In this document: positions 1 to 64,000 of the stretch, in pieces
Numbering within the stretch: position 1 is the stretch's first letter
Layout: each line of letters begins with the position of its first letter
Virus record (IMG/VR): IMGVR_UViG_3300031951_000074
Location: 27,615 to 91,614 of that record
Length of the DNA: 64,000 bases
Strand: one strand, 5' to 3'
DNA from: a virus
Notes under the pieces: model-generated
What the model was told of the DNA's origin: nothing
Databases searched by the model: none
What the model saw: only the letters and a program-made list of their open reading frames with translations
Program-made: the position numbers and the translations under genes

Positions 1-2
1 AA

Positions 3-80
3 AACGGCGATGCGTTGAACGTGTTGGCTGTGGAAGGAAGCGTAACAACTCTGAGCTCTATACAAGGTGGTCAGTTCTGA
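3..80 (+). CDS. C-terminal end of an upstream gene (partial)
   Basis: The window opens inside a reading frame that ends NGDALNVLAVEGSV...SIQGGQF with TGA at 78-80. Only 25 residues are visible, so no function can be assigned. By position it is the gene before the fibre cluster and is probably a virion protein. Its stop codon lies inside the terminator hairpin that follows. Confidence 0.6.
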   Translation, partial: NGDALNVLAVEGSVTTLSSIQGGQF

Positions 81-91
81 CCACCTTTTTA
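64..91 (+). terminator. Rho-independent terminator overlapping the upstream stop codon
   Basis: AAGGTGGTCAG pairs perfectly with CTGACCACCTT (64-74 with 77-87) and a T run follows. The tight hairpin contains the TGA of the partial gene, so that gene and the fibre genes are probably separate transcription units. Confidence 0.8.
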
Positions 92-137
92 CCTAGTTTT
101 ATTTGACTAGTAGAAACCCACCTTTTTAGGAAAAACA

Positions 138-3100
138 ATGATACCTATTATTCTAAAAAAATCTAATGTACCATCAAAAGCCCCAACCACAGCAGATTTG
201 GACTGGGGCGAACTTGCTGTAAACTATACAGATGGTAAGTTGTATTATAAAAAACAAAGCGACAACGATCCAACTGGAACAATAGATTATTTTACCTCTT
301 CTACGGCTGCAACCGGAGTAAATAATGGAGCTTTAACTCTTGCATCTGCCTCTGGAACTACAAACACAGCCGTAACAATAAATAACGGTACGGGTTTCAC
401 AGCAAATTCTAGTCAGAACATACAGTACACAATAGCAGTAGGTCCAGCACTTACTGCTTTGTCTACTGTTATGTCGCCAAACAATACAGGCTTACTTAAA
501 AAAACCGGCACAGATACTTACACTCTTGATACTACCAACTACTTAACATCTGCTGTTACCAGTGTTAGTGGTACAGGAACAGTCGCCGGCTTGTCACTGA
601 GTGGAACTGTGACTTCTACAGGAAACCTAACACTGTCCGGTACGTTGAGTGCTCCAGTGACTAGTATCAATGACAGTACTGTGGTAGGTAGAAACTTAGT
701 AAAGCTAGCAGATCCAAATAATATTACATTTTTAAGAGTTAACGCAGACAATACAGTCAGTGCTTTAAATGCAGCTGACTTTAGAACTGCAATTGGTGCT
801 GGTACGGGCGGAGGCGGTACCGGCACTGTTACCAGTGTTAGTGGCACAGGAACAGTAGCCGGCTTGTCATTGAGCGGAACAGTCACTACTACAGGAAACT
901 TGAGTTTGAGTGGTACTTTGAGTGCTCCAGTGAGCAGCATCAACGACAGTACGACAGTTGGTAGAAACTTAGTAAAACTAACAGATCCAGGCAGCATCAC
1001 CTTTTTAAGAGTTAATGCAGACAACACAGTCAGTGCTCTTAACGCAACTGACTTTAGAACTGCAATTGGGGCCGGTACGGGCGGAGGTACTGGCACTGTT
1101 ACCAGTGTTAGTGGTACAGGAACGGTGGCTGGTTTGTCTCTCACTGGAACAGTCACTACTACAGGAAACTTGAGTTTGAGTGGTACTTTGAGTGCTCCAG
1201 TGAGCAGCATCAACGACAGTACGACAGTTGGTAGAAACTTAGTAAAGCTAGCAGATCCAGGTGCTGTTACATTTTTAAGAGTTAATGCAGACAACACAGT
1301 CAGTGCGTTGAATGCAACTGACTTTAGAACTGCAATTGGGGCAGGTACTGGAGGCGGTGGAGTTATTCAAGTAACTGCTTCTGCCCCAATATCCAGCACA
1401 GGTGGTAGTACTCCAACAATATCTATAGATCCAGCTACAACTTCTGCTGCAGGCAGCATGAGTGCAGCAGATAAAGCTAAACTAAATGGCATTGAAGCAG
1501 GTGCTCAGGTTAATTTACCAACAAATTTAGGTATAGGTGAACGTACCGGTTTAACTGCAGCTATTACAAGTTCTACTGGTACAAGTGCAATTTTATTTAA
1601 TGCTACAGATACTTTAGCAGGCTTAATGAGTGCAGGAGACAAAATTAAACTAAATGGTATTCCAGCAGGAGGTAATGCAGCTACAAATTTAGGTATAGGT
1701 GAACGTACCGGTTTAACTGTAGCTATTACAAGTTCTACTGGTACAAGTGCAATTTTATTTAATGCTACAGATACTTTAGCAGGCTTAATGAGTGCAGCAG
1801 ATAAAGCTAAACTAAATGGTATTCAAGCAGGAGCAACAGCCAATACAGGAACTGTTGACAGCGTAGCCGGTAAGACAGGCGTAGTTACATTGACCAAAAC
1901 CGATGTTGGGTTAGGTAACGTAGATAATACGTCTGATGCAGACAAGCCAGTAAGTACAGCACAACAAGCTGCTTTAAATCTAAAAGCTAACATTGATTCT
2001 CCAAACTTTACAGGATCTGTAAAAGAAAATAATAATCAAGTATTGCATGCTGGTAACTACAGTGGATACTCGCCAACACTAACCGGAGGTGGAGCAAGTG
2101 GCTCTTGGAGTATTTCTGTTACTGGAAACGCAAGCACTGCTACAACATTGCAAACATCTCGTACAATCAATGGTGTTGCTTTTAACGGTTCTCAAAACAT
2201 TGTTGTTCAAGACAGTACAAAACTTCCACTAACTGGTGGTACATTAACAGGATCTGTAACTTTAAATGGTGGAAGTATTGGGATCGATGTTGCCCCAACA
2301 GATCCGGCCGTTTCAGGCAGATCAATACAAATAGTTAATGGCGGTGGTTTGTTGTGGGCAACAACTGGGAGTTTTGTAGTTGCAAACAATATTACAATAG
2401 ATTCTTCTGGTAATGGTGTTTATCAATTAGCTACTGCTGCTTCTTCGTACTCACAAACTGCTGGCACTCATAGATGGTATACTGCAGCTGGTGGTACAGC
2501 GGGATCTGTGGCTAATATGGTAGAAGGTCTGAGTTTGAATTCAACAGCTCTAGACTCTAAGGTTGCCATCAAAGAAAATAACAACCAAGTATTACATGCT
2601 GGCAACTATAGCAATTATGCAATACCAGCTGTAGCACCTGGCACAAGCGGCAATGTGTTAACTTCCAACGGGTCTAGTTGGACTAGTCAAGCACCATCAG
2701 GAGGTGCTGGAAACTCAGTTAACATACAAGAGTTCTCCACAGTAGGTACTTCTACTTGGACCAAACCAGCAGGTGCCAAGTTAATACATATTATTTTACA
2801 AGCCGGAGGTGGTGGGGGTGGATCGGGACGTGTTCGAGCTTCAGCAAGTTTTAGTACAGAAACTGCTGGAGGAGGCGGCGGAGGTGGTGGAGGCGGTAGA
2901 ACAGAGTTCTTTTTTCCAGCCAGTCTTTTTGCAAATACAGAAAATGTGGAAGTGGGTGCTGGTGGAAGTGGTGCAGCATCACAAACATCAATAACAAGTG
3001 GTAATGCTGGAAGTACGGGTGGCAATTCAACATTTGGAACCACAGTTCGCGCCAGAGCTCGCGGAGGCGTGGGCGGAAACGGAGGCTCGGCAGGTGCTGC

Positions 3101-3566
3101 TACTACTGGAGCACTTGCCGGCGGTGTAACCAGTACAGGAACACCTTCAGGTACTTTTGTCTATTCTGCTTCTGGTGGTACCGGATACAATATTGGTGGT
3201 TCTGGAGGCCGTGGAGGATACAATGGTGGTGGTGGTGGTGGTGGTGGCGGGTATAATTCTAATAGCAGTATCGGCGGTGCTGGAGGTGCTGGAGGCTTGG
3301 GGGGTGCAATTATAGACTCTAGTACTAATAGTAGTGGTGGTGGTGGTGCTGGAGGTGCTTCTGGAAATCCTGGAACTGCCGGCTCTAATGCCACCGATCC
3401 ATTTTTGGGTGGCAGTGGTGGTGGCGGTGGTTCTGGTGGGCAGCCCGGCGCCGCAGGTGGAATACCTGGCGGGGGTGGCGGAGGAGGTGGAGCCGGTTCA
3501 AATGCCGTTTCTGGAGCAGGTGGTAATGGTGGGCATGGTTTTGTTCGCATAACTACATATTTCTGA
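138..3566 (+). CDS. Large tail fibre / adhesin with internal repeats and Gly-rich tip
   Basis: 1142-residue structural protein. The N-terminus (GELAVNYTDGKLYYKK) is a fibre-attachment module that recurs in the gene at 9161. Residues about 135-410 hold three near-identical repeats of about 95 residues (GTVTSVSGTGTVAGLSL... to FRTAIGAGTGG), followed by shorter repeats around LNGIEAGAQ and LNGIPAGG. The last 270 residues, starting near STWTKPAGAKLIHIILQ, form a polyglycine-rich domain like phage adhesin tips (Gly_rich_2-type) and end FVRITTYF. It probably binds the host surface. The nucleotide repeats (for example 886-960 and 1146-1220) are nearly identical and invite recombination. Start chosen at ATG after AGGAAAAACA. 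Confidence 0.85.
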   Translation: MIPIILKKSNVPSKAPTTADLDWGELAVNYTDGKLYYKKQSDNDPTGTIDYFTSSTAATGVNNGALTLASASGTTNTAVTINNGTGFTANSSQNIQYTIAVGPALTALSTVMSPNNTGLLKKTGTDTYTLDTTNYLTSAVTSVSGTGTVAGLSLSGTVTSTGNLTLSGTLSAPVTSINDSTVVGRNLVKLADPNNITFLRVNADNTVSALNAADFRTAIGAGTGGGGTGTVTSVSGTGTVAGLSLSGTVTTTGNLSLSGTLSAPVSSINDSTTVGRNLVKLTDPGSITFLRVNADNTVSALNATDFRTAIGAGTGGGTGTVTSVSGTGTVAGLSLTGTVTTTGNLSLSGTLSAPVSSINDSTTVGRNLVKLADPGAVTFLRVNADNTVSALNATDFRTAIGAGTGGGGVIQVTASAPISSTGGSTPTISIDPATTSAAGSMSAADKAKLNGIEAGAQVNLPTNLGIGERTGLTAAITSSTGTSAILFNATDTLAGLMSAGDKIKLNGIPAGGNAATNLGIGERTGLTVAITSSTGTSAILFNATDTLAGLMSAADKAKLNGIQAGATANTGTVDSVAGKTGVVTLTKTDVGLGNVDNTSDADKPVSTAQQAALNLKANIDSPNFTGSVKENNNQVLHAGNYSGYSPTLTGGGASGSWSISVTGNASTATTLQTSRTINGVAFNGSQNIVVQDSTKLPLTGGTLTGSVTLNGGSIGIDVAPTDPAVSGRSIQIVNGGGLLWATTGSFVVANNITIDSSGNGVYQLATAASSYSQTAGTHRWYTAAGGTAGSVANMVEGLSLNSTALDSKVAIKENNNQVLHAGNYSNYAIPAVAPGTSGNVLTSNGSSWTSQAPSGGAGNSVNIQEFSTVGTSTWTKPAGAKLIHIILQAGGGGGGSGRVRASASFSTETAGGGGGGGGGGRTEFFFPASLFANTENVEVGAGGSGAASQTSITSGNAGSTGGNSTFGTTVRARARGGVGGNGGSAGAATTGALAGGVTSTGTPSGTFVYSASGGTGYNIGGSGGRGGYNGGGGGGGGGYNSNSSIGGAGGAGGLGGAIIDSSTNSSGGGGAGGASGNPGTAGSNATDPFLGGSGGGGGSGGQPGAAGGIPGGGGGGGGAGSNAVSGAGGNGGHGFVRITTYF

Positions 3567-3574
3567 GGTTATTT

Positions 3575-3805
3575 ATGAGAAAACAATTTTTATTAAACAC
3601 AGATGGATCTGTTCCAGCAGGTGTAGATATAAACCTGTTAAGATCTGAAAATATACCATTAGTAATTCCTACCCCAGTACCAGTACAGTCAGGTATGGTT
3701 GCAGTAGAACAAGACCCTAAACCTGACGAGTATGGCGTACTGCGGCAAGTTTGGAAACTGGAACCTTTTGTTGCAGAAAATCAACCAACCCCTGAAGAAC
3801 TATAA
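3575..3805 (+). CDS. Small protein after tail fibre
   Basis: 76 residues, starting 8 bp after the fibre with TGAGGT as ribosome binding site. The C-terminus (YGVLRQVWKLEPFVAENQPTPEEL) has the look of short fibre-associated or chaperone-like proteins that follow fibre genes, with a Trp-Pro-rich acidic tail, but no family is firmly recognised. It is probably translationally coupled to the adhesin. Function unknown; a fibre-assembly role is inference from position. Confidence 0.65.
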   Translation: MRKQFLLNTDGSVPAGVDINLLRSENIPLVIPTPVPVQSGMVAVEQDPKPDEYGVLRQVWKLEPFVAENQPTPEEL

Positions 3806-3836
3806 AACCCAAACCAAGCGTTCCATATTTTTTAGC

Positions 3837-3865
3837 TTGTACACTTGAGTACGATATGTTATAAT
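3837..3865 (+). promoter_or_regulatory. Sigma70 promoter before the gene at 3913
   Basis: TTGTAC (3837-3842), a 17 bp spacer, and a perfect TATAAT (3860-3865). It sits in the 107 bp gap between two genes and can drive the gene at 3913 and the fibre genes beyond. Confidence 0.75.
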
Positions 3866-3912
3866 ACAAACAAATACCAGCATAATTTTTAACCTTTTTA
3901 AAGGGCTATTAA

Positions 3913-4269
3913 ATGACAACAGAATTCAAAATTGTTATCGATAACATTCGTACTCATGATGTTCAAAACTTTGAAAAGGTAGTAAAACAAATTGATTTTA
4001 CTATTAGTGGTACAAAACAATCAGAAACATTCTCTTTACCACAAAGCTTGGTTTTGACGGATAAACAAATAGAAAACTTTATTCCTTTTGAAGATCTTAC
4101 AGAAGCCTGGGCCGTAGACTTGATTGAAAAGAACTTTGATAACATAGAACAAGTAAAGTCACACATTGAATACGTACTAGATACTATGGTTTTAAAAAAG
4201 AATCTAGTTCAACAAAGTCTACCTTGGGCTTCGGCAAGCAATGCTGTACGCCCTTTTGTTCTTTTTTAA
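3913..4269 (+). CDS. Hypothetical protein
   Basis: 118 residues, not recognised. It begins MTTEFKIVIDNIRTHDVQNFEK and ends ASNAVRPFVLF. It is soluble, with no signal peptide or membrane segment. It is the first gene behind its own consensus promoter and lies just before the beta-propeller fibre gene. Function unknown. Confidence 0.7.
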   Translation: MTTEFKIVIDNIRTHDVQNFEKVVKQIDFTISGTKQSETFSLPQSLVLTDKQIENFIPFEDLTEAWAVDLIEKNFDNIEQVKSHIEYVLDTMVLKKNLVQQSLPWASASNAVRPFVLF

Positions 4270-4281
4270 AGGGTATGATTT

Positions 4282-6321
4282 ATGAAAGTTATTAAACCAA
4301 TTGAGGTGTTACGTGATACGTACACAGATGTAAACACAAGAGATGTTGTACCAGCTTGGAACAGCGGTACTACATACGGAAGCAGTAGTACTTTTGATAA
4401 AGTATGGGTACAGTATCTTGGAGTGGTGTACGAGAGCATCAAGCCCGTCAATTTAAACAACACACCGTCTAGTGGCAGTACTTGGTGGAGAACTGTAACC
4501 ACAACGTCCTCAGACGATTTTGCCGGTTCTGTTTATAACAGTGGTACTACCTACAGTACCGGAGACATAGTATACTACCAAACAAGTAGTACCGACTGGC
4601 CAAAGTATTATCAGAGTTTGCAAAATACCAACTTAAACAAAACACCACCAGATAATTTGACTGGAACAACACCCTACTGGCTAGATCTGGGATACACAAA
4701 CACAAGTAAATTATACGATATTGAAACCAGTACACAGACCATTACAACCGACGAACTAATAACCACTTTTACTGCCCGCAAAGTTACTAGTGGTGGAATA
4801 TTTGGTGCTTATGGTTCGAGAGTTTTATTAACAGCAAAATCAGAACGCAACCTGTACTCCAAAATAGACTGGAATACTACTGCGTCAGTTCATACTACAA
4901 CTCCAACACTGAACTCAATGGTTTTTGCAGCAGACAAAAACATATTGTTGTTGTGCGGTAACAGCGGGTTTTTGAAGTACAGCAAAGACAATGGAGTTAC
5001 TTGGATTAATTGTGTTACTCCTGCCACAGCGCCAAATTTAAAAACACTGAGTTACAGCAAGGATAACTCTGTTTTTATAGCTGCAGGTACGAGTAGTGAT
5101 TCAAGCACTGCCATAATTTGGAAGAGTTTGGATGGTATTAACTGGACTAATATAACAGGATTGCCAACAGGTAGTGTTTCCTTAAACAAGGCTATCTGGA
5201 TAAAGCAATTAAACAAGTTTGTAATTGCTGCCAGTAATGGAAATATTTATACTTCAGATGGTACAGCCACAACATGGTTAGCTTCAAGCGTCGGGGCTGG
5301 TACGACCGACTTGGTAGGAATTGTTTATAATCCAGCAAATGGACTAGTTCACGTAATAGGAAATAATACACTAAGATATAGCAGCGATTTGAATACTTGG
5401 ACAGCTATAATGTGGCTAAACAATATAAGAGATATTGCAGTTGTAAATAACAGTGATTATTCAACAACCGGTTCTACAACACAATATTGTATAGTAGCTG
5501 GAACTAGTGGGTCGCTGAGTACTACTCATAAGAGCTCTGATGGTATCACTTGGTCAACAGCTGCAATACTGACTGGAATTCCAACAAATTATGTATCTTC
5601 TGGGGTAACATACTGCTATACAGAATCTAAGTGGGTATTAAACATAGGTGGGTATATACTAACCTGGGATGGCAGCGCGTCTACTAGTTATACAGATATT
5701 ACACCCAGCAACAATCCAAATACCAATCGTACAAGAGTGTACTACAATAACTCAACAGACAGTCTTTTCTTTTTTGGTAATAATAGCACTCTAGTAACAA
5801 GCCCAAACATTTACTTTAAAGAGTACAACTTGAATAGTTCCCTAGTAGATAATTGGTATGATTATTTTTACAAAGATTACACTCTTTTGAGCGAGTCAAT
5901 TTTTGAAGATATTCCTGTTTATACGCGTACAAGAATTACTATTTGTGTTATTGGAGATGTAGTGCGGTGTGGTATTGCTTTTGCTGGTATAAGTAACAAA
6001 ATAGGAACAACACAATATGGAGCGTCAGCCGGTATTATTGACTACAGCAAAAAAGAAACAGACGAGTTTGGTACCACTACGTTTATTAAGCGAGCTTTTA
6101 GCAAGCGAATGAATGTAAACTTAATTTTACTGAGCGCTGATTTGTACAGAGTACAAAAAGTTTTAAGCGATGTTCGTGCTACTCCGTGTATTTGGATAGG
6201 AAGTGACACAGATATTTACAAGAGTCTTACCATGTATGGGTATTACAGAGATTTTAGCTTGGAAATTCCATATCCAGAATATTCCTATTGCAGCCTACAA
6301 GTAGAAGGATTAACAGAATGA
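4282..6321 (+). CDS. Tail protein with carbohydrate-binding modules and beta-propeller
   Basis: 679 residues. The N-terminal 150 contain two tandem modules of chitin/carbohydrate-binding (CBM5/12-like) style: WNSGTTYGSSSTFDKVWVQY, and YNSGTTYSTGDIVYYQ followed by NKTPPDN and YWLDLG. Residues about 150-500 carry repeated Asp-box/BNR-like strands (SKDNGVTWINC, KSLDGINWTNI, SSDGITWSTA), which indicates a sialidase-fold beta-propeller. The C-terminal about 150 residues look like a separate structural domain. It probably binds or probes cell-surface glycans at the tail tip; no hydrolase residues could be assigned. It ends in an ATGA overlap with the next gene. Confidence 0.8.
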   Translation: MKVIKPIEVLRDTYTDVNTRDVVPAWNSGTTYGSSSTFDKVWVQYLGVVYESIKPVNLNNTPSSGSTWWRTVTTTSSDDFAGSVYNSGTTYSTGDIVYYQTSSTDWPKYYQSLQNTNLNKTPPDNLTGTTPYWLDLGYTNTSKLYDIETSTQTITTDELITTFTARKVTSGGIFGAYGSRVLLTAKSERNLYSKIDWNTTASVHTTTPTLNSMVFAADKNILLLCGNSGFLKYSKDNGVTWINCVTPATAPNLKTLSYSKDNSVFIAAGTSSDSSTAIIWKSLDGINWTNITGLPTGSVSLNKAIWIKQLNKFVIAASNGNIYTSDGTATTWLASSVGAGTTDLVGIVYNPANGLVHVIGNNTLRYSSDLNTWTAIMWLNNIRDIAVVNNSDYSTTGSTTQYCIVAGTSGSLSTTHKSSDGITWSTAAILTGIPTNYVSSGVTYCYTESKWVLNIGGYILTWDGSASTSYTDITPSNNPNTNRTRVYYNNSTDSLFFFGNNSTLVTSPNIYFKEYNLNSSLVDNWYDYFYKDYTLLSESIFEDIPVYTRTRITICVIGDVVRCGIAFAGISNKIGTTQYGASAGIIDYSKKETDEFGTTTFIKRAFSKRMNVNLILLSADLYRVQKVLSDVRATPCIWIGSDTDIYKSLTMYGYYRDFSLEIPYPEYSYCSLQVEGLTE

Positions 6322-7565
6322 TTACAACAATTTCAACCCTACCACAATCACCAAATCGTAACGATCCTGCAACTTTTAGTGACAAAGCAGACGCTCTTTT
6401 GGGGGCAATGCCTACTCTTGTAACAGAACTAAATAGTTTTGTTAACGAAGTTAATACACTCAGTTTTAAAACTGCTTGTAAAGCCGCTACACTCGCTGCA
6501 ATTACATTAAGTGGTACCCAAACAATTGATGGGCAAAACATAGTTGCAGGCGACAGAGTATTGGTAAAAAATCAAGCCAGTCTGGCAGAAAACGGTATTT
6601 ATACAGCAAGTATTAATGCTTGGACAAGAGCACCAGACATGGATACAGTTGCTGAAGTTGCTGGCAGCTTTGTACCTGTTACTTTTGGGGCACAGCAGGG
6701 TGGAAAGATCTACTATACCACTTTTAATGCCACTGGAGCTACTTTGGGAACAACAGCTATTCCTTGGAATAGTTTAACAGAAGCCAGTATTACTGGAATA
6801 GGTACTGTTGCAGTTGCAAATGGCGGCACTGGTATTGCAAGTTATGCAATTGGTGATTTGATTTACGCCAGCGGTACAACTACTCTTGTAAAGCTAGCAG
6901 CAGCAGCGAGTGGTAATGTTTTAAAAAGTGGCACTGCGCCTAGCTGGGGCAAAGTAGCTTTAACATCTGATGTGTCTGGTACGCTTCCTGTGGCGTCTGG
7001 CGGTACTGGCGCAGCCACTCTGACCGCGAACAACGTCTTGCTGGGCAACGGCACCTCTGCTGTTCAGACGGTAGCGCCTGGTACGGCGGGCAATCTTTTG
7101 ACCTCTGTTGGTGGCACTTGGGCAAGCGCTCCTCCACCGGCGGGTGGAGTGACAAGTCTCAACAGCCAGACAGGTGCTGTTGTAACGACCGGATTTGGTG
7201 ATATCGGTAGTGTTGCGGTACTGATGATTGCAACTAATACCAATGTGGCGGTTGGTTCGACTGTTGCGGGTAGCGATCTTCGATACGGTTGGAATCCCAA
7301 TTTTGGTGCAATGACCTACGGAGGTCTTACCGATTTTGCGACCAATCGTGGAAACAGTTCGGCAACATATAACGGCGGTGGCACTGCCCCGGCCGGGGGT
7401 GTCGGAACTTGGCGAAAGATAAGCTCTGGGAATACGTATTTTTCATCTGGTGGGTCTTACGCGGGAGTCAATTTAGTTTCTGCCTGCTGCGGCTCTTTTT
7501 TACAAGTTCAAGTATTTTCGGCTTCTTACGTTTGGGCCGCAGCCCTCTACGTCCGTGTTTCTTGA
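6318..7565 (+). CDS. Mosaic tail fibre protein
   Basis: 415 residues from ATG at 6318, which overlaps the previous stop (ATGA) and is preceded by GAAGGA; an upstream in-frame ATG at 6288 lacks such a site. The first about 210 residues (TIDGQNIVAGDRVLVKNQ, ENGIYTASINAW) are a widespread fibre module with AT-rich codons like the neighbours. From about 6950 the DNA turns clearly GC-rich and the protein switches to a module common in Burkholderiales phage fibres (LPVASGGTGAATLTANNVLL, APGTAGNLLTSVGGTW). This points to a recombination joint inside the gene. The C-terminal about 130 residues are probably the receptor-binding tip. Confidence 0.82.
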   Translation: MITTISTLPQSPNRNDPATFSDKADALLGAMPTLVTELNSFVNEVNTLSFKTACKAATLAAITLSGTQTIDGQNIVAGDRVLVKNQASLAENGIYTASINAWTRAPDMDTVAEVAGSFVPVTFGAQQGGKIYYTTFNATGATLGTTAIPWNSLTEASITGIGTVAVANGGTGIASYAIGDLIYASGTTTLVKLAAAASGNVLKSGTAPSWGKVALTSDVSGTLPVASGGTGAATLTANNVLLGNGTSAVQTVAPGTAGNLLTSVGGTWASAPPPAGGVTSLNSQTGAVVTTGFGDIGSVAVLMIATNTNVAVGSTVAGSDLRYGWNPNFGAMTYGGLTDFATNRGNSSATYNGGGTAPAGGVGTWRKISSGNTYFSSGGSYAGVNLVSACCGSFLQVQVFSASYVWAAALYVRVS

Positions 7566-7573
7566 GGTGCATC

Positions 7574-7846
7574 ATGTTCAATGTTCAATATGCAACTGAT
7601 CTGGTCTGGGCAGATGCGGATCAAACCAACTTCAAATGCAACGTCAAGCTGGCCGAGTTTGATGAAGTCATGCCGTGCGGTGTAAACGCAACGGATCGGT
7701 ACGCACACATCAAAGAGCTTTGGACCAGGGGACTCGCGGGAGAGTACGGCCCCATCGCGCCCTATGTCGCGCCGCCTGAGCCGGAGCCCGAGTCCGTTGC
7801 ACCTGTACAGGGACAGCCTACGCAGACGGGTGCGGAGCAGTTCTGA
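7574..7846 (+). CDS. Small fibre-associated protein in imported cassette
   Basis: 90 residues, GC-rich, with GAGG before ATG at 7574. It contains YAHIKELWTRGLAGEYGPIA followed by a Pro/Glu tail. Small proteins of this kind commonly follow fibres in Burkholderiales phages. Its stop overlaps the next start (TGATG), so translation is coupled. Function not known; a role in fibre folding is inference. Confidence 0.75.
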   Translation: MFNVQYATDLVWADADQTNFKCNVKLAEFDEVMPCGVNATDRYAHIKELWTRGLAGEYGPIAPYVAPPEPEPESVAPVQGQPTQTGAEQF

Positions 7847-8124
7847 TGAAATCTGTTTCCTCCAAATACAGCGTGACCTACGACGGTGCGGTGATGAACA
7901 TCTACCACGCCAACAAGGGCGAAGGTCTTCCGGCTCACGAACATCGGTACTCGCACCTGACCATGTGCCACTCCGGTCGCTGTGTTGTGCGGAAAGAAAA
8001 GGGCGAGCGCATCATCGACAAGAACTCTACGCCGCTGAACTTGGTTGCCGGGGAGTGGCATGAGATCGAGGCGCTGGAGGATGATACGGTGTTTGTAAAC
8101 GTCTTTGCAGAGGGAAAGCAGTGA
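7846..8124 (+). CDS. Small cupin-fold protein
   Basis: 92 residues. The pattern LPAHEHRYSHLTMCHSGRC, then LVAGEWHEIEALEDDTVFVN, matches the two half-motifs of a single-domain cupin with His residues placed for metal binding. Cupins of this size sit next to fibre and lysis genes in many phages; their role there is not established. It is in the GC-rich cassette with the two genes before it, and its stop overlaps a GTG that begins a truncated reading frame. Confidence 0.75.
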   Translation: MKSVSSKYSVTYDGAVMNIYHANKGEGLPAHEHRYSHLTMCHSGRCVVRKEKGERIIDKNSTPLNLVAGEWHEIEALEDDTVFVNVFAEGKQ

Positions 8125-8255
8125 ACTTCGATGCAGCTTTCAACACCCTTCTCAATCCAGCACCCAACAGCCACCAACTTCGATATAGTATCACTATCGA
8201 TTATATAAGAATAAATAAAATACACCCACTAACCCTGGGTGTATTTTTTACTTGA
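8121..8255 (+). pseudogene. Truncated start of an endolysin-like gene at the cassette edge
   Basis: GTG at 8121 overlaps the cupin stop (GTGA) and opens VNFDAAFNTLL. This resembles the N-terminus of GH108-type phage endolysins (typically NFD.AF..LL followed by GHEGGY). The catalytic Glu motif never appears: after about 11 codons the GC-rich DNA gives way to AT-rich sequence and the frame runs out at 8255 inside the next promoter. It is best read as the cut-off end of an imported fibre-cupin-lysin cassette. Eleven residues are thin evidence, so this is a moderate call. Confidence 0.4.
8217..8249 (+). terminator. Rho-independent terminator
   Basis: TACACCCA (8221-8228) pairs with TGGGTGTA (8236-8243) around a 7-nt loop, followed by six T. 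It closes the imported cassette's transcript directly before the next promoter. Confidence 0.82.
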
Positions 8256-8280
8256 CAATTTTTACCCTGTATAGTATAAT
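8252..8280 (+). promoter_or_regulatory. Perfect-consensus sigma70 promoter
   Basis: TTGACA (8252-8257), 17 bp, TATAAT (8275-8280). Both boxes match the consensus at all 12 positions, the strongest promoter in the window. It directs the run of virion genes starting at 8325. Confidence 0.9.
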
Positions 8281-8324
8281 TATACCTATAAAAAAATCTA
8301 TACTTGTTTTAAGCAGGAGTTATT

Positions 8325-8909
8325 ATGACAGCACCTACCCGACTAAATTTAAAGATTTATCAGGGCAGTACCTTTAGGCAAATCTTACGTTGGGAAAGTG
8401 CTACAAAGGTATATGTTCCTGTAACCTCTATTACAAACGCAGCACCAATGGTAATTACAGCCAATGCTCATGGAGCCCCTCAAGGCTGGAGAGTAAAACT
8501 CAGCAATGTGAATGGAATGAAAGAAGCCAATAATCTAGACTATGTAATAGCCACCGGAACCACTACAAACACCGTTACTATAAACAGTGTAAACAGTATT
8601 GGTTTCGCTACTTATACTAGCGGAGGCGTACTGGAGTACAATCAGCCCGTTGATTTAAGTGGTGTAACAGCAAGAATGCAGATCAGACCAAAAGTAGACA
8701 GTGATCAAATATTAGACACTTTAACAACAGAAAATAATAAGATTGTTTTAGATAACGTTTTAAAAACTATTACAATAGAAATAGACGAATCTGTAACTGC
8801 ATCGTACTCTTTTAAGAGTGCAGTCTATGATCTAGAAGTCGTCAAAAACAACGATGTTATCCCATTTTTAACAGGAACAATCCTGCTTACTAAAGAGGTA
8901 ACACGATGA
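8325..8909 (+). CDS. Baseplate/tail structural protein (BppU N-terminal-like)
   Basis: 194 residues. The sequence order YQGSTFRQILRW, PVDLSGVTARMQIRPK, LDTLTTENNKIVLDN, ITIEIDESVTASY, VYDLEVV, FLTGTILLTKEVTR matches the beta-sandwich module found in many phage tail proteins and in BppU-like baseplate proteins. An inserted strand region at about residues 35-110 carries an AHGAPQGW turn. A preceding AGGAG supports the ATG. It overlaps the next gene by 4 bp. It probably joins fibres to the tail; assignment to the exact family is tentative. Confidence 0.7.
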   Translation: MTAPTRLNLKIYQGSTFRQILRWESATKVYVPVTSITNAAPMVITANAHGAPQGWRVKLSNVNGMKEANNLDYVIATGTTTNTVTINSVNSIGFATYTSGGVLEYNQPVDLSGVTARMQIRPKVDSDQILDTLTTENNKIVLDNVLKTITIEIDESVTASYSFKSAVYDLEVVKNNDVIPFLTGTILLTKEVTR

Positions 8910-9151
8910 GCTTTTACACTACTATAGAAAACGATTCAACCTCTAGTCTAGTAGTTATTGATGATACCAGAGAAATCATTATTGTTAGTGGAGCTATTGG
9001 CCCAAAGGGGGATAGTGGCGGAACCAACATAGGAAGTTATCCGGTTGTAGTATCAAATATTCAGGGCAATGATCTATTGTTGTTTAGCCAACCACAAAAT
9101 GCTTGGGTAAACGTACCTCAGACTTCAATAACAGACGGCGGAACTTTTTAA
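8906..9151 (+). CDS. Small tail-associated protein
   Basis: 81 residues starting in an ATGA overlap with the preceding gene. It contains a short collagen-like turn (GAIGPKGDSGG) after residue 30, then LLFSQPQNAWVNVPQ. Proteins of this type follow the preceding family in many environmental phages. Structural role inferred from position. Confidence 0.65.
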   Translation: MSFYTTIENDSTSSLVVIDDTREIIIVSGAIGPKGDSGGTNIGSYPVVVSNIQGNDLLLFSQPQNAWVNVPQTSITDGGTF

Positions 9152-9160
9152 GGAGGTTAG

Positions 9161-10444
9161 ATGGCGAATGTAATCAAATTAAAAAATTCCGGAAATCCAG
9201 GGGTTATTCCAACACCAGTACAGTTAGTACATGGCGAATTGGCTATTAACTATGCTGATGGTAAGTTATATTACAAAAAATCAGATAATACCATAGGCAC
9301 AATAACCGCACAAGGCGGAAGCGGTTATGCACTAGCAGGTAACAACACAGATATTACCAGTCTTACAGGTATTACTGGTAATATCTCAACAATAAGTTAT
9401 GTAGACTTTAATTTAAATAGTAATGTTACTGACCAAGAAGGCCGGTTGTATTGGAATAACCAAGACAATACCTTGGATATTTCTCATTCTAGTACATTTA
9501 AATCTGCTGTCAATCAAACTTCAGTAGTTCCTCCATGTTTAAACAACAGTGGAACAGCGATTGCAAAAGGCAATCTTGTAATGGCCACAGGCAGTCAGGG
9601 CGATAAAATAACTATCGCAAAGGCTGTTACCAATGGAACTATAGCAGCACAGTACATGCTGGGTGTTGCAGGCGAAAATATAACATCAGGACAAGAATTT
9701 TCGCATATCATAACAACTGGTGTTGTTAGAGACATAAACACTGAAATTTGGCCTGTTGGAACTGTGTTATACCCAGATCCTGCAGTGCCTGGCGGCTTGA
9801 CGAGTGTTGTTCCAACAGCCCCAAGTCTAAAAACTCCAATTGCAATAGTACTTCGTTCGCATCAAAATACTGGGCGAATTTATGTACGAATGACTTGGGC
9901 CAGTGGTTTAGGAATCACAGACTCAAATGTTCAAGTCTCCAATGTACAAAATCAAAACGTTCTTCAGTATAACTCACTGTTGGGCGTTTGGCAGAATGTT
10001 CAAGATTTGTACTTAAATGGAGAGTTAAGCCACAAAGGATTGGTGTTAACAGAAGGTAATAAAATAGATCAGGTACTGACTATTACCAAAACTCTTACAC
10101 TTACAACAGACTGGCAAGACACAGGAATAGATTCCACAGACTTAGAAACTGGCACTTATATAGTCCAACTTTACGCAAACGACACTGGCTCAGGCGGAAC
10201 AAATAGTAATGAGTATTACAGTGGCACAATGAGTTGGTACAGTGGACAAACAAATAGTTCATTAGAACTACCAACAGACGAAATTGTGTTACACAGAGCA
10301 GGGGGCAGTGGCGACGGAGCCATGTACCTTAGAACCTATAGAACACCACTAGCGGATCCTAGTGATTTAAAACTTCAAATCTACTCAAACACGGCCAGTG
10401 CATCTAGCAGCAACTACGTGTTTAAATTTAGAAAAATGATATAA
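9161..10444 (+). CDS. Tail fibre protein
   Basis: 427 residues with a very strong ribosome site (AAGGAGG) before ATG. The N-terminus (KLKNSG...HGELAINYADGKLYYKK) is the same attachment module as in the 138 gene. The middle (residues about 125-245) contains a conserved fibre domain (NSGTAIAKGNLVMATGSQGD, then TGVVRDINTEIWPVGTVLYP). The C-terminal about 130 residues (TKTLTLTTDWQDTGI, ELPTDEIVLHRAG) look like a trimeric tip. It is one of at least seven fibre-like proteins in the locus. Confidence 0.82.
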   Translation: MANVIKLKNSGNPGVIPTPVQLVHGELAINYADGKLYYKKSDNTIGTITAQGGSGYALAGNNTDITSLTGITGNISTISYVDFNLNSNVTDQEGRLYWNNQDNTLDISHSSTFKSAVNQTSVVPPCLNNSGTAIAKGNLVMATGSQGDKITIAKAVTNGTIAAQYMLGVAGENITSGQEFSHIITTGVVRDINTEIWPVGTVLYPDPAVPGGLTSVVPTAPSLKTPIAIVLRSHQNTGRIYVRMTWASGLGITDSNVQVSNVQNQNVLQYNSLLGVWQNVQDLYLNGELSHKGLVLTEGNKIDQVLTITKTLTLTTDWQDTGIDSTDLETGTYIVQLYANDTGSGGTNSNEYYSGTMSWYSGQTNSSLELPTDEIVLHRAGGSGDGAMYLRTYRTPLADPSDLKLQIYSNTASASSSNYVFKFRKMI

Positions 10445-10458
10445 CTTAGGAGCACGAC

Positions 10459-12357
10459 ATGGCTTTTAAAATTAAAGACGGTGTTAGAATAGGCACCACG
10501 GACATATTTGATAATGCTGGAACGTTACTAGTTAACGCACCAACTGCAACCAAGTGGCTCAACGCAAGAACCATCACTCTTGGTGGTGATCTGAGCGGTA
10601 GCGTGTCCGTAGACGGGTCACAAAACGTTACACTAACTGCAACTATTGCTGCAGACTCTGTTGCTTTAGGCACAGATACAACAGGTAATTACGTAAGTCT
10701 GGTACAAAGCAGTGGAACTGGTATTGTTGTTAGTGGAACCGCTGGAGAAAATGCAACATTTTCAGTTGCCCACGCAGACACCTCAACACAAGCTACTGTA
10801 ACCAACAGTGGCAGAACATACCTTCAAAGCATTACACTAGATGATTTTGGACACATTACTGCAGTAACTAGTGCAACAGAGCCAACAGAAGGCAGTGGTA
10901 CTCTTACCCTAAACATAGGCAGTGCTGGAGCAACTGGTAGTTCTGTAACAATTGCTACAGGTACTGGATTTAATGCTAACAGCAGCTCAAACGTTACATA
11001 CAGTGTAAGCGTTGGTCCAGCCCTGAGCGGATTAGCCACAACAATGACAGGTGCTGGGTCAGGCTTCTTGAAAAAGACCGCGGCCGATACTTATACAATC
11101 GACACAAACACGTACTTAACGGCCGAATCAGACACGTTGGCCACAGTAACAGGACGTGGGGCAACAACAAGTACTGCATTGAGCTTAACCAACTCAACAG
11201 CAAGCTCTAATACAACCACTGGTGCTCTAGTAGTAACTGGCGGTGTTGGTATTGGCGGTGCTTTAAACGTTGGCGGAAACACAGGAGTTACCGGCAACTT
11301 AACCATCACCGGCAACTTGATTGTAAATGGCACAACCACAACAGTCAATTCAACCACAACAACCTTAGACGATCCCATTATTACTCTGGGTGGCGATAGT
11401 GCTCCTGGTACTGACGACAACAAAGATCGTGGTGTTGAGTTCCGTTGGCACAATGGTACCTCCGCTAAAATCGGTTTCTTTGGGTACGACGACAGCACAG
11501 GCAAGTTTACCTTTATTCCAGATGCTACAAACTCTTCAGAAGTGTTCTCTGGCACTACTGGAGAAATTGATGCAAAGATTGATTGGAGTAACATTCTTAA
11601 TACTCCAGCCGCAGCAACAGTAAATAACGGTACATTAACATTAACAGCATCAGCTGGTGCAACAAACACTTCAGTTACTATTGGTACAGGTACTGGCTTT
11701 AGTGCAAACGATTCAAACAACGAAACTTATGACATTGATGTAGGCCCTGCATTAAGCAACTTGGCTACAACAATGACTGGTGCTGGTAGTGGTTTTTTAA
11801 AGAAAACAGCACAAGACACTTATACTGTTGATACAAACACATACTTAACGACCGAGTCCGACACATTATCTAGTGTAACAGCCCGGGGAAATACTACTAC
11901 TGATATCATCATCGCTGCAAATACTACACAAAGTACCAGCTCTCTTACAGGTGCTATTGTAGTAGGCGGTGGTTTGGGTGTTGCAAAGAACATTACAACA
12001 AAAGCATCGGTTGTATATAACAATTCAAGTGACGCAAAAATCAGTGAAGATTCTGGTCTATCAGCAACAGTAGCAACCACAACTACTACAGATTTGGATA
12101 CTTGGGCAGTTGCAACTTATCGCAGTGCACGTTACTTGGTACAGATCACACAAGGATCAAACTATCAAGTTAGCGAAGTATTGGTATTACACAACGGTAC
12201 TACTACAACAATGACTGAATATGCTGTATTGGAAAGCAACGGTGCCTTGGGTACATTGACCAGCGACATAAATGCAGGTAATGCCCGCCTACGAGTTACG
12301 ATGGGCACCTCAACTTCTGCTACTGTCAAGATTCATCGCACTCTGGTAACAGTATAA
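10459..12357 (+). CDS. Tail fibre protein with duplicated modules
   Basis: 632 residues beginning MAFKIKDGVRIGTTDIFDNAG. There are two long internal repeats (LSNLATTMTGAGSGFLKKTA and its copy LSGLATTMTGAGSGFLKKTA, about 240 residues apart), each followed by YT(I/V)DTNTYLT. Between them lies VTGGVGIGGALNVGGNT with a TTTTLDDPIITLGGD strand block common in fibres of marine and freshwater myophages. The C-terminal about 110 residues form a compact domain (ISEDSGLSATVATTTTTDLD) ending RTLVTV. AGGAG precedes the ATG. Confidence 0.82.
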   Translation: MAFKIKDGVRIGTTDIFDNAGTLLVNAPTATKWLNARTITLGGDLSGSVSVDGSQNVTLTATIAADSVALGTDTTGNYVSLVQSSGTGIVVSGTAGENATFSVAHADTSTQATVTNSGRTYLQSITLDDFGHITAVTSATEPTEGSGTLTLNIGSAGATGSSVTIATGTGFNANSSSNVTYSVSVGPALSGLATTMTGAGSGFLKKTAADTYTIDTNTYLTAESDTLATVTGRGATTSTALSLTNSTASSNTTTGALVVTGGVGIGGALNVGGNTGVTGNLTITGNLIVNGTTTTVNSTTTTLDDPIITLGGDSAPGTDDNKDRGVEFRWHNGTSAKIGFFGYDDSTGKFTFIPDATNSSEVFSGTTGEIDAKIDWSNILNTPAAATVNNGTLTLTASAGATNTSVTIGTGTGFSANDSNNETYDIDVGPALSNLATTMTGAGSGFLKKTAQDTYTVDTNTYLTTESDTLSSVTARGNTTTDIIIAANTTQSTSSLTGAIVVGGGLGVAKNITTKASVVYNNSSDAKISEDSGLSATVATTTTTDLDTWAVATYRSARYLVQITQGSNYQVSEVLVLHNGTTTTMTEYAVLESNGALGTLTSDINAGNARLRVTMGTSTSATVKIHRTLVTV

Positions 12358-12387
12358 TTTTAACAACCTCGTGGATAGGGAAACGGG

Positions 12388-13812
12388 ATGGCTAACGAAT
12401 TCAAAGTAAAAAACGGGATTAAATTTCCAGACAACACAATCCAAACTACCGCTGCTGCCGGCAGCGGTACTAGTTCATTAGTAAGCGGCACAGCAGTAAA
12501 TAGTACTAGTGGCACAACAATTGATTTTACCAGTATTCCATCTTGGGTAAAACGCGTTACTGTTATGTTTAGTGCTGTAAGTACAAGTGGTACTTCGTCT
12601 TTATTGGTTCAAATCGGCGATAGTGGCGGAATCGAAACCACAGGGTACGATAGTTATGCATTGTACGCCCCTTCTAGTGGTGGATTTATTTCGTCCACTT
12701 CTGGATACGTTCTAGAACCAACAGGATATTTGAGCGGCACAATCGCCAGGTATGGTATGATTGTACTAGCCAATTTAACAGGTAACAACTGGGTAGCATC
12801 TTCGAATTTGTACGAAGGATCTGGCGGTGTTGTAGCAATGGCCGCCGGAGGAAAAACCCTTTCTGCAGTATTGGATCGTGTTCGTGTTACCACAGTTAAT
12901 GGTACCGATACTTTTGACGGCGGCACTATCAACATATTATATGAAGGTGGTGGCGTTGGAGGCACGCTGGATTCAATAACAGACGTTAGCGCCCCGGCTC
13001 CTTCTAATGGCCAAGCACTGGTTTGGAACAGTACTACTAGTCAATGGGAAGCTCAAACTGTAAGTGGTGGTGGTGGAACAGGTATTTCTTGGAGTAAAAA
13101 GACTAGTAACTATACTGCGTCAAGCGGAGACTTTTTATTAACCGATACAGGATCTGGCAGTTTTACCGTAACATTGCCGTCTTCACCAACTACTGGAAAT
13201 TTTGTTGTAGTAGCAGATGCCAATGATTGGAAAACAAACAATCTAATAATTGCAAGAAACGGTAGTACAATAGAAGGATTATCTGAAGACTTGTATTTAA
13301 ATATAAAAGGAATCCAGGTAAGTATTATATTTGATGGCACTACTTGGGAAGTGTTTGCTTTTGCAGCACCTTCTATAGATATTACAAACGATACTTCTAC
13401 CAATACTACACAGTATCTTACAATGTCGCGAGCCACAAGTGGGGCTCTGAACGGTGCCTATGTTAGCAATAGTGGTTTAACATTTAATCCAAGTACTGGT
13501 ACTCTGTCTTCTACCAATTACAACTCTTTATCAGATAAAAACCTTAAAAAGAATATACAGCCACTAGAAGATTATGGCTTTATATTAGATCAATTAAACC
13601 CTGTAAAATTTCAATGGAAGTCGAACGACAAAACAGGATTTGGTTTAATAGCTCAAGAGGTTGAAAAAGTATTACCAGAAATAGTAGAAGATAATGATAC
13701 TTATAAAACAGTAAGCTATCAACAGCTTATACCATTTTTATTAGCGTGTGTTAAACAACAGCAAAAAGAACTAGAAGAATTAAAGGAGATAGTAAATGGC
13801 AACATTAACTGA
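12388..13812 (+). CDS. Tail fibre with C-terminal S74 intramolecular chaperone
   Basis: 474 residues. The N-terminus MANEFKVKNGIKFPDNTIQTT is a fibre-attachment motif. The C-terminal about 90 residues begin YNSLSDKNLKKNIQPL and contain FQWKSNDKTGFGLIAQEVEKVLP, the hallmark of peptidase S74 (endosialidase-type intramolecular chaperone), ending in a coiled coil. In this family a Ser-Lys dyad, here within SDKNLKK, cuts the chaperone off after trimer folding, so the mature fibre probably ends near residue 378. The 3' end overlaps the next gene by 17 bp. Confidence 0.88.
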   Translation: MANEFKVKNGIKFPDNTIQTTAAAGSGTSSLVSGTAVNSTSGTTIDFTSIPSWVKRVTVMFSAVSTSGTSSLLVQIGDSGGIETTGYDSYALYAPSSGGFISSTSGYVLEPTGYLSGTIARYGMIVLANLTGNNWVASSNLYEGSGGVVAMAAGGKTLSAVLDRVRVTTVNGTDTFDGGTINILYEGGGVGGTLDSITDVSAPAPSNGQALVWNSTTSQWEAQTVSGGGGTGISWSKKTSNYTASSGDFLLTDTGSGSFTVTLPSSPTTGNFVVVADANDWKTNNLIIARNGSTIEGLSEDLYLNIKGIQVSIIFDGTTWEVFAFAAPSIDITNDTSTNTTQYLTMSRATSGALNGAYVSNSGLTFNPSTGTLSSTNYNSLSDKNLKKNIQPLEDYGFILDQLNPVKFQWKSNDKTGFGLIAQEVEKVLPEIVEDNDTYKTVSYQQLIPFLLACVKQQQKELEELKEIVNGNIN

Positions 13813-14071
13813 TTTATTGGGCTCTACTTTTAGTGGGTTGGGCTTTACCTTTTATCCTTCTTTTAATTTAGCAACTGTTTACAATAAAAATGACGTAGTT
13901 CATTACAGTACAAATGGAAATACTTATGTGGCTATAGCTAACGGTATATCCACGGGAACTACTCCAGACCTGGATACTTCTAACTGGGCACTGTTTGTTC
14001 CAAAGGGTGATACGGGCGGTGGTGGAATTACAACAGGAAAAGCCATTGCAATGGCCATAGTTTTTGGATAA
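13796..14071 (+). CDS. Small tail protein with carbohydrate-binding-like fold
   Basis: 91 residues. The central part (YNKNDVVHYSTNGNTYVAI, then TPDLDTSNWALF) follows the chitin/carbohydrate-binding (CBM5/12-like) pattern also seen at 4282, then a collagen-like PKGDTGGGG tail. The start lies inside the previous gene's 3' end, preceded by AAAGGAGATAG. Likely a virion decoration or receptor-contact protein. Confidence 0.65.
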   Translation: MATLTDLLGSTFSGLGFTFYPSFNLATVYNKNDVVHYSTNGNTYVAIANGISTGTTPDLDTSNWALFVPKGDTGGGGITTGKAIAMAIVFG

Positions 14072-14083
14072 GGATAATAAAAA

Positions 14084-14449
14084 ATGGCAAATCCTAATAT
14101 TGTAAACGTAGCAACCATACTTGGAAGAACTGTTGGTGCTGCTTTAACTACAACTAGTGCCGACATTGTAACCAACAGTGCGGGTAGTAACAAGATTTTT
14201 AAAATCAACTCCGTCTATGTGTCTAATGTAGACGGAACCAATAATGCGACTGTTGATGTTACTTTTTACGATGCCAGCGCAACAACAAGTTATTATTTAG
14301 CGGATGCGATTGTTGTGCCTGTTACATCAACCTTAAAAGTAGTAACAAAAGATGCTTCTATTTACTTAGAAGAGGGCGATAAAATTGCAGCACTAGCCAG
14401 TGCTAATAATGATTTACAGATCGTTGTTAGTTACGAGGAGATCAGCTAA
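14084..14449 (+). CDS. Conserved virion-like protein
   Basis: 121 residues of predicted beta-rich protein (MANPNIVNVATILGRTVGAAL, then IFKINSVYVSNVDGTN, YLEEGDKIAALASANNDLQI). Similar small proteins occur among structural genes of T4-like cyanophages and other aquatic phages. No enzymatic motif. The stop overlaps the next ATG by 1 base (TAATG), indicating coupled translation. Confidence 0.65.
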   Translation: MANPNIVNVATILGRTVGAALTTTSADIVTNSAGSNKIFKINSVYVSNVDGTNNATVDVTFYDASATTSYYLADAIVVPVTSTLKVVTKDASIYLEEGDKIAALASANNDLQIVVSYEEIS

Positions 14450-15366
14450 TGAACGGTAATTTAATAGGTGCTGTAAATTTACCAACTATTAGTTCTGCTT
14501 CAGGTGTATGGACTATTGAAGAAGTAAAACTAGCACGGCAGCAGAGTATTTGGCCAGGACTCATAGTTATAGACTACTTGATAGTTGCAGGCGGTGGCGG
14601 TGGTTCTGATTATGGTGCTGGTGGCGCCGGCGGATATAGAACAGGTACTATTAATACTGGTGTGTTTAATAACAGTTTTACTATTACTGTTGGTGCAGGT
14701 GGTTCCGGTGCAGCCACAGGCTCTAACGGATCAGACTCTGTACTAGGTACATTTGTATCATCAGGCGGCGGTAGAGGGGGAAAAGCAAACACAAGCCCGG
14801 GGCAAAATGGCGGATCTGGTGGCGGTGGTGGTTATGCAAGTACAGGCAATCCCGGAGGTTTGGGTAACACCCCAGCAACTACTCCATCACAAGGTAATAA
14901 CGGTGGAGCAGGTTATAATCTAAACGGTGCACCATTTGCAGCAGGTGGCGGAGGTGGTGCAGGTGCAGTGGGTCAGGCAGGTCAATCCACCATTGGTGGT
15001 GCGGGTGGTGCGGGGTCTTCTTCAACAATAACAGGTTCGTCAGTCACTTACGCAGGAGGTGGTGGGGGAGGACATTTCAGCGGAACCGGAGGAAATGCAA
15101 GTGGTGGTACCGGTGGGGGTGGTACAGGTGGTAAAAATAGCTCTGGTACAACTGCAGGCACTGCAAATACTGGCGGCGGCGGCGGCGGTTCTGGTGTAAC
15201 TAGCGGTTCTGGAGGATCTGGTGGTTCGGGGGTAGTAATTATAGCATATCTTGATTCTTTTCCGGCATTAAGTAGTATAGATGTTGGGTTAACATACGAC
15301 CAACCTTCAAGATCAGGTTACAGAGTATATAGATTTACTGCAGGTACCGGAACCGTTACGGTTTAA
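14449..15366 (+). CDS. Glycine-rich adhesin
   Basis: 305 residues. After about 40 residues comes VIDYLIVAGGGGGSDYGAGGAGGYR, then about 170 residues of Gly-Gly-Gly blocks separated by short strands (SFTITVGAGGSG, VTYAGGGGGG), closing with SGVVIIAYLDSFP and a small C-terminal cap. This is the polyglycine architecture of phage tail-tip adhesins and of the C-terminus of the 138 gene. Probable role: host receptor recognition. Confidence 0.8.
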   Translation: MNGNLIGAVNLPTISSASGVWTIEEVKLARQQSIWPGLIVIDYLIVAGGGGGSDYGAGGAGGYRTGTINTGVFNNSFTITVGAGGSGAATGSNGSDSVLGTFVSSGGGRGGKANTSPGQNGGSGGGGGYASTGNPGGLGNTPATTPSQGNNGGAGYNLNGAPFAAGGGGGAGAVGQAGQSTIGGAGGAGSSSTITGSSVTYAGGGGGGHFSGTGGNASGGTGGGGTGGKNSSGTTAGTANTGGGGGGSGVTSGSGGSGGSGVVIIAYLDSFPALSSIDVGLTYDQPSRSGYRVYRFTAGTGTVTV

Positions 15367-15381
15367 ATAAAGAGAATAAAA

Positions 15382-15756
15382 ATGGCACACTATGCTTTTA
15401 TAGATGACAATAATATAGTCACAGAGGTTATTGTAGGAAAAGATGAGAATGAAGGTTTAATTAATTGGGAGGAATACTACGGTAATTTTAGAAAAAAACG
15501 CTGCCTTCGCACTTCTTTTAATACATACGGTAATAAGCACTTAAATAATGGCACACCGTTTAGGAAAAATTATGCAGGTGTAGGATATACCTATGACACT
15601 CGACTAGATGCATTCATTCCACCTAAACCATATAGCAGTTGGGTATTAGATGAAGAAACATGTATTTGGCAAGCACCTGTTCCCATGCCGAATGACGGAT
15701 CGTCGTATATTTGGGATGAAGAATCAACGTCTTGGAAAAATAATAATATCAATTAA
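15382..15756 (+). CDS. Conserved phage protein of fibre locus
   Basis: 124 residues. The order MAHYAFIDDNNIVTEVIVGKDE, NWEEYYGN, CLRTSFNTYGNKH, GTPFRKNYAGVGYTYD, DAFIPPKPYSSWVLDEETC, WDEESTSW belongs to a well-conserved small protein found beside fibre genes in many cyanophages and pelagiphages. Its biochemical role is not known to me; it is Trp-rich and probably structural. Confidence 0.75.
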   Translation: MAHYAFIDDNNIVTEVIVGKDENEGLINWEEYYGNFRKKRCLRTSFNTYGNKHLNNGTPFRKNYAGVGYTYDTRLDAFIPPKPYSSWVLDEETCIWQAPVPMPNDGSSYIWDEESTSWKNNNIN

Positions 15757-15782
15757 ATAAGCCGAGTTCAAAAGGAGCGAAG

Positions 15783-16313
15783 ATGGCTATTAAAGTACAA
15801 AATACTACTGTAATAAATGACAGTAGACAGTTAGAAAATATAAGTAATTTAAAGACTGTTAACAGTCAAAGTATATTGGGGGCTGGCGATATTTCTATTA
15901 CTGGTATTCCAACAGCCGGTACAACGGGACAAGTACTTACAAAAAATAGTTCTACAAACTACGATGTTTCTTGGATAAATCCAGGAAATGAAGTAACCTC
16001 AACTGTTACCAGTAGTGCAGGTGCTGCTACCATAAATACCAGTCTAGCAACTGTATTTTTGCATTCTTTAACAGAGAATACCACATATACATTTTCTAAT
16101 CCTCCTGCAAGCGGAACTGGATATACTATTACTTTAAAAATAGTACAAAACAGCACTCCTCGTACAATTACTTGGCCAGCCAGTGTAAAATGGGTAGCTG
16201 CATCACCGCCAACACTATCAACAGGAAGCGGCGACGTTGACGTATTTGCGTTTTTTACGCATGATGCAGGAACTAACTGGTATGGTTTTGTTGCTGGACA
16301 GGATCTGTCATGA
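15783..16313 (+). CDS. Short tail fibre protein
   Basis: 176 residues. Starts MAIKVQNTTVINDSRQLENI, a fibre-attachment N-terminus, followed by SQSILGAGDISITG and a fibre motif (TAGTTGQVLTKNS). The second half is a compact beta domain with TLKIVQNSTPRTITWPASVKW, a module widespread in phage fibres. Preceded by AAAGGAG. Its stop overlaps the next start (ATGA). Confidence 0.75.
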   Translation: MAIKVQNTTVINDSRQLENISNLKTVNSQSILGAGDISITGIPTAGTTGQVLTKNSSTNYDVSWINPGNEVTSTVTSSAGAATINTSLATVFLHSLTENTTYTFSNPPASGTGYTITLKIVQNSTPRTITWPASVKWVAASPPTLSTGSGDVDVFAFFTHDAGTNWYGFVAGQDLS

Positions 16314-17860
16314 GTTCCAATAGAAAGATATTAATGGCAGCTGCTGGTAACACTAAGCCTGGGTGGGAATTGGACAAAGCAGTTTTACCAAATTTTTTGA
16401 ATGTTAATAGTCAGACCGCCAATGCATTTGGAATGTTCTTTAGCCCTGATGGCTTAAACTTGTATATTGGAGGTGATTCTTCAGTATTTCAGTATGTGTT
16501 GAGTACTGCTTGGTTGGTATCCACAGCTACATACACAAGATCTTTTACTTTTACAAATTCAATAGTGGGTGTACATTTTAGTACAGACGGTACTAAAATG
16601 TTTATAATAAATCCGAATCACTTAATAACAAGGTACACAGTGAGCACTCCTTGGAATATAAGTACTCTTACCTATGGTGGAGAAATTCAACTCTACTCGT
16701 ACGATACCTCACCCCAAGATCTATTTTTTAGCTCTGATGGTACTATCATGTATACTTTAGGATCTACAACTGACTCCGTGTATCAATTTACTTTAGGATC
16801 TGCCTGGAGTTTGTCTAGTGTAACGTATGTTCAAAGCTTTTCAGTCACAGCACAAGACACAACGCCAACTGGTTTATTTTTTAAAGCAGACGGCACTAAG
16901 ATGTACGTCATGGGACTTGCAGGAGACGATATAAATGAATACGCTCTTAGTACTGCATGGAATATAAGTACAGCAAGTTTTGTGCGAGTCAGCGGAGGTA
17001 CTCCAGAAGGAAGTCCAGGTGGTTTATTTTTTAAACCTGATGGTTCTGTGGTATATTTTGTCGGAAGTGGTCTAGACACAGTTTATACCTATATTGCTAC
17101 AACTCCTTGGAATGTATCCACGCTTAAAACAGACAGATTTTTTAGAGTTGCAACCCAAGAGACGAGTCCGCAAGCAATATTCTTTAAACCAGATGGTACA
17201 AAAATGTACGTCATGGGATCTACAGGAGACGATGTCAATGAATACAGTCTTAGTACTGCCTGGGATATATCCAGTGCTACTTATGTAAGAATATTTGTTG
17301 TTTCAACACAAGAAACAACGCCAACTGGTTTATTTTTTAAAGCAGACGGTACTAGAATGTACGTAGTAGGTAGTACTGGCGACGATATAAACGAATACAG
17401 TCTTAGTACTCCATGGGATATAAGTACTGCTACTTATGTAAGAGTTTCTTTAGCGCTAACGGAAACTAATCCACAAGCACTATTCTTTAAACCAGATGGT
17501 ACTAAGATGTATTTAATAGGTAGTACATACGATCAGGTGGCGGAATACGACTTGTTAACTGCATGGAATGTAAACACTCTAGCCTCTGTAGGAACATTCT
17601 CTCCTGGATTCGACACTGGGCCTACAGGAATATTTTTTAAACCAGATGGTTCTAGAATGTTTCTTTATGGATTTGGTAATGACAAAGTTTATTCTTATAA
17701 TCTAAGTACTGCATGGAATATTTCAACGGCATCATACTACCAACAATTGAGTTTAAAAAATCTGGATGAAATAATAAATGATATTTATATAAGACCAGAC
17801 GGTAAAAAGTTGTATGCTGTAGGCAGTACAATTGATGCAGTTTTTGAAATAAATTTATAA
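16310..17860 (+). CDS. Beta-propeller tail protein
   Basis: 516 residues made almost wholly of about 11 repeats of about 43 residues with the core LFFKPDGTKMYVMGSTGDDV followed by NEYSLSTAWDIS. This WD40/YVTN-like repeat forms a beta-propeller and is common in tail proteins of aquatic phages. The repeat count suggests one large or two stacked propellers. Probably a receptor-binding or decorating component. The start is in an ATGA overlap with the previous fibre. Confidence 0.8.
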   Translation: MSSNRKILMAAAGNTKPGWELDKAVLPNFLNVNSQTANAFGMFFSPDGLNLYIGGDSSVFQYVLSTAWLVSTATYTRSFTFTNSIVGVHFSTDGTKMFIINPNHLITRYTVSTPWNISTLTYGGEIQLYSYDTSPQDLFFSSDGTIMYTLGSTTDSVYQFTLGSAWSLSSVTYVQSFSVTAQDTTPTGLFFKADGTKMYVMGLAGDDINEYALSTAWNISTASFVRVSGGTPEGSPGGLFFKPDGSVVYFVGSGLDTVYTYIATTPWNVSTLKTDRFFRVATQETSPQAIFFKPDGTKMYVMGSTGDDVNEYSLSTAWDISSATYVRIFVVSTQETTPTGLFFKADGTRMYVVGSTGDDINEYSLSTPWDISTATYVRVSLALTETNPQALFFKPDGTKMYLIGSTYDQVAEYDLLTAWNVNTLASVGTFSPGFDTGPTGIFFKPDGSRMFLYGFGNDKVYSYNLSTAWNISTASYYQQLSLKNLDEIINDIYIRPDGKKLYAVGSTIDAVFEINL

Positions 17861-17871
17861 AAGGAATAATA

Positions 17872-18303
17872 ATGCATTTAAAAATCCTACCAGACAATTC
17901 TGTATTATTTCCATACAGTTTATCTGATCTATACAACTCAAATCCAAATACAAGTTTTCCCTCAACATTATCAGAAGAACTATTAAATAGTTATAAAATA
18001 TATTCTGTAAAAGCAACTCCACCAATACAAATCGACCCTAAAACGCATAAACTGGTACAAAGTGCAGAAAAAGTAGGTGAAATCTGGACTCAGGTTTGGA
18101 ATACTGAACCACTGAATGTTGAAACCGCCAGCCTAAACGTACGAGCACACAGAAATAAATTGTTAACAAAATCAGACTGGACACAAACAGAAGACAGTCC
18201 TGTTAACAAGGCCTCTTGGAAGACATATCGTCAAGCACTACGAGATATTAGTCTTCAAACCAACTTTCCCCATGAAGTAACGTGGCCGACACCACCAAAT
18301 TGA
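17872..18303 (+). CDS. Tail assembly chaperone-like protein
   Basis: 143 residues. The C-terminal 60 residues (VRAHRNKLLTKSDWTQTEDS, then WKTYRQALRDIS, FPHEVTWPTPP) match the Phage_tail_APC-type domain (R..LL..TDWTQ, YRQALRDI, W P). The N-terminal part carries the usual GEIWTQVWNTEPL strand. Members of this family help fold or attach distal tail fibres. It sits directly after the fibre block, preceded by AAGGAATAA. Confidence 0.8.
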   Translation: MHLKILPDNSVLFPYSLSDLYNSNPNTSFPSTLSEELLNSYKIYSVKATPPIQIDPKTHKLVQSAEKVGEIWTQVWNTEPLNVETASLNVRAHRNKLLTKSDWTQTEDSPVNKASWKTYRQALRDISLQTNFPHEVTWPTPPN

Positions 18304-18325
18304 GATTTAAATAAAGGAGTCCACT

Positions 18326-18790
18326 ATGGACCCTATTACTGCAATAGCTATGGCGAGTACTGCATTGGGTACAATTAAAAGCGCTATAAACACTGGAAAG
18401 GAAATTCACGAAGTAACCAGTGAAATAGGCAAATTTTTTGGAGCGGTAACAACCGCAAGGAGTATTCCAAAAAAGAAAAAGTCTATTTTTAAAAAGTTAT
18501 TGGATAAAGGGTCCGTAGAGCAAGAAGCTCTGGAAACAATTGTCAATCAGAAAAAACTGGAGCAAATGGAGTCTGAACTACGTGAGTTAATCGTGTATAC
18601 TTATGGTGTAGAAACCTACAGAGACATGATTATCTTGCGTAGAAAGATAAAACTGGACAGAGAATTAGAGGAAAAGAAAGAGCTTTTGAAAAGAAAAGAA
18701 CTGTTTGAAAACTATATTTATGCAGCCGTTATAATGGGATGTGTTGGTGTAATAGCTTGGATAACAATCGTAATACTACAAAATATATAA
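18326..18790 (+). CDS. Membrane-anchored coiled-coil phage protein
   Basis: 154 residues. The N-terminus MDPITAIAMASTALGTIKSA is small-residue-rich and helical, followed by a basic stretch (PKKKKSIFKKL), a charged coiled coil (residues about 60-125) and one C-terminal membrane helix (YAAVIMGCVGVIAWITIVIL). Similar proteins occur near lysis genes in T4-like phages of aquatic hosts, without known function. AAAGGAG precedes the start. It may belong to the lysis region. Confidence 0.65.
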   Translation: MDPITAIAMASTALGTIKSAINTGKEIHEVTSEIGKFFGAVTTARSIPKKKKSIFKKLLDKGSVEQEALETIVNQKKLEQMESELRELIVYTYGVETYRDMIILRRKIKLDRELEEKKELLKRKELFENYIYAAVIMGCVGVIAWITIVILQNI

Positions 18791-18794
18791 AATC

Positions 18795-19262
18795 ATGGAA
18801 CAAGTATTGTGGATTTTAGGGTTCTTGCCCAAAGCTTTCTGGTTTCTTTTGTTGATAATCTCTTTTTTAGTGTTGTTATTGAATAGGCTTTTAAATAAAA
18901 TTCCAGGATTTTATTTGTACAGTGGTTACATAAAAACCGCCTCCGTAATAGCACTGATTGTTTCTTCTTGGTTTATTGGATACAACTACAATGAAACCAA
19001 GTGGCAAACAGAAATAAAAGAAACAAAACAAAAGATAGAAGTACTGGAACAAAAGAATAAAGACTTGAGTAACACACTAGAAACCCGTTCTCAAGAAAAG
19101 ATTGTTGAAATACAAGAAAAAACAAGAAACGTAATAAAGTTTGTAGAAAAGCAAGTGCTCCAAGACAAAGAAGTAATTAAGTATGTAGAAAGTTGTCCAA
19201 AACTGCCAGATGCTGTATTAGAAGCACATAATAGAGCAGCTCACTTGGAGAAGCAAAAATGA
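18795..19262 (+). CDS. Inner-membrane spanin-like protein
   Basis: 155 residues. Two hydrophobic helices (about 4-32 and 46-62) are followed by a long periplasmic coiled coil (about 66-125: TEIKETKQKIEVLEQKNKDL) and a Cys-containing tail. An inner spanin (Rz-like) normally has one membrane helix and a coiled coil, so the two-helix start is unusual. The overlapping downstream lipoprotein and adjoining endolysin support a lysis role. In this model it links to the outer spanin to fuse inner and outer membranes. Confidence 0.6.
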   Translation: MEQVLWILGFLPKAFWFLLLIISFLVLLLNRLLNKIPGFYLYSGYIKTASVIALIVSSWFIGYNYNETKWQTEIKETKQKIEVLEQKNKDLSNTLETRSQEKIVEIQEKTRNVIKFVEKQVLQDKEVIKYVESCPKLPDAVLEAHNRAAHLEKQK

Positions 19263-19516
19263 AAATTTTTGTAGGTTTAGTACTGAGTTTGTTATTAACC
19301 GGCTGTTGGAAAACTATTCCCACTTTTCCAACACCTCCGCCTTCAGCCATGGAAAGTTGCCCCGTTTTAGAAAAAGCAAATGACGCAGATTTAGAGTCTT
19401 TTATTAAAACAGTAATAAAAAACTATGAGTCTTATTATTTGTGTAAAAATAAAACAGATACTTGGATAAAGTGGTATAGTGATACTTCAAAAAACTATAA
19501 GGAATCTATTAAATGA
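19259..19516 (+). CDS. Outer-membrane lipoprotein, candidate o-spanin
   Basis: 85 residues. The signal peptide ends in a clear lipobox, LLLTGC, with the lipidated Cys at residue 16. The mature part starts with a Pro-rich stretch (TIPTFPTPPPSA), typical of o-spanins, and has a pair of Cys residues. It overlaps the preceding gene by 4 bp and the endolysin by 4 bp. Partner of the i-spanin-like protein by position; the assignment is inference from architecture. Confidence 0.65.
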   Translation: MKIFVGLVLSLLLTGCWKTIPTFPTPPPSAMESCPVLEKANDADLESFIKTVIKNYESYYLCKNKTDTWIKWYSDTSKNYKESIK

Positions 19517-20124
19517 TTTCAGAAGATAAATTAAAGGAATTGATTCCTAAAAACAAATATGTCCCTCAGTGGTCAAAAGCTTTGAATTTAATACTTCCAG
19601 ACTACGAGATTAATAGTACACTGAGAATTGCTGCATTTTTAGCACAGTGTATTCATGAAAGTGGTGGTTTTATTTTCTTAACAGAAAACTTAAACTACAA
19701 GGCTGAAAGTTTAATGAGAGTATGGCCACGTCATTTCCCTACTTTAGAAATTGCAAAAAGCTATGAGCGTAATCCACAAAAGATTGCAAATAAGGCGTAC
19801 GCAAACAGAATGGGTAATGGGGATGAAAACAGTGGCGACGGTTGGCGATACTGCGGACGCGGGTTAATTCAATTGACTGGTAAATCAAACTATCAAGCAT
19901 TTGCAGACTCAATTGAAACACCACTACAAGATATTCCAGAGTATCTTCAGACATTTGAAGGAGCAGTTCAAAGTGCTTGCTGGTTCTGGGAAACAAATAA
20001 CTTGAATGTGTTAGCTGACAAAAAAGATATTTTGGGATTAACTAAAAAGATCAATGGCGGAACTATTGGATTAGATGATAGAATAAAACACTACGAACAT
20101 GCACTCCATGTTTTAGGAGGCTAA
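19513..20124 (+). CDS. Endolysin, GH19 (chitinase/lysozyme-like) family
   Basis: 203 residues. Motifs: LAQCIHESGGFIFLTENLNY with the catalytic Glu in HESGGF, then NRMGNGDENSGDGWRYCGRG, LIQLTGKSNYQAF and FWETNNLNVLADKKD. These define phage GH19 lysozymes, which cleave the glycan of peptidoglycan. There is no signal peptide, so export through a holin is expected. The start overlaps the lipoprotein stop (ATGA). Confidence 0.92.
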   Translation: MISEDKLKELIPKNKYVPQWSKALNLILPDYEINSTLRIAAFLAQCIHESGGFIFLTENLNYKAESLMRVWPRHFPTLEIAKSYERNPQKIANKAYANRMGNGDENSGDGWRYCGRGLIQLTGKSNYQAFADSIETPLQDIPEYLQTFEGAVQSACWFWETNNLNVLADKKDILGLTKKINGGTIGLDDRIKHYEHALHVLGG

Positions 20125-20126
20125 TA

Positions 20127-20426
20127 ATGTTAAACGACAAAAAATTGTTTTTGGGATTATTGGCACTATTAATAATTCCTATCACGGCATCCTTTATAAT
20201 GTTTGGAAAAGATCATTTTAGATATCAATGTCAGGATCCAAAAAATTGGAGCTCAGAACAGTGTAAGCCGCCTATATGTGATGTTACGCGCTCTTGCCCA
20301 GAACACGTATTTAAAGGTCAAAGAGATCCGCGATTAGGGCCACCACCACCAGTCGTATTTACCGCACAGCCTCCAAGCTGTCCTAGTAGTTGTGTTGCAG
20401 GAGCACAAGATGGAAAACAAAAATAA
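20127..20426 (+). CDS. Small membrane protein, Cys- and Pro-rich
   Basis: 99 residues. One N-terminal membrane helix (LFLGLLALLIIPITASFIMF) is followed by a periplasmic-type segment with six Cys (YQCQDP, QCKPPICDV, RSCPEH, PSCPSSC) and a PPPPVV run. It starts 2 bp after the endolysin, with AGGAGG as ribosome site. A role in lysis or envelope remodelling is plausible from position only. Confidence 0.65.
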   Translation: MLNDKKLFLGLLALLIIPITASFIMFGKDHFRYQCQDPKNWSSEQCKPPICDVTRSCPEHVFKGQRDPRLGPPPPVVFTAQPPSCPSSCVAGAQDGKQK

Positions 20427-20826
20427 TTTTATGTACACAGAAGAACAGCTCATGGCAAGATTAAAGTTTTTTATAGGTGTATGTCTTGCACTAACACTGT
20501 TCGGAATTGTGTTTGTGGTACTGTACAGCATTATATTTGTTGCTCAACCATTGAATGCAATAAGTCCAATAGATCAAAAGTTCTTTGAATTGATTGTTCC
20601 TATCGCAACTTTTTTGACTGGTACATTGAGCGGTATTATGTTGGCTGGCAATAAAAAAGAAGATCAAGAAGCAATGTTGAGTGCTCAAAAACTGGCAAAC
20701 GACAACTTTGCAGAAACAAAAAAGACTATTGCACGAGTTCATGAAGAAAAAAAGGAACCGGCTTTAGGTCTTCCACAACCACAAGTGTTAAAAGCCCCCA
20801 TCCAACCACCACATCCGGAGATTTAA
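20410..20826 (+). CDS. Two-helix membrane protein, candidate holin
   Basis: 138 residues from ATG at 20410 (MENKNNFMYTEEQ), chosen because GCAGGAG lies at the right distance; an in-frame ATG at 20392 lacks one. Two membrane helices (about 20-43 and 60-78: IVPIATFLTGTLSGIMLAG) with charged ends, followed by a soluble Lys/Glu-rich tail ending QPPHPEI. Location after the endolysin makes it the best holin candidate in the window, though proteins of this type are annotated only as membrane proteins in other phages. Confidence 0.6.
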   Translation: MENKNNFMYTEEQLMARLKFFIGVCLALTLFGIVFVVLYSIIFVAQPLNAISPIDQKFFELIVPIATFLTGTLSGIMLAGNKKEDQEAMLSAQKLANDNFAETKKTIARVHEEKKEPALGLPQPQVLKAPIQPPHPEI

Positions 20827-20827
20827 A

Positions 20828-21025
20828 ATGAAAAAAGTTTTTGCACTGTTAGTTTCTTTTAGTTTGTTGATGCCGGTATATGCGGCAGAAACAAAAGAAG
20901 TATGTAAGCCCAAGATGACAAAAGATAACAAAGAGGTTTTGGATAAAAATAAGAAACCTGTTATGGACTGCAAAAAAATAAAAGTTCATAAAAAGCATGA
21001 AGGAACTCCTGTACCTTCAAAATAA
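20828..21025 (+). CDS. Small secreted basic protein
   Basis: 65 residues. The Sec signal peptide (KKVFALLVSFSLLMPVYA, cut after AYA-like site near residue 19) is followed by a Lys-rich mature part of about 45 residues with two Cys. Starts 1 bp after the previous stop. Periplasmic location predicted; function unknown. Confidence 0.65.
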   Translation: MKKVFALLVSFSLLMPVYAAETKEVCKPKMTKDNKEVLDKNKKPVMDCKKIKVHKKHEGTPVPSK

Positions 21026-21048
21026 TCTTTAACTAACCAAGGAATAGC

Positions 21049-21735
21049 ATGGCAGTATCAAGTGGTAAAAAAGCTAGAAAAGCTCATAACTCGGAAGACT
21101 CTTTTTTTGCAACAGAATTTAAAGAAGTCAAACCACTTAATTATATCCAAGAAACATATTTAGATGCTATAAAACATAACGATATAGTGTTTGGTGTAGG
21201 AAGTGCGGGTACTGGTAAAACCTACATTGCTGCAAATTATGCGGCACATGAACTGTATCACAGAAACATAGAAAAAGTAATATTAACACGCCCAAACATT
21301 GAAACAGGTAAAAGTTTGGGCTTCTTACCGGGTACATTGGAAGAAAAATATCAACCATACTTAGAACCATTTGACTCAATATTTTCTAGATCTCTTGGCA
21401 AAGGATTTTACGAATACTGCTTGAAGAACAAAAGAATTGAGCCACGCCCATTGGGCTTTATGAGAGGAACTACGTTTGAAAATTGTGTTGTTTTAGTCGA
21501 CGAAGCTCAAAATTGCACAAAGACCGAACTAAAAATGTTATTGACAAGAGCAGGTAGAAATTGTAAAATAATAGTTTCAGGAGACACCGACCAGTGTGAT
21601 ATTGAAAACAGTGGCCTGCAGGATGCAGTGAACAGACTGAGTCACATAGAAGGAGTAGAAGTAGTTCGCTTCTTAGACTCTGACATTGTTCGCAGTAGAC
21701 TTTGTAAGAATATAATTATGGCTTATAGGAATTAA
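21049..21735 (+). CDS. phoH: PhoH-like P-loop ATPase
   Basis: 228 residues. Walker A GSAGTGKT (about 53-60) and Walker B VVLVDEAQN, with RP...TGKSLGFLPGTLEEK and GDTDQCD, are diagnostic of PhoH. In phages PhoH proteins are common in aquatic isolates; an RNA-related helicase/nuclease role is proposed but not settled. The N-terminal 30 residues are a basic extension. It ends 1 bp before the next gene. Confidence 0.92.
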   Translation: MAVSSGKKARKAHNSEDSFFATEFKEVKPLNYIQETYLDAIKHNDIVFGVGSAGTGKTYIAANYAAHELYHRNIEKVILTRPNIETGKSLGFLPGTLEEKYQPYLEPFDSIFSRSLGKGFYEYCLKNKRIEPRPLGFMRGTTFENCVVLVDEAQNCTKTELKMLLTRAGRNCKIIVSGDTDQCDIENSGLQDAVNRLSHIEGVEVVRFLDSDIVRSRLCKNIIMAYRN

Positions 21736-21736
21736 A

Positions 21737-22507
21737 ATGGAAGAACTAAAAAGTTGCCCTGTTGGTACACTGTACTCAGAGGTAAATCTACAAAATCATA
21801 TTTTTGCCTTAGAACTTGGTGAGTACGGACCAGCAGACCCTCGTCAGCCCAACACAGAGTTTTGGCAAAACAAAATGAAGATCTGGGATGTAAATGAGGG
21901 CACCGCAATAATGAGAGTTTGCACCAGCTGTCATTTTGCAGATAAAACTGCAGAAATGCAAGACTGCATTATTGAGGGACCAGGCGGCGAGTTCAAAGAA
22001 AGCGATCTTCCATTGAACCCTGTTTGGGCAGAGATTGATGGATTACCATACTACTACTGTACCAGATGGAACATGACAATCAATCCATTACGTACATGCA
22101 ATGGTTGGCAACCAGAAGACTGGGAACCAGACGAAGACGAAGACGAGGAACACTCTAAAAACTACGTCGAAAAAGCACTTACTTACAAACCTACAACCGG
22201 AATGGCAAGTGCAGCAAGACGAGCATTAAAGTGGAAAGACGAAGGTCGTCGTGGTGGTACACGAGTAGGATTGGCACGAGCCAATCAGCTTGTACGCCGT
22301 GAAAACCTGAGTGAGAGTACTGTGTTACGCATGTATTCTTTCTTTAGTCGACACGCTGTTGACAAACAAGCAACAGGATTTAGTAGTGGCGAAGAAGGTT
22401 TTCCTAGCCCTGGCCGAGTTGCGTGGGACTTGTGGGGTGGTGACGCTGGCGAGAGTTGGAGCAAAGCCAAGCGTGATCAAATCATGAGAAGACGAGAAAG
22501 CAAGTAA
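21737..22507 (+). CDS. Protein with Cys cluster and capsid-protease-associated C-terminal domain
   Basis: 256 residues. The N-terminal half has several Cys (RVCTSCHFADKTAEMQDC, YYYCTRWNM, RTCNGWQ), possibly metal-binding. After an acidic linker (EPDEDEDEEH) comes a C-terminal domain of about 90 residues: GMASAARRALKWKDEGRRGG, VGLARANQLVRRENLSESTV, MYSFFSRHAVDK, RVAWDLWGGDAG. This domain is usually found attached to phage head-maturation proteases or portal-region proteins; its function is not established. It is the last gene on the plus strand. Confidence 0.75.
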   Translation: MEELKSCPVGTLYSEVNLQNHIFALELGEYGPADPRQPNTEFWQNKMKIWDVNEGTAIMRVCTSCHFADKTAEMQDCIIEGPGGEFKESDLPLNPVWAEIDGLPYYYCTRWNMTINPLRTCNGWQPEDWEPDEDEDEEHSKNYVEKALTYKPTTGMASAARRALKWKDEGRRGGTRVGLARANQLVRRENLSESTVLRMYSFFSRHAVDKQATGFSSGEEGFPSPGRVAWDLWGGDAGESWSKAKRDQIMRRRESK

Positions 22508-22510
22508 ATA

Positions 22511-22546
22511 AAAAAGCCCGCTTAGATAATACTAAGCGGGCTTTTT
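22511..22546. terminator. Bidirectional terminator between convergent transcripts
   Basis: AAAAAGCCCGCTTAG and CTAAGCGGGCTTTTT form a perfect 15 bp stem with a 6-nt loop and T runs on both strands. It stops the late plus-strand transcript and the minus-strand transcript that meets it here. Confidence 0.95.
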
Positions 22547-22549
22547 GTT

Positions 22550-22759
22550 TTAGTCGTCGTGTTCATGAACAAGGTGTTTGTAGTGTTTCATTGTTAACAC
22601 AGCACCCTTCTTTTCTTCTGTTAAACGCACAATCTTTTCCATTAATTCGTGCAAGTCTTCGTCTGTTGCATCTGTTGCGTATTCCATAAGCCGTAGCAGC
22701 AGTGGAATATTTAGTTTAACAACATCTTCTGTATCCTGACGTACAATAAATAGCATCAT
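22550..22759 (-). CDS. Small helical hypothetical protein
   Basis: 69 residues (MMLFIVRQDTEDVVKLNIPL, then LHELMEKIVRLTEEKKGAV), predicted helical, ending in HEHDD. It is the last minus-strand gene before the convergent terminator. Not recognised. Confidence 0.6.
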   Translation of the reverse strand: MMLFIVRQDTEDVVKLNIPLLLRLMEYATDATDEDLHELMEKIVRLTEEKKGAVLTMKHYKHLVHEHDD

Positions 22760-22775
22760 GATCTTGTGCTTTCAA

Positions 22776-23180
22776 TTAAACTGCGTTCCAGTTTGTTCCA
22801 TTAAAAACTAATGTAACACTTCCGTCTGTTGCTGCTAAAATTGTATAGCTTGCTGCATTTTCAATCGTTTCTGCTCCGTTTGGAACAATGGTAATGTCAC
22901 TTGTTTGACCGGCTTCTGATTTGATTACAACTGTTCTGCCATTAGTGCCTGCAGTTAGGTTGATCGTAACACCACCCCCAGCCCCTTGCACGCCCAAATA
23001 ATAATTTGGAGTAGTACCAGCACTGTCCAGTGTATACGGACTGGCTGCATCAGTAACTGTGTAAACATTAACAGTGTCGTTTCCTACAACAGAAATGATA
23101 CCGTTGGTTACACTGATATTTGTTCCAACTTTAACTACACCGTAGCCTGTAGTTGAGGCTAATGGACTATTGAATGCCAT
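22776..23180 (-). CDS. Virion-like beta protein, paralogue of gene at 23505
   Basis: 134 residues. Starts MAFNSPLASTTGYGVVKVGTNISVTNGIIS, a fibre-attachment motif shared with the 23505 gene (ATDYGVVKVGSGISVTNGIIS). The rest is a small strand-rich domain (VTINLTAGTNGRTVVIKSEA, ending LVFNGTNWNAV) that also matches the tail of the 24059 protein. Probably a small structural or decoration protein, encoded unusually on the early strand. Confidence 0.7.
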   Translation of the reverse strand: MAFNSPLASTTGYGVVKVGTNISVTNGIISVVGNDTVNVYTVTDAASPYTLDSAGTTPNYYLGVQGAGGGVTINLTAGTNGRTVVIKSEAGQTSDITIVPNGAETIENAASYTILAATDGSVTLVFNGTNWNAV

Positions 23181-23197
23181 GATTTTTTCCTTTAGAG

Positions 23198-23503
23198 TTA
23201 TCCTGCTATTGTTTTCCAGTTAATACCGTCATATAATAACAACAGTCGGCCGAACTGGGTGTTTATAATAGCAAATGCTGCACCATCAACGGTCTTGCCA
23301 CCAGGTGCTGTGATTGTAATTGGGTTGACTTTGGAATTGCCCGAAAAATCTTTGACGTAATAACTTCTGCCTTTTTTGTCGCCAGAAACTGCTGGTAGTA
23401 TTATGGACGAACTTGTGGCCACATTACTCAGTATTACTTCGTCATCGGTAGTAATGATATAAGGAGTAGTGGTAATTATTTTGGTATCATAATTTATGGC
23501 CAT
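23198..23503 (-). CDS. Virion-like small beta domain protein
   Basis: 101 residues. ITTDDEVILSNVATSSSIIL, then GRSYYVKDFSGNSKVNPITI and LLLLYDGINWKTIAG, is the same beta-domain pattern that ends the genes on either side. It probably arose by duplication within this block. Preceded by AGGATAGACT-type leader; structural role inferred. Confidence 0.65.
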   Translation of the reverse strand: MAINYDTKIITTTPYIITTDDEVILSNVATSSSIILPAVSGDKKGRSYYVKDFSGNSKVNPITITAPGGKTVDGAAFAIINTQFGRLLLLYDGINWKTIAG

Positions 23504-23504
23504 T

Positions 23505-24062
23505 TTAGTCTATCCTTGTTACCGTGACTTTGGCAGCATACCCAGTTGGTCGTGTTGGATTAACCTGTGCAGCAATAGGAGAAAAACCGGTTGTTATATC
23601 GGGACTACTCCAGCACATTTGAATATTATCACCAGCTGATAGTGCTAGTGTAAAATTACCACTTAAAAATACAATAGATAACACGTTGGTTAGTTGCAGC
23701 TCTTGAGTACTACCAACCACATCTACACCGTTTTTTCTTAACCAAATACTAAGCGTTGCAGTTCCACCACTGGTTTTTGTAGTAATTAAATCAAATATTT
23801 GAGTGTATGTTCCAGCATTGCTGACAACAATACTATCACCGCCGCCAATGCTAACACCATTTGAAGGACCCAAAGTATCAAAGGTTACTATGTTGACTGC
23901 ATTAGCAACTGGATTGGACTGAGGTGTACTGCTACTAATAAAACCGTAATTGTTAGATCCCGCAGCTCCAGCACTGATTATTCCATTTGTTACACTAATA
24001 CCACTTCCTACTTTTACGACTCCATAGTCTGTGGCACTAGCTATATTCTGATTGTAGCTCAT
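23505..24062 (-). CDS. Virion-like protein with TNF/C1q-like beta fold
   Basis: 185 residues from ATG at 24062 ([20 protein letters not shown]), which overlaps the upstream stop as ATGA; an upstream in-frame ATG at 24074 was rejected for that reason. The C-terminal about 130 residues (NVVTF-like strand, GDSIVVSNAGTYTQIFDLIT, LSIWLRKNGVDV, GDNIQMCWSS) follow the jelly-roll pattern of phage head or tail decoration proteins (BclA/C1q-like). Confidence 0.68.
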   Translation of the reverse strand: MSYNQNIASATDYGVVKVGSGISVTNGIISAGAAGSNNYGFISSSTPQSNPVANAVNIVTFDTLGPSNGVSIGGGDSIVVSNAGTYTQIFDLITTKTSGGTATLSIWLRKNGVDVVGSTQELQLTNVLSIVFLSGNFTLALSAGDNIQMCWSSPDITTGFSPIAAQVNPTRPTGYAAKVTVTRID

Positions 24063-24553
24063 ACCACGTTCCATTCTATTCCGTTGTAGATCAAACTAAT
24101 AGATCCCCAGTCTGTATTTAGAGTATAACTTGGTTGAATATCTATTGTTGAGGACGTTGCAGTTATTGTAATAGGATTTGTATTTGCAGCTCCAACACTA
24201 TCTTTTACAATAAACACTTTGCCTAGAGTACCAGCTGGTAAGTTTATTGTAACTGTGCCATCATAAATAACGCCTAAAAAGTATTCGTCAACAGTGGCGT
24301 TGTATGTGGGGTCGTCTATTAAAGTAACAGGAACGTTTGCAAGTGTGCCGGGGGGTCCTTGTGGACCTTCTGGTCCCTGCGGCCCTGGCGGACCCGGTGG
24401 TCCAGGAGGACCAAGCATACCGCCGTTATAATTAATAAAAAGGTCATTATCTTCGAGTAGGGGTGGCGGAGAACATGGAGCTACTGGCGGTACTGGAGGT
24501 ATTACAGGACACCAACCAATAATGGGCAATAAGTGCTGTCTTTGGTTTATCAT
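24059..24553 (-). CDS. Collagen-like virion protein
   Basis: 164 residues. The N-terminus is Pro-rich ([20 protein letters not shown]) and leads into a collagen-like run of Gly-X-Y triplets ([19 protein letters not shown]). A C-terminal beta domain ([33 protein letters not shown]) is homologous to those in the two small neighbours. The collagen triplets would trimerise a stalk that displays the beta domain. Confidence 0.72.
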
Positions 24554-24564
24554 AGATAACTCCT

Positions 24565-24600
24565 AGTAAAAGCGCCCCCAGGTCTTTTGAACATGGGGGC
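24565..24600 (-). terminator. Rho-independent terminator
   Basis: On the minus strand GCCCCCA (24600-24594) pairs with TGGGGGC (24580-24574), and TTTTAC follows at 24570-24565. It lies just after the gene at 24618 and would attenuate transcription into the collagen-like block. Confidence 0.7.
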
Positions 24601-24617
24601 CAACCGTTAATTAGAGA

Positions 24618-25517
24618 TTATCTAATATTTGTATTTGTGTTTGCTGGATTAGCGGTTTGTGTTCCACTACCAACATTGATTGCTGAGTTAGTGCTCTGAA
24701 TTTGTTGGGCAATACCCCAGAGAGCATTGTAAAGCTGACCGTATTGTTGTTGCTGTTGAGCTTGCTGTTGCATCTGATTGATGTTGTTGGTTGTGTTGAC
24801 CTCAACACCACGAGTACGTTCGGCTGTATCGAAACGTGCCTGTAGAGCAATAACTGCTGCATTAGCATCGCTTAGCTGACGATTTAGTGTGGCCTCATAC
24901 TGTTGAGTAATAAGAGCACGTGTTTTTTCGCCGTCGTTAGAAATGTCTTTGGACAGTTCGTAACGATTTTGCATTACTTGCTGCTGAACACCATTTAACT
25001 GCTGAGAAAGCATCATTGTGCCTTGACTAACATTGTCTTTGACACCTTGAATAGCAATTAGATTTGCGCTAGTAGCTGAGTTAATTGCATTTGTTAGCTG
25101 GCCTGTTTGTGTGGCATTGCTAGTTTCTGTGGTTGCAGTGCCTAGAGCAACAGAACGATTAACATCGCCAATTGCTTGCATGAGGCTCATGTTAGCGTCA
25201 ACTTGCTCAGGCGGACTACGTAGAGTTGCTCCAGCACCACTGCCGTCGTTTCCGAAAAAGTTTCCGTTGTTGCGTAGAAGGCTTCCGAGGATAAGACCTC
25301 CAATTAGTCCGCCTCCGCCACCGCCCCCGAAAAGACCGTCGCCGCCGCCGCCGCCGCCCATAATCATGCTTGGAGTTAATACTTCTGCCATTTCATTTTC
25401 CTTTTCAGTAATTTTATCAGCCAGTTTCTTGTAATAACGCTTAGCTGATTCTTCTAATTTTCTTACATCTGCTGCTATGCTGTCCATAGTAGCAGGTACA
25501 ACTGCTTCTTCTGCCAT
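24618..25517 (-). CDS. Gly-rich, Gln-rich coiled-coil virion-like protein
   Basis: 299 residues from ATG at 25517 (MAEEAVVPATMDSIAADVRK), chosen because AAGGAAGG precedes it; the frame stays open upstream across a terminator and promoter that cannot be coding. Features: an N-terminal helix, a hydrophobic poly-Gly segment (GGGGGGGLIGGLILGSLL, about 80-97), a long helical part with NMSLMQAIGDVNRSVA and NAAVIALQARFDTAERTRGV, and a Gln-rich tail. Similar proteins occur near tail genes in several aquatic phages. Function unknown; possibly a structural scaffold. Confidence 0.65.
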   Translation of the reverse strand: MAEEAVVPATMDSIAADVRKLEESAKRYYKKLADKITEKENEMAEVLTPSMIMGGGGGGDGLFGGGGGGGLIGGLILGSLLRNNGNFFGNDGSGAGATLRSPPEQVDANMSLMQAIGDVNRSVALGTATTETSNATQTGQLTNAINSATSANLIAIQGVKDNVSQGTMMLSQQLNGVQQQVMQNRYELSKDISNDGEKTRALITQQYEATLNRQLSDANAAVIALQARFDTAERTRGVEVNTTNNINQMQQQAQQQQQYGQLYNALWGIAQQIQSTNSAINVGSGTQTANPANTNTNIR

Positions 25518-25596
25518 ATTTTCCTTCCTTTGTAAGTTTTGCAGGAAGTTCGTTTCGTTGATTTTTATATTTGTTATTTTACCACCAACTTTTACT

Positions 25597-25625
25597 ATTA
25601 TACTATTTTTGCTGGTAAAAAACAA
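25597..25625 (-). promoter_or_regulatory. Sigma70 promoter for the gene at 24618
   Basis: On the minus strand TTGTTT (25625-25620), 17 bp, TATAAT (25602-25597). It sits between the terminator of the nucleotide operon and the ATG at 25517, so the virion-like block 22550-25517 has its own promoter. Confidence 0.75.
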
Positions 25626-25650
25626 TATGTAATTTTTTATGACAATAAAA

Positions 25651-25686
25651 AAAAAAAAGCCTGCTAAAAATTTAGCAGGCTTTTTT
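25651..25686. terminator. Terminator after the ribonucleotide reductase operon
   Basis: GCCTGCTAAA (25659-25668) pairs with TTTAGCAGGC (25671-25680), flanked by long A and T runs. It follows the nrdJ stop at 25688 on the minus strand. Confidence 0.9.
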
Positions 25687-25687
25687 G

Positions 25688-27712
25688 TTAACGTATTGGA
25701 CAAGCGCCAGTACTGCAGTCTTGATCTAGCAATTCATCGAAACTATTGCTGGTTTCAATATCTACTGGTAACAACTTACGAACATATTCTTCGTATGACT
25801 CTTTGGTAGTTACTTCTTGAGGCAGGTAAGGATATCCCAAATCTTTAGCAGTCTTGCTTGGATCGTTACGGAACAAGAAACTTACGGCAACATAACTATC
25901 CCAGTTTTGGTATAGCCAGTTTACAATTTCTTCTGTTTCATCCACGCTGTAAGAAATTGTACAGCTTACATTTTGTTGACAGTAGTTGTCCATCAACATC
26001 TTGTAAACTTCTAGCTGCTGAACAGCGGAATCCAAGTTTACTTCTTTGTTATCGACTACATCAAACTCTACTCCGTCATTTTTGACCGGAAATGTAATCA
26101 GTGTAGCACTGTCGTCGTAGGGATGGTTAAAAACATTATAGTTTGCACTACGTAGCTTTTCCACTAGTGGATCGTACTTTGAAAAAGCAACATTGTTGAA
26201 AATGTACTTTCCAAGCGGCTTGTGCATTCCCTCCAGTGAATCATAACACTTTGATTGTGTGCCTTCAGGCTTCAAAGCAGTAATATTCTTTGGATAGGAC
26301 AAGTCCAGTTCTTTAGCCATTTCGTAGGCAGCGGCTGTAACAACACGCTCTAAACGTCGATAGTCATAGGCCTTCATGTCGTTGCGACCGGCTACACCCA
26401 TCAGACTAACACCACACAATCGTAGGTGTTCGTTGTTTAAGTGCCAGCTTTCTTGTAATATACCGTCTCTGAAATCTACAACAGTCTGACGGTAGTTGGC
26501 GCGAGCAATAATTTTTGCTGCACGCAATAGCCCCAAATTGTCGTTTTTGAACTTCAACACATCAATACTGACCAGATTGCAGAAGCCCTTGTTTGGCAAC
26601 AAGATCTCTGCACAAGGATTCATTCCCACTGCCCAAGGTGCACGAGCACGAAGTTGTTGGCCGTTGATTAGTCCAGGCTCACCATTTCCGCCTTTATTGA
26701 TCTTTTCAAACCAAGCAGTCAGCTCTTCGTAGCTGGGCTTTTTCCAGAAAATAATAGAATTATTACTCTGTGCACGGTGGTTATTGCCATTTTCCCAAAT
26801 GTTGTACTTTGCTTCTGCAAAGTCGTAGATCACAGGACTGTGGTCGTCCAACACAGCAATCTGTGCGCTCCGACGAGTGCTCAACACAGTACCCAATAGA
26901 TTTACAATATCTAAGATGTCGATTTCTGATAGTAATGAATCGGCCTTTGCATTTAAGATTTCATAGACCTTTGTATAGGCTTTTGTCAAACCAACATCAC
27001 CCTGACTCAACCAGCCGTAGTTCTTTAAACGAACGCCAGGCTTGCGAATCTGTGAAAAGTCCAACACCAGCTTTTGGGCTGCAAACTTGCCAGCCAACAA
27101 CTTGCCGATACTCTTGGCCCATGCCTCAGCTGAGTCTCCGATTCTAATGGTCCAGGTCTTGGTAGTATTGTCCCAAGTCTCTGTATTAGTTTCGATTCCT
27201 TTATCGGTAGAATTATTACTGCGTACAATCTCCAGTTCTGGAATGTACTTTCGGAATCCTGTTAGTGAACCGCTAACAGGACGGAAGCCTACTCCACAGC
27301 CCTGCAGTAGTAACCAGAATACATCTACTACGTCGTATACAGTTTCCACATTTGTAAAACTGCAATTAAACATGCTGGCTTCACGACGACGAGCAATGTC
27401 TGTTCCACCCAACCACAGAGTACGACCCGCAACCGCTACTTTGCGATCGTGTAGTAGTGCCTTCAACTCTTGCAGTTCCGACTCTTCTTTTTCAGTTAAA
27501 GCTACCCAGTCTTTTGACTCGCGTACAATGTTGTGAAGTGCAACATCTGGGATTAGGTTGTGTGTTTTTGCTCGTTCCCACAAAAACCGTTGATGATTTA
27601 CAACTCGTTCAACAGTTTGAGCCCAAGTCTCAAAAACTGTGCCTTCATCGTTTAATGGACGGTTGTAGGTTCGTCGTGTGATTACTTGTGCTCTTGTACT
27701 AGGATTATTCAT
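25688..27712 (-). CDS. nrdJ: Class II (adenosylcobalamin-dependent) ribonucleotide reductase
   Basis: 674 residues. It reduces ribonucleotides to deoxyribonucleotides for phage DNA synthesis. Active-site residues read as in the monomeric class II enzyme: C117 in FNCS, then NPCAE with C367 and E369, and C378 exactly 11 residues after C367. The C-terminal redox pair CSTGAC (five apart) ends ACPIR. No NrdB or NrdG partner is present and the length matches a single-chain enzyme needing cobalamin, so B12 must come from the host. It is the last gene of the operon starting at 29429; a glutaredoxin is encoded at 31702. Confidence 0.9.
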   Translation of the reverse strand: MNNPSTRAQVITRRTYNRPLNDEGTVFETWAQTVERVVNHQRFLWERAKTHNLIPDVALHNIVRESKDWVALTEKEESELQELKALLHDRKVAVAGRTLWLGGTDIARRREASMFNCSFTNVETVYDVVDVFWLLLQGCGVGFRPVSGSLTGFRKYIPELEIVRSNNSTDKGIETNTETWDNTTKTWTIRIGDSAEAWAKSIGKLLAGKFAAQKLVLDFSQIRKPGVRLKNYGWLSQGDVGLTKAYTKVYEILNAKADSLLSEIDILDIVNLLGTVLSTRRSAQIAVLDDHSPVIYDFAEAKYNIWENGNNHRAQSNNSIIFWKKPSYEELTAWFEKINKGGNGEPGLINGQQLRARAPWAVGMNPCAEILLPNKGFCNLVSIDVLKFKNDNLGLLRAAKIIARANYRQTVVDFRDGILQESWHLNNEHLRLCGVSLMGVAGRNDMKAYDYRRLERVVTAAAYEMAKELDLSYPKNITALKPEGTQSKCYDSLEGMHKPLGKYIFNNVAFSKYDPLVEKLRSANYNVFNHPYDDSATLITFPVKNDGVEFDVVDNKEVNLDSAVQQLEVYKMLMDNYCQQNVSCTISYSVDETEEIVNWLYQNWDSYVAVSFLFRNDPSKTAKDLGYPYLPQEVTTKESYEEYVRKLLPVDIETSNSFDELLDQDCSTGACPIR

Positions 27713-28022
27713 TTCTTGGTTTCCACAATTTGCTAAATTTTAATACATTTGGTACGTCTTGTCTTGGACACACCACAATACAGCTTTTGACACCATCCAG
27801 TGTTTTGCTTTCATGTGCTAAATACACCAGTTCTAAAGCTGCGATCTTCTCAAATTCTTTTTTGTTTACTCTTACAACACACTTTTTAAAGGAATTGTTT
27901 AGCCACAGATTATAGTCTAGTATGTCCTTAAAAAGTAAATGCGCACCCAATACTGAGTGCGCAACAAGAGTCGGTGTTATAAAGTCCGGTACGTCTTCTA
28001 ACACCGCTATATACAGCTTCAT
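27705..28022 (-). CDS. Small protein, possibly peptidyl-tRNA hydrolase 2-like
   Basis: 105 residues overlapping both neighbours by a few bases. The pattern LYIAVLEDVPDFITPTLVAH, LWLNNSFKKCVVRVNKKEFE, ALELVYLAHESKTLDGVKSCIVVCPRQDVP resembles divergent phage Pth2-like proteins in layout, but the conserved catalytic Lys region is not clear. Function is uncertain; it is co-transcribed with dut and nrdJ. Confidence 0.5.
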   Translation of the reverse strand: MKLYIAVLEDVPDFITPTLVAHSVLGAHLLFKDILDYNLWLNNSFKKCVVRVNKKEFEKIAALELVYLAHESKTLDGVKSCIVVCPRQDVPNVLKFSKLWKPRNE

Positions 28023-28588
28023 TGCTTTCCAGTACTGCCAAATCCGCCAGCACCACGAGCTGTGTTATTCCATTGTTCTTCTGTGGAATAATTGTCTACT
28101 TTTATCATTGCGTAAGGAACAGGCATTACAACCAACTGTACTACGCGCTCATTTTTGGGAATTATTACTCCATTTTCAAATTCGCCCACGTACATCAAGC
28201 TGGCCAAGATCTCTCCTCGATAATCAGAGTCGATTACGCCAACAGAATTGGTCATAACAATGTTATTTTTGCTCAGTGAACTGCGAGGAAATAACAGTCC
28301 TACATGATTTTCTGGAATAATTGCTCTGACCCCAGTACCTACCAGTGTGCGCTTGTTTGGCTTTAAAACAACTTCCTCTTTAGACCTTAAATCAAACCCA
28401 GCACTTCCGTTTGTGCCTTTTTGAGGAATCAAGTCTCCGTGTTCTACCTTTACCACTAGTGGCATATACGGCTTTGTAACTCTCACACTAGTACCACCAT
28501 CTGCACAACCACTGTAGTAGTAGGTGTCTTCGTTTGTGTATTTAAACACTCCTCCAGTTACATCACCAAATTTAAAATGTTCAACCAT
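28019..28588 (-). CDS. dut: dUTPase
   Basis: 189 residues. All five trimeric dUTPase motifs are present: AGFDLR, PRSSLSK, VGVIDSDYRGE, ERVVQLV and a C-terminal RGAGGFGSTG. It hydrolyses dUTP to dUMP, keeping uracil out of phage DNA and supplying ThyX with substrate. The first about 50 residues (FKFGDVTGGVFKYTNEDTYY) are an extra N-terminal extension not found in typical 150-residue enzymes. It overlaps the exonuclease gene by 8 bp. Confidence 0.93.
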   Translation of the reverse strand: MVEHFKFGDVTGGVFKYTNEDTYYYSGCADGGTSVRVTKPYMPLVVKVEHGDLIPQKGTNGSAGFDLRSKEEVVLKPNKRTLVGTGVRAIIPENHVGLLFPRSSLSKNNIVMTNSVGVIDSDYRGEILASLMYVGEFENGVIIPKNERVVQLVVMPVPYAMIKVDNYSTEEQWNNTARGAGGFGSTGKQ

Positions 28589-29429
28589 TGCTTTTTAATA
28601 CCTCTTTAATAGTGTTGCAGTTTGTTTCGCCTAATGCTTCGTCGCAAAATTCCAACAAATCCATTAGTTTATAGTTGTTTAGTAGTTGCGCGGCCCCAAA
28701 ATCGTTAAGATTACTGATATACTTATAACGACTGCTAATGGGCATATTAGCAATAATATCGTAACAAGTTCCGTACTCTTTAACAAGAGCCTGTGCTTTC
28801 TTAGGACCAATGCCAACAACACCAGGAATGTTGTCACCAGCATCACCCATAAGACACTTGATAGAGATATGGTCATCTGGATCGTAGTCATAGTGAGTAC
28901 TCCAGTTATCCCAAGTGACCTCTTTACGTGTTACGTAAGAGAACCTCATTACATCAGGTCTAATCAACAAATCCCAGTCTTTATCGCTAGAGATCAAAAC
29001 AATATTTTTGAATCCAAACTGCTTTTTGTGTTTTACAACATAAGCAGCAATATCGTCGGCTTCACACTTGTCAAACCTAAAAACAGGATATTTGTTTTTG
29101 TTTTGATAGTCTTCTATTGTTCTGTTGAACTCGTTAAAGAACATTTCAAACGCTTTGCGTTCTTCTTCGGTTTGAGTTTCAAACTTGTCTTTGCGATTTT
29201 GCTTGTAGGTTGGTAGTAGATTCTTTCTGTAGCTGCTGCTACCACTATCACAAGCCAAGATTACTTTGGATGCTTTGTAAGACCTTTTTAGACTTTCTAC
29301 TGTTTTTTGATATTCGTCTAGAAACTCAGCTGCTCCGCTGTGCTTCCAACGAAATCCCAAATTTAAGCAGTCTACAATCATTACCGTAGATTCTGCTTCT
29401 TGTGTTAGATTGTTAAATGTTTTGCTCAT
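28581..29429 (-). CDS. 5'-3' exonuclease / flap endonuclease
   Basis: 282 residues of the T5 D15/T4 RNase H/PolA-exo family. Acidic metal-binding clusters are visible: IVDCLNLGFR, ACDSGSSSYRK, KCEADDIAA, SSDKDWDLL and a helix-hairpin-helix GDAGDNIPGVVGIGPKKAQ. It removes RNA primers and flaps during replication. Its ATG follows a promoter -10 box by only 6 bases, so the mRNA may be leaderless. First gene of the exo-dut-pth-nrdJ operon. Confidence 0.9.
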   Translation of the reverse strand: MSKTFNNLTQEAESTVMIVDCLNLGFRWKHSGAAEFLDEYQKTVESLKRSYKASKVILACDSGSSSYRKNLLPTYKQNRKDKFETQTEEERKAFEMFFNEFNRTIEDYQNKNKYPVFRFDKCEADDIAAYVVKHKKQFGFKNIVLISSDKDWDLLIRPDVMRFSYVTRKEVTWDNWSTHYDYDPDDHISIKCLMGDAGDNIPGVVGIGPKKAQALVKEYGTCYDIIANMPISSRYKYISNLNDFGAAQLLNNYKLMDLLEFCDEALGETNCNTIKEVLKSNG

Positions 29430-29435
29430 TTATAA

Positions 29436-29464
29436 ATTATATACTATTGTGATGTTTTTATCAA
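29436..29464 (-). promoter_or_regulatory. Sigma70 promoter, predicted leaderless start for exonuclease
   Basis: TTGATA (29464-29459), 17 bp, TATAAT (29441-29436), then TTATAA and the ATG at 29429. Transcription would start at or next to the A of the ATG. Confidence 0.75.
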
Positions 29465-29913
29465 GTCACAAATTTGGGATTTGTGTGGGTTATCCAGTCT
29501 TCTAGTATCGACACAAAAAACTGATGCGGATCTCTGGAAATATAAACAAAGTTATAGTCCACATCAGGAAAGTCCTCAAATCCAACAAAGATTTTGCTGC
29601 GATCGTGTTTGAATAACAGCAGTGGCTTTTTATTTACTTGAACGGCCTGTCTAACAGCTTGAGACCACCAATCAATTATAGTAGGATTTTTACTTGTTAG
29701 TATTTCCGACGTCAAATGATCTTCTTTGTAGTGTTTGCATTCTACACAGAATACGTTGGTAACTCCAGGCACGTACAGATCTCCCTTTAATAGGTGTTTA
29801 GGATCTAGTGCCCCGCTGCCTGGAGTTCTTTGCCAGCCCAAGCCCGTTAGGGCTTTGAGCTTGTCTTTTATTAGTGTTTCTGCTCTTGAACCTTTGTCTC
29901 TGCTGTCAACCAT
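29461..29913 (-). CDS. Holliday-junction resolvase-like nuclease
   Basis: 150 residues of PD-(D/E)XK style: RDKGSRAETLIKDKL at the N-terminus, GWQRTPGSGA, KGDLYVPG with the metal-binding Asp, and VECKHYKE supplying the ExK pair. This layout resembles archaeal Hjc and phage relatives (RusA/RecU functional analogues). It overlaps the SbcC-like gene by 8 bp and probably resolves recombination intermediates before packaging. Confidence 0.75.
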   Translation of the reverse strand: MVDSRDKGSRAETLIKDKLKALTGLGWQRTPGSGALDPKHLLKGDLYVPGVTNVFCVECKHYKEDHLTSEILTSKNPTIIDWWSQAVRQAVQVNKKPLLLFKHDRSKIFVGFEDFPDVDYNFVYISRDPHQFFVSILEDWITHTNPKFVT

Positions 29914-31705
29914 TCTCTATCCTTGATATATTCTTTGTTTTTACAACATGAATCTTTTCTAACAAAGGATGAGAAAATCCGTGAGAGATAATAAAAGTGT
30001 TCAAGTAAGGTTCTTGTAACAACACTTCTATTAGCTTTTCTTTGCCTTCTAGGTCTAGATTCTCAATTGTTTCATCTAAAATCAACACATTGATTCGTGT
30101 ATTGCTAATACCCTGCATTAATTTGCGAATTCCCAACAGTGCAGCTGCATTTACTCGTGCACGCTCACCACTGCTCAGTGCAGTCATTTCTATGTCTTTG
30201 CCGTTGTCTGTTACTACAACGTTCAATTTGTCACTGTCATTGATTTTAAAACTGAGCTGAAACCTTCCATCACTCAATGTACTCAAGTAACGGTTGATTA
30301 AATCTTCTAAGTCTTTTACCAAACACTCTATCTTGTACGCAATCAATCCAGTACTGCTAAAAGTTTTTGTCAAAACGCCGATTTTGGAGATTTTATCTTC
30401 TAACAGCTTTTTGGACTCAAACAGTTCTAACAACTCTTTGTTGTGGTCTACCAATTGTTCTTTTATCAACACCACTCTTGCATTGTGAGCCAATACTTCG
30501 TTGTTTGTTTTTGTGGCTGCTGCAATAGAGGCTTCAATATCTTTTATTTTGATACTATTGACAGCTATTTCTTTTTCTAGTTCTTTTTGATCTGTTGTTG
30601 TCTTTTCCATTGTTGGATCGTACAGATTGTAGTATTCTTCATACTGCTTTTTAGAACGCTCTTTACGTTCCCATTCTGAAACGTCCTTGTAAAAACTAGA
30701 AATAACTTCTTCAAGCATCTTGGACTTGCTTAGTCCGGCCTCACAGATTTCATTGTGTTCTTGTACCAGTTCGTTGATCTTGGTCTGATCAATCTTCTGC
30801 AAACAGGTAGGACAAGAAGACCCTAACCTGTTCATTTTTAGTATAAAAGCAGAACTGTCTTTTACTGCTTTGTCGTGTTCTGCTTTTTCAGTAATCAGTG
30901 TGTTGACTAGTAGCTTCGGCTTTTCACCCGGTAGTTCAACAATTATGGAATCTAATAACTCTTTGTATTTGTTGTTTTGAATTACACGCTTGTTGAGCTT
31001 TTCTAAGTTTCTCAGCCTGTCCAACAATACAGCATTCTTTTCTTCCAAGTCTTTTGGGTAATTCAACACCTCTACTAACGCTTTTTGTTCTTGTGGCTCT
31101 TTGGAGTACTTTTTGATCAAACTATCTGTTGTGTTTATTTTGGTGTTTATAACAGCCAGGTTCTTGTCTAGAGTTTTTAATTCTTCCTTAAAGTACTCAC
31201 CAATCTCAACGTACTTGTTCAAATTCAACAAATCAATCAAAAACTTTTTGCGGTTTGTGTCAGTTGCTGTTAGAAACTCTAAACTTGCAGCACTGCTTTG
31301 GTATACAATCTGACAAAACGTTTTGTGATCGTACCCTATCAAACCCTCTATTGCTTTAAATGTGGCCGTTGCAGTGTGGCTGGAAATGTCTGTGTTGTCT
31401 TTTAGTAGCACAACTGTTTGAGTAGCACCTCTAACAGTTTTTATGTTGTAAACACTGTTGTCTTTTTCAAACTCCAATTCAATAGAGTACGTCTTTGCTT
31501 TGGAGTTGCGGTTTAAGATATCGGCTTTTTTAATGTTTTTGCTGTTTTTGTTGTACAACACTTCTTCCAATATAAGTGCTATACTACTCTTGCCGTGGCC
31601 GTTAAATCCTACAATCTGCGTTAAGGGACTGCTATCAAAATTAATATAGTTGTTTTCTCCATAAGAAAAAACATTGCTCCAACTCATCTTTTTTAGTTTA
31701 ATCAT
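29906..31705 (-). CDS. SbcC/Rad50-like recombination nuclease ATPase subunit (T4 gp46-like)
   Basis: 599 residues. Walker A GFNGHGKSS near residue 35, a central coiled coil interrupted by a zinc hook (CPTC, about residue 290), an ABC signature LSSGERARVN and Walker B NVLILDETIENLD near the C-terminus. With the SbcD-like gene at 31934 it forms the Mre11/Rad50-type complex that resects DNA ends. A glutaredoxin gene sits between the two subunits. Confidence 0.93.
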   Translation of the reverse strand: MIKLKKMSWSNVFSYGENNYINFDSSPLTQIVGFNGHGKSSIALILEEVLYNKNSKNIKKADILNRNSKAKTYSIELEFEKDNSVYNIKTVRGATQTVVLLKDNTDISSHTATATFKAIEGLIGYDHKTFCQIVYQSSAASLEFLTATDTNRKKFLIDLLNLNKYVEIGEYFKEELKTLDKNLAVINTKINTTDSLIKKYSKEPQEQKALVEVLNYPKDLEEKNAVLLDRLRNLEKLNKRVIQNNKYKELLDSIIVELPGEKPKLLVNTLITEKAEHDKAVKDSSAFILKMNRLGSSCPTCLQKIDQTKINELVQEHNEICEAGLSKSKMLEEVISSFYKDVSEWERKERSKKQYEEYYNLYDPTMEKTTTDQKELEKEIAVNSIKIKDIEASIAAATKTNNEVLAHNARVVLIKEQLVDHNKELLELFESKKLLEDKISKIGVLTKTFSSTGLIAYKIECLVKDLEDLINRYLSTLSDGRFQLSFKINDSDKLNVVVTDNGKDIEMTALSSGERARVNAAALLGIRKLMQGISNTRINVLILDETIENLDLEGKEKLIEVLLQEPYLNTFIISHGFSHPLLEKIHVVKTKNISRIENG

Positions 31706-31950
31706 TTTTTATTCATAAAGTAAAGTTCTAGCCCTCCAAGACCACCAACGTGTTCGCCTTCAACAAAAATCTGTGGCACACTTCGTGCATTGGGTAATAC
31801 CTCAAACAGATCTTTTTTAGTCCAGGTGCCTTCGCCTATCAGTCTGTAGTCTACCACATAGTCCATGCTTTCTAGTATTGCTTTTGCTTTTTTGCACGCA
31901 ACACAGTTTGTTTGACCCCAAACTACAGCAGTTTTACCACTTTGATTCAT
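31702..31950 (-). CDS. Glutaredoxin
   Basis: 82 residues. CVAC active site (TNCVACKKAKAIL) near residue 16, a cis-Pro in SVPQIF and GGLGGLELYF at the end fit a phage glutaredoxin. It could re-reduce the C-terminal CSTGAC of the class II reductase. It overlaps the genes on both sides (4 and 17 bp), so it is tightly coupled to the sbcC/sbcD pair. Confidence 0.9.
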   Translation of the reverse strand: MNQSGKTAVVWGQTNCVACKKAKAILESMDYVVDYRLIGEGTWTKKDLFEVLPNARSVPQIFVEGEHVGGLGGLELYFMNKK

Positions 31951-32899
31951 GATTTTTAAACTCCTCTATTACAGAACCCACAACTTCTTCGTTTAATCCA
32001 AGTGCGTATGTTAAGTACTCCTCTACTTCTTGTTGCAGTGTCATATTGGAGTCTAAAATAAGTGTTAGGTCATTTACTGTTTTTACTAATTTTTTGTCTA
32101 CGAGTTCGCTGTCTTCTATGTTTATCAACTCAGAAAGATTGCCTTCTACCTCATAAACAACATGATCAAAAGTACCTGGCGTCATTTCTTCACCAGCCTT
32201 GACCGTTTTACGAATTAATTGAGGTAGGTTTAATTTGTGCCAAGTATGGGTCAAGTCATCAGTGTCTAACACTACTACACCAGTTTCTATGGTATTACGG
32301 TGAAAGCTTGTAGAAAGTGGACTACCGGGATAGACAATATTACGCTGACTATTGCTATAACTGTGTAGATCGCCGGCAAGAACCACCTGCCATCTGGAGA
32401 AAATATCGAGATCAACTTCTGCTTTAACATGGGGCGGAATATCTCCTCTGACATGGGTACATAAAATCTTGTTGTGTAGGCTGTGAAAAGCGTTGTCTTG
32501 CTCTTTTTCGTATTCCTTTAACTTGTTGTAAGGAATAATATCGATTGGTAGAACTGGATGTGACCAGTAGTCGTCTACGACTGTCACTAATTTATTGACT
32601 TTGTTTGTGACCGCTTTTAGGCTGGTCAAAAATGTTGTGTTCTTTTTAACAGCTTCGTGATTTCCGCTGTAGATAAAAGTAGGAATCTTGCAACTGGCGA
32701 CAAAATTAAAGTAGATTTCTAACTCGTCCATGTTGGGTAGTTTGTCGAACACATCACCACCGACAACGAACAAGTCACAACCTTCTTGCAAGTCCCATAG
32801 CTGATCCAACAACATTTCGTAGCGGTTTAGGGTCCAGGTTGTGGGAACATTCTTTTGACCGATCTTTATGTGTATGTCTGCTGTGAATAGTAATTTCAT
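31934..32899 (-). CDS. SbcD/Mre11-like nuclease subunit (T4 gp47-like)
   Basis: 321 residues. Calcineurin-type phosphoesterase motifs: TADIHIK, GGDVFDKLP, YSGNHEAV, CTHVRGD and AGDLHSY. Partner of the SbcC-like ATPase at 29906. The C-terminal 100 residues lack motifs and probably contact the ATPase. Confidence 0.92.
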   Translation of the reverse strand: MKLLFTADIHIKIGQKNVPTTWTLNRYEMLLDQLWDLQEGCDLFVVGGDVFDKLPNMDELEIYFNFVASCKIPTFIYSGNHEAVKKNTTFLTSLKAVTNKVNKLVTVVDDYWSHPVLPIDIIPYNKLKEYEKEQDNAFHSLHNKILCTHVRGDIPPHVKAEVDLDIFSRWQVVLAGDLHSYSNSQRNIVYPGSPLSTSFHRNTIETGVVVLDTDDLTHTWHKLNLPQLIRKTVKAGEEMTPGTFDHVVYEVEGNLSELINIEDSELVDKKLVKTVNDLTLILDSNMTLQQEVEEYLTYALGLNEEVVGSVIEEFKNHESKW

Positions 32900-32912
32900 G
32901 GTTTTTATAGTA

Positions 32913-32949
32913 AAAGAAGCCCCTAGGCTTTAGGCTTAGGGGCTTCTTT
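32913..32949. terminator. Terminator after the SSB-like gene
   Basis: AAAGAAGCCCCT (32913-32924) pairs with AGGGGCTTCTTT (32938-32949) in a 12 bp stem with a 13-nt loop. On the minus strand the stem is followed by TTTTAC. It limits read-through from the SSB-like gene into sbcD. Confidence 0.82.
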
Positions 32950-32951
32950 GT

Positions 32952-33587
32952 TTATAGATCTTTGACTGATTCTTTGTCTACTGTTGCAGGAACTTCTTCG
33001 TCTACACCACTAGCAAACTTTTCTAGAAGTGCTAGTACGTCGTCGGGTGTTGGACGGGGGTACTTTGTGTCAATGCTTTCCGCTGCGTCCGCAACAGCCT
33101 GTTCGTCCTTTGATAGAGCCCTGCGCTTGCACTTCAAAACTGCAAGAGTGTATTCTACATTGAAAGGTAGAGGGCCAGTCTTTTGACGCTTGAACACTAC
33201 GTCCCAACCAGTATCGTAATCAGTAGGATCGCCCAGGTCTTCTGCAGCAGTTAGGATCTGCTCAAACAGCTTCTTTTTAAGGTTCAATACCTTGACCTTG
33301 CCGTCCTTTGGATCAATACAGTTGATGCTGTAAGACCAAGAGCACTTGGCTTCTGGATAAAACGTTGGTACGTGATCTGTTTCTTTGTTTGTAAACTTTT
33401 CTTTGTCACGATCAAAAGCCAGGCATTCTACGGGAATATCTTTGTTGTTGCTTCCCTTTAGCCAGTAAACATACCGTGGCAGTACTCCGCCAACTAGTCG
33501 TACTACATTCTCGCCATCTTTGTACTCGTATGCTTCTACTGACTTCTTTACTGCCTTGCCCTTTGTTTCGTTAAACTTTAGTGCCAT
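32952..33587 (-). CDS. Single-stranded DNA-binding protein-like
   Basis: 211 residues. The early part (KDGENVVRLVGGVLPRYVYW, then CLAFDRDKEKF, CSWSYSINCIDPKDGKVKVL) has the layout of T4 gp32-type OB-fold proteins of phages. The C-terminus is acidic (SGVDEEVPATVDKESVKDL), as expected for an SSB that recruits replication proteins. Its own promoter-gene unit and strong terminator suggest high expression. The family call is by pattern and context, not a certain match. Confidence 0.65.
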   Translation of the reverse strand: MALKFNETKGKAVKKSVEAYEYKDGENVVRLVGGVLPRYVYWLKGSNNKDIPVECLAFDRDKEKFTNKETDHVPTFYPEAKCSWSYSINCIDPKDGKVKVLNLKKKLFEQILTAAEDLGDPTDYDTGWDVVFKRQKTGPLPFNVEYTLAVLKCKRRALSKDEQAVADAAESIDTKYPRPTPDDVLALLEKFASGVDEEVPATVDKESVKDL

Positions 33588-33969
33588 GATCTTCCTCGTG
33601 TTTAAACTTTATTTGTTTGTTGGTGATTGTTAGTAACGGATTGTTTTTTATGTTTTGTATATTTAAATCCGGAAAAAAACTTAAATCTAAGTATTTTATC
33701 TTGTATGTTCTATACAGTAACAGATCGCGACGTCCTGCTAGTTTAATGTATTGTACTATGTCTGAGAGTTTGCGATCTGTACTATATAAAACCGGATTCG
33801 GATTTAAAATAAAACTATTTCCTGCAAGTGACTTTGTTAGTGGCTTGTATTTTTCTTTCTTGGGTACTACTATTGTTTTTTCGTGATGATACTTTAACAG
33901 TTTTAAAAACTTTTCATCATTATTTTCAGCTTCTTGCTCTAGAAGACTCAAATTAAAAAATAAAGCCAT
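33571..33969 (-). CDS. Hypothetical protein upstream of SSB-like gene
   Basis: 132 residues from ATG at 33969 (MALFFNLSLLEQEAENNDEK), chosen for its GAGG site; an in-frame upstream ATG would lie within the promoter. Basic protein (KKEKYKPLTKSLAGNSFILN, YRTYKIKYLDLSF) ending HEEDHGTKV. It overlaps the SSB-like start by 17 bp. Function not recognised. Confidence 0.65.
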   Translation of the reverse strand: MALFFNLSLLEQEAENNDEKFLKLLKYHHEKTIVVPKKEKYKPLTKSLAGNSFILNPNPVLYSTDRKLSDIVQYIKLAGRRDLLLYRTYKIKYLDLSFFPDLNIQNIKNNPLLTITNKQIKFKHEEDHGTKV

Positions 33970-33988
33970 ATTCGCCTCAAGAACAACT

Positions 33989-34017
33989 ATTATAGCACTT
34001 TGGCTATGTCGTTGCAA
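33989..34017 (-). promoter_or_regulatory. Sigma70 promoter for the SSB transcript
   Basis: TTGCAA (34017-34012), 17 bp, TATAAT (33994-33989), about 20 bp before the ATG at 33969. Confidence 0.8.
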
Positions 34018-34026
34018 GTGTAAATT

Positions 34027-34329
34027 TTAGTTAGGTTTGTTATTGTTGTTAATAACTGGTTTGTTGTAGTAATAGGTTAGTTTTTCCCATAGTTTTAATA
34101 AACCAGGAGTATAGAGATCTACTATTAATGCGAAAATATTTATTACAGGCATAAAAGAAGCAACAAGCCTTAACACTACGTCACCCCACGTGAGTTTGAC
34201 AACGTAGTAGTCTAAGTTATCTCTGCTTTTATCTCGCTTATAATCTTGGTAGGTTTTGTAAGTATATCCAATCAAACACAGTATTGTTGGTAAAACATAC
34301 ACTAGTATTATTAAATTAAAGTTGGTCAA
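34027..34329 (-). CDS. Membrane protein
   Basis: 100 residues with two hydrophobic helices (NLIILVYVLPTILCLIGY and VVLRLVASFMPVINIFALIV) and an Asn-rich tail. It overlaps the helicase stop by 14 bp. Function unknown. Confidence 0.65.
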   Translation of the reverse strand: MTNFNLIILVYVLPTILCLIGYTYKTYQDYKRDKSRDNLDYYVVKLTWGDVVLRLVASFMPVINIFALIVDLYTPGLLKLWEKLTYYYNKPVINNNNKPN

Positions 34330-36701
34330 TTTTCCATCCTTTGCTCAAGTAAAATCCCATCTTTATAGCCTGTTGTTTCTTTTCTGCAGGACTATTGAAA
34401 TGTAAATCAATGACTACGGGATCCTGTTTGTCTTCATGCATTCTCATTACTCGTCCAATGATCTGCTCTAAGTTTACTAGGTTAGAGCTTGGTACTGGCA
34501 GAATAACGCAACTCAAACGGTTGATTGAAATCCCTTCTGAGAATATCTGACGCGATCCAGCAATACACAACACTTTGCCGTTGTTGACTTTTTCTGCGAT
34601 TTGCTGTCGTTCTTCAAAAGAGGTTTTGCCTGTAACAAGCGCGCAATCTTCACCAAGTTTTTCCTTTAAATTTTCTAGAAATTCTACTCTATCAGCAATA
34701 ACTAAAACACTGTGCTTTTGAAGGATTTGTGCTCTAGCTACGCCAGCTACAAAGTTTTGATAGTCTTCGTCGTACAATAATTCGTTTATTTTTTCAACCC
34801 AAGTCTTTGAACTACTCAATCGTAGTCCTGTGTTCAGTATTTTAACTGTGGGGTTCAACGTATTGCTTTGTGGTGGACGAATTACTTTTGTTCCAAAAAA
34901 GTCTTTGAACAAAACGTGCTTTTTGTCTTTTCGTTCCATTGTCCCACTCAGTGCAATTCTATAACGAGAATACATAGAGTCTAAAAACTCGTGAAACGTT
35001 TCAGCTGGAACGTGGTGTGCTTCGTCTAGGATAATGGTTCCAAACTCTTTTTGAATTTGTGGAACCATTTTAATAGCAGTCTGAATGTTTGCTATAACAA
35101 TAAAATGATCTTCGATGTCAAACACACCGCTGCCAATGATGCCAGGCTTCATTCCAAATAGCTTTTCTACTTCTGTAGCCCACTGATCTCGTAGGAAAGT
35201 ATTGTGAGTTAAGACCAGTGTTTTTTGTTCTAGTTTTTTAGCAATGTGCAATGCAGTAAATGTTTTCGTTTGTGGACTATACCTTTATCTTACTATTATA
35301 GAACTAAAGAAGCTGTATCGTATTTTCTATCTAATCTAGTTTTTTCTGTAGAGTTAGCGTATAAAAGACTTAGTATATCTTTACTATCGTCCAAATTAAA
35401 ACGTATAGTGTATACACTACCTTTTTTATTATTTTGCAACGTTATTTTTTGTGGAATAATTCTATTTATGAGAATACCACATAACTCTACATATTCTTCT
35501 AAGAAATTTCTATTTGCAGAACACAGATGGAGAGCTACTCTTTTAGAGGCACTTTTTTCTAAGTGCCCATCTCCGTCTATATAACCGCGCATAAATTCAA
35601 GAAATAGGTGTGGTTCTTCAAACTCAGGCATTTTATAAGTAAAAGTTTTTGCTTGAGTTATATTGAATTTACTCTCTAAATCTTTTACCATTTGTTCACT
35701 ATTAAATCTAATTCTAAATGCAGTATTATTCATAAAAGGACATATATCGTGCCCAGACTCTACCGCATTTTTAAATTTTTCTAGATGTTTATAGTCTTGC
35801 GCCTGTAGGGCCAACCCCACTCTGTTTCTTTCTTTCTCTATCCAACCATCGGCCGCTAAAAATCCGGCCCAGTAATATACTGCTTTTTCTTTACCTGAAA
35901 AATAGTACTCATTCAATGGTTTTTTCTTAGAATAGTCTAGACCCCAAGATTTCGTCCTATAATTAACCTGTCTTTCTGTCAGGTCAAAAATAGTTCCTAT
36001 TTCTGAGAAAGTCTTTCCTTGTTGTCTTAGATTTAAAAATTCTTCTTTAGTCATACTATGTACCCCATATGTGGTTTTGATACAAAGTAAGATATTCGCC
36101 GTGTTATACTACTATTAAATACCTTACCAAGGTATTTAATTTTACCCCATCCAACAAAAATCTTCAAGGATAATTTTTCGTATCCCAGTCCAGTTCCGTT
36201 CTGGAGCTGCTGTGAGTCTCTGAACCATTTGAAGGCATTCCTGCCAACTCTGGCTGCTGATTGTCCTGTTTAGGCTTTCCAGCAATTGAGCGAATTTATT
36301 ACTAATTAGTCGCCTAATTAGAGGGCAAAACATTTACCCCAGCCTACTAGGGCATTAATAAAGCAAGTGTCGTTTACTTCTTCGTATACAGGAGTTTGTG
36401 TGTCACGCAGTTCCAACAGTGTTTTAGGAAACGGAACTTCGTTTTTTACTCGCTTGTCTACTATTAAGTAGTCTTGTGGAATCAAGTCTGTTCGACCTTG
36501 TGGAATGCTGATTACGTCACCTGGTAGTAACTTGTAGTTTTTAATAATTTCTAGTCTTTTTGTTTTGCTAGTTTTTGCACTTCCGCCAATATTGTGTTCT
36601 ATTACATAAGTGAGTTCACTCATTATGAAATTTTTGTACTCGCGGTCTTTGCACTTAAAGTATATTCGATTGCTTATGATTGCTTTGTTTTGTTCTGTCA
36701 T
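34316..36701 (-). CDS. UvsW-like DEAD/SF2 helicase, split by a group I intron
   Basis: Two exons, 36336-36701 and 34316-35266, join to a 438-residue protein. Exon 1 (starting MTEQNKAIISNRIYFKCKDR) ends INALVGWG; exon 2 begins KTFTALHIAKKLEQKTLVLT. Spliced, they recreate the Walker A motif GWGKT at residues 121-125. Exon 2 carries DEAH in IILDEAHHVPAE, LSGTMERKDK and motif VI QIIGRVMRMHE. In this family the enzyme remodels branched DNA and replication forks. Unspliced, exon 1 stops after GWGKCFAL at 36318 and exon 2 has only a TTG start (35251), so activity needs splicing. ATGA-type overlap with the gene upstream. Confidence 0.9.
35296..36054 (-). CDS. LAGLIDADG homing endonuclease in the intron
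   Basis: 252 residues. Both LAGLIDADG helices are visible: YWAGFLAADGW (about 60-70) and FMRGYIDGDGHL (about 153-164), each with its catalytic Asp. The N-terminal 45 residues (FLNLRQQGKTFSEIGTIFDL, ERQVNYRT) look like a helix-turn-helix. It would cut intronless helicase alleles at the Walker A site and copy the intron. It ends 11 bp before the S element, so its 3' end is part of the folded RNA's neighbourhood. Confidence 0.92.
   Translation of the reverse strand: MTKEEFLNLRQQGKTFSEIGTIFDLTERQVNYRTKSWGLDYSKKKPLNEYYFSGKEKAVYYWAGFLAADGWIEKERNRVGLALQAQDYKHLEKFKNAVESGHDICPFMNNTAFRIRFNSEQMVKDLESKFNITQAKTFTYKMPEFEEPHLFLEFMRGYIDGDGHLEKSASKRVALHLCSANRNFLEEYVELCGILINRIIPQKITLQNNKKGSVYTIRFNLDDSKDILSLLYANSTEKTRLDRKYDTASLVL
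36103..36130 (-). promoter_or_regulatory. Promoter inside the intron for the endonuclease
   Basis: TTGGTA (36130-36125), 16 bp, TATAAC (36108-36103), about 50 bp before the endonuclease ATG. It would allow expression of the endonuclease independent of the host gene. Confidence 0.55.
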
Positions 36702-37219
36702 ACTGCTCTTACTGTGTCGTCGTACTTTTTATCGAACATTCCGTACAACACTGTGCCTTCTGGAAGAAGTAAAATTCCTGCCCATTTTTGGTCTTCGGTT
36801 GGCGCGTACAAAGTTTTAAATCTTGTTACCATGCCTTCTACTTCAATCAACACACCTGCACTGTGTTGTATTACTTTTTTTATCTTTTTGAACACCAGTG
36901 GCACACGTCTTGTCTTTTTATAGTTAAAGACCTTGCCATTGCTGTCTATAAACCAAGTGTTGCCTTTGCTTATCTTGATGAGATCGCCTACAAAATATAC
37001 CCCATATTTTATATTGTACAACATATCGCCAGACTTAAAAACTTGTAGCCTTCTTTCTGCAAGAGTGTTTCCCGGTTTGTTTTTGTCGTCAATGATCTTT
37101 ATTATGTTGACGTCGTCTTCCAGGTTCTTTTTTCTGTACAAAAAGAAGGTTACGTTGTTTTCAGTAATGGGTTCTTTACCTAACAGATATGCCGGAAAAG
37201 CTATATCTGCTAAATTCAT
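36698..37219 (-). CDS. Hypothetical protein between polymerase and helicase
   Basis: 173 residues, basic, beta-rich in appearance (MNLADIAFPAYLLGKEPITE, then YGVYFVGDLIKISKGNTWFI, EVEGMVTRFKTLY). Overlaps the polymerase stop and the helicase start by 4 bp each. No family recognised. Confidence 0.7.
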   Translation of the reverse strand: MNLADIAFPAYLLGKEPITENNVTFFLYRKKNLEDDVNIIKIIDDKNKPGNTLAERRLQVFKSGDMLYNIKYGVYFVGDLIKISKGNTWFIDSNGKVFNYKKTRRVPLVFKKIKKVIQHSAGVLIEVEGMVTRFKTLYAPTEDQKWAGILLLPEGTVLYGMFDKKYDDTVRAV

Positions 37220-39504
37220 TTTTTAGTCAACAGTTCCCCGTTTTTTACTTCGTAGTACTCATCGTACTTTCCAAAGCTGTAGTCGGTTCCCACATCTTGA
37301 TCTACACCGATCGGAGTATTTGGAATACTGCAGCCTCGATCGCGCTGAGTACAAGTCTTCAATACTTCACAGTAGCGCTCAACGTGTTCGTCTTTTACTA
37401 GTGCAACAATGGAGTCGTGTACTAGCATAAAGATTTTAGCATCCAGCTTCAAACGATTGATTTCGTCTTGAGCGTCCATTGCACCCAATAAGTTGATATC
37501 ACTACAAACGCTCTGTATTTCGGCATTGATTCCGCTTCTTACTTCGTGCGAAGCAATGCCCTTGTCTGCTGAAAACACATTTTCCAATCGTCGTTTACGA
37601 CCAAAGAAGCTGTATGTATAGCCGTTGGCTTCAATAAACTCTTTGCGAGCTTTCAACCAGCTTTTTAGTTTATTGAAACGTGTAAAGTAGCTGTCAATGT
37701 CGTCTTGAGCCTGCGATATTGGATAGTTTTCGCCTGTGGCTTTTGTAACACTCTCTGATACCTTTTTGGCCCCCGAACCGTATAAAATCCCGAAACTAAT
37801 AGCTTTTGCACTCTGCCGCATGTTGCTATACAGTTTCTTGACGTCTTCTACACTGCATGGCAGGTTGAATACCATTTTTGCAATACTAGAGTGAAAGTCT
37901 CCTTTGGAAACAAACACACTCTGTAGGTTTTTATCTCCACTCAGTACAGCTGCATAATACATCTCACCTGTTTGAAGGTCTTGTGAAACTATTTTGTAGC
38001 CGTCTGGGGCAATGATGCATCCTTTGATAATAGGATCATCACGAGGAATCTGCTGCGCATTAAACTTGCCACTTGAAGATAAGCGCCCACTTGTGGTAAA
38101 AATAAGATTGAAATTTGTACGAATTCGCCCATCGCGATCTAGTTCTGGTAGGATTTTAGAAACATAGCTAGATTGAATCTTGGCCAGTTGACGAACCTGC
38201 AGGATTTGGGCAGGCAGTGGATGTTGTTCACTTAATTCTTCAAGTACTTCGGCATCTGTTGATAGGGCTCCGGTTTTTGTGAGCTTGCCAGTTGGTGAAA
38301 GTCCCACATAGTCGAATAAAACAGTTCGTAGTTGTTGAACTGAGTTGGGATTGAAGATTTTGTTACTGTCTTGTTCAAAACGTTTTACCTCGTCAAACTC
38401 GTAGATCTTGCTTTTTGCAGCTTGGATCTTTTCGTCCAAGTAAGTCATTGCAGACTCCAAACGAGACTTGCTCATTGGAATACCCACTTCTTCCATTTCC
38501 ATTAAAAAGTGAGTTCCGCGAACTAGTAGGTTTTTGTATACCCAAGACAGTTTTGCGTTCTTTTCAATGAGTGGAAGAAACTTTTGATGTAATTCCCAAG
38601 TTACGCCAGTATCTTTTGCAGCATAAATTTTGATAATGTCAAACGGGATCAAGTCGTAAGTAAAGTCTTCTTCTTTGATTGCGTATTTTCTGCAATAGTC
38701 CTTTTTAAAAGTCTCCAACGGAGAATCATAGTCTCCGTAGTCTGTGTACTTCAACGCCAAGTCTTTTAGACTGTGAGAACTGTTTTCATCCAACACATAA
38801 TGCTGAAGCATTGTGTCGTGTGTTCTAGACTTGTTGAAGTTTAAGGAAATATGGTAACGCAACATTTTGAAGTCAAACTTCATGTTGTGCATTACTGCTT
38901 CGTACTTGTCTGAGATTTGTTGCAGTACTTCTAAATGGCGTTCGTCTAGAATATCTGTTAGAATATACCTGCCCTGCTTTGGTTTGTATGTCATGCTGAT
39001 ACCCAACACATAGCCGTCTCGAGGGTATAATGCAGTGGTTTCTGTGTCCCACGCCACATGAGTGGTATTGCTGTTCAATACTTCATAAAAGTATTGTAAT
39101 GCCTGCTCTGCATTGTCGATGCCATCAAAGTCTCCGGTCGATACGGGTTTAACATCACCAGACACATACTCATGAATCTTTTTTAGTGCTCTTTCAAAGT
39201 CTGGTTTGCCTTCTGGCTTGAATACCAGCATGCTGGGGTTTGTTAAACAAACGTACTTGTCGTTTGTTAATGTGCCCTGATAGTTTGTAACACTTGTAAT
39301 CTTTGCGTACTCTTTTGCAGGCTCTGAGCCTACCAGTATAATCAAATCGTACGGTTCCAACAGTTTAGGGTCTAGATCTACGTCTTTCTTTAGTAGCTTT
39401 TGAATGGGAACGCTACTCATGTGAAAAACATCAAACTCAAACTCAAAGTACTTTTTGTAGTCTGCTCGTGACGGTGCTTTATCAATTACTGCTATCTTTT
39501 TCAT
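37216..39504 (-). CDS. DNA polymerase, family A (PolA-like)
   Basis: 762 residues. The 3'-5' proofreading domain has WDTETT (D153, E155), HNMKFDF (D211) and YAAKDTG. The polymerase domain has motif A SQDLQTGEMYYAA with D509, motif B RQSAKAISFGILYG (R563, K567, F571) and motif C LVHDS (D697). F571 is the residue equivalent to E. coli Phe762. Motif A departs from the usual DYSQIELR: Leu-Gln-Thr-Gly-Glu replaces Tyr-Ser-Gln-Ile-Glu. The N-terminal about 120 residues form an extra domain (DLIILVGSEPAKEY, CLTNPSMLV), possibly uracil-glycosylase-like. No 5' nuclease domain; that is the 28581 gene. It overlaps primase by 23 bp. Confidence 0.95.
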   Translation of the reverse strand: MKKIAVIDKAPSRADYKKYFEFEFDVFHMSSVPIQKLLKKDVDLDPKLLEPYDLIILVGSEPAKEYAKITSVTNYQGTLTNDKYVCLTNPSMLVFKPEGKPDFERALKKIHEYVSGDVKPVSTGDFDGIDNAEQALQYFYEVLNSNTTHVAWDTETTALYPRDGYVLGISMTYKPKQGRYILTDILDERHLEVLQQISDKYEAVMHNMKFDFKMLRYHISLNFNKSRTHDTMLQHYVLDENSSHSLKDLALKYTDYGDYDSPLETFKKDYCRKYAIKEEDFTYDLIPFDIIKIYAAKDTGVTWELHQKFLPLIEKNAKLSWVYKNLLVRGTHFLMEMEEVGIPMSKSRLESAMTYLDEKIQAAKSKIYEFDEVKRFEQDSNKIFNPNSVQQLRTVLFDYVGLSPTGKLTKTGALSTDAEVLEELSEQHPLPAQILQVRQLAKIQSSYVSKILPELDRDGRIRTNFNLIFTTSGRLSSSGKFNAQQIPRDDPIIKGCIIAPDGYKIVSQDLQTGEMYYAAVLSGDKNLQSVFVSKGDFHSSIAKMVFNLPCSVEDVKKLYSNMRQSAKAISFGILYGSGAKKVSESVTKATGENYPISQAQDDIDSYFTRFNKLKSWLKARKEFIEANGYTYSFFGRKRRLENVFSADKGIASHEVRSGINAEIQSVCSDINLLGAMDAQDEINRLKLDAKIFMLVHDSIVALVKDEHVERYCEVLKTCTQRDRGCSIPNTPIGVDQDVGTDYSFGKYDEYYEVKNGELLTKK

Positions 39505-40351
39505 TAATCCATTCCTTTATGCTGTTAACGTATTCTTGCGACAAATCGCCAGGGTCCTGAGTTTCTTCCAACACTATTTTTTCAACCAAATAGTTGCATT
39601 CTTGAAGAATGGGCTCTAGCTTTTCCATTGCTTTTTGACCAGGCTCATCGCCGTCGTACATTAAGTAGATTTTGTTTATTCCTTGTGTTTTTAGACTTAA
39701 TAGCTTTAATTGTGCGTCTTCAAAAAGTGTGTTTGTGCCAAAAGTACAAGCAACATTCTTTAAGCCTTTGTCGTACAAGTTCAGCATATCAAATATGCCT
39801 TCTACTAACACAACACTCTTTGCGTCTTCAAATACTTCTGGATAGATAGGAAGTCTTACTCCGGACGGATAGTTTAAGTATCTAGGATTTCCACTACTCA
39901 ACATATGTCTTCCAACAAACACCTGAATCTTATTTCTCAAGTCTTTTATTGGAAACCAGATTCTGTCTTGAAGTTTTTCATCCCCTGTTGTAGTGCAAAA
40001 CGCATCAAAGTGCTTTAGTGTTGCTGTACTTATTCCTCTAAAAGGCTTTGTTATTGGAACCTGTCGCTCTGGAAACTCAACACCGTTCATGCTAATATTT
40101 AGGTTTTCTAACTTCTTTTTTAGCTTTGCTATTTTAACACTGTACGGTGTTGTTGTTATTCCAAAATACTTGAATATGTTTGTTTTAAACCCACAACTAA
40201 AGCAGTGTGCTATTCCACTGCTTTTGTCGATTCTAAAGCTGGGGTTTCTGTCGTCGTGATCTGGGTTTAAACAATGTGTGACCCAGTCTTGACCACTACT
40301 TGTGGCTGGTATGTTGTTCTTTTGTAAAAGCTGTAATACTGGGTCTGACAT
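39482..40351 (-). CDS. DnaG-type primase
   Basis: 289 residues. Zinc-binding CHC2 motif with C27, H32, C50 and C53 (CLNPDH ... CFSCGF). TOPRIM domain with VVLVEGIFDML and LMYDGDEPG. It makes RNA primers for the phage fork. Shorter than bacterial DnaG and lacking a C-terminal helicase-binding domain; the separate DnaB-like helicase lies immediately upstream. Confidence 0.92.
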   Translation of the reverse strand: MSDPVLQLLQKNNIPATSSGQDWVTHCLNPDHDDRNPSFRIDKSSGIAHCFSCGFKTNIFKYFGITTTPYSVKIAKLKKKLENLNISMNGVEFPERQVPITKPFRGISTATLKHFDAFCTTTGDEKLQDRIWFPIKDLRNKIQVFVGRHMLSSGNPRYLNYPSGVRLPIYPEVFEDAKSVVLVEGIFDMLNLYDKGLKNVACTFGTNTLFEDAQLKLLSLKTQGINKIYLMYDGDEPGQKAMEKLEPILQECNYLVEKIVLEETQDPGDLSQEYVNSIKEWINEKDSSN

Positions 40352-40352
40352 T

Positions 40353-41729
40353 TTATAAATTCCAAGGTATGTCGCTGCTGCTATCGTCTACTTCTTTTGT
40401 CTTTTTTACTTTTTTGATCGTTTCTTTCTTCTCTGGGGCATCAATAGAATTAGGACTAATTCTCAAGGTTTCCCAATTTATAGGAGAAGTTATTGTAAGC
40501 TCGCTCGCACCTCTGATCTTTGTAGTGCTAAAAGTAAGTGCGGCTTTTTCTTTGTCGTGGGCTTCCATTACCAGTGCAATATCTGCTGCATCTAAAATGC
40601 CTTTGGCAAATCTTGCTTCGCCACTTGCATCTATTTGATAAGGAGAAACCATTACTATTTCGTACTTTCGTGCCAAGTTTTTGAGTTTTTTACTGATTTC
40701 TATCTGAGGCTGCCAGTCGTATTGACTAGCACCTTCTATTACAATTTGGTTTAAGTAGTCTACAACACAAACAGTAAACTTGTCTCCAAACTTAGATTTC
40801 AGCTTTCCTAAGTGCAAATCTAAGCTGGTAATGGTAAGAGCTCTGTCGTCAATAATAATCATTTGATTATCTTGATTCAGTGCTTTTTCTCGTACCAGTC
40901 TGTTTTCAAAGCGATAACGATCTCGAGTTCTACGGAACTCGTCTACCAGATCGTCTGCGTCTTGAAACATGCCGGCTCGTGCTTTTACCAGTTTTAACAA
41001 GTCTTCTTCTGTTAACTTGTTTTGCTTGATGGCCTGATGGTTTACGTCGGCCAGAATACTCATGTTTCGTTCTAGTACTTCTTTTGCTGTCATCTCAATT
41101 GTGAATATAACAGCAGTGTTTCCGTTTTCGTACTGATTTACAAGAATATTACTACTACAAATAGATTTGCCACTGCCTCTTTTGCCACCTATCAAGATCA
41201 GTTCTTGTCGTGCAACACCACTGAGTGCAGCATCAAAACTATTATTGAATCCAAGAAACACTCTGTCTCGTGCAAGGTCTTCTGGATTTGTAAACAGCAG
41301 TATGTCTGACATATTGTAGACCCCTTCGGTTGTTAGGGTCTTGTCTTCTAGTGTCAATACAATGCTGCTCAAATTGTCTTTTATTTCCTGACTGTCGTAT
41401 ACCGGTAGTTTGTCGATAAACTTGTCTAAGAGCTTTATGGCCTCATTTTGTGTATACTGATCAATCAGGGCATTTAGTGCCACTTCTGCACTAATGTCTT
41501 CGTTTGTTGCTAGTTTTACGGTTGCCAGCGTTCTAAGTGCTGGACCTTCTCGTAGTGTTAGCTCTAGTTCGTCGAAACTTGGAATGTTACTGTAGTTATC
41601 GTAGTACTTAGAAATAGCACTATATAAACTGCTAAAGGCTGGATCCAAAAAGGCGAGTTTTAGCCTAGACCAAATATCCAAGTTTCTTTCTACTAGCAGT
41701 TTATTTAGTACAATAGCACTACAATCCAT
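40353..41729 (-). CDS. Replicative DNA helicase, DnaB-like
   Basis: 458 residues. RecA-fold ATPase with Walker A GGKRGSGKS (181-189), Walker B-region FTVCVVDYLNQI, MVSPYQIDASGEARFAKGI and TTKIRGASE near the C-terminus. The N-terminal 150 residues are a helical domain unlike the standard DnaB N-domain. Unwinds DNA at the fork with the primase encoded one base downstream. It shares its start base with the stop of the gene upstream. Confidence 0.92.
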   Translation of the reverse strand: MDCSAIVLNKLLVERNLDIWSRLKLAFLDPAFSSLYSAISKYYDNYSNIPSFDELELTLREGPALRTLATVKLATNEDISAEVALNALIDQYTQNEAIKLLDKFIDKLPVYDSQEIKDNLSSIVLTLEDKTLTTEGVYNMSDILLFTNPEDLARDRVFLGFNNSFDAALSGVARQELILIGGKRGSGKSICSSNILVNQYENGNTAVIFTIEMTAKEVLERNMSILADVNHQAIKQNKLTEEDLLKLVKARAGMFQDADDLVDEFRRTRDRYRFENRLVREKALNQDNQMIIIDDRALTITSLDLHLGKLKSKFGDKFTVCVVDYLNQIVIEGASQYDWQPQIEISKKLKNLARKYEIVMVSPYQIDASGEARFAKGILDAADIALVMEAHDKEKAALTFSTTKIRGASELTITSPINWETLRISPNSIDAPEKKETIKKVKKTKEVDDSSSDIPWNL

Positions 41730-42028
41730 TAGGTCACTCTTGATTCATTGTCTATGATAACTTGATTAAGTATTTCCTCAACTTTTGCTAGTATGTCGTT
41801 TCTCAACTCTTTTATTTCGTGCTGATAAAACGCTTTTTTATCAAAAATAATACTTAACTGCTTGTGTGTTATTAACTGCTGAATGCCAAAATAAATGGCA
41901 TCGTACGCTATCCAGCTTTCAGGCGTTATTTCTACTGTTACATTTTTGCCGTAATTGTGCTGTGCTTGGCGCACGATTTCCTCCACAGTCAAGCTGTCGA
42001 GGTCGTGATATGATATGTTTACCTTCAT
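41729..42028 (-). CDS. Hypothetical protein before helicase
   Basis: 99 residues (MKVNISYHDLDSLTVEEIVR, then VEITPESWIAYDAIYFGIQQ, ending IDNESRVT), mostly helical. Overlaps the helicase start by one base and the upstream stop by 4 bp. Not recognised; a helicase-accessory role is only positional. Confidence 0.65.
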   Translation of the reverse strand: MKVNISYHDLDSLTVEEIVRQAQHNYGKNVTVEITPESWIAYDAIYFGIQQLITHKQLSIIFDKKAFYQHEIKELRNDILAKVEEILNQVIIDNESRVT

Positions 42029-42288
42029 TTATATTTTTGTTCCAAAGCCTCAAGCTGGGCCAGTTCTACTAATTCTTTTTTGTGTTTCTCTTTTAAGTCG
42101 ATCAGCTCTTTTTCTTGATTTACAAACAGCTTTAGTCGCTTGTTGGTGTACCCCAGGCTTAGACCACGATGTGCAAGATTGTATTCTGGAGAATACAGCT
42201 TCCAGTCTGTTCCCACTACGCCGGCCCGGATTTTGAATTCTGACCAGCTCTTCTCGTCGTCGTAAATAGCACTGATTGATGAACCCAT
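42025..42288 (-). CDS. Small coiled-coil protein
   Basis: 87 residues. The N-terminal part (MGSSISAIYDDEKSWSEFKI) contains WKLYSPEYNLAHRGLSLGYT. The C-terminal half is a charged coiled coil (EKELIDLKEKHKKELVELAQ). First gene of the helicase-primase-polymerase run. Preceded by GAGGAAAT. Function unknown. Confidence 0.65.
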   Translation of the reverse strand: MGSSISAIYDDEKSWSEFKIRAGVVGTDWKLYSPEYNLAHRGLSLGYTNKRLKLFVNQEKELIDLKEKHKKELVELAQLEALEQKYK

Positions 42289-42306
42289 ATTATTTCCTCA
42301 GAACAA

Positions 42307-42340
42307 AAAGGCATAGAGCTTTTTAGTTCTCTATGCCTTT
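42307..42340. terminator. Terminator before the replication operon
   Basis: AAAGGCATAGAG (42307-42318) pairs with CTCTATGCCTTT (42329-42340) in a 12 bp stem with a 10-nt loop. A short A/T-rich run follows on both strands. It closes the 42359 transcript on the minus strand. Confidence 0.8.
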
Positions 42341-42358
42341 ATTTATACAATCTGTATA

Positions 42359-43105
42359 TTACTCAGCAGATTTGGCTTCTGCTTTTGCCTTCTTGGCAGC
42401 ACCATCATAGTCTGCTACCTTGATACCACGGCGAGTCAGCATTGTCTTGATGCCGCGCTCGGTCTTGTCTACAGCCTGTGCGATCTGTGTAACAGTCATG
42501 GTATTGATCTTGTCGCCAAGTTGAGCAACTGGATCTGGCTGTGCATTGCTGTGTGAAGTCTTTTGAGCGGGGATCTTTGAGATCTGGCCGTTGCGAGTAA
42601 GGCTGAGTGCCTTTCCGCGAACTGAGGCAATGGTCTTTCCAAGAGCGTCTGCAATGTCTTCGATAAACTTGCCAGACTCTGCCATCTTTACGAAAATGGC
42701 TTCTTCTTGTTCTGAATAAGACTTGGCAGCCTCTACCTTTTCAGCTGGCTTGACCATGCCGGTAAGTTCCATGCTCAAAATCTTGCCCTGAATTTCCTTG
42801 GCAGAGAACTTGCCTTCCAAGAACACTTCTGAGATCTGCTTGTAGGTCATTGTGCCTGAGTTTTGCTCAACAAAACGTGCAAGGCTTTGTGCTTCTTGGT
42901 CTGAGAAGCGTGAGACCTTTACCTTAGCCAGTGAGGCTACTTCACGGTCTAGCTGACGTAGCTTTGATGCTACTGAACGGGTAGATACACCTAGTTGTGC
43001 TGCTGCGGCTTCTACGGTTTCGGCACTGACTGGGGACTCGTTTCCTACTGCGGCTAGTAGAGTTTGAACTGCTTCGTCTGACCACTTCTTGGTTTTTTCT
43101 GTCAT
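42359..43105 (-). CDS. Multi-helix-turn-helix DNA-binding protein
   Basis: 248 residues with four similar HTH-like units, each ending in a recognition-helix pattern: VSTRSVASKLRQL, FSAKEIQGKILSM, KTIASVRGKALSL and KTERGIKTMLTRRGI. The C-terminus is Lys/Ala-rich. Such repeated SANT/homeodomain-like units imply binding to an extended DNA site. Likely a phage transcription regulator or chromatin-like protein; related smaller proteins are at 46495 and 47149. The gene is GC-richer than its neighbours. It starts one base from the ligase fragment. Confidence 0.7.
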   Translation of the reverse strand: MTEKTKKWSDEAVQTLLAAVGNESPVSAETVEAAAAQLGVSTRSVASKLRQLDREVASLAKVKVSRFSDQEAQSLARFVEQNSGTMTYKQISEVFLEGKFSAKEIQGKILSMELTGMVKPAEKVEAAKSYSEQEEAIFVKMAESGKFIEDIADALGKTIASVRGKALSLTRNGQISKIPAQKTSHSNAQPDPVAQLGDKINTMTVTQIAQAVDKTERGIKTMLTRRGIKVADYDGAAKKAKAEAKSAE

Positions 43106-43106
43106 T

Positions 43107-43862
43107 TTAGATTTCTTTCTTTAAAAATTTGTCGAGGTTACTGATGATTGTTATGCCATAACTGTCTGCTTTTTGTCTTTTTGTGCTGTTATCGTTTGCT
43201 TCGTCTACCAAATAGTCAAGCGACTTTGTGACAGACTCTACTACTTTATAACCGCCTTCTTCTAGAGCTTTTTGTGCTAGTGCTTTTGTTTTGAAGGTTT
43301 TTAGCTTGCCAGTGATGCATACTGTGGCCAAATATTCTTTGGCCTGTTGCTTTGATGCAGAAGTCCAGGAAAATGGCAAAAATTCCTGAAGCTCTGCTAG
43401 TTCTGAGTTGATCCAAGCCATAAGGTTTTGTGTGGCCTTATCGCCTAGTCCAGCTTCTTTACATTTGGTTTCGGTTATCTCACTTACATGATTTACTACA
43501 CCTGAAATCTTCTCACTTGCCGTAGACCCGATAAGTGGAATAGAAAAGCTCTGTAGCACTACGCTGAGCTTTGCAGACTTTGACAATTCTATTTCTTGAA
43601 AGAGTTTTTCTGCAAGTCTTGCACTGCCAAGAGCAATTTCTACTTCTTTTTGATCTAGAAAGTAAATTTCGGTGATATCGTTGAGTGATAGTTTTTCAAG
43701 TGTTTTTGGGCCCATGCCCTTAATACCAATTGTTTTACAAAAATGTTCAATCTTTTTGAACACTTGAGCATCGCACAGGGGGTTGCGGCAAAACAATTGT
43801 TCATTGATTGTTTCAAGGGTATAGTTGCAGCAGGGGCAATTATTTGGTATGGTAATTTGCAT
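43107..43862 (-). CDS. NAD-dependent DNA ligase, C-terminal subunit
   Basis: 251 residues. Starts with a zinc finger (CPCC ... CRNPLC), then helix-hairpin-helix repeats (GIKGMGPKTLEKL, then LIGSTASEKIS) and a C-terminal BRCT domain (ATVCITGKLKTFKTKALAQK). These are the last three domains of bacterial LigA, encoded separately from the adenylation half at 45248. Two-gene NAD ligases are known in T5-like phages. Together the two chains (251 + 315) are close to a LigA of reduced length. Confidence 0.88.
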   Translation of the reverse strand: MQITIPNNCPCCNYTLETINEQLFCRNPLCDAQVFKKIEHFCKTIGIKGMGPKTLEKLSLNDITEIYFLDQKEVEIALGSARLAEKLFQEIELSKSAKLSVVLQSFSIPLIGSTASEKISGVVNHVSEITETKCKEAGLGDKATQNLMAWINSELAELQEFLPFSWTSASKQQAKEYLATVCITGKLKTFKTKALAQKALEEGGYKVVESVTKSLDYLVDEANDNSTKRQKADSYGITIISNLDKFLKKEI

Positions 43863-43887
43863 GGGTCTTTAACTAATCAAGAACACT

Positions 43888-43916
43888 ATTATAGCCTAAA
43901 AGATACCGTCGTACAA
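43888..43916 (-). promoter_or_regulatory. Sigma70 promoter for the ligase C-terminal subunit
   Basis: TTGTAC (43916-43911), 17 bp, TATAAT (43893-43888), 26 bp before the ATG at 43862. Confidence 0.8.
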
Positions 43917-43918
43917 CA

Positions 43919-43990
43919 TTAAATTTTTAATGCTCGACGTAGCCAATTCTTGCTTTTTGGTTGAAAGTGGGCAGCTGCTGAGTCAATCAT
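43919..43990 (-). CDS. Very short overlapping open frame
   Basis: 23 residues (MIDSAAAHFQPKSKNWLRRA, then LKI), starting in an ATG-ATTGA overlap with the 58-residue gene's stop. It ends right at the next promoter. Too short to assign; either a microprotein or a decayed remnant. Confidence 0.35.
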   Translation of the reverse strand: MIDSAAAHFQPKSKNWLRRALKI

Positions 43991-44159
43991 GCAGCCACTC
44001 CCTGGTAATACGTCTCATGGTTTTAAGATAGTCCAGCAATATCTGATTTTCTTTGTAGATATGCTCCAAAGCGTCTGCAGCTTGTTCAATCAAGTCTGGA
44101 TTTGCTCCGGTTTCGGGTACAGCCCTCAGTTGTTGTACAATGTCTTGGACGTTAAACAT
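43983..44159 (-). CDS. Small helical hypothetical protein
   Basis: 58 residues (MFNVQDIVQQLRAVPETGAN, then LIEQAADALEHIYKENQILL), ending RITREWLHD. The ATG at 44159 overlaps the preceding gene's stop region by 8 bp, and its coding pattern is normal for this phage. Predicted mostly helical. Function unknown. Confidence 0.65.
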   Translation of the reverse strand: MFNVQDIVQQLRAVPETGANPDLIEQAADALEHIYKENQILLDYLKTMRRITREWLHD

Positions 44160-44760
44160 AGTTCTTTTCCTTTAGCTTGGCCTCAACGGCACGGACAATG
44201 TCTGCCCAATCACCGCCCTCAAGACCATCGTCAAAAATCTGTACAATTTCCTCATTAGTCAGACTCACCCACTCGACTCGAGGTGGAACGGTGTAGACCA
44301 CATCACCCTTGCGTACAGAAGTGCTTTTAAAGTGGCAAATGTCTCCCAGTTTGCCAGTGATCTTGTAGGCCGACGGATCTTGTTGTTCTTGAGCCCACGT
44401 CCCGCAGTGAATGCATCGGTACTGCCCAGGTTTCATGCCTCCGGTTCGGAACCATTCGTGGTTGTGCGAAATTGCCGCCGGTTCCTGCGCCAGCGCGAGC
44501 TTGTGCATCGTCCAGTCCCGAATCCACACCCGCAGGAACTCTCGGGCAGACTGGCGGGCACCAGGAGCTGCGCCTAGACCGTCCAGAATCGCGTTCAGTT
44601 GGGCAACGCTCGGCTCTGGGCTGTACCCCTGATCTGGTTGCTCCAACACTGCGTCTAAGGCGATAAGGGCTTCGGACCAGTTGTCACATCTGCCGCGATA
44701 GGCAAAGTCTTCCAATGCCTTTATGGCTTTTTCTAATACTGCTTCGTCAACCGTCTTCAT
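44152..44760 (-). CDS. Mosaic hypothetical protein with Cys pair
   Basis: 202 residues from ATG at 44760 (MKTVDEAVLEKAIKALEDFA); the open frame extends further up but only through the previous gene. The central part (AAPGARQSAREFLRVWIRDW, HNHEWFRTGGMKPGQYRCIH, CGTW) is encoded by DNA much richer in GC (about 44380-44660) than its ends, which suggests an imported segment. The CIHC pair may bind metal. It resembles patchwork proteins of Burkholderiales phages. Function unknown. Confidence 0.65.
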   Translation of the reverse strand: MKTVDEAVLEKAIKALEDFAYRGRCDNWSEALIALDAVLEQPDQGYSPEPSVAQLNAILDGLGAAPGARQSAREFLRVWIRDWTMHKLALAQEPAAISHNHEWFRTGGMKPGQYRCIHCGTWAQEQQDPSAYKITGKLGDICHFKSTSVRKGDVVYTVPPRVEWVSLTNEEIVQIFDDGLEGGDWADIVRAVEAKLKEKNYV

Positions 44761-45100
44761 TTTTGTACTTTTTCCACAGTGCTTCATGCAACTCAGTCCA
44801 GTATTCCATGTCCATTGCAGTTGGTTCGTATGTTTCATCGAACACTATGTCGTTTGCAATTTGCAGTTTAATAGTTTTTCGTGCTTCAATGCGTAGCAGG
44901 GTCTGCAGTTGTGGAAGACTCCAGTTGATGTTGTCGTACAGCTCCTGGGCTTTTTCAGATACCTTTGGATCTAATGCAATTTCTGTCTCCATTTGTATTA
45001 GATCGTTTAGTGCCTTGACTGGGTCCTCATCATGTGAAGGGTTGTAGATGTGCAGACTCACCAAACGATCAATGACAGCATCTTTCCAATTATTGTTCAT
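44747..45100 (-). CDS. Hypothetical protein
   Basis: 117 residues (MNNNWKDAVIDRLVSLHIYN, then IQMETEIALDPKVSEKAQEL), ending KKYKNEDG. Helical, soluble. Overlaps the genes at both ends (14 and 11 bp). Lies between the two ligase halves. Not recognised. Confidence 0.65.
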   Translation of the reverse strand: MNNNWKDAVIDRLVSLHIYNPSHDEDPVKALNDLIQMETEIALDPKVSEKAQELYDNINWSLPQLQTLLRIEARKTIKLQIANDIVFDETYEPTAMDMEYWTELHEALWKKYKNEDG

Positions 45101-45251
45101 GTTTATTTAGTTTGTATTGTAGACGTGCTGCTATAGCTGCCCACATTGCTACGCTTAGTTGTGATGTCGCCAAAGCCCAATGTTGGTCGGCAAGCGACAT
45201 TCCGCACAACACCAAGTTCAAAGCACATATTGCTAGTGATAATACTATCAT
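45090..45251 (-). CDS. Small membrane protein
   Basis: 53 residues (MIVLSLAICALNLVLCGMSL, then LATSQLSVAMWAAIAARLQY), with two hydrophobic stretches. ATG at 45251 forms an ATGA overlap with the ligase N-terminal stop at 45248. The stop at 45090 overlaps the next start. Function unknown. Confidence 0.6.
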   Translation of the reverse strand: MIVLSLAICALNLVLCGMSLADQHWALATSQLSVAMWAAIAARLQYKLNKHEQ

Positions 45252-46195
45252 ACTTTGTACACAATCTCAGGAATGATTTCGCCTGCTCGACGAATGCCTA
45301 CTACATCACCAATACACAACTCCAGTGCTTTGATAAAGCCAGGATTGTTCAACGTGGCTCGGCTCACTGTTGCATCGCCTACCATAACGGGTTCCAAGAT
45401 GGCTACAGGAGTTACTTTGCCTGTCTTGCCAACTTGCCATTCCACGTCCAGCAACACAGTCTCAACACACTCCTGACGAGTCTTCAACGCATAAGCACCA
45501 CGAGGATGCTTGCTGGTGTGCCCCAGTTCATCAAAGCGTTCATTGTTGTCTACACGAAATACCAAACCATCAGTGGGATAGATCTTTTCCAGGTGGTTAT
45601 CAAACACAGTAGAAAAGCCCACTGCACTCAGTGTGTTCATGTCTTGAGTGAAGGTTTCGGTTAGATATGGATACACACCATATGCAAAAAACTCAACACT
45701 GCGAGTTTTCCACTCTGACAAGTCACTCAAGTTCAAGCTGCCTGCTGCATAGTTGCGAGCATTCTCAATGTGACTCGGAGCACACACTTCTCCAGTGATC
45801 TGAACTGTGTGACCCCAGAAGTCTGGAATCTTGACAGGAACCAGACGAGCTACCTTGTCTGTTACATCACGACCGTTCACACCATCGCCTCGGGTGAGTG
45901 CACGAACAAAATTGCCGTTTACGTATAGCACACTGATTGCTGCACCATCCAGCTTTACAGTGACTGCAATGTTCTTTTCGTTGTGCAGTGGGCTGGGCTT
46001 GTTTGAGTCTTCGTAGTGCTTTTGAAGACTGTACATTTGATACATATGGGCTTGTGAGTCACCCCACTCACTGCTACCTACTTTGTTGTAGTTTGAGATA
46101 GCCGCCAGTCGATCAAACTGTTCGTCAGAGATGATGGGCACACCGTTGTAATATTGACGGCTGCACTCGTCTAGATAGTTGTGTAGTGTTTTCAT
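45248..46195 (-). CDS. NAD-dependent DNA ligase, N-terminal (adenylation) subunit
   Basis: 315 residues. YYNGVPIISDEQFDRL matches the NAD-binding domain Ia. SLQK then KLDGAA gives the KxDG motif with the adenylated Lys at 81. ALTRGDGVNGRDVT, ITGEVCAP, DGLVFRVDN and an OB-fold segment (VTPVAILEPVMVGDATVSRA) complete it. It forms the enzyme-AMP intermediate and acts with the 43107 product, 1.4 kb away. The ATG follows a -10 box by 7 bases. Confidence 0.9.
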   Translation of the reverse strand: MKTLHNYLDECSRQYYNGVPIISDEQFDRLAAISNYNKVGSSEWGDSQAHMYQMYSLQKHYEDSNKPSPLHNEKNIAVTVKLDGAAISVLYVNGNFVRALTRGDGVNGRDVTDKVARLVPVKIPDFWGHTVQITGEVCAPSHIENARNYAAGSLNLSDLSEWKTRSVEFFAYGVYPYLTETFTQDMNTLSAVGFSTVFDNHLEKIYPTDGLVFRVDNNERFDELGHTSKHPRGAYALKTRQECVETVLLDVEWQVGKTGKVTPVAILEPVMVGDATVSRATLNNPGFIKALELCIGDVVGIRRAGEIIPEIVYKV

Positions 46196-46202
46196 AGTAT
46201 CT

Positions 46203-46231
46203 ATTATACAACAATAATTGATTAAATTCTA
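46203..46231 (-). promoter_or_regulatory. Promoter, predicted leaderless start for ligase N-subunit
   Basis: TATAAT (46208-46203) is followed by AGATACT and then ATG at 46195, so the transcript would begin at the start codon. The -35 region (TAGAAT, 46231-46226, 17 bp spacer) is weak. Confidence 0.5.
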
Positions 46232-46495
46232 GTCTTTAATTCTAGAACTAATATGCTGTTTGATTGAATCCCACCCTTCACTCTTGCTTAACACATCCAA
46301 CAATCCGTCTAAAATATTATAAGTATTTTGAATAGTTGCTGGAATACTTGCCCCTTCTTTGCTTGGATGGTAGTCACCGTCATAGGTTAAAAAATATTTT
46401 CGAAGGTGTATATACTCCACGTCCCTAAACGTACTGTACGTTAGTCTGTATTGATAGCCTTTTTCTTCATTTTCATAAATTGTTTTTTCGTACAT
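46229..46495 (-). CDS. Hypothetical protein
   Basis: 88 residues (MYEKTIYENEEKGYQYRLTY, then REYFLTYDGDYHPS-like central part, ending HISSRIKD). Probably a small alpha/beta protein. Shares its start base with the stop of the HTH gene upstream. Function unknown. Confidence 0.6.
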   Translation of the reverse strand: MYEKTIYENEEKGYQYRLTYSTFRDVEYIHLRKYFLTYDGDYHPSKEGASIPATIQNTYNILDGLLDVLSKSEGWDSIKQHISSRIKD

Positions 46496-47103
46496 TAGGT
46501 TATTCCGTATTCTTTTAAGTGTTGTAGACTTGCTAGCTCAGATGCTGGCTGCATTGCATATTGTTGCCAACGATCGCTAACTAGCCAGATTCGGTAAACC
46601 TTTTCTAGATGGTGTGGAACTTCTGCTTCGATTGTGCAAAGGCTGTCGTATCGTGCACTGTAAACTTTTTCTCCAATGGAAAATTGTGTTCTTACACAAT
46701 CTTCTGGAATGAGTTCTGGTTTAAAGTAGTCGTGCTTTCGCTGACGGCGAGGAATGTTGTAGGTGTTCAATACTTGGGTTACAAAAGTTGAGGGTCTGTG
46801 AAGAGACTCGCTGATCTTTTCTACCGACTCTCCGTTGAGATAGTATTTTGCAATATAACTGATCTCGTCTTTTGTTGCAGGCATACCGCGCTTTTGAGCC
46901 CTCAGCCGCTTGTCTCTTTCCTGACTTTCACGATGCTTTTCAAGGATCTTGTCTAAGCGAGTGGTATTGTAGGCAATGTTCAGGATTTCACAAGCTGCTT
47001 TTTTGGTGATGGGCGGCACAGCACTCAACAGCTTTAACACCCTTTCAATGTTATTTGAATCCAGCTTTTCATTTTCACCATTCTTTGTTTTCTTGTTAGC
47101 CAT
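46495..47103 (-). CDS. Helix-turn-helix DNA-binding protein
   Basis: 202 residues. Two HTH-like units: ITKKAACEILNIAYNTTRLD (about 35-54) and YLNGESVEKISESLHRPSTF (about 90-110) followed by NIPRRQRKHDYF. The C-terminal 70 residues form a separate domain (GEKVYSARYDSLCTIEAEVP, VSDRWQQYAM). Probable transcriptional regulator, related in style to the proteins at 42359 and 47149. ATATATGATCTCC precedes the start, with GGAG as ribosome site. Confidence 0.65.
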   Translation of the reverse strand: MANKKTKNGENEKLDSNNIERVLKLLSAVPPITKKAACEILNIAYNTTRLDKILEKHRESQERDKRLRAQKRGMPATKDEISYIAKYYLNGESVEKISESLHRPSTFVTQVLNTYNIPRRQRKHDYFKPELIPEDCVRTQFSIGEKVYSARYDSLCTIEAEVPHHLEKVYRIWLVSDRWQQYAMQPASELASLQHLKEYGIT

Positions 47104-47124
47104 ATATGATCTCCTGAAAAAATT

Positions 47125-47147
47125 AAAGCGGCACGAGGCCGCTTTTT
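47125..47147. terminator. Rho-independent terminator
   Basis: AAAGCGGC (47125-47132) pairs with GCCGCTTT (47138-47145) around a 5-nt loop, followed by T on the plus strand and by AATTTTTT on the minus strand. It ends the 47149 transcript. Confidence 0.75.
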
Positions 47148-47148
47148 A

Positions 47149-47511
47149 TTAGCTGATTACTTCTGCTAGATACAGTGCAGCTTTGCCGGTGAGCTTGTCA
47201 AGAATGTCGTCATCGACTTCCTTGCCACGACCACGAATAGCTTCCTTCAGTGCGGCAATGGCTGATTCCTTTGACACACGCTTAGTGCCCTCTGAGGCAG
47301 TTCCGGACTTTTTGGTAGTTGTAGTACCAGTCGCGGCTGCTTCCTTTTTTACATATACTCCTGCTTGAACAAGAATCATACGTACACCGTTTGCACTCTG
47401 CTCATACTCTTGAGCAAGTTCTTGTACAATTTCCAGTGAGTTTTCTGCTGTGGGATTTGCTGCTTGATATGCTTCGATTACGGTTTGCTTTAGTTCTTCA
47501 GTCCATGCCAT
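47149..47511 (-). CDS. Small HTH-type regulator
   Basis: 120 residues. The N-terminal 55 (MAWTEELKQTVIEAYQAANP, then QELAQEYEQSANGVRMILVQ) form a homeodomain-like HTH as in the units of the 42359 protein. A Thr/Ala/Lys linker (TGTTTTKKSGTASEGTKR) is followed by a helical C-terminal domain (IAALKEAIRGRGKEVDDDIL). Likely DNA-binding; its target is unknown. Confidence 0.65.
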   Translation of the reverse strand: MAWTEELKQTVIEAYQAANPTAENSLEIVQELAQEYEQSANGVRMILVQAGVYVKKEAAATGTTTTKKSGTASEGTKRVSKESAIAALKEAIRGRGKEVDDDILDKLTGKAALYLAEVIS

Positions 47512-47523
47512 GATTATTTTCCT

Positions 47524-47790
47524 TTAGTGATGTGTTGTGGTTGATTTGGGATAGCCGTGAGTAATAAGTTCTTCTTCTAACAACTTGTCGTACATTGCTT
47601 CGTAACACAACAGCATTTCATAGAATGTTGCTGTTGGTACGATACTTTGTGGTAGTTCTTCTATTGATAGATTGTTTGTGATTGCTACATTTTCTATTTG
47701 ATCTTTAAATTGTAGTACTCGCTCCAAGTTTTGAAATAACAGCCTGTTATCCCAAAAACGAAACTTTCTTTGCGATTTCGTTACACTCAT
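47524..47790 (-). CDS. Hypothetical helical protein
   Basis: 88 residues (MSVTKSQRKFRFWDNRLLFQ, then NLSIEELPQSIVPTATFYEM), ending GYPKSTTTHH. The ATG overlaps the -10 box of the only visible promoter (TATAATG), so either this ATG is not used or the mRNA starts within the codon. Function unknown. Confidence 0.6.
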   Translation of the reverse strand: MSVTKSQRKFRFWDNRLLFQNLERVLQFKDQIENVAITNNLSIEELPQSIVPTATFYEMLLCYEAMYDKLLEEELITHGYPKSTTTHH

Positions 47791-47817
47791 TATAGATTCT
47801 TTTTACAAGTTATTCAA
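47789..47817 (-). promoter_or_regulatory. Promoter whose -10 box overlaps a start codon
   Basis: TTGAAT (47817-47812), 17 bp, TATAAT (47794-47789), with the final AT forming the ATG of the gene at 47524. Confidence 0.55.
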
Positions 47818-47830
47818 TATAAAAATTTCT

Positions 47831-47920
47831 CACCATATCTATAACCACAAAGGACTCGAACCTCATTTCTAGAATAGTTCCAAACTACCAGAGCGACTGG
47901 CTGTGGCTATAGATATGGTG
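47831..47920 (-). repeat. 19 bp inverted repeat enclosing a tRNA-Pro-like core
   Basis: CACCATATCTATAGCCACA (47920-47902) pairs with TGTGGTTATAGATATGGTG (47849-47831), one G.U pair. The outermost CACCA is the 3' end of tRNA-Thr, so the hairpin would sequester that CCA tail. Confidence 0.8.
47843..47907 (-). tRNA. Degenerate tRNA-Pro(UGG)-like
   Basis: Acceptor-like GCCACAG with TTGTGGT, a D-like hairpin CCAG-TCGCT-CTGG, an anticodon arm GGTAG-TTTGGAA-CTATT reading TGG, and a T arm GAGG-TTCGAGT-CCTT. There is no encoded CCA, no two-base 8-9 linker and wobble-rich stems. A regular tRNA-Pro(UGG) exists at 58693, so this may be a decayed or repurposed copy. Confidence 0.5.
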
Positions 47921-47990
47921 CCGCATGAGGGATTCGAACTCTCGACCTACCGCTTACAAGGCGGTTGCTCTACCACTGAGCTAAAACGGC
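47916..47990 (-). tRNA. tRNA-Thr(UGU)
   Basis: 75 nt with encoded CCA. Anticodon arm ACCGC-CTTGTAA-GCGGT reads TGT. The T arm contains GTTCGAATC. The acceptor GCCGTTT/ATGCGGC has one T-T mismatch at pair 6. Confidence 0.85.
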
Positions 47991-47994
47991 GGCG

Positions 47995-48100
47995 GCACGA
48001 CAGCCCATCCTGTTTTCGTCGTGCACTGAGGCGGGTTCGCAATTGCGGGGTGTACAGGCCCGCCCAAGACAGCCACCACGTACATTACTGCAGAGGTGGT
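47995..48100 (-). ncRNA. Structured non-coding stretch between tmRNA and tRNA-Thr
   Basis: Three successive hairpins and no supported gene. GCACGAC/GTCGTGC (47995-48001 with 48018-48024), GGCGGG/CCCGCC (48030-48035 with 48059-48064) whose loop holds the palindrome CGCAATTGCG, and CCACC/GGTGG (48073-48077 with 48095-48099). GC-rich relative to its neighbours. Could be a tRNA remnant, processing signals or an ncRNA. Confidence 0.45.
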
Positions 48101-48189
48101 TGGCATTTTATTAGGGTAGCAAGTGGTACGATAACCGTCGCAAGTGCTTACTCGACGTACATCACATGAGCTACCCTAATAAAATGCCA
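48101..48189 (-). repeat. Perfect 20 bp inverted repeat with structured 49-nt loop
   Basis: TGGCATTTTATTAGGGTAGC (48101-48120) and its exact complement at 48170-48189. Inside the loop GTCG/CGAC and GTAC/GTAC can pair. It lies right after the tmRNA coding piece on the minus strand. No T run follows, so it is not a normal terminator. Confidence 0.85.
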
Positions 48190-48532
48190 CGTGATTTGAT
48201 AACAAGGACACGTGGCGAAAACCCTGGCTCAGCTAGTTTTTCAGGCTGCTAGAGCAAATACCTCATCGTTGGCATTTATTTTTGTTTTGCTGTTTCGGCC
48301 AGGAAACTCCCAACCCTACGGCTTTCGCATTGCCGAGCTGTCCATTTCGTTACTCATTGCCCCGTCGAAACCAGGTCAGGCCCATCAAAAGCATACTAAG
48401 CGCACACGCAAACTCCTACAACTTCCGTCATCTAAGCTTGAGGCCTTAAGGTGTTAAGTATGCTTTTGGTGGACCTGGGCGGAATCGAACCGCCGTCCGG
48501 AACACTTTTCTCTCTACTTCATACAGCCATAT
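48190..48532 (-). ncRNA. ssrA: Circularly permuted (two-piece) tmRNA
   Basis: The order on the minus strand is acceptor half first, coding half second. The acceptor piece (about 48532-48467) has T arm GGCGG-TTCGATT-CCGCC and 3' CAGGTCC-A-CCA. The coding piece starts at 48383 with GGGCCTG, which pairs with CAGGTCC, followed by the tmRNA D-region ACCTGGTTTCGACGGGG. The tag frame (48273-48241) reads ANDEVFALAA then TGA. An 83-nt spacer (48384-48466) contains AAAGCATACTTA/TTAGTATGCTTT, which extends the acceptor helix and would be processed away. Outer limits are approximate: the coding piece probably ends in or after the GCCACGTG/CACGTGGC hairpin near 48190. It would rescue stalled ribosomes and tag the products. 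Confidence 0.92.
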
Positions 48533-48563
48533 TTAATTTTTCAGATATACTCTGAAAAATTAA
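48533..48563 (-). repeat. AT-rich hairpin upstream of tmRNA
   Basis: TTAATTTTTCAG (48533-48544) and CTGAAAAATTAA (48552-48563) form a perfect 12 bp stem with a 7-nt loop. It spans the stop of the gene at 48541 and abuts the tmRNA acceptor piece, so it may be a processing or boundary signal. Confidence 0.65.
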
Positions 48564-48813
48564 TCTTCATGCGTTCTGGAACGAACTCACGATAGTTATT
48601 TACCACGTCATATTCTTGGTAAATCTTCATCAGAGCAGTTTGAAACTCCTCCAGTGCTTTGTTGTACGCTGCGGCAAACTGTGCTTGTTCATCAGCCTCC
48701 AGTTCGCTAACATCAATGCAGGCCATTTTGTCAGTTGGATTGTTGAGCACAAGAGCTTCTCGGTTAGAAACCCGGTTATTACGATCCACATATTCAAAGT
48801 CAATGAACTTCAA
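48541..48813 (-). CDS. Hypothetical protein with TTG start
   Basis: 90 residues (MKFIDFEYVDRNNRVSNREA, then CIDVSELEADEQAQFAAAYN, ending RMKINFSEYI). The frame starts at TTG (48813) behind a good GGAGAG site; no ATG lies nearby. A similar acidic protein family occurs in other aquatic phages but has no known role. It is co-transcribed with the tmRNA. Confidence 0.65.
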   Translation of the reverse strand: MKFIDFEYVDRNNRVSNREALVLNNPTDKMACIDVSELEADEQAQFAAAYNKALEEFQTALMKIYQEYDVVNNYREFVPERMKINFSEYI

Positions 48814-48838
48814 TGCACTCTCCGTTGTTTAAAAATCT

Positions 48839-48867
48839 ATTATAGCCCTATAAACAAAAACATTCAA
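48839..48867 (-). promoter_or_regulatory. Sigma70 promoter for the 48541 gene and tmRNA
   Basis: TTGAAT (48867-48862), 17 bp, TATAAT (48844-48839). No terminator separates it from the tmRNA and tRNA-Thr downstream. Confidence 0.75.
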
Positions 48868-48868
48868 A

Positions 48869-49135
48869 TCAATATTTTTGTTCTGTGATTAAACTGACAT
48901 ACAAACGATTCTTAAATTTTTCACTCAATTTTGGAATCAACACACTCCAGATCAAGATTGGAGCTAACACAAGCCCGCCGATCAACAACGAAAAGGTGGC
49001 CATTTTCCAGTTTCGTGCCACCATTGTTTCTGGTTCTGTGACGCGAACTTCTTTAATAACTGGCCAAAAAAGCTCGTACATTGCAGACAGTGATGTTGTG
49101 ATACAGAACAAACAGTAATATCCAAACAGTTCCAT
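48869..49135 (-). CDS. Membrane protein
   Basis: 88 residues with two hydrophobic helices (FGYYCLFCITTSLSAMYELF and MATFSLLIGGLVLAPILIWS). It ends inside the promoter for the gene below. Shares its first base with the stop of the gene upstream. Function unknown. Confidence 0.6.
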   Translation of the reverse strand: MELFGYYCLFCITTSLSAMYELFWPVIKEVRVTEPETMVARNWKMATFSLLIGGLVLAPILIWSVLIPKLSEKFKNRLYVSLITEQKY

Positions 49136-49518
49136 TATACAAACCTCGCGCGCAAGCCAAGTTGAAACATCGTCTTTGTGTTCAAGTCGGGCTGGGTCTT
49201 TGTTTTGCTGTACGGGCCAGGCATCAACAATGCAGCTGCACTGATCTTTTCGTTGCTGTGAAAGATGTCACGATCTACACTACCCCTAAAAGTCTTGAAC
49301 AGTCGTGCAATTTCAATCTGAGTGTGTGACCACTGTGGAGTCTTTGGAATCTTGCGGCGATAAACGATGTTGTTTACAGCCTTTTCAGCCACTTTATCTT
49401 CTGGAAAACGTTTTAGATGGCGTGCAATCTTTTTCAGTCTGTTAGATTCCCACCGCTTTAGGGTCTTGTAGTTATTTGCTTGGGCTGTCTTGCTGTTACC
49501 GCCGCTCTTATTGCTCAA
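49135..49518 (-). CDS. Basic hypothetical protein
   Basis: 127 residues, very basic (KTLKRWESNRLKKIARHLKR, then YRRKIPKTPQWSHTQIEIAR), ending LGLRARFV. Possibly nucleic-acid-binding. Overlaps thyX by 11 bp. Family not recognised. Confidence 0.65.
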   Translation of the reverse strand: MSNKSGGNSKTAQANNYKTLKRWESNRLKKIARHLKRFPEDKVAEKAVNNIVYRRKIPKTPQWSHTQIEIARLFKTFRGSVDRDIFHSNEKISAAALLMPGPYSKTKTQPDLNTKTMFQLGLRARFV

Positions 49519-50179
49519 TGTGTTCTCCGATAAAAAATTCTTTTAGTGATGGAAAGTGTTCTGTCAGCTGGTCACGACAGCTAAAAGCAACCTGACGATG
49601 CTCTTTTTGTGTTCCGGCTTCACACCGAAGTTCGCAGTAGTGAATCCAGCTACGCAGTGTGCCGCTCATGTACAACCGGCTCATTGTTAAACCCTCTGGT
49701 AGAATGGCACGGGCTTGTTCTTTTGCAATACCGTTACTAATGGCCCAGTCGTACGTTTGCTTTGCTTTGCGTACTACGTCTTGTTGCAGTTCTTTCCACA
49801 GATCCTGCAGCTCAGCATCGCTGGTTTCAATACTGTTTTGACGGTTTTTGTTGTCTTGTAACCGCGCTTCTTTGAACTCAAAGCCCAATTCGTCTACAAC
49901 AGCATATCGCTGAGAAAACTCCTGAAATGAAAAGCTGCGGTGTCGTAGGATCTGACGTGCAATGTCACGAGTTGTATTGATTTCCATTACAACACTCACC
50001 ATTTCAAATGGTGACCAGTGCTTGTTTTTAGCCAAATATTTTAACAGCTTTGGGGCAGTTGAGGTATTATGTTGGTTGCTTGGATTGCTGACTCGTGCTG
50101 TGTAGGCAACCAAGTCTTCTGCACTAGACAGGTCTAACTCAAGAGGTTTTGTAATACCAATAATTTTGGCAATGTGCAT
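49508..50179 (-). CDS. thyX: Flavin-dependent thymidylate synthase
   Basis: 223 residues from ATG at 50179, in an ATGA overlap with the previous stop. The ThyX motif RHRxxSxxExSxR is present as RHRSFSFQEFSQR (about 79-91). LYMSGTLRSWIHYCELRCEA and a C-terminal RDQLTEHFP follow. It methylates dUMP to dTMP using folate, FAD and NADPH. It acts with the dUTPase and dCMP deaminase encoded elsewhere in the window. Confidence 0.95.
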   Translation of the reverse strand: MHIAKIIGITKPLELDLSSAEDLVAYTARVSNPSNQHNTSTAPKLLKYLAKNKHWSPFEMVSVVMEINTTRDIARQILRHRSFSFQEFSQRYAVVDELGFEFKEARLQDNKNRQNSIETSDAELQDLWKELQQDVVRKAKQTYDWAISNGIAKEQARAILPEGLTMSRLYMSGTLRSWIHYCELRCEAGTQKEHRQVAFSCRDQLTEHFPSLKEFFIGEHIEQ

Positions 50180-50463
50180 CAAAACTCCGAAGTTGATGGA
50201 GTATCAAAACTGTTTTTTGCTGTTTTTTGTGCGTTGTAGACTTGTTCTACATCAAACATTAAGTCACCCAGTTCTGTTAAAACCTCAACTGGAAGCGGCA
50301 TTACTCGACCACACGTGTCGCGAATAACAAACTCGTCGTTGTCTGTGTATTGGACCTCAAACCAGTAGTGATTTACACCATCACTAAACACTGGAAAATC
50401 GTCGTCTTGTTGTAGGTCGTGGATTTTTGTGTTGATCTTTCCGATATACTTTGATAGATTCAT
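50179..50463 (-). CDS. Hypothetical protein
   Basis: 94 residues (MNLSKYIGKINTKIHDLQQD, then YWFEVQYTDNDEFVIRDTCG, ending TPSTSEF). Acidic, small beta domain in appearance. Coupled to thyX by ATGA overlap. Not recognised. Confidence 0.6.
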   Translation of the reverse strand: MNLSKYIGKINTKIHDLQQDDDFPVFSDGVNHYWFEVQYTDNDEFVIRDTCGRVMPLPVEVLTELGDLMFDVEQVYNAQKTAKNSFDTPSTSEF

Positions 50464-50488
50464 TTTGATTTTGATTTGTGTTGTTGAT

Positions 50489-50563
50489 TGGCGGTCCTGA
50501 CGGGAATCGAACCCGTGTCACCGGCGTGACAGGCCGGCATAATAACCGTTATACTACAGAACC
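50489..50563 (-). tRNA. tRNA-Asp(GUC)
   Basis: 75 nt with CCA. Acceptor GGTTCTG/CAGGACC. The anticodon loop CTGTCAC reads GTC. T arm ACGGG-TTCGATT-CCCGT. Its 5' 15 nt also encode the end of the gene at 50549. Confidence 0.95.
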
Positions 50564-50719
50564 TTTGATTTCGCCATTACTGTAAGCGTGTAGAAACTCT
50601 TTGTTGTATTGCTCAACAGAACACCCTGTTGAGTTTACAACAAACTGCTCCAGTTGAAGGTCTTTAAAGCCGTAGCTCATGCCTTCTAGAATTGCTGCAA
50701 AGATAAAGTAATTGTTCAT
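50549..50719 (-). CDS. Small protein ending inside tRNA-Asp
   Basis: 56 residues (MNNYFIFAAILEGMSYGFKD, then FVVNSTGCSVEQYNKEFLHA, ending EIKGSVV). Its last four codons and stop (TAA at 50549) lie in the tRNA-Asp sequence. Normal coding pattern for this phage. Function unknown. Confidence 0.6.
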   Translation of the reverse strand: MNNYFIFAAILEGMSYGFKDLQLEQFVVNSTGCSVEQYNKEFLHAYSNGEIKGSVV

Positions 50720-50721
50720 AT

Positions 50722-50883
50722 TTACTTAGCTAATAGTTTTACTTGAACGCAGGTAGCTTCTTGGTATTTTACTGCTTGCTGCATTCTAACACAGCTGGCT
50801 AGGTCTTCTACTGGAGGCCCAAACACAGTTGGTTTACCACCAGAACTAACTACCAATACCCACACCAGTACAAAAGTTGTCAT
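50722..50883 (-). CDS. Small secreted or membrane protein
   Basis: 53 residues. Hydrophobic N-terminus (MTTFVLVWVLVVSSGG), then a soluble part with two Cys (ASCVRMQQAVKYQEATC). Located between tRNA-Phe and the 50549 gene. A weak signal-anchor protein; function unknown. Confidence 0.55.
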   Translation of the reverse strand: MTTFVLVWVLVVSSGGKPTVFGPPVEDLASCVRMQQAVKYQEATCVQVKLLAK

Positions 50884-50890
50884 ATTTGTT

Positions 50891-50952
50891 TGGCCCCCAC
50901 TCTTAGATTCGAACTAAGCACGCCAGGCTCTTCAGGCCTGCGCTAAATGGGG
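50891..50952 (-). tRNA. tRNA-Phe(GAA), D arm missing
   Basis: 62 nt including CCA. Acceptor CCCCATT/AGTGGGG, anticodon arm CAGGC-CTGAAGA-GCCTG reading GAA, and T arm CTTAG-TTCGAAT-CTAAG are complete. Only GCG separates the TA linker from the anticodon stem, so no D arm can form. Confidence 0.8.
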
Positions 50953-51224
50953 TTAGTTGATACAAAACCCTCGCCTTCTGCTACAACACACATAAGGTTA
51001 TTGTCTGTTAAAACAAAAGTCCAGGTTTTGGTTGTTTTGTTCAAAAACAAACCGTATACAATCTCCTTTTTTTGTGACATCCAAACTGGAGATTCTTTGT
51101 ACTTGGTTTGTAGTGCGTTAACTACAACGTCGTGCTTGTCGCATTGTAGTTGACTGTTGATTGTGATGGGATCAGCATATGCTAGATTTGCTGATAGTGC
51201 AAGCATTAAAAATGCTTTTTTCAT
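50943..51224 (-). CDS. Secreted hypothetical protein
   Basis: 93 residues. Sec signal peptide MKKAFLMLALSANLAYA, cut before DPITINS. Mature part has two Cys (LQCDKH, NLMCVV) and a WTFVLTDNN strand. Its stop TAG is part of the tRNA-Phe 5' end. Predicted periplasmic; function unknown. Confidence 0.65.
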   Translation of the reverse strand: MKKAFLMLALSANLAYADPITINSQLQCDKHDVVVNALQTKYKESPVWMSQKKEIVYGLFLNKTTKTWTFVLTDNNLMCVVAEGEGFVSTNPI

Positions 51225-51233
51225 ATAATCCTT

Positions 51234-51308
51234 TGGTACATCCTGTAAGAATTGAACTCACGACCCTCTCTGTGTAAAAGAGACGCTCTACCACTGAGCT
51301 AAGGATGC
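51234..51308 (-). tRNA. tRNA-Val(UAC)
   Basis: 75 nt with CCA. Acceptor GCATCCT/AGGATGT starts with a G.U pair. Anticodon loop TTTACAC reads TAC. T arm contains GTTCAATTC. Confidence 0.92.
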
Positions 51309-51309
51309 A

Positions 51310-51388
51310 TGGAGCGGGTAGGGAGAGTCGAACTCCGCGTTCATCAGCTTGGAAGGCTGCTCCTGGCCCCTTCAGGTAGTCTACCCGC
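51310..51388 (-). tRNA. tRNA-Gly(UCC)
   Basis: 79 nt with CCA. Acceptor GCGGGTA/TACCCGC, anticodon arm CAGC-CTTCCAA-GCTG reading TCC. The D arm is enlarged (CCTG-AAGGGGC-CAGG) with extra bases between acceptor and D stem. It starts 1 bp from tRNA-Val. Confidence 0.85.
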
Positions 51389-51478
51389 AGTTTTAGTTTG
51401 ATACTACTACACAACTAACAAAATTGTGTTTTGAAATACCCCATACAATGAAGCTGGGCTTGTGTGGTGTTAGTACAA

Positions 51479-51718
51479 TCACAGTTGATGTACACCAGCA
51501 CTGATGTCTTGATCTTCCAAGTACGCTAGCAGAGTGTCTACTGCTTCGTCGTATTCCATGTTGGACACGTCTGGTACAGTATCCATGTGGAAGTCTTCGT
51601 CTTCCAAGAAGCCCAGAATTGCATCTACACCAGAAGTGCAGTCGTCGTACACTTCGATTTGAACTGTACCGTCAATGTGATGATAAGCTGCAATTACAAA
51701 ACTGTAAAGAGGTTCCAT
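51479..51718 (-). CDS. Small acidic protein
   Basis: 79 residues, strongly acidic (MEPLYSFVIAAYHHIDGTVQ, then ILGFLEDEDFHMDTVPDVSN), with two LxxLxDxD-like repeats. Possibly a DNA mimic or inhibitor by charge alone, but no evidence beyond composition. Function unknown. Confidence 0.6.
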   Translation of the reverse strand: MEPLYSFVIAAYHHIDGTVQIEVYDDCTSGVDAILGFLEDEDFHMDTVPDVSNMEYDEAVDTLLAYLEDQDISAGVHQL

Positions 51719-51792
51719 TTGTTTGTTCCTTTGTTAGCGTTAAAAGAATATTTTACTTCAAAAACACATCATACTCAAGATTAAAATTTTAT

Positions 51793-51885
51793 TGGAGGAA
51801 GCGGTGAGACTCGAACTCACACACCTTTTTCAAGGCCTTCTGTTTTCAAGACAGTTGCCGCTAGTCCAACTCGGCTAACGCTTCC
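51793..51885 (-). tRNA. tRNA-Ser(UGA)
   Basis: 93 nt with CCA, class II with a long variable arm. Acceptor GGAAGCG/CGCTTCC, anticodon loop CTTGAAA reads TGA, T arm with GTTCGAGTC. Confidence 0.95.
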
Positions 51886-51889
51886 TTTT

Positions 51890-52441
51890 TTATTTATTTG
51901 CTAATGGATTGTCGAGTGCTTTCTTTATTTTTTCATCCATTTCTTTTGACATTTTTCTAAGATCTTGATCAGTTTCACGATCTAGTTTATTCATTTCCAT
52001 TCTTACAGATTTCATTTCTTGATCTACGTCGCGTTGACTTTGTTTTGCACTTCTTTCAACGTTATCTACAACGCCTTCTAATCTGCGAATATCTGTTTTT
52101 AGATCGTTTTTAATGTTGTTTGTGTAGTCTGTGGCTTGGGCTACATTAGTCTCTATGCCATCTAGTTTTTTGTCTAGTACACTTAACTTTTCAGTTATAG
52201 CAGTTAGGTCTGGGGTAACATATTCTGCTATTTTCTTTTTCATGTTTTGATAGTCTTTGTAGACCTCAAAAGCCCCATATAATCCGCCTAAAATACTACT
52301 TGCAAGTGTAAAAGCTACCATTAGTTTAGCTGGCGTAAACTCATATCCGCCAATACTGATTACAGTATCTTTGCTTGCGTATTTTTTGGCCGTTTTTTCA
52401 AGTTGTTCTATTTTTTGATCAAGATCTTTTGTCTCCGCCAT
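51890..52441 (-). CDS. Membrane-anchored coiled-coil protein
   Basis: 183 residues from ATG at 52441 (MAETKDLDQKIEQLEKTAKK), with GGAG 7 bp before; a TTG two codons earlier is less likely. One membrane helix (LMVAFTLASSILGGLYGAFE, about 40-60) is followed by a 110-residue coiled coil (ITEKLSVLDKKLDGIETNVA, VEMNKLDRETDQDLRKMSKE-type heptads). Linked with the two secreted proteins upstream by ATG/TGA overlaps; perhaps part of a membrane complex. Function unknown. Confidence 0.68.
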   Translation of the reverse strand: MAETKDLDQKIEQLEKTAKKYASKDTVISIGGYEFTPAKLMVAFTLASSILGGLYGAFEVYKDYQNMKKKIAEYVTPDLTAITEKLSVLDKKLDGIETNVAQATDYTNNIKNDLKTDIRRLEGVVDNVERSAKQSQRDVDQEMKSVRMEMNKLDRETDQDLRKMSKEMDEKIKKALDNPLANK

Positions 52442-52443
52442 TA

Positions 52444-53670
52444 TCAATCTCCACGCCTGAACTGTATATCTACTAGTTCCTGCCAGCGGTTTTCTTGTGC
52501 GCCACCTAGTGTTCTTTGTGCGCTTCTGTTGTCGATTGCTCTTTGATTTCTATATACCTCTCGTACTGGATAAAAAGGAATGTCTTTTAAGACCAAAGCA
52601 CTGTAGTTTGAAAAGCCAGTTGGTATAACCTGAAAAGCACTAACCTCTGGTCCGCCTACAATTTCTTGCGGTGAATTAACCGCCAGTGGTTGTTGTTTTT
52701 CTGTTGTTTGAGTAGGTTTAGGTGCAACATTCTGTATTAAAACTACTGGATTTTCTTTTTGTTCTTGTACTACTACTTCTTGCTGAACAACCACTCTAGT
52801 ATTTTCTGTTACCCTGCTTGCTACCACATTTTGTTGCGTTACACGCTGCAGTGCTGTTGGTACGATCTCTGCGGCTTCTACTGCAGTGGTTCTACCACAA
52901 ATCTGTGGATTTGTACTACAATTCTTTTCTAAAAGTGCTCTGGAGTATCCTGAACACTGCGTGCTGTATAATGGATCTAAGTTACATTGTTGAGACAAGT
53001 AGGCAGCATTGTAGTTTTTACAAGAAACATTGTATACTGGGTTAAAGTCGCACTGCTGTAGTGGGTCGTAGTAGTAACTAAAATCTTTTAACTCTGTGTT
53101 ATTTCCGTAGCTTCTAAACCAGTTTTTATATTCATATTTACTTAAGTCACCGCTGTAACCTATTGTAACTGGCTGGCGAGATAACGACACAGAGTTGTAT
53201 CTAAACTCAAAACTGTTGTTATTCCACAACTGTACTTCAAAGCTGTTCTTTCTAACAGGATTGCGATATTCCATCATATCGTACCAACCTATTACTACAT
53301 TGTCGGTCCCCAGTCTTATATAAGGACTTTTGTTGTTAGACACTAAGTCTGTCCAAAGTGGAAACAATGTGTAATTGTACTGAGAATCCAGGTTTTTATT
53401 TAATACCTGTGGCCAATACCCGGGCCTTATGTTTTCATTAAAACTAACAATGCCATTGGTATTTACTGCAACAGTATTAAAGTTTCTGCCGAAAAACTGA
53501 AAACTAAAAGGTAGTGTTATAGGACCACTGGTACCCTCGTCACTTAAGTTGAGCGGCGTTCCTGTTTTTCGTATATCTAATAGTGGATTAGTGCTGTGAA
53601 AAGTCTGACCACTAGAACAACCAACCCATGATCCTAGTAAACAAGCCAGGACTGTTACTTGTTTTTTCAT
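52444..53670 (-). CDS. Secreted protein with nidogen-like (NIDO) domain
   Basis: 408 residues. N-terminal signal sequence MKKQVTVLACLLGSWVGCSS, with a Cys that is not in a canonical lipobox. Residues about 50-190 read ITLPFSFQFFGRNFNTVAVN, TNGIVSFNENI, LFPLWTDLV, VIGWYDM and FEVQLWNNNSFEFRYNSV, the pattern of the extracellular NIDO fold. Then a Cys-rich segment (CDFNP, CKNY, CNLDP, CSGY, CSTNP) and a long Gln/Val-rich linker. Probably exposed outside the cytoplasm; may act in envelope modification or adhesion. Confidence 0.68.
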   Translation of the reverse strand: MKKQVTVLACLLGSWVGCSSGQTFHSTNPLLDIRKTGTPLNLSDEGTSGPITLPFSFQFFGRNFNTVAVNTNGIVSFNENIRPGYWPQVLNKNLDSQYNYTLFPLWTDLVSNNKSPYIRLGTDNVVIGWYDMMEYRNPVRKNSFEVQLWNNNSFEFRYNSVSLSRQPVTIGYSGDLSKYEYKNWFRSYGNNTELKDFSYYYDPLQQCDFNPVYNVSCKNYNAAYLSQQCNLDPLYSTQCSGYSRALLEKNCSTNPQICGRTTAVEAAEIVPTALQRVTQQNVVASRVTENTRVVVQQEVVVQEQKENPVVLIQNVAPKPTQTTEKQQPLAVNSPQEIVGGPEVSAFQVIPTGFSNYSALVLKDIPFYPVREVYRNQRAIDNRSAQRTLGGAQENRWQELVDIQFRRGD

Positions 53671-54250
53671 TTTGTGTGTCCTTGTTCAAGACTGGTTTTT
53701 GATGTGGATTGTTAGTCCACAAGACCTTGGCTTGGTCTCCTATTTTTCCATCATACGGACAAGGAGTGCCTGCTTCCCACATGGCATCAAACACTCGTCT
53801 GTCTTGACACAACAGTGTAACAGCTGCCACTTTCATTCCCATGTCGAATAGCGTTTTACTCAGCTTTAGTCGTTCACAGTTTAGATCTCGCACAGTACTG
53901 CCACTGCTCAATCCCAATACCTGGGTTTGCATTGCACCGCCTGTTCCTGTAGCGCATAAATCTGGGTTACCGCCACTCATCATGCTTGGCGCAACAGCCG
54001 TTGGCGGAGGCTGGATTATTTTTTGAACAGTATCGTTTTTGTTGGTACTTTCTTGTACAACACTGCTTTGATTTATGTTTGTGTTTGTGCTGGTAGTATT
54101 TCCGTTATTTGTGCTAGTAATAACACTAGTAGTTGTATTTGTAGTATTTGTATTTGTGTCTAACAGACTCTTATTATCGTAGACTGTTTGCCCAAACACA
54201 TAAAAGCTGCTAATGCAAAGCATTGCAGCTACAATTTTTGTCTTTAACAT
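53612..54250 (-). CDS. Secreted Asn/Thr-rich protein
   Basis: 212 residues from ATG at 54250 (MLKTKIVAAMLCISSFYVFG), with GGAGCAG upstream. Signal peptide ends near residue 20. It continues with an Asn/Thr-rich low-complexity part (TNTNTTNTTTSVITSTNNGN) and a folded C-terminal domain with Cys (CATGTGGAMQTQVLGLSSG, LLCQDRRVFDAMWEAGTPCP). Overlaps the NIDO gene by 59 bp, so the two are likely functional partners. Similar pairs occur in other aquatic phages. Confidence 0.66.
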   Translation of the reverse strand: MLKTKIVAAMLCISSFYVFGQTVYDNKSLLDTNTNTTNTTTSVITSTNNGNTTSTNTNINQSSVVQESTNKNDTVQKIIQPPPTAVAPSMMSGGNPDLCATGTGGAMQTQVLGLSSGSTVRDLNCERLKLSKTLFDMGMKVAAVTLLCQDRRVFDAMWEAGTPCPYDGKIGDQAKVLWTNNPHQKPVLNKDTQNEKTSNSPGLFTRIMGWLF

Positions 54251-54263
54251 TACTGCTCCTAAT

Positions 54264-54338
54264 TGGGTTCCCATTACGGACTCGAACCGCAACTCCAAGG
54301 TTTTGGAGACCTGGCGACTACCACTATCTTAATGGGAA
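54264..54338 (-). tRNA. tRNA-Trp(CCA)
   Basis: 75 nt with CCA. Acceptor TTCCCAT/ATGGGAA, anticodon loop CTCCAAA reads CCA, T arm with GTTCGAGTC. Confidence 0.92.
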
Positions 54339-54512
54339 TCAGACAATCAATTCTTCAAATTTGGGAAATACTAAAGTAGTCTTGTGTACCCAAATTGTAA
54401 CACAACGGTCTAGTGTTTTATCGTAATAACAAACTTCGTATGTGTCGTTGTGATGTGACTTTACTTCACAGTCGATTAGCTTGTTGTTGTGGTTGTACTT
54501 AACACTAATCAT
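54339..54512 (-). CDS. Small hypothetical protein
   Basis: 57 residues (MISVKYNHNNKLIDCEVKSH, then YEVCYYDKTLDRCVTIWVHK, ending FEELIV). ATG at 54512 forms an ATGA overlap with the rubredoxin stop. Ends 1 bp before tRNA-Trp. Small beta domain; not recognised. Confidence 0.6.
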   Translation of the reverse strand: MISVKYNHNNKLIDCEVKSHHNDTYEVCYYDKTLDRCVTIWVHKTTLVFPKFEELIV

Positions 54513-54655
54513 ACAGTTGTCAATACAAACTCTTCTTTTGCTGAACCGCAGTGTGGACAGTTCCAGTACTTGGGTAGTTGTTCCCAGTTCATGCCTGTAT
54601 CTTCTTCGTCGTATAAATACTCACACACTGTACACACCCAATTGTGGTTTTCCAT
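54509..54655 (-). CDS. Rubredoxin
   Basis: 48 residues from ATG at 54655 (MENHNWVCTVCEYLYDEEDT). Two CxxC pairs, CTVC and CPHC, spaced as in rubredoxins, with the conserved YLYDEEDTG and W residues between. It should bind one Fe(Cys)4 centre and act as a one-electron carrier in the cytoplasm. The partner is not evident here. Candidates are host oxidoreductases or the phage's own flavin or reductase enzymes. Upstream in-frame ATG at 54700 lies in tRNA-Cys and was rejected. Confidence 0.88.
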   Translation of the reverse strand: MENHNWVCTVCEYLYDEEDTGMNWEQLPKYWNCPHCGSAKEEFVLTTV

Positions 54656-54672
54656 TTTAAATTCCTTTTTGT

Positions 54673-54750
54673 TGGAACACAGGGTGAGATTCGAACTCAC
54701 GAATCAACGGGTTTGCAATCCGCGCCATTGGACCGCTCTGGTACCTGTGT
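54673..54750 (-). tRNA. tRNA-Cys(GCA)
   Basis: 78 nt with CCA. Acceptor ACACAGG/CCTGTGT, anticodon GCA in loop TTGCAAA. Pair 31-39 is an A-C mismatch in an otherwise standard arm. Confidence 0.88.
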
Positions 54751-54760
54751 ATTAATTATT

Positions 54761-54849
54761 TGGCGGAAGTAGTAGGACTCGAACCTACGCGCCCCTATTA
54801 AGGGCGACAGTTTAGCAAACTGCTGGTTTAACCACTCACCCATACTTCC
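54761..54849 (-). tRNA. tRNA-Ser(GCU)
   Basis: 89 nt with CCA, class II. Acceptor GGAAGTA/TACTTCC, anticodon loop TTGCTAA reads GCT, variable arm CGCCC...GGGGCG. Confidence 0.93.
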
Positions 54850-54888
54850 TTAGTAAAAGACTCTTTATAGAACTTTTTACTAAAGAAC

Positions 54889-54963
54889 TGGCTCCCCCGG
54901 GATGGATCGAACATCCGACCAACAAATTAACAGTCTGCTGCTCTACCTCTGAGCTACGAGGGA
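54889..54963 (-). tRNA. tRNA-Asn(GUU)
   Basis: 75 nt with CCA. Acceptor TCCCTCG/CGGGGGA, anticodon loop CTGTTAA reads GTT, T arm GGATG-TTCGATC-CATCC. Confidence 0.95.
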
Positions 54964-54968
54964 ATATT

Positions 54969-55154
54969 TTATGGTCTACTGTGGATTATATAGTCTTTTA
55001 CAACATCTGGATCTACATCCCACTGTTGTAGTGGAGTGAGCAATCCAAAAGCTACGTTTGGTGAATTCCACCAGTTGTCACACAGTAACTTACTGCCTAA
55101 AATATAATACACTGCGAGCTGATATTTTGAGGGGATACTTGTTATAGTTGTCAT
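54969..55154 (-). CDS. Small hypothetical protein
   Basis: 61 residues from ATG at 55154 (MTTITSIPSKYQLAVYYILG), in an ATGA overlap with the deaminase stop. Continues WWNSPNVAFGLLTPLQQWDV. Similar short proteins with a LLTPLQQWDVDPDVV motif occur in other phages. Function unknown. Confidence 0.62.
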   Translation of the reverse strand: MTTITSIPSKYQLAVYYILGSKLLCDNWWNSPNVAFGLLTPLQQWDVDPDVVKDYIIHSRP

Positions 55155-55459
55155 GTGTGATCTACAATTTTGATGCCGGCAGCGGCAATGGCACTGCAAC
55201 AGATACTACACGGCTTTGCTGGGGCCGGAGAACCGTCTTCCAAGAACCGAAAAATCTTCATGCTATGTGCTTTAGATAAGTCTTTACACAAAGTAATAGC
55301 ATGGACTTCGGCATGAAGATACATTTTGTACGGTTCTCCGGTTTTAACAGCGTGATGAGCCTGAAGTGGATGTGTTTTGACGTAACTGTTTTTACCAATG
55401 CTCAACACACGTCCACGACGGTCATAGATTATTGCAGTGATCTTGTATTGCTTCGACAT
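55151..55459 (-). CDS. dCMP/cytidine deaminase-like protein
   Basis: 102 residues. Zinc-deaminase motifs HAEVHA (catalytic Glu) and PCSICC. Shorter than T4 dCMP deaminase (about 190 residues). It probably deaminates dCMP to dUMP to feed ThyX; another cytosine or guanine substrate is possible. The ATG lies exactly 7 bases after a -10 box. Confidence 0.78.
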   Translation of the reverse strand: MSKQYKITAIIYDRRGRVLSIGKNSYVKTHPLQAHHAVKTGEPYKMYLHAEVHAITLCKDLSKAHSMKIFRFLEDGSPAPAKPCSICCSAIAAAGIKIVDHT

Positions 55460-55466
55460 AGACTAT

Positions 55467-55495
55467 ATTATAGCCTAGTGTGCGTTATTTTTCAA
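55467..55495 (-). promoter_or_regulatory. Sigma70 promoter, predicted leaderless start for deaminase
   Basis: TTGAAA (55495-55490), 17 bp, TATAAT (55472-55467), then 7 bases and the ATG at 55459. Confidence 0.75.
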
Positions 55496-55666
55496 GTCTG
55501 AGTTTTTGACTTCTTTTGTGCAGTCGTCACAGTCACCATCAAAATTTTTGTTTTCTCGTGCGTGAACGGCACGTTCTGCTGCTTTGCAAGCCTCCAGTGT
55601 GTCAAACACACAACGGCCCTTTTCACCATACTTGTACTTGTTGTTATTGCATTTATAGCACGGCAT
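55475..55666 (-). CDS. Small Cys-rich protein, possible zinc finger
   Basis: 63 residues with six Cys: CYKC at the N-terminus, GRCVFDTLEAC in the middle and GDCDDC near the end. Two CxxC pairs suggest metal binding. Its 3' end overlaps the deaminase promoter. It overlaps the phosphoesterase gene by 14 bp. Function unknown. Confidence 0.65.
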   Translation of the reverse strand: MPCYKCNNNKYKYGEKGRCVFDTLEACKAAERAVHARENKNFDGDCDDCTKEVKNSDLKNNAH

Positions 55667-56177
55667 GTTCTAGTTCTTTCTTTAAAGAGTTCCATTCCAC
55701 TGGAATATAGTCAACACACTCCACACTTACATTGTAGTATTTTGGGTGTGTGTTGTTACTGCTATCCAACACTCGGCGATGATGTAAGTGACCGTGAATG
55801 TTGTATTTCCAACGGTAAAGATTGCTTTCATGCACTGGAATGTGTGACAGCAAACAATCTTCTAAGACATGGTAACCACGAATGTCATCAAAGTATGGCA
55901 CATAGTCATGTAGCTTGAAAATGTCGTGGTTGCCCTTGATTAACACTTTGCGGCCGTTTAAACGACTTAAAATCTTCAATGCTTTGCGGTTGATGACCAC
56001 ATCGCCTAGATGATAGACACGATCTTTTGGAGACACAACAGAGTTCCAATTCTTCACCAAATCCTCGTCCATGGAGTCCGCAGTGGTCCAGGGGCGTAGT
56101 TTTGTGTTGTCGTCTCGCAAAAAGTTACACACACCTTGGTGGCCAAAGTGTGTGTCTGAGATCAAAAAGGTTTTCAT
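55653..56177 (-). CDS. Metallophosphoesterase
   Basis: 174 residues. SDTHFGH, HLGDVVINR, IKGNHD, SHIPVH and HGHLHH give a full calcineurin-like metal site. Small stand-alone enzymes of this type occur in many phages; the substrate is unknown. A second, larger one is at 60135. Confidence 0.88.
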   Translation of the reverse strand: MKTFLISDTHFGHQGVCNFLRDDNTKLRPWTTADSMDEDLVKNWNSVVSPKDRVYHLGDVVINRKALKILSRLNGRKVLIKGNHDIFKLHDYVPYFDDIRGYHVLEDCLLSHIPVHESNLYRWKYNIHGHLHHRRVLDSSNNTHPKYYNVSVECVDYIPVEWNSLKKELEHAVL

Positions 56178-56539
56178 GACTTATTCAAGTAAAAGTCTGT
56201 TGCCATTGCTGCTGGATTTTCAACACCACAGTGTGCTGCAAAATGTTCTAACAATTCGCGTTCGTGTGATGCGTCGTAGATCGAATTGTGGATCTCCAAG
56301 TACCCTGCATCTTGTGCAGCTGCATAGGCTTCGGGTCCGAAACCAAAGATTTGGTACAACACATAACGATACGTTCCACCGTCCTCAATCTCACCTTTGT
56401 GAATTCGGCGAGATACTGCACAGAAAGCAGCCAACTGCTGTGACGGTGTTAACGAATTCCAGTAGGCCTCTTGTTCGTTTTCGAGTTCTTTCATGGCCTC
56501 TGTATAAAGTCTGGAAAGATTGTCGAATTCTGCGTTCAT
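56174..56539 (-). CDS. Hypothetical helical protein
   Basis: 121 residues from ATG at 56539 (MNAEFDNLSRLYTEAMKELE), ATGA overlap with the upstream stop. Helical with WNSLTPSQQLAAFCAVSRRI, HKGEIEDGGTYRYVLYQIFG and an AAMATDFYLNKS end. A conserved phage family by memory of its pattern, but without known function. Confidence 0.65.
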   Translation of the reverse strand: MNAEFDNLSRLYTEAMKELENEQEAYWNSLTPSQQLAAFCAVSRRIHKGEIEDGGTYRYVLYQIFGFGPEAYAAAQDAGYLEIHNSIYDASHERELLEHFAAHCGVENPAAMATDFYLNKS

Positions 56540-56856
56540 ACCAATGTGCTCCAGTCTGTTGATTGTGGTAGGACTTCTACTTTTGAACCAGCTGCTACTG
56601 CGCCCTTGATTAGGAATTCCAGCTGAGAAACACCCCAACTACTTAAACCATAGGATTGAAGATTACACAAGTACTGAGACCCACTGTTACCGTGAAATAG
56701 CACGCACCCATCACTCACTTCGAGAGACGCAACGCCTGAGTTCAACTGCCAGTTATTGCCTCCCATGTAGCCACCATACCAAACTCCAAAAACTTTGTAG
56801 ACAGTTTTGTTTTCTGTTTCAATCTTCAGGACAACCCAGCGATCTGGAATATTCAT
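56536..56856 (-). CDS. Hypothetical beta-rich protein
   Basis: 106 residues from ATG at 56856 (MNIP...), with GAGGAAAA before it; the frame upstream runs through a tRNA T arm and is not coding. Contains WVVLKIETENKTVYKVFGVW, NWQLNSGVASLEVSDGCVLF and a LCNLQSYGLSSWG motif. Not recognised. Confidence 0.65.
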   Translation of the reverse strand: MNIPDRWVVLKIETENKTVYKVFGVWYGGYMGGNNWQLNSGVASLEVSDGCVLFHGNSGSQYLCNLQSYGLSSWGVSQLEFLIKGAVAAGSKVEVLPQSTDWSTLV

Positions 56857-56871
56857 TTTTTCCTCTGTTAG

Positions 56872-56974
56872 TGGTAGGAGAGGTGGGAATCGAACCCACA
56901 TTACTCCGCCTTATCTAGACGGTGCTCTACGAGTTTATAAGGCTCGCCCTTAGGCCAATATTAGCAACTCTCCC
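56872..56974 (-). tRNA. Class II-like tRNA, anticodon uncertain (UAU by best fold)
   Basis: 103 nt with CCA. Acceptor GGGAGAG/CTCTCCT and T arm GTGGG-TTCGATT-CCCAC are solid. The anticodon arm folds as CGAG(C)-CTTATAA-(A)CTCG, with a mismatched 31-39 pair, giving TAT. A long variable arm contains CCGTC-TAGATAA-GGCGG. A long variable arm is expected for Leu, Ser or Tyr, not Ile, so the identity is unclear. Confidence 0.55.
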
Positions 56975-57063
56975 ATAAGTTAGCATACATTAAAATATCC
57001 TTCAGTAATTGCAATACTATCTCCCGTTTGCATCGGGCGGAATATTTGTATGCTAACTTATGG
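56972..57063 (-). repeat. Perfect 17 bp inverted repeat upstream of class II tRNA
   Basis: CCCATAAGTTAGCATAC (56972-56988) and its exact complement (57047-57063), with a 58-nt loop holding a CCCG-ATGCAAA-CGGG hairpin. The first three bases overlap the tRNA 5' end. No gene is present here. Confidence 0.85.
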
Positions 57064-57064
57064 G

Positions 57065-57189
57065 AAGAAAGCGGTCTACTATTACACGCCGGTTACACTA
57101 TCCGGTCGCTACCGTTACGCTAGTGAGGCATCCTAGTCGCCAGTAATAGCATTATAGGTTCAGCAGAATTTTCCTGCAGCCGCTTTCTT
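57065..57189 (-). ncRNA. Structured non-coding element between two tRNAs
   Basis: AAGAAAGCGG (57065-57074) pairs with CCGCTTTCTT (57180-57189), and CTATTAC (57078-57084) with GTAATAG (57142-57148), enclosing smaller hairpins such as CCGG...CCGG. A TAGCGTAACGGTAGCG segment resembles a tRNA D arm, but no T arm is found. Possibly a decayed tRNA or a new structured RNA. Confidence 0.5.
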
Positions 57190-57192
57190 GTT

Positions 57193-57268
57193 TGGTAGGA
57201 AAGAGTGGGATCGAACCACTGACCTATGCTTTATCAAAACATTGCTCTACCAACTGAGCTACTTTCCC
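57193..57268 (-). tRNA. tRNA-Ile(GAU)
   Basis: 76 nt with CCA. Acceptor GGGAAAG/CTTTCCT, anticodon arm ATGTT-TTGATAA-AGCAT reading GAT, T arm AGTGG-TTCGATC-CCACT. Confidence 0.93.
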
Positions 57269-57565
57269 TTAGTCTTTAAATGGAACATCACCACCTACCG
57301 CATAACCATTGTGCTTGTCTGGATCGTAGATTTTCCAAGAACCTTCGATGTTGCCTGAGTAACTTTCATCAAACTCCTCGCCCAGCTCACCGTTGATTTC
57401 TCGATCACTTTCCGGGTAGATCCCATACGACTCTGCGTTTTGAAGTGCAAACATCCAAGCTTCTTGGTCCAATTGTTCGTTTGTGACGTCGTCGTTGTAC
57501 TCACAGAACTCTACAGACTCCATACCAGCATAACCGGTGTGTAGAAAGAATACAATCTTTTTCAT
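57269..57565 (-). CDS. Hypothetical acidic protein
   Basis: 98 residues from ATG at 57565 (MKKIVFFLHTGYAGMESVEF); the frame upstream enters tRNA-Gln. Contains LDQEAWMFALQNAESYGIYP and EEFDESYSGNIEGSWKIYDP. A conserved phage family in appearance, function unknown. Its stop adjoins tRNA-Ile. Confidence 0.65.
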   Translation of the reverse strand: MKKIVFFLHTGYAGMESVEFCEYNDDVTNEQLDQEAWMFALQNAESYGIYPESDREINGELGEEFDESYSGNIEGSWKIYDPDKHNGYAVGGDVPFKD

Positions 57566-57577
57566 AGTATGTTTGTT

Positions 57578-57652
57578 TGGCAGGGGATGATGGATTCGAA
57601 CCACCGAATGCTTGAATCAAAATCAAGTGCCTTACCGCTTGGCCAATCCCCT
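57578..57652 (-). tRNA. tRNA-Gln(UUG)
   Basis: 75 nt with CCA. Acceptor AGGGGAT/ATCCCCT, anticodon arm CTTGA-TTTTGAT-TCAAG reading TTG. Confidence 0.93.
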
Positions 57653-57863
57653 ATAGAATGCGTATTTCGTCGATGCGGTTCCAAGCAATCCAAGCTGTGC
57701 TGCAGGTGTCTTCAATGTACTTCAGATCACGAATGCTGCAGTATGGACCGCCAATGATTTTGAAATCTTTTCCGGCCTTCCAGTCTGACAGTGCTTCTTC
57801 TGCAGAATCGTAAATTTTTCCGTAACACGGAAGCAATACCATTGGTCCCATTGCAAAGTTCAT
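57651..57863 (-). CDS. Small hypothetical protein
   Basis: 70 residues (MNFAMGPMVLLPCYGKIYDS, then DWKAGKDFKIIGGPYCSIRD, ending DEIRIL). Its stop overlaps the 5' end of tRNA-Gln by 2 bp. Not recognised. Confidence 0.6.
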   Translation of the reverse strand: MNFAMGPMVLLPCYGKIYDSAEEALSDWKAGKDFKIIGGPYCSIRDLKYIEDTCSTAWIAWNRIDEIRIL

Positions 57864-58162
57864 AGGTCTTCAATCTTTGTTAAGGTCTTTACTTTGTGAC
57901 CAACAATGGTATCTGTTGGTTCGTACTTGTCGCCGGTTTTCTGATATACTCTGATTAGAGCACCAGGATCTTCTGGTGTGCCAGTGATTTTGAAACTGGA
58001 GCCTGGAACTTGTTCTTCTCCAGACTCAATGATTTTTGTGATCTTGCCGCGGGCAGTGCCACCGCTTGAATTCCAGCTAACGCTGTCTCCTCGTTTAACA
58101 CTGCCGGGTTTTGCTTTTTCTAGCAGTTCTACTACTGCTTTGTAGAAGGTGGAAGCACTCAT
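57860..58162 (-). CDS. HVA1/DUF2945-like small Tudor-type protein
   Basis: 100 residues. KRGDSVSWNSSGGTARGKIT, KIIESGEE, then EDPGALIRVYQKTGDKYEP and GHKVKTLTKIEDL follow the DUF2945 (hypervirulence-associated TUDOR) pattern, with an extra N-terminal helix of 20 residues. Biological role unknown in phages. Overlaps the next gene by 4 bp. Confidence 0.65.
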   Translation of the reverse strand: MSASTFYKAVVELLEKAKPGSVKRGDSVSWNSSGGTARGKITKIIESGEEQVPGSSFKITGTPEDPGALIRVYQKTGDKYEPTDTIVGHKVKTLTKIEDL

Positions 58163-58182
58163 AAGTGTCCTTTATGTGGGTT

Positions 58183-58258
58183 TGGTGGAACGTGCGGGGT
58201 TCGAACCCACGACCAATAGATTAAAAGTCTACTGCTCTACCAACTGAGCTAACGTTCC
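58183..58258 (-). tRNA. tRNA-Lys(UUU)
   Basis: 76 nt with CCA. Acceptor GGAACGT/ACGTTCC, anticodon loop CTTTTAA reads TTT. Confidence 0.95.
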
Positions 58259-58270
58259 GATTAAAACATT

Positions 58271-58299
58271 ATTATAGATGAATAAAGCAAAGATATCAA
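58271..58299 (-). promoter_or_regulatory. Sigma70 promoter directly upstream of tRNA-Lys
   Basis: TTGATA (58299-58294), 17 bp, TATAAT (58276-58271), 12 bp before the tRNA-Lys 5' end. Confidence 0.78.
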
Positions 58300-58310
58300 A
58301 TCTAAAATTT

Positions 58311-58517
58311 TCAACGATTGAATAGGTGACTAAAAGTCCAAGTCAACAAACTAATCAATCCGCTACCAAGCGCAATAATGCCCCAACGAAGTGCTGAGTC
58401 GCGGTCACGTTGTAGTTGCGCTAAAAGACTCTTTTCTTCTTGTAATTCTTTTTCTAGTAATTCTACTTTTTGCTCTAGTCTTGCAAGAGCTACTGCTTTT
58501 TCAATTTCATCAGCCAT
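58311..58517 (-). CDS. Small coiled-coil membrane protein
   Basis: 68 residues from ATG at 58517 (MADEIEKAVALARLEQKVEL), behind GGGAGG. A coiled coil (LEKELQEEKSLLAQLQRDRD) is followed by a C-terminal membrane helix (WGIIALGSGLISLLTWTF). Tail-anchored layout. Function unknown. Confidence 0.65.
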   Translation of the reverse strand: MADEIEKAVALARLEQKVELLEKELQEEKSLLAQLQRDRDSALRWGIIALGSGLISLLTWTFSHLFNR

Positions 58518-58576
58518 AGAGGCCTCCCGTCTAATACATATCTCCAAAATTCAAGCTAGTAGCCCTCCTATAAAAA

Positions 58577-58652
58577 TGGTGGAAGATATCGGACTCGAAC
58601 CGATCACCTACGGCTTGCAAAGCCGTCGCTCTCCCAGATGAGCTAATCCCCC
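58577..58652 (-). tRNA. tRNA-Ala(UGC)
   Basis: 76 nt with CCA. Acceptor GGGGGAT/ATCTTCC, anticodon arm ACGGC-TTTGCAA-GCCGT reading TGC. Confidence 0.94.
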
Positions 58653-58660
58653 ATAATAAC

Positions 58661-58686
58661 TTTGATATGGCTAACGCCATATCAAA
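58661..58686. repeat. 11 bp hairpin between tRNA-Ala and tRNA-Pro
   Basis: TTTGATATGGC and GCCATATCAAA flank TAAC in a perfect hairpin. No T run, so it is probably an RNA-processing spacer rather than a terminator. Confidence 0.7.
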
Positions 58687-58692
58687 ACTATT

Positions 58693-58771
58693 TGGTCTGA
58701 GTGAGAGGATTCGAACCTCTGACCTCCGAGTTCCAAGCTCGGCCGTCTAACCTGGCTGACAATACACTCAG
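58693..58771 (-). tRNA. tRNA-Pro(UGG)
   Basis: 79 nt with CCA. Acceptor CTGAGTG/CACTCAG, anticodon arm CCGAG-CTTGGAA-CTCGG reading TGG. Regular structure. Confidence 0.94.
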
Positions 58772-58977
58772 ATTGTTTTGTTCTTACAACAGTCCTCAAA
58801 AGTCTCGAATAGTGTTTCAAACTTCAACTGGTATAAGCTGTGAATTCCTGTCAATAGATTCACAATCTCGTCTTTACTCAAGTCACGTTCCAAAATGGCT
58901 TCGTTGATTAACTCTACATCATTAACAACATTCCAGCAGTGAAGAATTTCTTGTTCTAAGTCAAATCGTGTTTTCAT
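58768..58977 (-). CDS. Small helical hypothetical protein
   Basis: 69 residues (MKTRFDLEQEILHCWNVVND, then INEAILERDLSKDEIVNLLT, ending CCKNKTI). This matches a helical small protein widespread in T4-like phages of aquatic hosts, without known function. Its stop overlaps tRNA-Pro by 4 bp. Confidence 0.7.
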   Translation of the reverse strand: MKTRFDLEQEILHCWNVVNDVELINEAILERDLSKDEIVNLLTGIHSLYQLKFETLFETFEDCCKNKTI

Positions 58978-58993
58978 AGTGTTGTGGTGTGGT

Positions 58994-59069
58994 TGGTGGA
59001 AATAGTTAGATTCGAACTAACGACCAATGCCGTATGAAGACACTGCTCTACCTGCTGAGCTATATTTCC
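58994..59069 (-). tRNA. tRNA-Met(CAU), elongator type
   Basis: 76 nt with CCA. Acceptor GGAAATA/TATTTCC, anticodon arm GTGTC-TTCATAC-GGCAT reading CAT. A modified Ile(AUA)-reading form cannot be excluded from sequence. Confidence 0.85.
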
Positions 59070-59070
59070 T

Positions 59071-59142
59071 TGGTTGCGGTGCCCTGGAGTCGAACCAGGT
59101 TTCTCTGGCTTATGAGGCCAGCGGATTGCCATCTTCCCCGCC
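59071..59142 (-). tRNA. tRNA-Met(CAU), initiator-like
   Basis: About 72 nt with CCA. Anticodon arm CTGGC-CTCATAA-GCCAG reads CAT. The acceptor end CACCGCA-ACCA leaves position 1 unpaired with A72, a mark of initiator tRNAs. The 5' end is slightly uncertain because of the repeat GGCGGGCGGGG. Only 1 bp separates it from the other tRNA-Met. Confidence 0.75.
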
Positions 59143-59150
59143 CGCCATTA

Positions 59151-59483
59151 TTACCAGTAATAGTTGAATGGTTTTTTCTTTGTGTCTACAAAATCAAAGT
59201 CTTCCAAGTCACAAAACAGAATCTTGTGTTCCATCAAGTGGTGTTGTCGCCGTGTTGGACGATTCATTGTTAGTCGTGTCCACCATGACGGAGTAGTCAT
59301 CCAGTGGTATTCTAAATCCACTTCTTTTCGCTTTTTAGGCTTCAATCCTGGAAGTTCTTTGTACCAGTACCGCAGCTTGTCATTTTCGTTTAAATACGCT
59401 ACTTTTTCAGTAGTGTATAACCAGTCGTATACATCGCGAGGCTTGCGGTGCTTCACTGGAACATCTTTGTGTGTTCTACTCAT
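59151..59483 (-). CDS. Hypothetical basic protein
   Basis: 110 residues from ATG at 59483 (MSRTHKDVPVKHRKPRDVYD), with GGAGGTATT upstream. Contains LRYWYKELPGLKPKKRKEVD, WMTTPSWWTRLTMNRPTRRQ and FCDLEDFDFVDT. Resembles other phage proteins annotated only as hypothetical. Function unknown. Confidence 0.68.
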   Translation of the reverse strand: MSRTHKDVPVKHRKPRDVYDWLYTTEKVAYLNENDKLRYWYKELPGLKPKKRKEVDLEYHWMTTPSWWTRLTMNRPTRRQHHLMEHKILFCDLEDFDFVDTKKKPFNYYW

Positions 59484-59492
59484 AATACCTCC

Positions 59493-59569
59493 TGGTGCCC
59501 AAGGCGAGACTCGAACTCGCAAAATTTGGCTTCTAAGACCAACACGTATACCAATTCCATCACTTGGGC
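59493..59569 (-). tRNA. tRNA-Leu(UAG) with short variable arm
   Basis: 77 nt with CCA. Acceptor GCCCAAG/CTTGGGC, anticodon arm TTGGT-CTTAGAA-GCCAA reading TAG. The variable loop is only ATTTT, although Leu tRNAs are normally class II. Confidence 0.88.
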
Positions 59570-59577
59570 TGTCTGAC

Positions 59578-59654
59578 TGGTACCCTCGAAGGGACTCGAA
59601 CCCTTAAAATTTGGATTTTGAATCCAACACGTATACCTATTCCGTCACAAGGGC
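59578..59654 (-). tRNA. tRNA-Leu(CAA) with short variable arm
   Basis: 77 nt with CCA. Acceptor GCCCTTG/CGAGGGT, anticodon arm TTGGA-TTCAAAA-TCCAA reading CAA. The variable loop is ATTTT as in the neighbouring tRNA-Leu, with which it shares most of its D arm, so the pair is a duplication. Confidence 0.88.
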
Positions 59655-59655
59655 T

Positions 59656-59886
59656 TTAAAAGATTGTTACTGCATTAAACTTGTTGTAGTTGTGTTCGTC
59701 TTCGTTGTTCCACCAACCAAGTGATTCGTGAGCGCCTACCCACGACCGACCCTTGTTGTAGTTTTCCAGCAACGTCAGTTCTGAAATGCCAGCAACATTA
59801 TTGTAGCCGCCTTCGTAACCACTGACGACTACTTCTAAATCGGGCTCGTAGTCTTTCAACAGATTGATGAGTTCGTAGACTTTCAT
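59656..59886 (-). CDS. Hypothetical protein
   Basis: 76 residues (MKVYELINLLKDYEPDLEVV, then VSGYEGGYNNVAGISELTLL). The motif LxxxxPDxEVVVSGYEGG is shared by many small phage proteins of unknown function. Overlaps the gene upstream by 4 bp. Confidence 0.68.
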   Translation of the reverse strand: MKVYELINLLKDYEPDLEVVVSGYEGGYNNVAGISELTLLENYNKGRSWVGAHESLGWWNNEDEHNYNKFNAVTIF

Positions 59887-60080
59887 AGGTTTGCTTTGTA
59901 TTGTTTGATTGCGTCAGCATCCACAGATGCGTAAACACGGAACTTGTCTCGTCCTACGACCTCGTAGAACTCGTTATACATTTTTTCTAGGCTTTCGACT
60001 TGCTCTGCGGTCAGCAGACTGCAATGCACAAAGCGGTCAAGAGCCACATCTATCAAAAACTGTTTAGAATAGCCTGCCAT
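59883..60080 (-). CDS. Small hypothetical protein
   Basis: 65 residues from ATG at 60080 (MAGYSKQFLIDVALDRFVHC), chosen for GAGGA 6 bp upstream. Continues EQVESLEKMYNEFYEVVGRD. Not recognised. Confidence 0.62.
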   Translation of the reverse strand: MAGYSKQFLIDVALDRFVHCSLLTAEQVESLEKMYNEFYEVVGRDKFRVYASVDADAIKQYKANL

Positions 60081-60103
60081 AGTATTCCTCATCAAAGGAA
60101 ACT

Positions 60104-60132
60104 ATTATACAGGCTATGATTAAACAATTCAA
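60104..60132 (-). promoter_or_regulatory. Sigma70 promoter
   Basis: TTGAAT (60132-60127), 17 bp, TATAAT (60109-60104), 24 bp before ATG at 60080. Confidence 0.78.
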
Positions 60133-60134
60133 TC

Positions 60135-60947
60135 TTAGATTTCTACAGTCTTCAACCTGAAAGTCTTAGCCAGACTTTCGTATCCAATGTACCCACGAGG
60201 ATTGCACACTACTCGTGTGTTTCCAATGTTGTAGTCATGCGGATCGTGGGTGTGTCCGTGAAACCACAGTGGCACATTGTTGAAGCCTAGGATATCTTCT
60301 TCCAGGTTGCTGTAGTATGCCCAGTTAACAGAGTCGTTTGCTGGGTAGCGTGGGTGTTTACTCAGTGAGCTAGGACCATGATGAGTAACAACTACTACGG
60401 GCAGGTCTGTGTTTTTCACAAAACCCATTAGTGCGTTCTTGCTGTGTACATGCCGACTAACACTATCTTTTGCTTTCAGTTTTCTGTACGTGCCACTATC
60501 ATAGGTGATCTTGGCGTAGTCGTTCATGGAATATTCAATATCCATCATTGTGAGTGGATCCATGTTGTTCATGTCTGTCCACAGAGTACAACCGTAGAAT
60601 TCTACGCCGCCTACTCTTACATGATTGTCTTCCAAAAAGTACACGTTGTTGTAGTTGTCAACAGTCCAGTCACGTAGAACGTCTAGGGTCTTGTTCCACT
60701 TGTAATTGTAAAACTCGTGGTTTCCTGCAACATAGACAACACTTTCAAACTGTTGACTAGCTTGATCAAAGAACTTTTTTGTTGCCAAATACGTTTCGTA
60801 ATACGGGCCTTCAGAGCTGGAGCTGGTTTTTACTGCTCGTGCAAGTGTGACGTCTCCTGCACAGACCAATACGTCTGCATCGTCTGTATTTACTACATCC
60901 AGTTCACCAAATTCAAGGTGAACATCACTGCAAATTGAGATCTTCAT
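60135..60947 (-). CDS. Metallophosphoesterase
   Basis: 270 residues. SDVHLEFG, CAGDVTLAR, VAGNHEFYN, VTHHGPS and WFHGHTHDPHD supply the complete dimetal site. Its layout matches phage and bacterial phosphoesterases of unknown substrate. Overlaps the next gene upstream by 23 bp. Confidence 0.88.
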   Translation of the reverse strand: MKISICSDVHLEFGELDVVNTDDADVLVCAGDVTLARAVKTSSSSEGPYYETYLATKKFFDQASQQFESVVYVAGNHEFYNYKWNKTLDVLRDWTVDNYNNVYFLEDNHVRVGGVEFYGCTLWTDMNNMDPLTMMDIEYSMNDYAKITYDSGTYRKLKAKDSVSRHVHSKNALMGFVKNTDLPVVVVTHHGPSSLSKHPRYPANDSVNWAYYSNLEEDILGFNNVPLWFHGHTHDPHDYNIGNTRVVCNPRGYIGYESLAKTFRLKTVEI

Positions 60948-61131
60948 TTTTTACTTCTTCAGCGGGTGTGTTATTGCTTCTGTTCAATCCTTCGATCACC
61001 TGTTGAAGCGTTACAATAGCTCTTGCTGCTTGTAGCTCCAAACTGGTTGGAGGGGTGTGGCCCACCAACACATCGTCTTTGTAAACAGGTTTTGGATTGT
61101 TTAATTCTTGTACTAGAATGTTATAGTTCAT
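60925..61131 (-). CDS. Small hypothetical protein starting at a tRNA CCA end
   Basis: 68 residues from ATG at 61131 (MNYNILVQELNNPKPVYKDD), whose A is also the last base of the tRNA-Arg CCA. Continues LVGHTPPTSLELQAARAIVT, ending NEDLNLQ. Processing of the tRNA 3' end would cut directly at this start codon. Function unknown. Confidence 0.62.
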   Translation of the reverse strand: MNYNILVQELNNPKPVYKDDVLVGHTPPTSLELQAARAIVTLQQVIEGLNRSNNTPAEEVKNEDLNLQ

Positions 61132-61315
61132 GGTCAGGCGTGCAGGAATCGAACCCACATTCAGAGCTTAGAAGACTCCTGTATTCTCCATTATACGAAC
61201 GCCCGGTTTGTGGTTTATTATAACTTTTTTCATTGGCTGGTTCAACATCATAATCAATGATGTCATAATATTCTGCTTTTAAGATAACCAGCTTTTCCCA
61301 AGTATCTTTATTCAT
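61121..61315 (-). CDS. Possible small gene running into tRNA-Arg
   Basis: 64-residue frame starting MNKDTWEKLVILKAEYYDII, overlapping the uvsE stop region by 8 bp. The first about 37 residues look coding; the rest is translated tRNA-Arg sequence. Other genes here also end in tRNAs, so it may be real but is uncertain. Confidence 0.42.
   Translation of the reverse strand: MNKDTWEKLVILKAEYYDIIDYDVEPANEKSYNKPQTGRSYNGEYRSLLSSECGFDSCTPDHEL
61131..61205 (-). tRNA. tRNA-Arg(UCU)
   Basis: 75 nt with CCA. Acceptor CGGGCGT/ACGCCTG, anticodon arm GGAGT-CTTCTAA-GCTCT reading TCT. Confidence 0.92.
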
Positions 61316-62303
61316 GATTCATTTCAATACAGAATTTATTATGGGCCAAGTTTTTGGTCTTAGACTCCAGCATAATATCATGTGTGTTGGAGAAGCTGTA
61401 GGCCCAACGATTGCATGAACGATTCCAGTAGTAGTCTGAGTGTGCTCTCAATTGAGTTTTTGTAAACCCGTTGTTGATCAACAGGTTTAATTCTGGAAGG
61501 TCAGACTCGCTCCACACATCGCTCAACACTTCTTCTCGTGAGACTGAATAGTGGATCACTGGACGTACACCACGCCAACTGTCTATGATCTTCAACACTC
61601 GAGCATCGGTGGGTTCTATATACTCGCCAGTACGAATCCAGTGATGATGAATGTCTAACACTAGTGCACAGTGGTCTACTAACTCCAGACTGCTTTCAAT
61701 CCCCCACTTGAACTCGTCGTTTTCGATTGTGATGACATTGCGTGCTGTACTGCTCAGCTTTTTCAACACACTTTTAATGCCGTCTGGACCCTGTTGACCG
61801 CCGATGTGTACGTTGCATTTGAAGTCTTGAAACTGTTCGCCATAACCCATCATTCGGATCATGTCGCAGTGGTATTCAAACTCCATGATGGAGTTTGAGA
61901 CAACGCCTGGATTGTTGGATGCCAAAACACAAAACTGACCGGGATGGAAACTCAGGCGAACGTCAAGAGAACGGGCTAAGTCACCAATGTCTTGAAACTC
62001 CCTCACCAGTACCTGTTGGACGGCTGGTTGGCAATAAAACCAGAACCAGTCGTCGTGAGTGTAGGCTGGTAATACATCGCTAGAGATGCGTAGCATACGG
62101 TGACCTGGCGAACGGCTCCCCACCCACTTTACCTGCTGATATAACGCGTTTAAGTTGTGGTCGACAAGACTGTGCAACTTTGATTCTGCAGCCTGTTTGG
62201 TGGCGTTATTCAACCACGTAATAGTGGTAGTCTTGATGTTCGGTACTGGTACATCCTCGAACTTGCAAGCAAAGCCTACTCGATTGATATTTTGATTGAA
62301 CAT
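61308..62303 (-). CDS. UV-damage endonuclease (UvsE/UvdE family)
   Basis: 331 residues. Family motifs in a TIM-barrel order: VGFACKF, RISSDVLP, RLSFHPGQFCVL, NVHIGGQQG, TIENDEFKWG, VLDIHHHW and VIHYSVSR. Metal-binding His and Glu residues are present in HPGQ, IENDE and DIHHH. It nicks DNA 5' to UV photoproducts, starting repair. Its leader is short and lacks a clear ribosome site. Confidence 0.92.
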   Translation of the reverse strand: MFNQNINRVGFACKFEDVPVPNIKTTTITWLNNATKQAAESKLHSLVDHNLNALYQQVKWVGSRSPGHRMLRISSDVLPAYTHDDWFWFYCQPAVQQVLVREFQDIGDLARSLDVRLSFHPGQFCVLASNNPGVVSNSIMEFEYHCDMIRMMGYGEQFQDFKCNVHIGGQQGPDGIKSVLKKLSSTARNVITIENDEFKWGIESSLELVDHCALVLDIHHHWIRTGEYIEPTDARVLKIIDSWRGVRPVIHYSVSREEVLSDVWSESDLPELNLLINNGFTKTQLRAHSDYYWNRSCNRWAYSFSNTHDIMLESKTKNLAHNKFCIEMNHE

Positions 62304-62325
62304 ATTAGTGGTTTGTTAAAACACT

Positions 62326-62354
62326 ATTATAGAGCTTTATAGCAAATAAAACAA
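62326..62354 (-). promoter_or_regulatory. Sigma70 promoter for uvsE
   Basis: TTGTTT (62354-62349), 17 bp, TATAAT (62331-62326), 23 bp before the ATG at 62303. Confidence 0.78.
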
Positions 62355-62355
62355 G

Positions 62356-62952
62356 TCAGGGATTGTGTAAGTAAAATGCTTTGCTAAAACCAAGTGGAGT
62401 AATACTGCGTAGTTCTTTTGTTTTTTCTGATTTGCCACCCAGTTTCATGATGGGTGAGTTGCCTAAAAGAGGGTATACTGGTTTTTTGACAGGAACATTG
62501 AAAACTCCCCACAGTCCAGTACGCTTGTTATATGCCTCTGATGTTGGGTCGTCTAAGTACCCAGCATAATCACACGGATTAAAGTAGTATGGCTTTTTTA
62601 GGTGGGGAAATAACTTATTCAATCGTCCAACTGGATTTTCCAAACACCACCAGACCGGCTTGTAGTACTCAACAAACTCAAACACTTTGTTGACCAATGA
62701 CACGCTGTAGTCTGTGCGCCCGTCCAAATCTTTGGTTTTCCAATACTGAGCGCCACTGCTTGCAAAGTCTGTGCATGGAGGAGCTGCTAATATTCCGTGT
62801 ACATGATCCAGTCCCAACTCGCTTGGTATGACATCTAACACGTCTATGCCCAATTTTAAGTCAAACCTGTAAACATCATAACCGGAGTTTTTGTAATAAC
62901 TACTCCAGTTTCCGCTGTAATCAAAAAGAGATATTATTGTTTTACAATCCAT
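62356..62952 (-). CDS. DNA cytosine-5 methyltransferase-like protein
   Basis: 198 residues. SLFDYSGNWSSYY is a degenerate motif I, AAPPCTDFASSG holds the catalytic Cys of motif IV, and CLENPVGRL is motif VI. RSITPLGFSKAFYL closes the protein. It lacks room for a normal target-recognition domain, so it may be a minimal enzyme. It could protect phage DNA against host restriction. Similar short proteins are common in aquatic phages. Confidence 0.78.
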   Translation of the reverse strand: MDCKTIISLFDYSGNWSSYYKNSGYDVYRFDLKLGIDVLDVIPSELGLDHVHGILAAPPCTDFASSGAQYWKTKDLDGRTDYSVSLVNKVFEFVEYYKPVWWCLENPVGRLNKLFPHLKKPYYFNPCDYAGYLDDPTSEAYNKRTGLWGVFNVPVKKPVYPLLGNSPIMKLGGKSEKTKELRSITPLGFSKAFYLHNP

Positions 62953-63148
62953 AAAATCGCTTACACACTTTGCAGATTGGATTGGAGTCCAAGTCTAATA
63001 CCAATTCACTACTCTTATACCAGATACTACAGCTGCTGCATGTTTCCAAGGTGTTCAGTGGAGCGTCTTCGACTGGTATGTTGAATTCTTTGCAGGCCTC
63101 TAAAAGGCTTATTTTTCTGCGGTAAATACTGTTTTCAAAACTGTTCAT
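62942..63148 (-). CDS. Small zinc-ribbon-like protein
   Basis: 68 residues. Two CxxC pairs (CSSC, CKVC) 20 residues apart form a zinc ribbon in the C-terminal half. The N-terminal half starts MNSFENSIYRRKISLLEACK. Overlaps genes on both sides (11 and 4 bp). Probably nucleic-acid-binding. Confidence 0.68.
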   Translation of the reverse strand: MNSFENSIYRRKISLLEACKEFNIPVEDAPLNTLETCSSCSIWYKSSELVLDLDSNPICKVCKRFYGL

Positions 63149-63486
63149 CTTATTTTTCTGTCGTCATTGGTATAAATATCCTTGTGTTGGATGTAATACA
63201 AAAGAAAGATTAGGTTACACACAGCGTGTGCTAAGTGGCTTTCGTTAGTTTCTGGATCCAGATCACGTCCTCGAGTCCACTCAAAGATGTGGCGCAGAGT
63301 GGCTGAAATTACTCGTGTGTACTTAAAGCCAGATCCCTCACTCCAGTTCCATGCTGAGTACTTCTGACTACCGAAGTGTAACACTCGTACCACTGGTTCT
63401 AATGCTTCCATTGGAATCAGACTCCAGTCCAGCTTGAGGTTGTCGTGTTTGACTGGAGATATTTGTTTTGTTAGGTTATCATTCAT
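63145..63486 (-). CDS. dATP/dGTP diphosphohydrolase-like protein (DUF5664)
   Basis: 113 residues. KLDWSLIPMEALEPVVRVLH, FGSQKYSAWNWSEG, RHIFEWTRGRDLDPETNESH and LAHAVCNLIFLLYYIQHKD match the dGTP_diPhyd_N/DUF5664 family. That family is linked to nucleotide-pool tailoring in phages. No adenylosuccinate synthase-like purZ gene is in this window, so a 2-aminoadenine genome is not implied. Confidence 0.82.
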   Translation of the reverse strand: MNDNLTKQISPVKHDNLKLDWSLIPMEALEPVVRVLHFGSQKYSAWNWSEGSGFKYTRVISATLRHIFEWTRGRDLDPETNESHLAHAVCNLIFLLYYIQHKDIYTNDDRKIR

Positions 63487-63720
63487 TTATAGTAAAATTG
63501 AGAGGCCCGGTACTTCCCCGGGCAAAAAGAACGGTACCTTTCTTTTAAGCACGATTACCCTGTGCTTCTAGTATAAAACGCAGATATAACACAATTTCTG
63601 CAAATAACTGCCGTGCGGGTTTTGTAGAAGTTTGTGTGGTATTTCTACGCTTGCGAACGGCTTAGGGACTATTTTTTTACTTCTTGGCTACTCGCCTGTT
63701 AGAGGTAAATGCCAAAACCT
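63487..63720 (-). ncRNA. Highly structured 234-nt intergenic region
   Basis: No supported gene. Hairpins in order on the minus strand: AGAGGT/ACCTCT (63722-63701), a nested GCCGT/ACGGC (63661-63610) with GTAGAA/TTCTAC inside, GCAGA/TCTGC near 63582-63602, GCAC/GTGC near 63550-63565, AAAAGAA/TTCTTTT near 63525-63547, and GCCCGG/CCGGGC near 63503-63523. It lies upstream of the DUF5664 gene and may be a leader RNA or an independent ncRNA. Confidence 0.5.
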
Positions 63721-63903
63721 CTAGTGGTATTCTTTTTTGGGCTGCAGTAGAGCGGCCGTTTTGGGCTTTAAAACTTTAAACAACTCTAGTGTTAGTGCTG
63801 GAGGGTCCAGGTTCTTTTCTTGGAAGTAACGATTGTAGACTGGTAATAGTTCGTTTACAATGCATTCTTCTAAAACTGTAACATAGGGTTCTTTAAAATT
63901 CAT
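63721..63903 (-). CDS. Small hypothetical protein
   Basis: 60 residues from ATG at 63903 (MNFKEPYVTVLEECIVNELL), with GGAG upstream; earlier in-frame ATGs lie in the promoter. Continues YFQEKNLDPPALTLELFKVL. Not recognised. Confidence 0.62.
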   Translation of the reverse strand: MNFKEPYVTVLEECIVNELLPVYNRYFQEKNLDPPALTLELFKVLKPKTAALLQPKKEYH

Positions 63904-63925
63904 GTGGAGTCTCCAACAAAACAAC

Positions 63926-63954
63926 ATTATAGCATAGGCATGGTGTTGTTTCAA
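63926..63954 (-). promoter_or_regulatory. Sigma70 promoter
   Basis: TTGAAA (63954-63949), 17 bp, TATAAT (63931-63926), 22 bp before ATG at 63903. Confidence 0.78.
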
Positions 63955-63981
63955 ACGCAAATTTTAAAGTGGTATAAAAAC

Positions 63982-64000
63982 AAAAAGCCCACGAAAGTGG
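63982..64000. terminator. Terminator hairpin cut by the window edge
   Basis: AAAAAGCCCAC-GAAA-GTGG reaches the last base. The stem CCAC/GTGG with a GAAA loop and a flanking A run is one side of a terminator for an upstream minus-strand gene outside the window. Confidence 0.6.

Follow-up and report, generated by a model that had tools for sequence, protein, structure and literature searches.

Small tail-fiber partner proteins of phages carry C-terminal tags that follow the class of the neighboring cupin

The locus studied here raises the question of why a phage tail-fiber tip, accompanied by its small partner and a cupin, should have arrived in the middle of a fiber gene. It lies in a stretch of 64,000 nucleotides (the window; positions 27615 to 91614 of IMG/VR record IMGVR_UViG_3300031951_000074, which is 91,614 bases long). 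GC content and GC at third codon positions (GC3) rose inside the gene starting at 6318, at ∼6980, and were back down by ∼8160. GC was 0.55 at 6981 to 8124 versus 0.41 window-wide, and this interval was the GC peak among 1,144-base windows (maximum elsewhere, 0.511; z = 4.2). GC3 of the individual parts is listed in Table 1; 38 other genes of the window had a GC3 of 0.34 ± 0.08. A preliminary description had noticed the shift within this gene and the return near 8160, and GC and GC3 values confirmed both, with sharp borders. Its estimate of the left border ("near 6950") was sharpened to 6980 to 6986, where donor-like matches begin and the recipient-like match ends.

Table 1. Features of the fiber region, in window positions
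Feature	Positions	Strand	Basis
Native N-terminal part of tail-fiber gene, ∼221 residues	6318..6980	+	Match to L084 (6009-6986); GC3 0.23; PHROG matches (tail fiber and other phage structural) covering fiber residues 32-197
Left crossover in conserved fiber linker (..TLPVASGGTG..)	6980..6986	+	Donor-like start at 6980/6981, recipient-like end at 6986
Imported C-terminal fiber tip, ends ALYVRVS	6981..7565	+	DNA identity 91% to L005, 71% to L013; GC3 0.45
Whole fiber gene	6318-7565	+	Native N-terminal part plus imported tip
Small tail-fiber partner, 90 aa, chaperone-like by position	7574..7846	+	phrog_1795 and phrog_1141 (tail fiber); AF2 head and flexible tail; GC3 0.63
C-terminal tag A of partner, QPTQTGAEQF	7814..7843	+	P-x3-G-x4-end pattern of class-1 partners; codon analysis
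Class-1 cupin, 92 aa	7846..8124	+	Weak Pfam Cupin_2 match; AF2; Foldseek cupins; family alignment; GC3 0.72
Cut-off GH108 lysin gene start (V/M-N-F-D-A-A-F)	8121..8142	+	L013 and L015 match in DNA and in protein
Lysin-start frame, GTG start	8121-8255	+	Open to 8255; lysin similarity absent past ∼21 bases
Terminator-like hairpin, cassette end	8217..8247	.	Scored on - strand; similar hairpins at same place in L151 and L157
Recipient sequence again	8235..8324	+	Matches to L151 and L157 start at 8235/8237
Sigma-70-type promoter TTGACA-N17-TATAAT, 12/12 consensus	8252-8280	+	Located before gene 8325

The relatives of this interval differed from those of its flanks. Inside, donor-like loci matched with 91% DNA identity over 6981 to 8112 (L005), 88% over 7131 to 8127 (L004), and 71% over 6980 to 8142 (L013), whereas the flanks were matched by the recipient-like loci L084, L151, and L157. 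GC was 58% in L005, L004, and L013, and mostly 58 to 62% in donor-like loci. The fiber region of this phage received a cassette of fiber tip, small partner, and cupin from a GC-rich phage lineage, and both the import in mid-gene and the GC-rich source agree with what had been proposed before. The left junction lies within a conserved fiber linker and the right junction just inside a lysin gene. The donor match ended between 8112 (L005) and 8142 (L013), and recipient sequence resumes further on. The right border lies between 8124 and 8235; the hairpin and promoter next to it stand at the same spot in sister phages. A source of 8143 to 8234 was looked for and not found. Both junctions also stand in G011, a second and separate assembly from IMG/VR (36,005 bases; one indel), so that assembly error is hardly their cause. 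G011 probably represents the same phage population as the window record.

The exchange itself is clean yet ordinary fiber mosaicism. The earlier reading as a host-range exchange found no support beyond the plausibility of such a change in a tip swap. The earlier label of a "Burkholderiales-type" tip found no support, as a search of 84,980 prokaryote genomes with six peptide patterns yielded zero relatives of the tip. The record of the sister phage that includes L151 (G009) was 94% identical over window positions 18308 to 27797, yet had a different fiber region; its partner before the shared gene was untagged, and the class-1 cupin was absent from the record. The window's fiber region (1 to 18300) was almost wholly unlike that of G009, save for an island at 8235 to 8987.

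At the right end of the cassette, the GTG at 8121 overlaps the cupin stop codon (TGA, 8122 to 8124) and opens a frame of which only ∼21 bases (NFDAAF) are lysin-like. The interpretation of this frame as the cut-off start of a GH108 endolysin held up, as did the suggestion to look for a GH108 gene behind homologous cupins. L013 reads MNFDAAFQRVLKHEGGY at its lysin start (Pfam GH108 E value, 9e-28), and L015 has 16 exact bases in common with the lysin start of the window. Intact open reading frames of 158 residues (GH108-type) followed the cupin in L008, L009, and L013, with PF05838 matches at ∼1e-27 in L008 and L013 and a PHROG endolysin match at 8e-52 in L013. The first codons of the window frame thus match GH108 phage lysin genes (PF05838) behind homologous cupins; unlike these, the window keeps only the short start and no catalytic part, and a GH108 domain was not found in its frame, where the first codons alone are present. 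Truncated lysin forms followed the cupin in L007 and L010, and L015 had a lysin stub, followed by the gene that is found after the cupin in L004 and L005. The stubs in L007, L010, L015, and the window mark the lysin start as an apparent recurrent breakpoint of the cassette. That a lysin came next in the donor phage stood only in part: GH108-type genes do follow homologous cupins, but in L005 and L004, the closest donor-like loci, it is another gene that follows the cupin, which indicates that the actual donor is not among the sampled phages.

The family of the cupin, a phage family without a name that is here termed class 1, counted 199 IMG/VR loci in a single scan. An annotated phage collection contributed one match, whose gene carries no annotation, and 84,980 prokaryote genomes searched with two peptide patterns contributed none. 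The whole 91,614-base record contains one copy. The AF2 model of the protein was confident (pLDDT 95.7), the Pfam Cupin_2 match was below the cutoff, and Foldseek returned many cupin fold matches, with CelOCE (9bwi), TM1459 (1vj2), and KdgF (5fpx) as the nearest solved structures. Residues H31, H33, H37, H72, C41, and C46 were invariant in an alignment of 20 diverse members. The predicted barrel and the conserved histidines place the class-1 protein in the cupin superfamily. It resembles CelOCE, TM1459, and KdgF in fold (TM ∼0.72 to 0.78 on the query), in being small and single-domain, and in its conserved histidines; in contrast to them, it is phage-borne and has a tail-fiber protein as genomic partner, and identity is ∼14 to 27%. 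The invariant histidines suggest metal binding and perhaps catalysis. In the GenBank phage genome MW202879.1 (L002), a class-1 cupin gene at 4001 to 4279 is absent from the annotation. A third cupin class (HHFSDGLYAKE..) was observed behind the class-1 cupin or untagged partners (L037, L039, L040, L042, L177; L167, L173, L175, L176), and in L054 an open reading frame resembling a 2OG-oxygenase (4529 to 5026) lies between tagged partner and class-1 cupin.

For comparison, 80 class-1 loci were kept, and nearly all with enough sequence had the gene order fiber, small protein, cupin. By blastp, class-1 partners fell into ten groups, i.e., about ten unrelated families. In the AF2 model of the window's partner, a head (residues 1 to 65, pLDDT ∼90) was followed from residue 71 by a low-confidence coil (tail, ∼54). 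A fold search of the PDB gave no significant match to a solved structural relative, and two head families searched against the phage collection by tblastn had no match there. Common to the unrelated families was a C-terminal motif in exact spacing, QPxxxG[AT]QT[LAFI] (tag A), for which this phage was scanned within the 64-kb window. Third codon positions of the tag were free (Pro, 1.87 of 2 bits; Gly, 1.85 of 2; Gln, 1.0 of 1), with synonymous sites near saturation, which argues for selection on the protein.

Tag A was associated with the cupin. Over six head families, partners with a cupin adjacent or near were tagged in 75 of 82 cases, compared to 1 of 15 with none in the locus (Fisher p = 4e-10, when the no-cupin group also takes in 7 distant cases, of which 4 had the tag, and kinship is ignored). 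Across unrelated heads, the ending of the tag covaried with cupin identity (Spearman 0.59). The tag was usually kept where another gene separates partner and cupin, and L063, L191, and L205 each had several tagged partners and one cupin per phage. In L164, the cupin was lost and the tag cut off. Exceptions were untagged partners with a class-1 cupin in L037, L039, and L079 and the third partner of L205, as well as a tagged partner without a cupin in L166 (a 24-kb contig). Natural fusions of partner and cupin were sought, and none was found. An extra small gene (..YPNSTPEFRMxKKEDGTxxMQVRYINxPMGYTGKW..) was seen between partner and cupin in L014, L016, L023, L025, L033, L035, L063, L073, and L079.

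A second cupin class (C3; 184 loci) had partners ending in IPxx[VI]L (tag B). Among distinct partners abutting class 1, 73 of 80 carried tag A and 0 tag B; among those abutting C3, 0 of 59 carried tag A and 32 of 59 matched tag B strictly, tag B being looser than tag A. Within the single head family T1, 32 members combined a class-1 cupin with tag A and 25 a C3 cupin with tag B (by a looser tag-B pattern), while 7 had neither and 7 were exceptions. The head tree required ∼21 changes of cupin class; its supported branches provided two independent contrasts, both concordant, among loci that are related. In L066 and L162, both tag-cupin pairs stood side by side, in L162 on one head family. Across these sequences, the tag type of a partner followed the class of the neighboring cupin, and the heads appeared exchangeable. 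This pairing was not found in the searchable literature. What is new about the locus is this tag-cupin rule; the preliminary description had mentioned neither the tag nor its pairing with the cupin class.

We favor, with moderate confidence, the reading that the tag is recognized by the cognate cupin as a docking site for a fiber-binding head. The tag would dock exchangeable heads onto the cupin, and partner and cupin would form a split tail-fiber chaperone or tip with the cupin as common hub, standing in for the conserved C-terminal trimerization domain of one-piece Tfa chaperones. Binding, the hub role, and presence in virions are parts of this model that we infer. Docking would explain the joint travel of tip, tagged partner, and cupin. 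Against it counts that tag and cupin are usually neighbors, so that linkage accounts for part of the covariation; the histidines, too, suggest a weakness, since metal-binding or catalytic residues are needless for a pure hub. Rather tentatively, we propose a widespread two-piece chaperone or tip system, in which heads are exchangeable, tags are class specific, and a shared cupin hub may serve several heads per phage.

In known Tfas, a variable head precedes a C-terminal domain that is conserved, helical, and trimerizing (PMC9608196). Like Mu Tfa and Pam3 gp25 (PMC9608196), the partner has a variable, beta-rich N-terminal head and is encoded by a small gene directly after the fiber, and it matched tail-fiber families; the label "chaperone" is taken from this position and from PHROG names. 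In contrast to these proteins, which end in a helical trimerization domain, the partner closes with its tag on a flexible tail, and the cupin comes next as a protein of its own. A C-terminal helical trimerization domain was absent from the partner, where the model has the coil, and a search for the N-terminal fold of Mu Tfa or Pam3 gp25 gave no significant PDB match for its AF2 model, which was of moderate confidence.

Alternatively, the tag might be just a 3' end left attached to the cupin gene when heads are exchanged upstream of it, without a role in trans, while the cupin hitchhikes in an ordinary tip exchange. We consider such plain mosaicism rather unlikely, although most loci have tag and cupin side by side with covarying endings, the whole fiber region is hypervariable between sister phages, and movement of fiber-chaperone modules from phage to phage is known (PMC10579305). 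Host-recognition modules of this kind are shared by Alteromonas phages A5, V22, and P24, which are unrelated (PMC10579305), and there as here, a fiber travels together with its small chaperone among otherwise unrelated phages. The module was inferred there from shared synteny, whereas here the junctions are visible in one genome, the cupin is included, and the tag on the partner is class specific. Mosaicism is at odds with the free synonymous sites, which place the tag under protein-level selection, with the persistence of the tag despite intervening genes and on distant partners, and with the different tag for the second cupin class on the same head family.

The cupin could also be an enzyme with the tag as substrate or tether, modifying either the partner's tagged tail or a sugar on the cell surface close to the fiber tip. 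This appears unlikely: its kinship to enzymes is distant (14 to 27% identity in fold matches), its sequence points to no substrate, and the residues between the fixed tag positions are mostly variable. An enzymatic role would nevertheless fit the invariant HxHx3H...H pattern, the nearest solved relatives (the sugar-acting CelOCE and KdgF and the manganese-containing cupin TM1459), the 2OG-oxygenase-like gene of L054, and the fixed position of the tag relative to the C-terminus. Finally, an RNA signal, with the tag as by-product of a ribosome-binding site and overlap for the cupin start, is disfavored as very improbable. The two genes do usually overlap as TGATG (as in the window) or ATGA, and GGAG stands at ribosome-binding distance in some of the tags, that of the window included. 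However, the free third codon positions break any GGAG, tags also occur on partners not directly before a cupin, and the Gln-Pro and C-terminal residues would be left unexplained.

If the tag-cupin pairing is true, it would provide a sequence rule that pairs tail-fiber partners with their cupin, a role for hundreds of unnamed phage genes, and a way for phages to keep fiber modules compatible while swapping host-recognition parts.

Outside the fiber region, the window contains a permuted tmRNA of betaproteobacterial type at 48150 to 48576 on the - strand (RF01850, E value of 5e-34; tag ANDEVFALAA) and ∼18 tRNA genes within 47.9 to 61.2 kb, which suggests that the recipient phage infects a betaproteobacterium. 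A precedent for a permuted tmRNA in phages is the Methylophilales phage Melnitz (PMC9004378).

Follow-up and report, generated by a model that had tools for sequence, protein, structure and literature searches.

Does this virus genome carry a complete tmRNA gene in the two-piece (circularly permuted) form and, if so, was the gene copied recently from a bacterial host or has it long resided in a phage lineage? Two-piece phage tmRNAs are a known kind, since they have already been published. A survey by Buchholz et al. (2022, PMC9004378) reports tmRNA in 402 of 18,146 phage genomes, giving 133 unique structures, 53 of them two-piece and 80 one-piece; 50 of the 53 two-piece structures are described as aquatic, and phage tmRNAs as following host lineages, with the exception of phage Melnitz. 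Other reports give ten phages with tmRNA in 2014 (PMC4131195), 79 phage tmRNA sequences (PMC11915505) and huge phages carrying both tmRNA and SmpB (PMC7162821). Within the open-licence PMC literature, only PMC9004378 was found to treat the one-piece and two-piece forms of phages together, and its text does not mention Stenotrophomonas; the peptide ANDEVFALAA was not found in print in the same literature.

Genome context

The DNA analysed (the window) is a stretch of 64,000 nt, corresponding to nt 27615-91614 of the 91,614-base IMG/VR virus record IMGVR_UViG_3300031951_000074. The DNA polymerase of the record is about 49% identical to that of phages such as Bf23, a T5 relative, and the record is that of a T5-like phage. 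PHROG matches include ribonucleotide reductase, DNA polymerase, primase, a DnaB-like helicase, a D5-like regulator, and SbcC- and SbcD-like nuclease parts. The NAD-dependent DNA ligase is present as two half-size reading frames (nt 43107-43862 and 45248-46195, minus strand; PHROGs 3498 and 3359). A near-identity search with 20 kb of the window against phage records returned 40 records, all of which fell short of 80% query coverage. Of these, the 20 that were listed matched a tRNA-Thr stretch alone, and no close isolate was found in this way.

ARAGORN places 18 tRNA genes in the region 47.9-61.2 kb, and the tmRNA gene is found close to one end of it. Around the gene are tRNAs and phage genes for ligase, DNA binding and thymidylate synthase, so that it stands as a complete tmRNA among phage genes. 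Two further tRNA matches (nt 56875-56974 and 59075-59141, minus strand) are given by Rfam but not called by ARAGORN, while tRNA-Gly (51310-51388) and tRNA-Trp (54264-54338) are called by ARAGORN and not listed by Rfam.

Structure of the two-piece tmRNA gene

A complete circularly permuted tmRNA gene with the tag ANDEVFALAA occupies nt 48186-48528 of the minus strand. ARAGORN reported a permuted tmRNA (tmRNA*) with this tag at 48150-48559, and the gene matched the Rfam models tmRNA_permuted (RF04321; 131.5 bits, gathering cut-off 47, E 1.7e-25) and beta_tmRNA (RF01850; 114.2 bits, gathering cut-off 84, E 5.4e-34). The alpha tmRNA model gave 38.6 bits, under its cut-off of 50. An earlier sequence-only reading had proposed a two-piece tmRNA with this tag in a phage genome; ARAGORN and Rfam bear it out in position and in all elements, and the covariance-model search on which it had staked the claim returned two significant matches, both above gathering. 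The features, all on the minus strand, are as follows.

48467-48528, minus: acceptor piece with P2 strand, T arm, acceptor strand and encoded CCA; RNA 5' end approximate (ARAGORN, Rfam, parsing)
48524-48528, minus: P2, acceptor-piece strand GGCTG (Rfam alignment)
48478-48494, minus: T arm with a 5-bp stem GGCGG/CCGCC and loop TTCGATT (sequence; T-stem pairing across viral genes)
48471-48477, minus: acceptor strand CAGGTCC, with U70 at 48473, followed by A at 48470 and CCA at 48469-48467 (sequence, parsing)
48384-48466, minus: spacer of 83 nt, predicted to be removed; 48466-48457 pair with 48397-48388 at its ends
48387-48384, minus: TGAT, inside the spacer and directly before the coding piece (sequence)
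48186-48383, minus: coding piece, 3' end approximate (ARAGORN, Rfam)
48383-48377, minus: coding-piece acceptor strand GGGCCTG, with G3 at 48381 (sequence)
48372-48364, minus: GGTTTCGAC motif in the coding piece (sequence)
48336-48340, minus: P2, coding-piece strand CAGCT (Rfam alignment, pairing counts)
48241-48273, minus: tag frame ANDEVFALAA and TGA (ARAGORN; same peptide across 121 places)
48186-48216, minus: hairpin GCCACGTG/CACGTGGC with loop CCTTGTTA, near the coding-piece 3' end (beta_tmRNA model alignment)

The acceptor piece is thus encoded upstream of the coding piece, with 83 nt between them. The acceptor strands (48383-48377 and 48477-48471) form 7 of 7 pairs, among them G3-U70 (G48381-U48473), the alanine identity pair, and P2 and the acceptor stem would together hold the two pieces of the RNA to each other. 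The tag frame (48273-48244) ends at a TGA stop (48243-48241), and the tag has the xAA ending of the ClpX type. Directly downstream of the coding piece there is a perfect 19-bp inverted repeat, GGCATTTTATTAGGGTAGC/GCTACCCTAATAAAATGCC (nt 48102-48188, minus strand), with no other good copy of its arm within the window; the stretch 48090-48245 folds far below shuffled sequences (z -5.01, 0 of 200 as low), and the repeat is possibly a 3' processing or termination element.

The sequence-only reading had also paired AAAGCATACTTA with TTAGTATGCTTT across the spacer. This pairing is real except at one position, a T-T mismatch: the spacer ends form 10 contiguous pairs, then the mismatch, then one further pair. 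Among 211 parsed viral genes of the two-piece form, 86% have at least 8 contiguous pairs at the spacer ends, compared with 2.8% of shuffled spacers, which makes the spacer helix a general feature. Of 217 parsed viral genes, 164 have TGAT immediately 5' of the coding piece, and it also stands at the spacer end in three Cupriavidus genes. The helix would extend the acceptor helix through CCA and so present the RNase P site. A fold of the window's precursor stretch (48360-48530) contains the extended acceptor helix, with a z of -1.96 and 7 of 200 shuffles as low; it is just moderately better than shuffles, which counts against the explanation preferred below.

The tag peptide in viruses and bacteria

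A search for the tag in any spelling matched at least 119 viral stretches. A scan for the exact ten-residue tag in bacteria and archaea, with one genome for each of 84,980 species, contigs no shorter than 3 kb and no positive control, gave a single stretch, on contig L128 of a Flavobacteriales metagenome bin. This contig is 66-89% identical in DNA to a viral contig, and is probably viral sequence within the bin; its recovery indicates that the scan pattern works. The same bin has permuted tmRNAs above the cut-off on three contigs, L128 and two others.

Among the 120 tag loci listed, 95 received an ARAGORN call, in every case permuted, with 91 ending in ANDEVFALAA and four having another tag there. 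An Rfam tmRNA match was found for 22 of the other 25, and the three without one (L048, L068 and L090) lie so close to a contig end that just 34-69 nt remain upstream of the tag. Counting the window, 121 places carry the tag, in 54 spellings. A stop codon, of which the search pattern had fixed just the T, follows at every one of them, so that it is the peptide that is kept. In a number of genes the tag is longer (ANAANDEVFALAA in 25 of them) and still contains AANDEVFALAA, which is the product of the short tag after the charged alanine.

Viral relatives

Viral relatives were gathered with four patterns: the tag, the tmRNA core, a relaxed form of the tag, and the two-piece geometry with no tag required; the samples are non-random and their counts are lower bounds. 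In the core-pattern sample of 118 loci, ARAGORN made 38 one-piece and 20 two-piece calls and left 61 loci without a call. The statement of the sequence-only reading that phage tmRNAs are mostly one-piece holds as a bare majority, here and in the published 80 of 133 structures (Buchholz 2022), but it understates how frequent the two-piece form is and that this form had been published before. The geometry sample (at least 114 new loci) gave 110 permuted calls, one one-piece call and four loci without a call; the 110 calls carry 76 different tags, 103 of them ending in AA. The commonest tag in this tag-independent sample is ANDEKFALAA (11/110), which also occurs on Cupriavidus plasmids, so that viral tags overall are not all virus-only. 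It is one residue apart from ANDEVFALAA, and this closeness counts against the explanation preferred below.

Over all samples, 217 of 284 permuted calls could be parsed into their elements; the 67 unparsed calls include many ANDEVFALAA genes, cyanobacterial-type tags, and phages BUCT-ZZ01 and Mosig. A 7-bp acceptor stem is present in 217/217 parsed genes, a result that is partly built in because the parser accepted no fewer than 6 of 7 acceptor pairs and demanded an initial GG. The parser did not require G3-U70, the T stem or P2. G3-U70 was found in all 217 parsed genes, and across 189 distinct viral sequences pairing holds in 945 of 945 T-stem cells (78.5% with shuffled partners) and in 893 of 940 P2 cells (76.1% with shuffled partners). 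One viral contig (L072) has a second, partial permuted tmRNA match of 62 bits (nt 11760-11903, minus strand) beside the full one.

Carriers of the tag were surveyed in 40 hand-chosen records of the at least 119. The DNA polymerase type of the window occurs in five of the 40 (68-72% identity) and a T4-type capsid protein in 12; none has both markers, and 23, many of them fragments, have neither. An SmpB gene was found neither in the window's record nor in any of 40 other tag-bearing records, so that SmpB is presumed to come from the host; since many of the records are fragments, the missing gene is no proof of absence. SspB was found in none of 23 records, the window's included.

Single-linkage gene sharing was uninformative, putting nearly all loci into one group; another grouping and the marker searches took its place. 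Among the tag loci listed, homologues of the window tmRNA's neighbours were found in, for instance, 24/119 (reading frame at 49135) and 22/119 (reading frame at 48541); in the 30 loci listed for orientation, they run in the direction of the tmRNA. Two loci (L029 and L061) have the window's pair of genes on either side of the tmRNA, and at most others the tmRNA is about 1.5-4.8 kb upstream of the gene block. The flanking-block proteins of the T5-like relatives are 29-68% identical to those of the window.

In a tree of the tmRNA sequences (153 columns, 189 rows), the neighbours of the window gene are viral genes with the tags ANDERFLAAA, ANEERFLAAA and ANDERFALAA. ANDEVFALAA is carried by 47 of the 189 rows and requires 23 changes, at least 10 of them forced by starred branches; with shuffled tags the mean is 42.1, and 0 of 500 shuffles were as low as 23. 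The idea that the tag marks a single viral clade was rejected, since the tag is clustered but not in one group, and one continuous tag lineage is not supported because the tree splits the ANDEVFALAA rows over many branches, which counts against the explanation preferred below. At 153 columns, recombination, repeated origin and tree error are indistinguishable as causes of this scatter. With bacterial rows added, limited to three near-identical Cupriavidus plasmid copies, these form a long branch among the viral rows, next to one long-branched viral row.

Comparison with bacterial genes and cultured phages

The beta model scored 66-161 bits on the window and 39 tag-bearing records, above the alpha score in 40/40; two loci outside those 40 (L081 and L127) are listed as alpha class. 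Of the at least 114 tag-independent viral genes, 20 were scored, giving 19 beta matches (98-172 bits) and one alpha match. For bacterial comparison, plasmid p2 of Cupriavidus pinatubonensis (NZ_CP080769.1, 689 kb) carries two beta-type two-piece tmRNA genes, at 341467-341826 and 369920-370278, with beta scores of 284 and 289 bits. They resemble the window gene in gene order, acceptor strands, the TGAT at the spacer end and a similar tag (ANDEKFALAA), but differ in having a 32-nt instead of an 83-nt spacer and in their scores: with 114 bits, the window gene does not come as close to the beta model as these betaproteobacterial genes, all from one Cupriavidus plasmid.

Nine cultured phages were chosen from database matches: Stenotrophomonas phages Marzo, DLP_6, QDWS359 and BUCTxx99, Xanthomonas phages Rb1 and X1, Pseudomonas phage SM1, Synechococcus phage BUCT-ZZ01 and Pelagibacter phage Mosig. 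All nine match a two-piece Rfam model and are called permuted by ARAGORN, which for Marzo, Rb1 and SM1 also gives an overlapping one-piece call whose tag is unlikely. The beta cut-off is reached by four (SM1, DLP_6, Marzo and BUCT-ZZ01), the alpha cut-off by Mosig, and neither by the remaining four. The nine tags are all different and none is ANDEVFALAA (0/9), which also counts against the preferred explanation. In BUCT-ZZ01 (L251, nt 1858-1933, plus strand) ARAGORN places a tRNA with anticodon cta, named tRNA-Pyl, that would read the amber stop.

Close to the window in score is SM1, a 93 kb Samunavirus of Pseudomonas aeruginosa, whose permuted tmRNA reaches 111.2 bits with the beta model (window, 114.2) but carries the tag ANDTSFDVRLAA and has no annotation in the phage's record. 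Marzo, like the window, has a gene found to be permuted by both ARAGORN and Rfam (beta, 94.6 bits) within a tRNA cluster; it is a T4-like phage, however, with the tag VAANDDSYTVRIAA. Mosig and Melnitz, which infect streamlined marine bacteria (Buchholz et al. 2022, PMC9004378), are likewise carriers of permuted tmRNA, for Mosig also by ARAGORN here. Both differ from the window in being T4-like, Mosig further in its alpha-class RNA (67.6 bits, RF01849) and tag GEDNFALAA, and Melnitz (host OM43) in the reported glutamine riboswitch at its tmRNA gene (PMC9004378); Rfam lists no such riboswitch at the window gene.

Pseudomonas, Xanthomonas and Stenotrophomonas presumably have one-piece tmRNA. None of these genera belongs to the main permuted clades, which are Alphaproteobacteria, Betaproteobacteria and Cyanobacteria (PMC11915505). 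The Marzo tmRNA was described as similar to the 'Betaproteobacter-class tmRNA of S. maltophilia', a wording that speaks against a one-piece form in that species, and in that description it is not termed two-piece (PMC8928761).

Origin and function

The window gene is probably a complete tmRNA of the working two-piece type and a long-standing resident of a T5-like phage lineage, not a recent copy of a host gene. The sequence-only reading had proposed either capture from a host lineage with two-piece tmRNA or replacement of the host's tmRNA during infection. Such a replacement may take place. Several findings would fit recent capture from a betaproteobacterial or similar host, with the tag being the host's own: among the class models the betaproteobacterial one fits best, the Cupriavidus plasmid copies match the window gene at 95% identity over 42 nt around the T arm and acceptor strand, and the nearest viral rows in the tree have ANDERFALAA-like tags, while ANDEKFALAA is shared between viruses and Cupriavidus plasmids. 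Recent capture is nevertheless unlikely, and capture from a present host lineage is not upheld, because the tag is practically absent from the scanned bacteria, its one stretch resembling viral contigs, because the score is far under those of the bacterial copies, and because T5-like relatives with divergent proteins keep the tmRNA near the same gene block.

Other readings give the RNA a different role, or none. A decoy or host-control RNA, which would occupy SmpB or alter host proteolysis without rescuing ribosomes, has a precedent in the tmRNA-domain-only RNA of phage DS6A, reported to inhibit tmRNA in E. coli (PMC11915505, PMC4131195), and the tagging of host proteins by phages is a possibility raised by Buchholz et al. 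(PMC9004378). A pure decoy, however, has no need of a complete tag frame with stop, or of a peptide conserved while its codons change, and we regard this role as very unlikely. It is more improbable still that the gene is a functionless, decaying relic or the remnant of an integration site: mobile elements often integrate at ssrA (PMC9004378, PMC11915505), but all parts of the window gene are intact, its helices and tag are conserved in relatives, and its neighbours are ordinary phage genes.

For the preferred reading, that of a resident, working-type tmRNA, the permuted order, the helices, G3-U70 and the tag frame are seen directly in the sequence, and we infer from expression to benefit the following course. 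The tmRNA would be transcribed with the tRNA region as a single precursor, in which the predicted fold runs the acceptor stem through CCA into the spacer helix. Host RNase P and 3' tRNA-processing enzymes would cut out the spacer, leaving two RNAs joined by the acceptor stem and P2. Charging by the host alanyl-tRNA synthetase, by way of G3-U70, would be followed by entry with host SmpB and EF-Tu into ribosomes stalled on broken mRNA, where (A)ANDEVFALAA would be added and translation stop at the TGA. The ribosome would then be freed and the tagged fragment degraded by host proteases of the ClpXP type. The likely benefit to the phage would be the recycling of ribosomes while host DNA and mRNA are being destroyed.

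New here are the T5-like carrier, a tag that is widespread in viruses and absent from clearly bacterial sequence within the scan, the divergence from bacterial beta genes, the two-piece genes in gammaproteobacterial phages, and the generality of the spacer helix. A broader and rather improbable proposal is that the beta-like two-piece tmRNA is an old viral family with its own tags, present even in phages whose hosts lie outside the two-piece clades, and that the betaproteobacterial clade may itself derive from phages. The bacterial beta group is narrow, since thinning at 88% identity leaves 101 seeds, against 97 for the alphaproteobacterial genes at 57.5% (PMC11915505); a viral origin is conceivable because the viral genes are more varied than this group and still beta-like.

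Overall, two-piece phage tmRNAs look more like a phage-resident class than like followers of host lineages, given the beta-like two-piece RNA in phages of Pseudomonas, Stenotrophomonas and a cyanobacterium, and the same tag peptide, with changing codons, in phages with T4-type and T5-type markers. If this is true, both the gain that phages draw from their own trans-translation and the source of the betaproteobacterial two-piece lineage become testable, and the cultured phages SM1, Marzo, DLP_6 and Rb1 offer laboratory systems.
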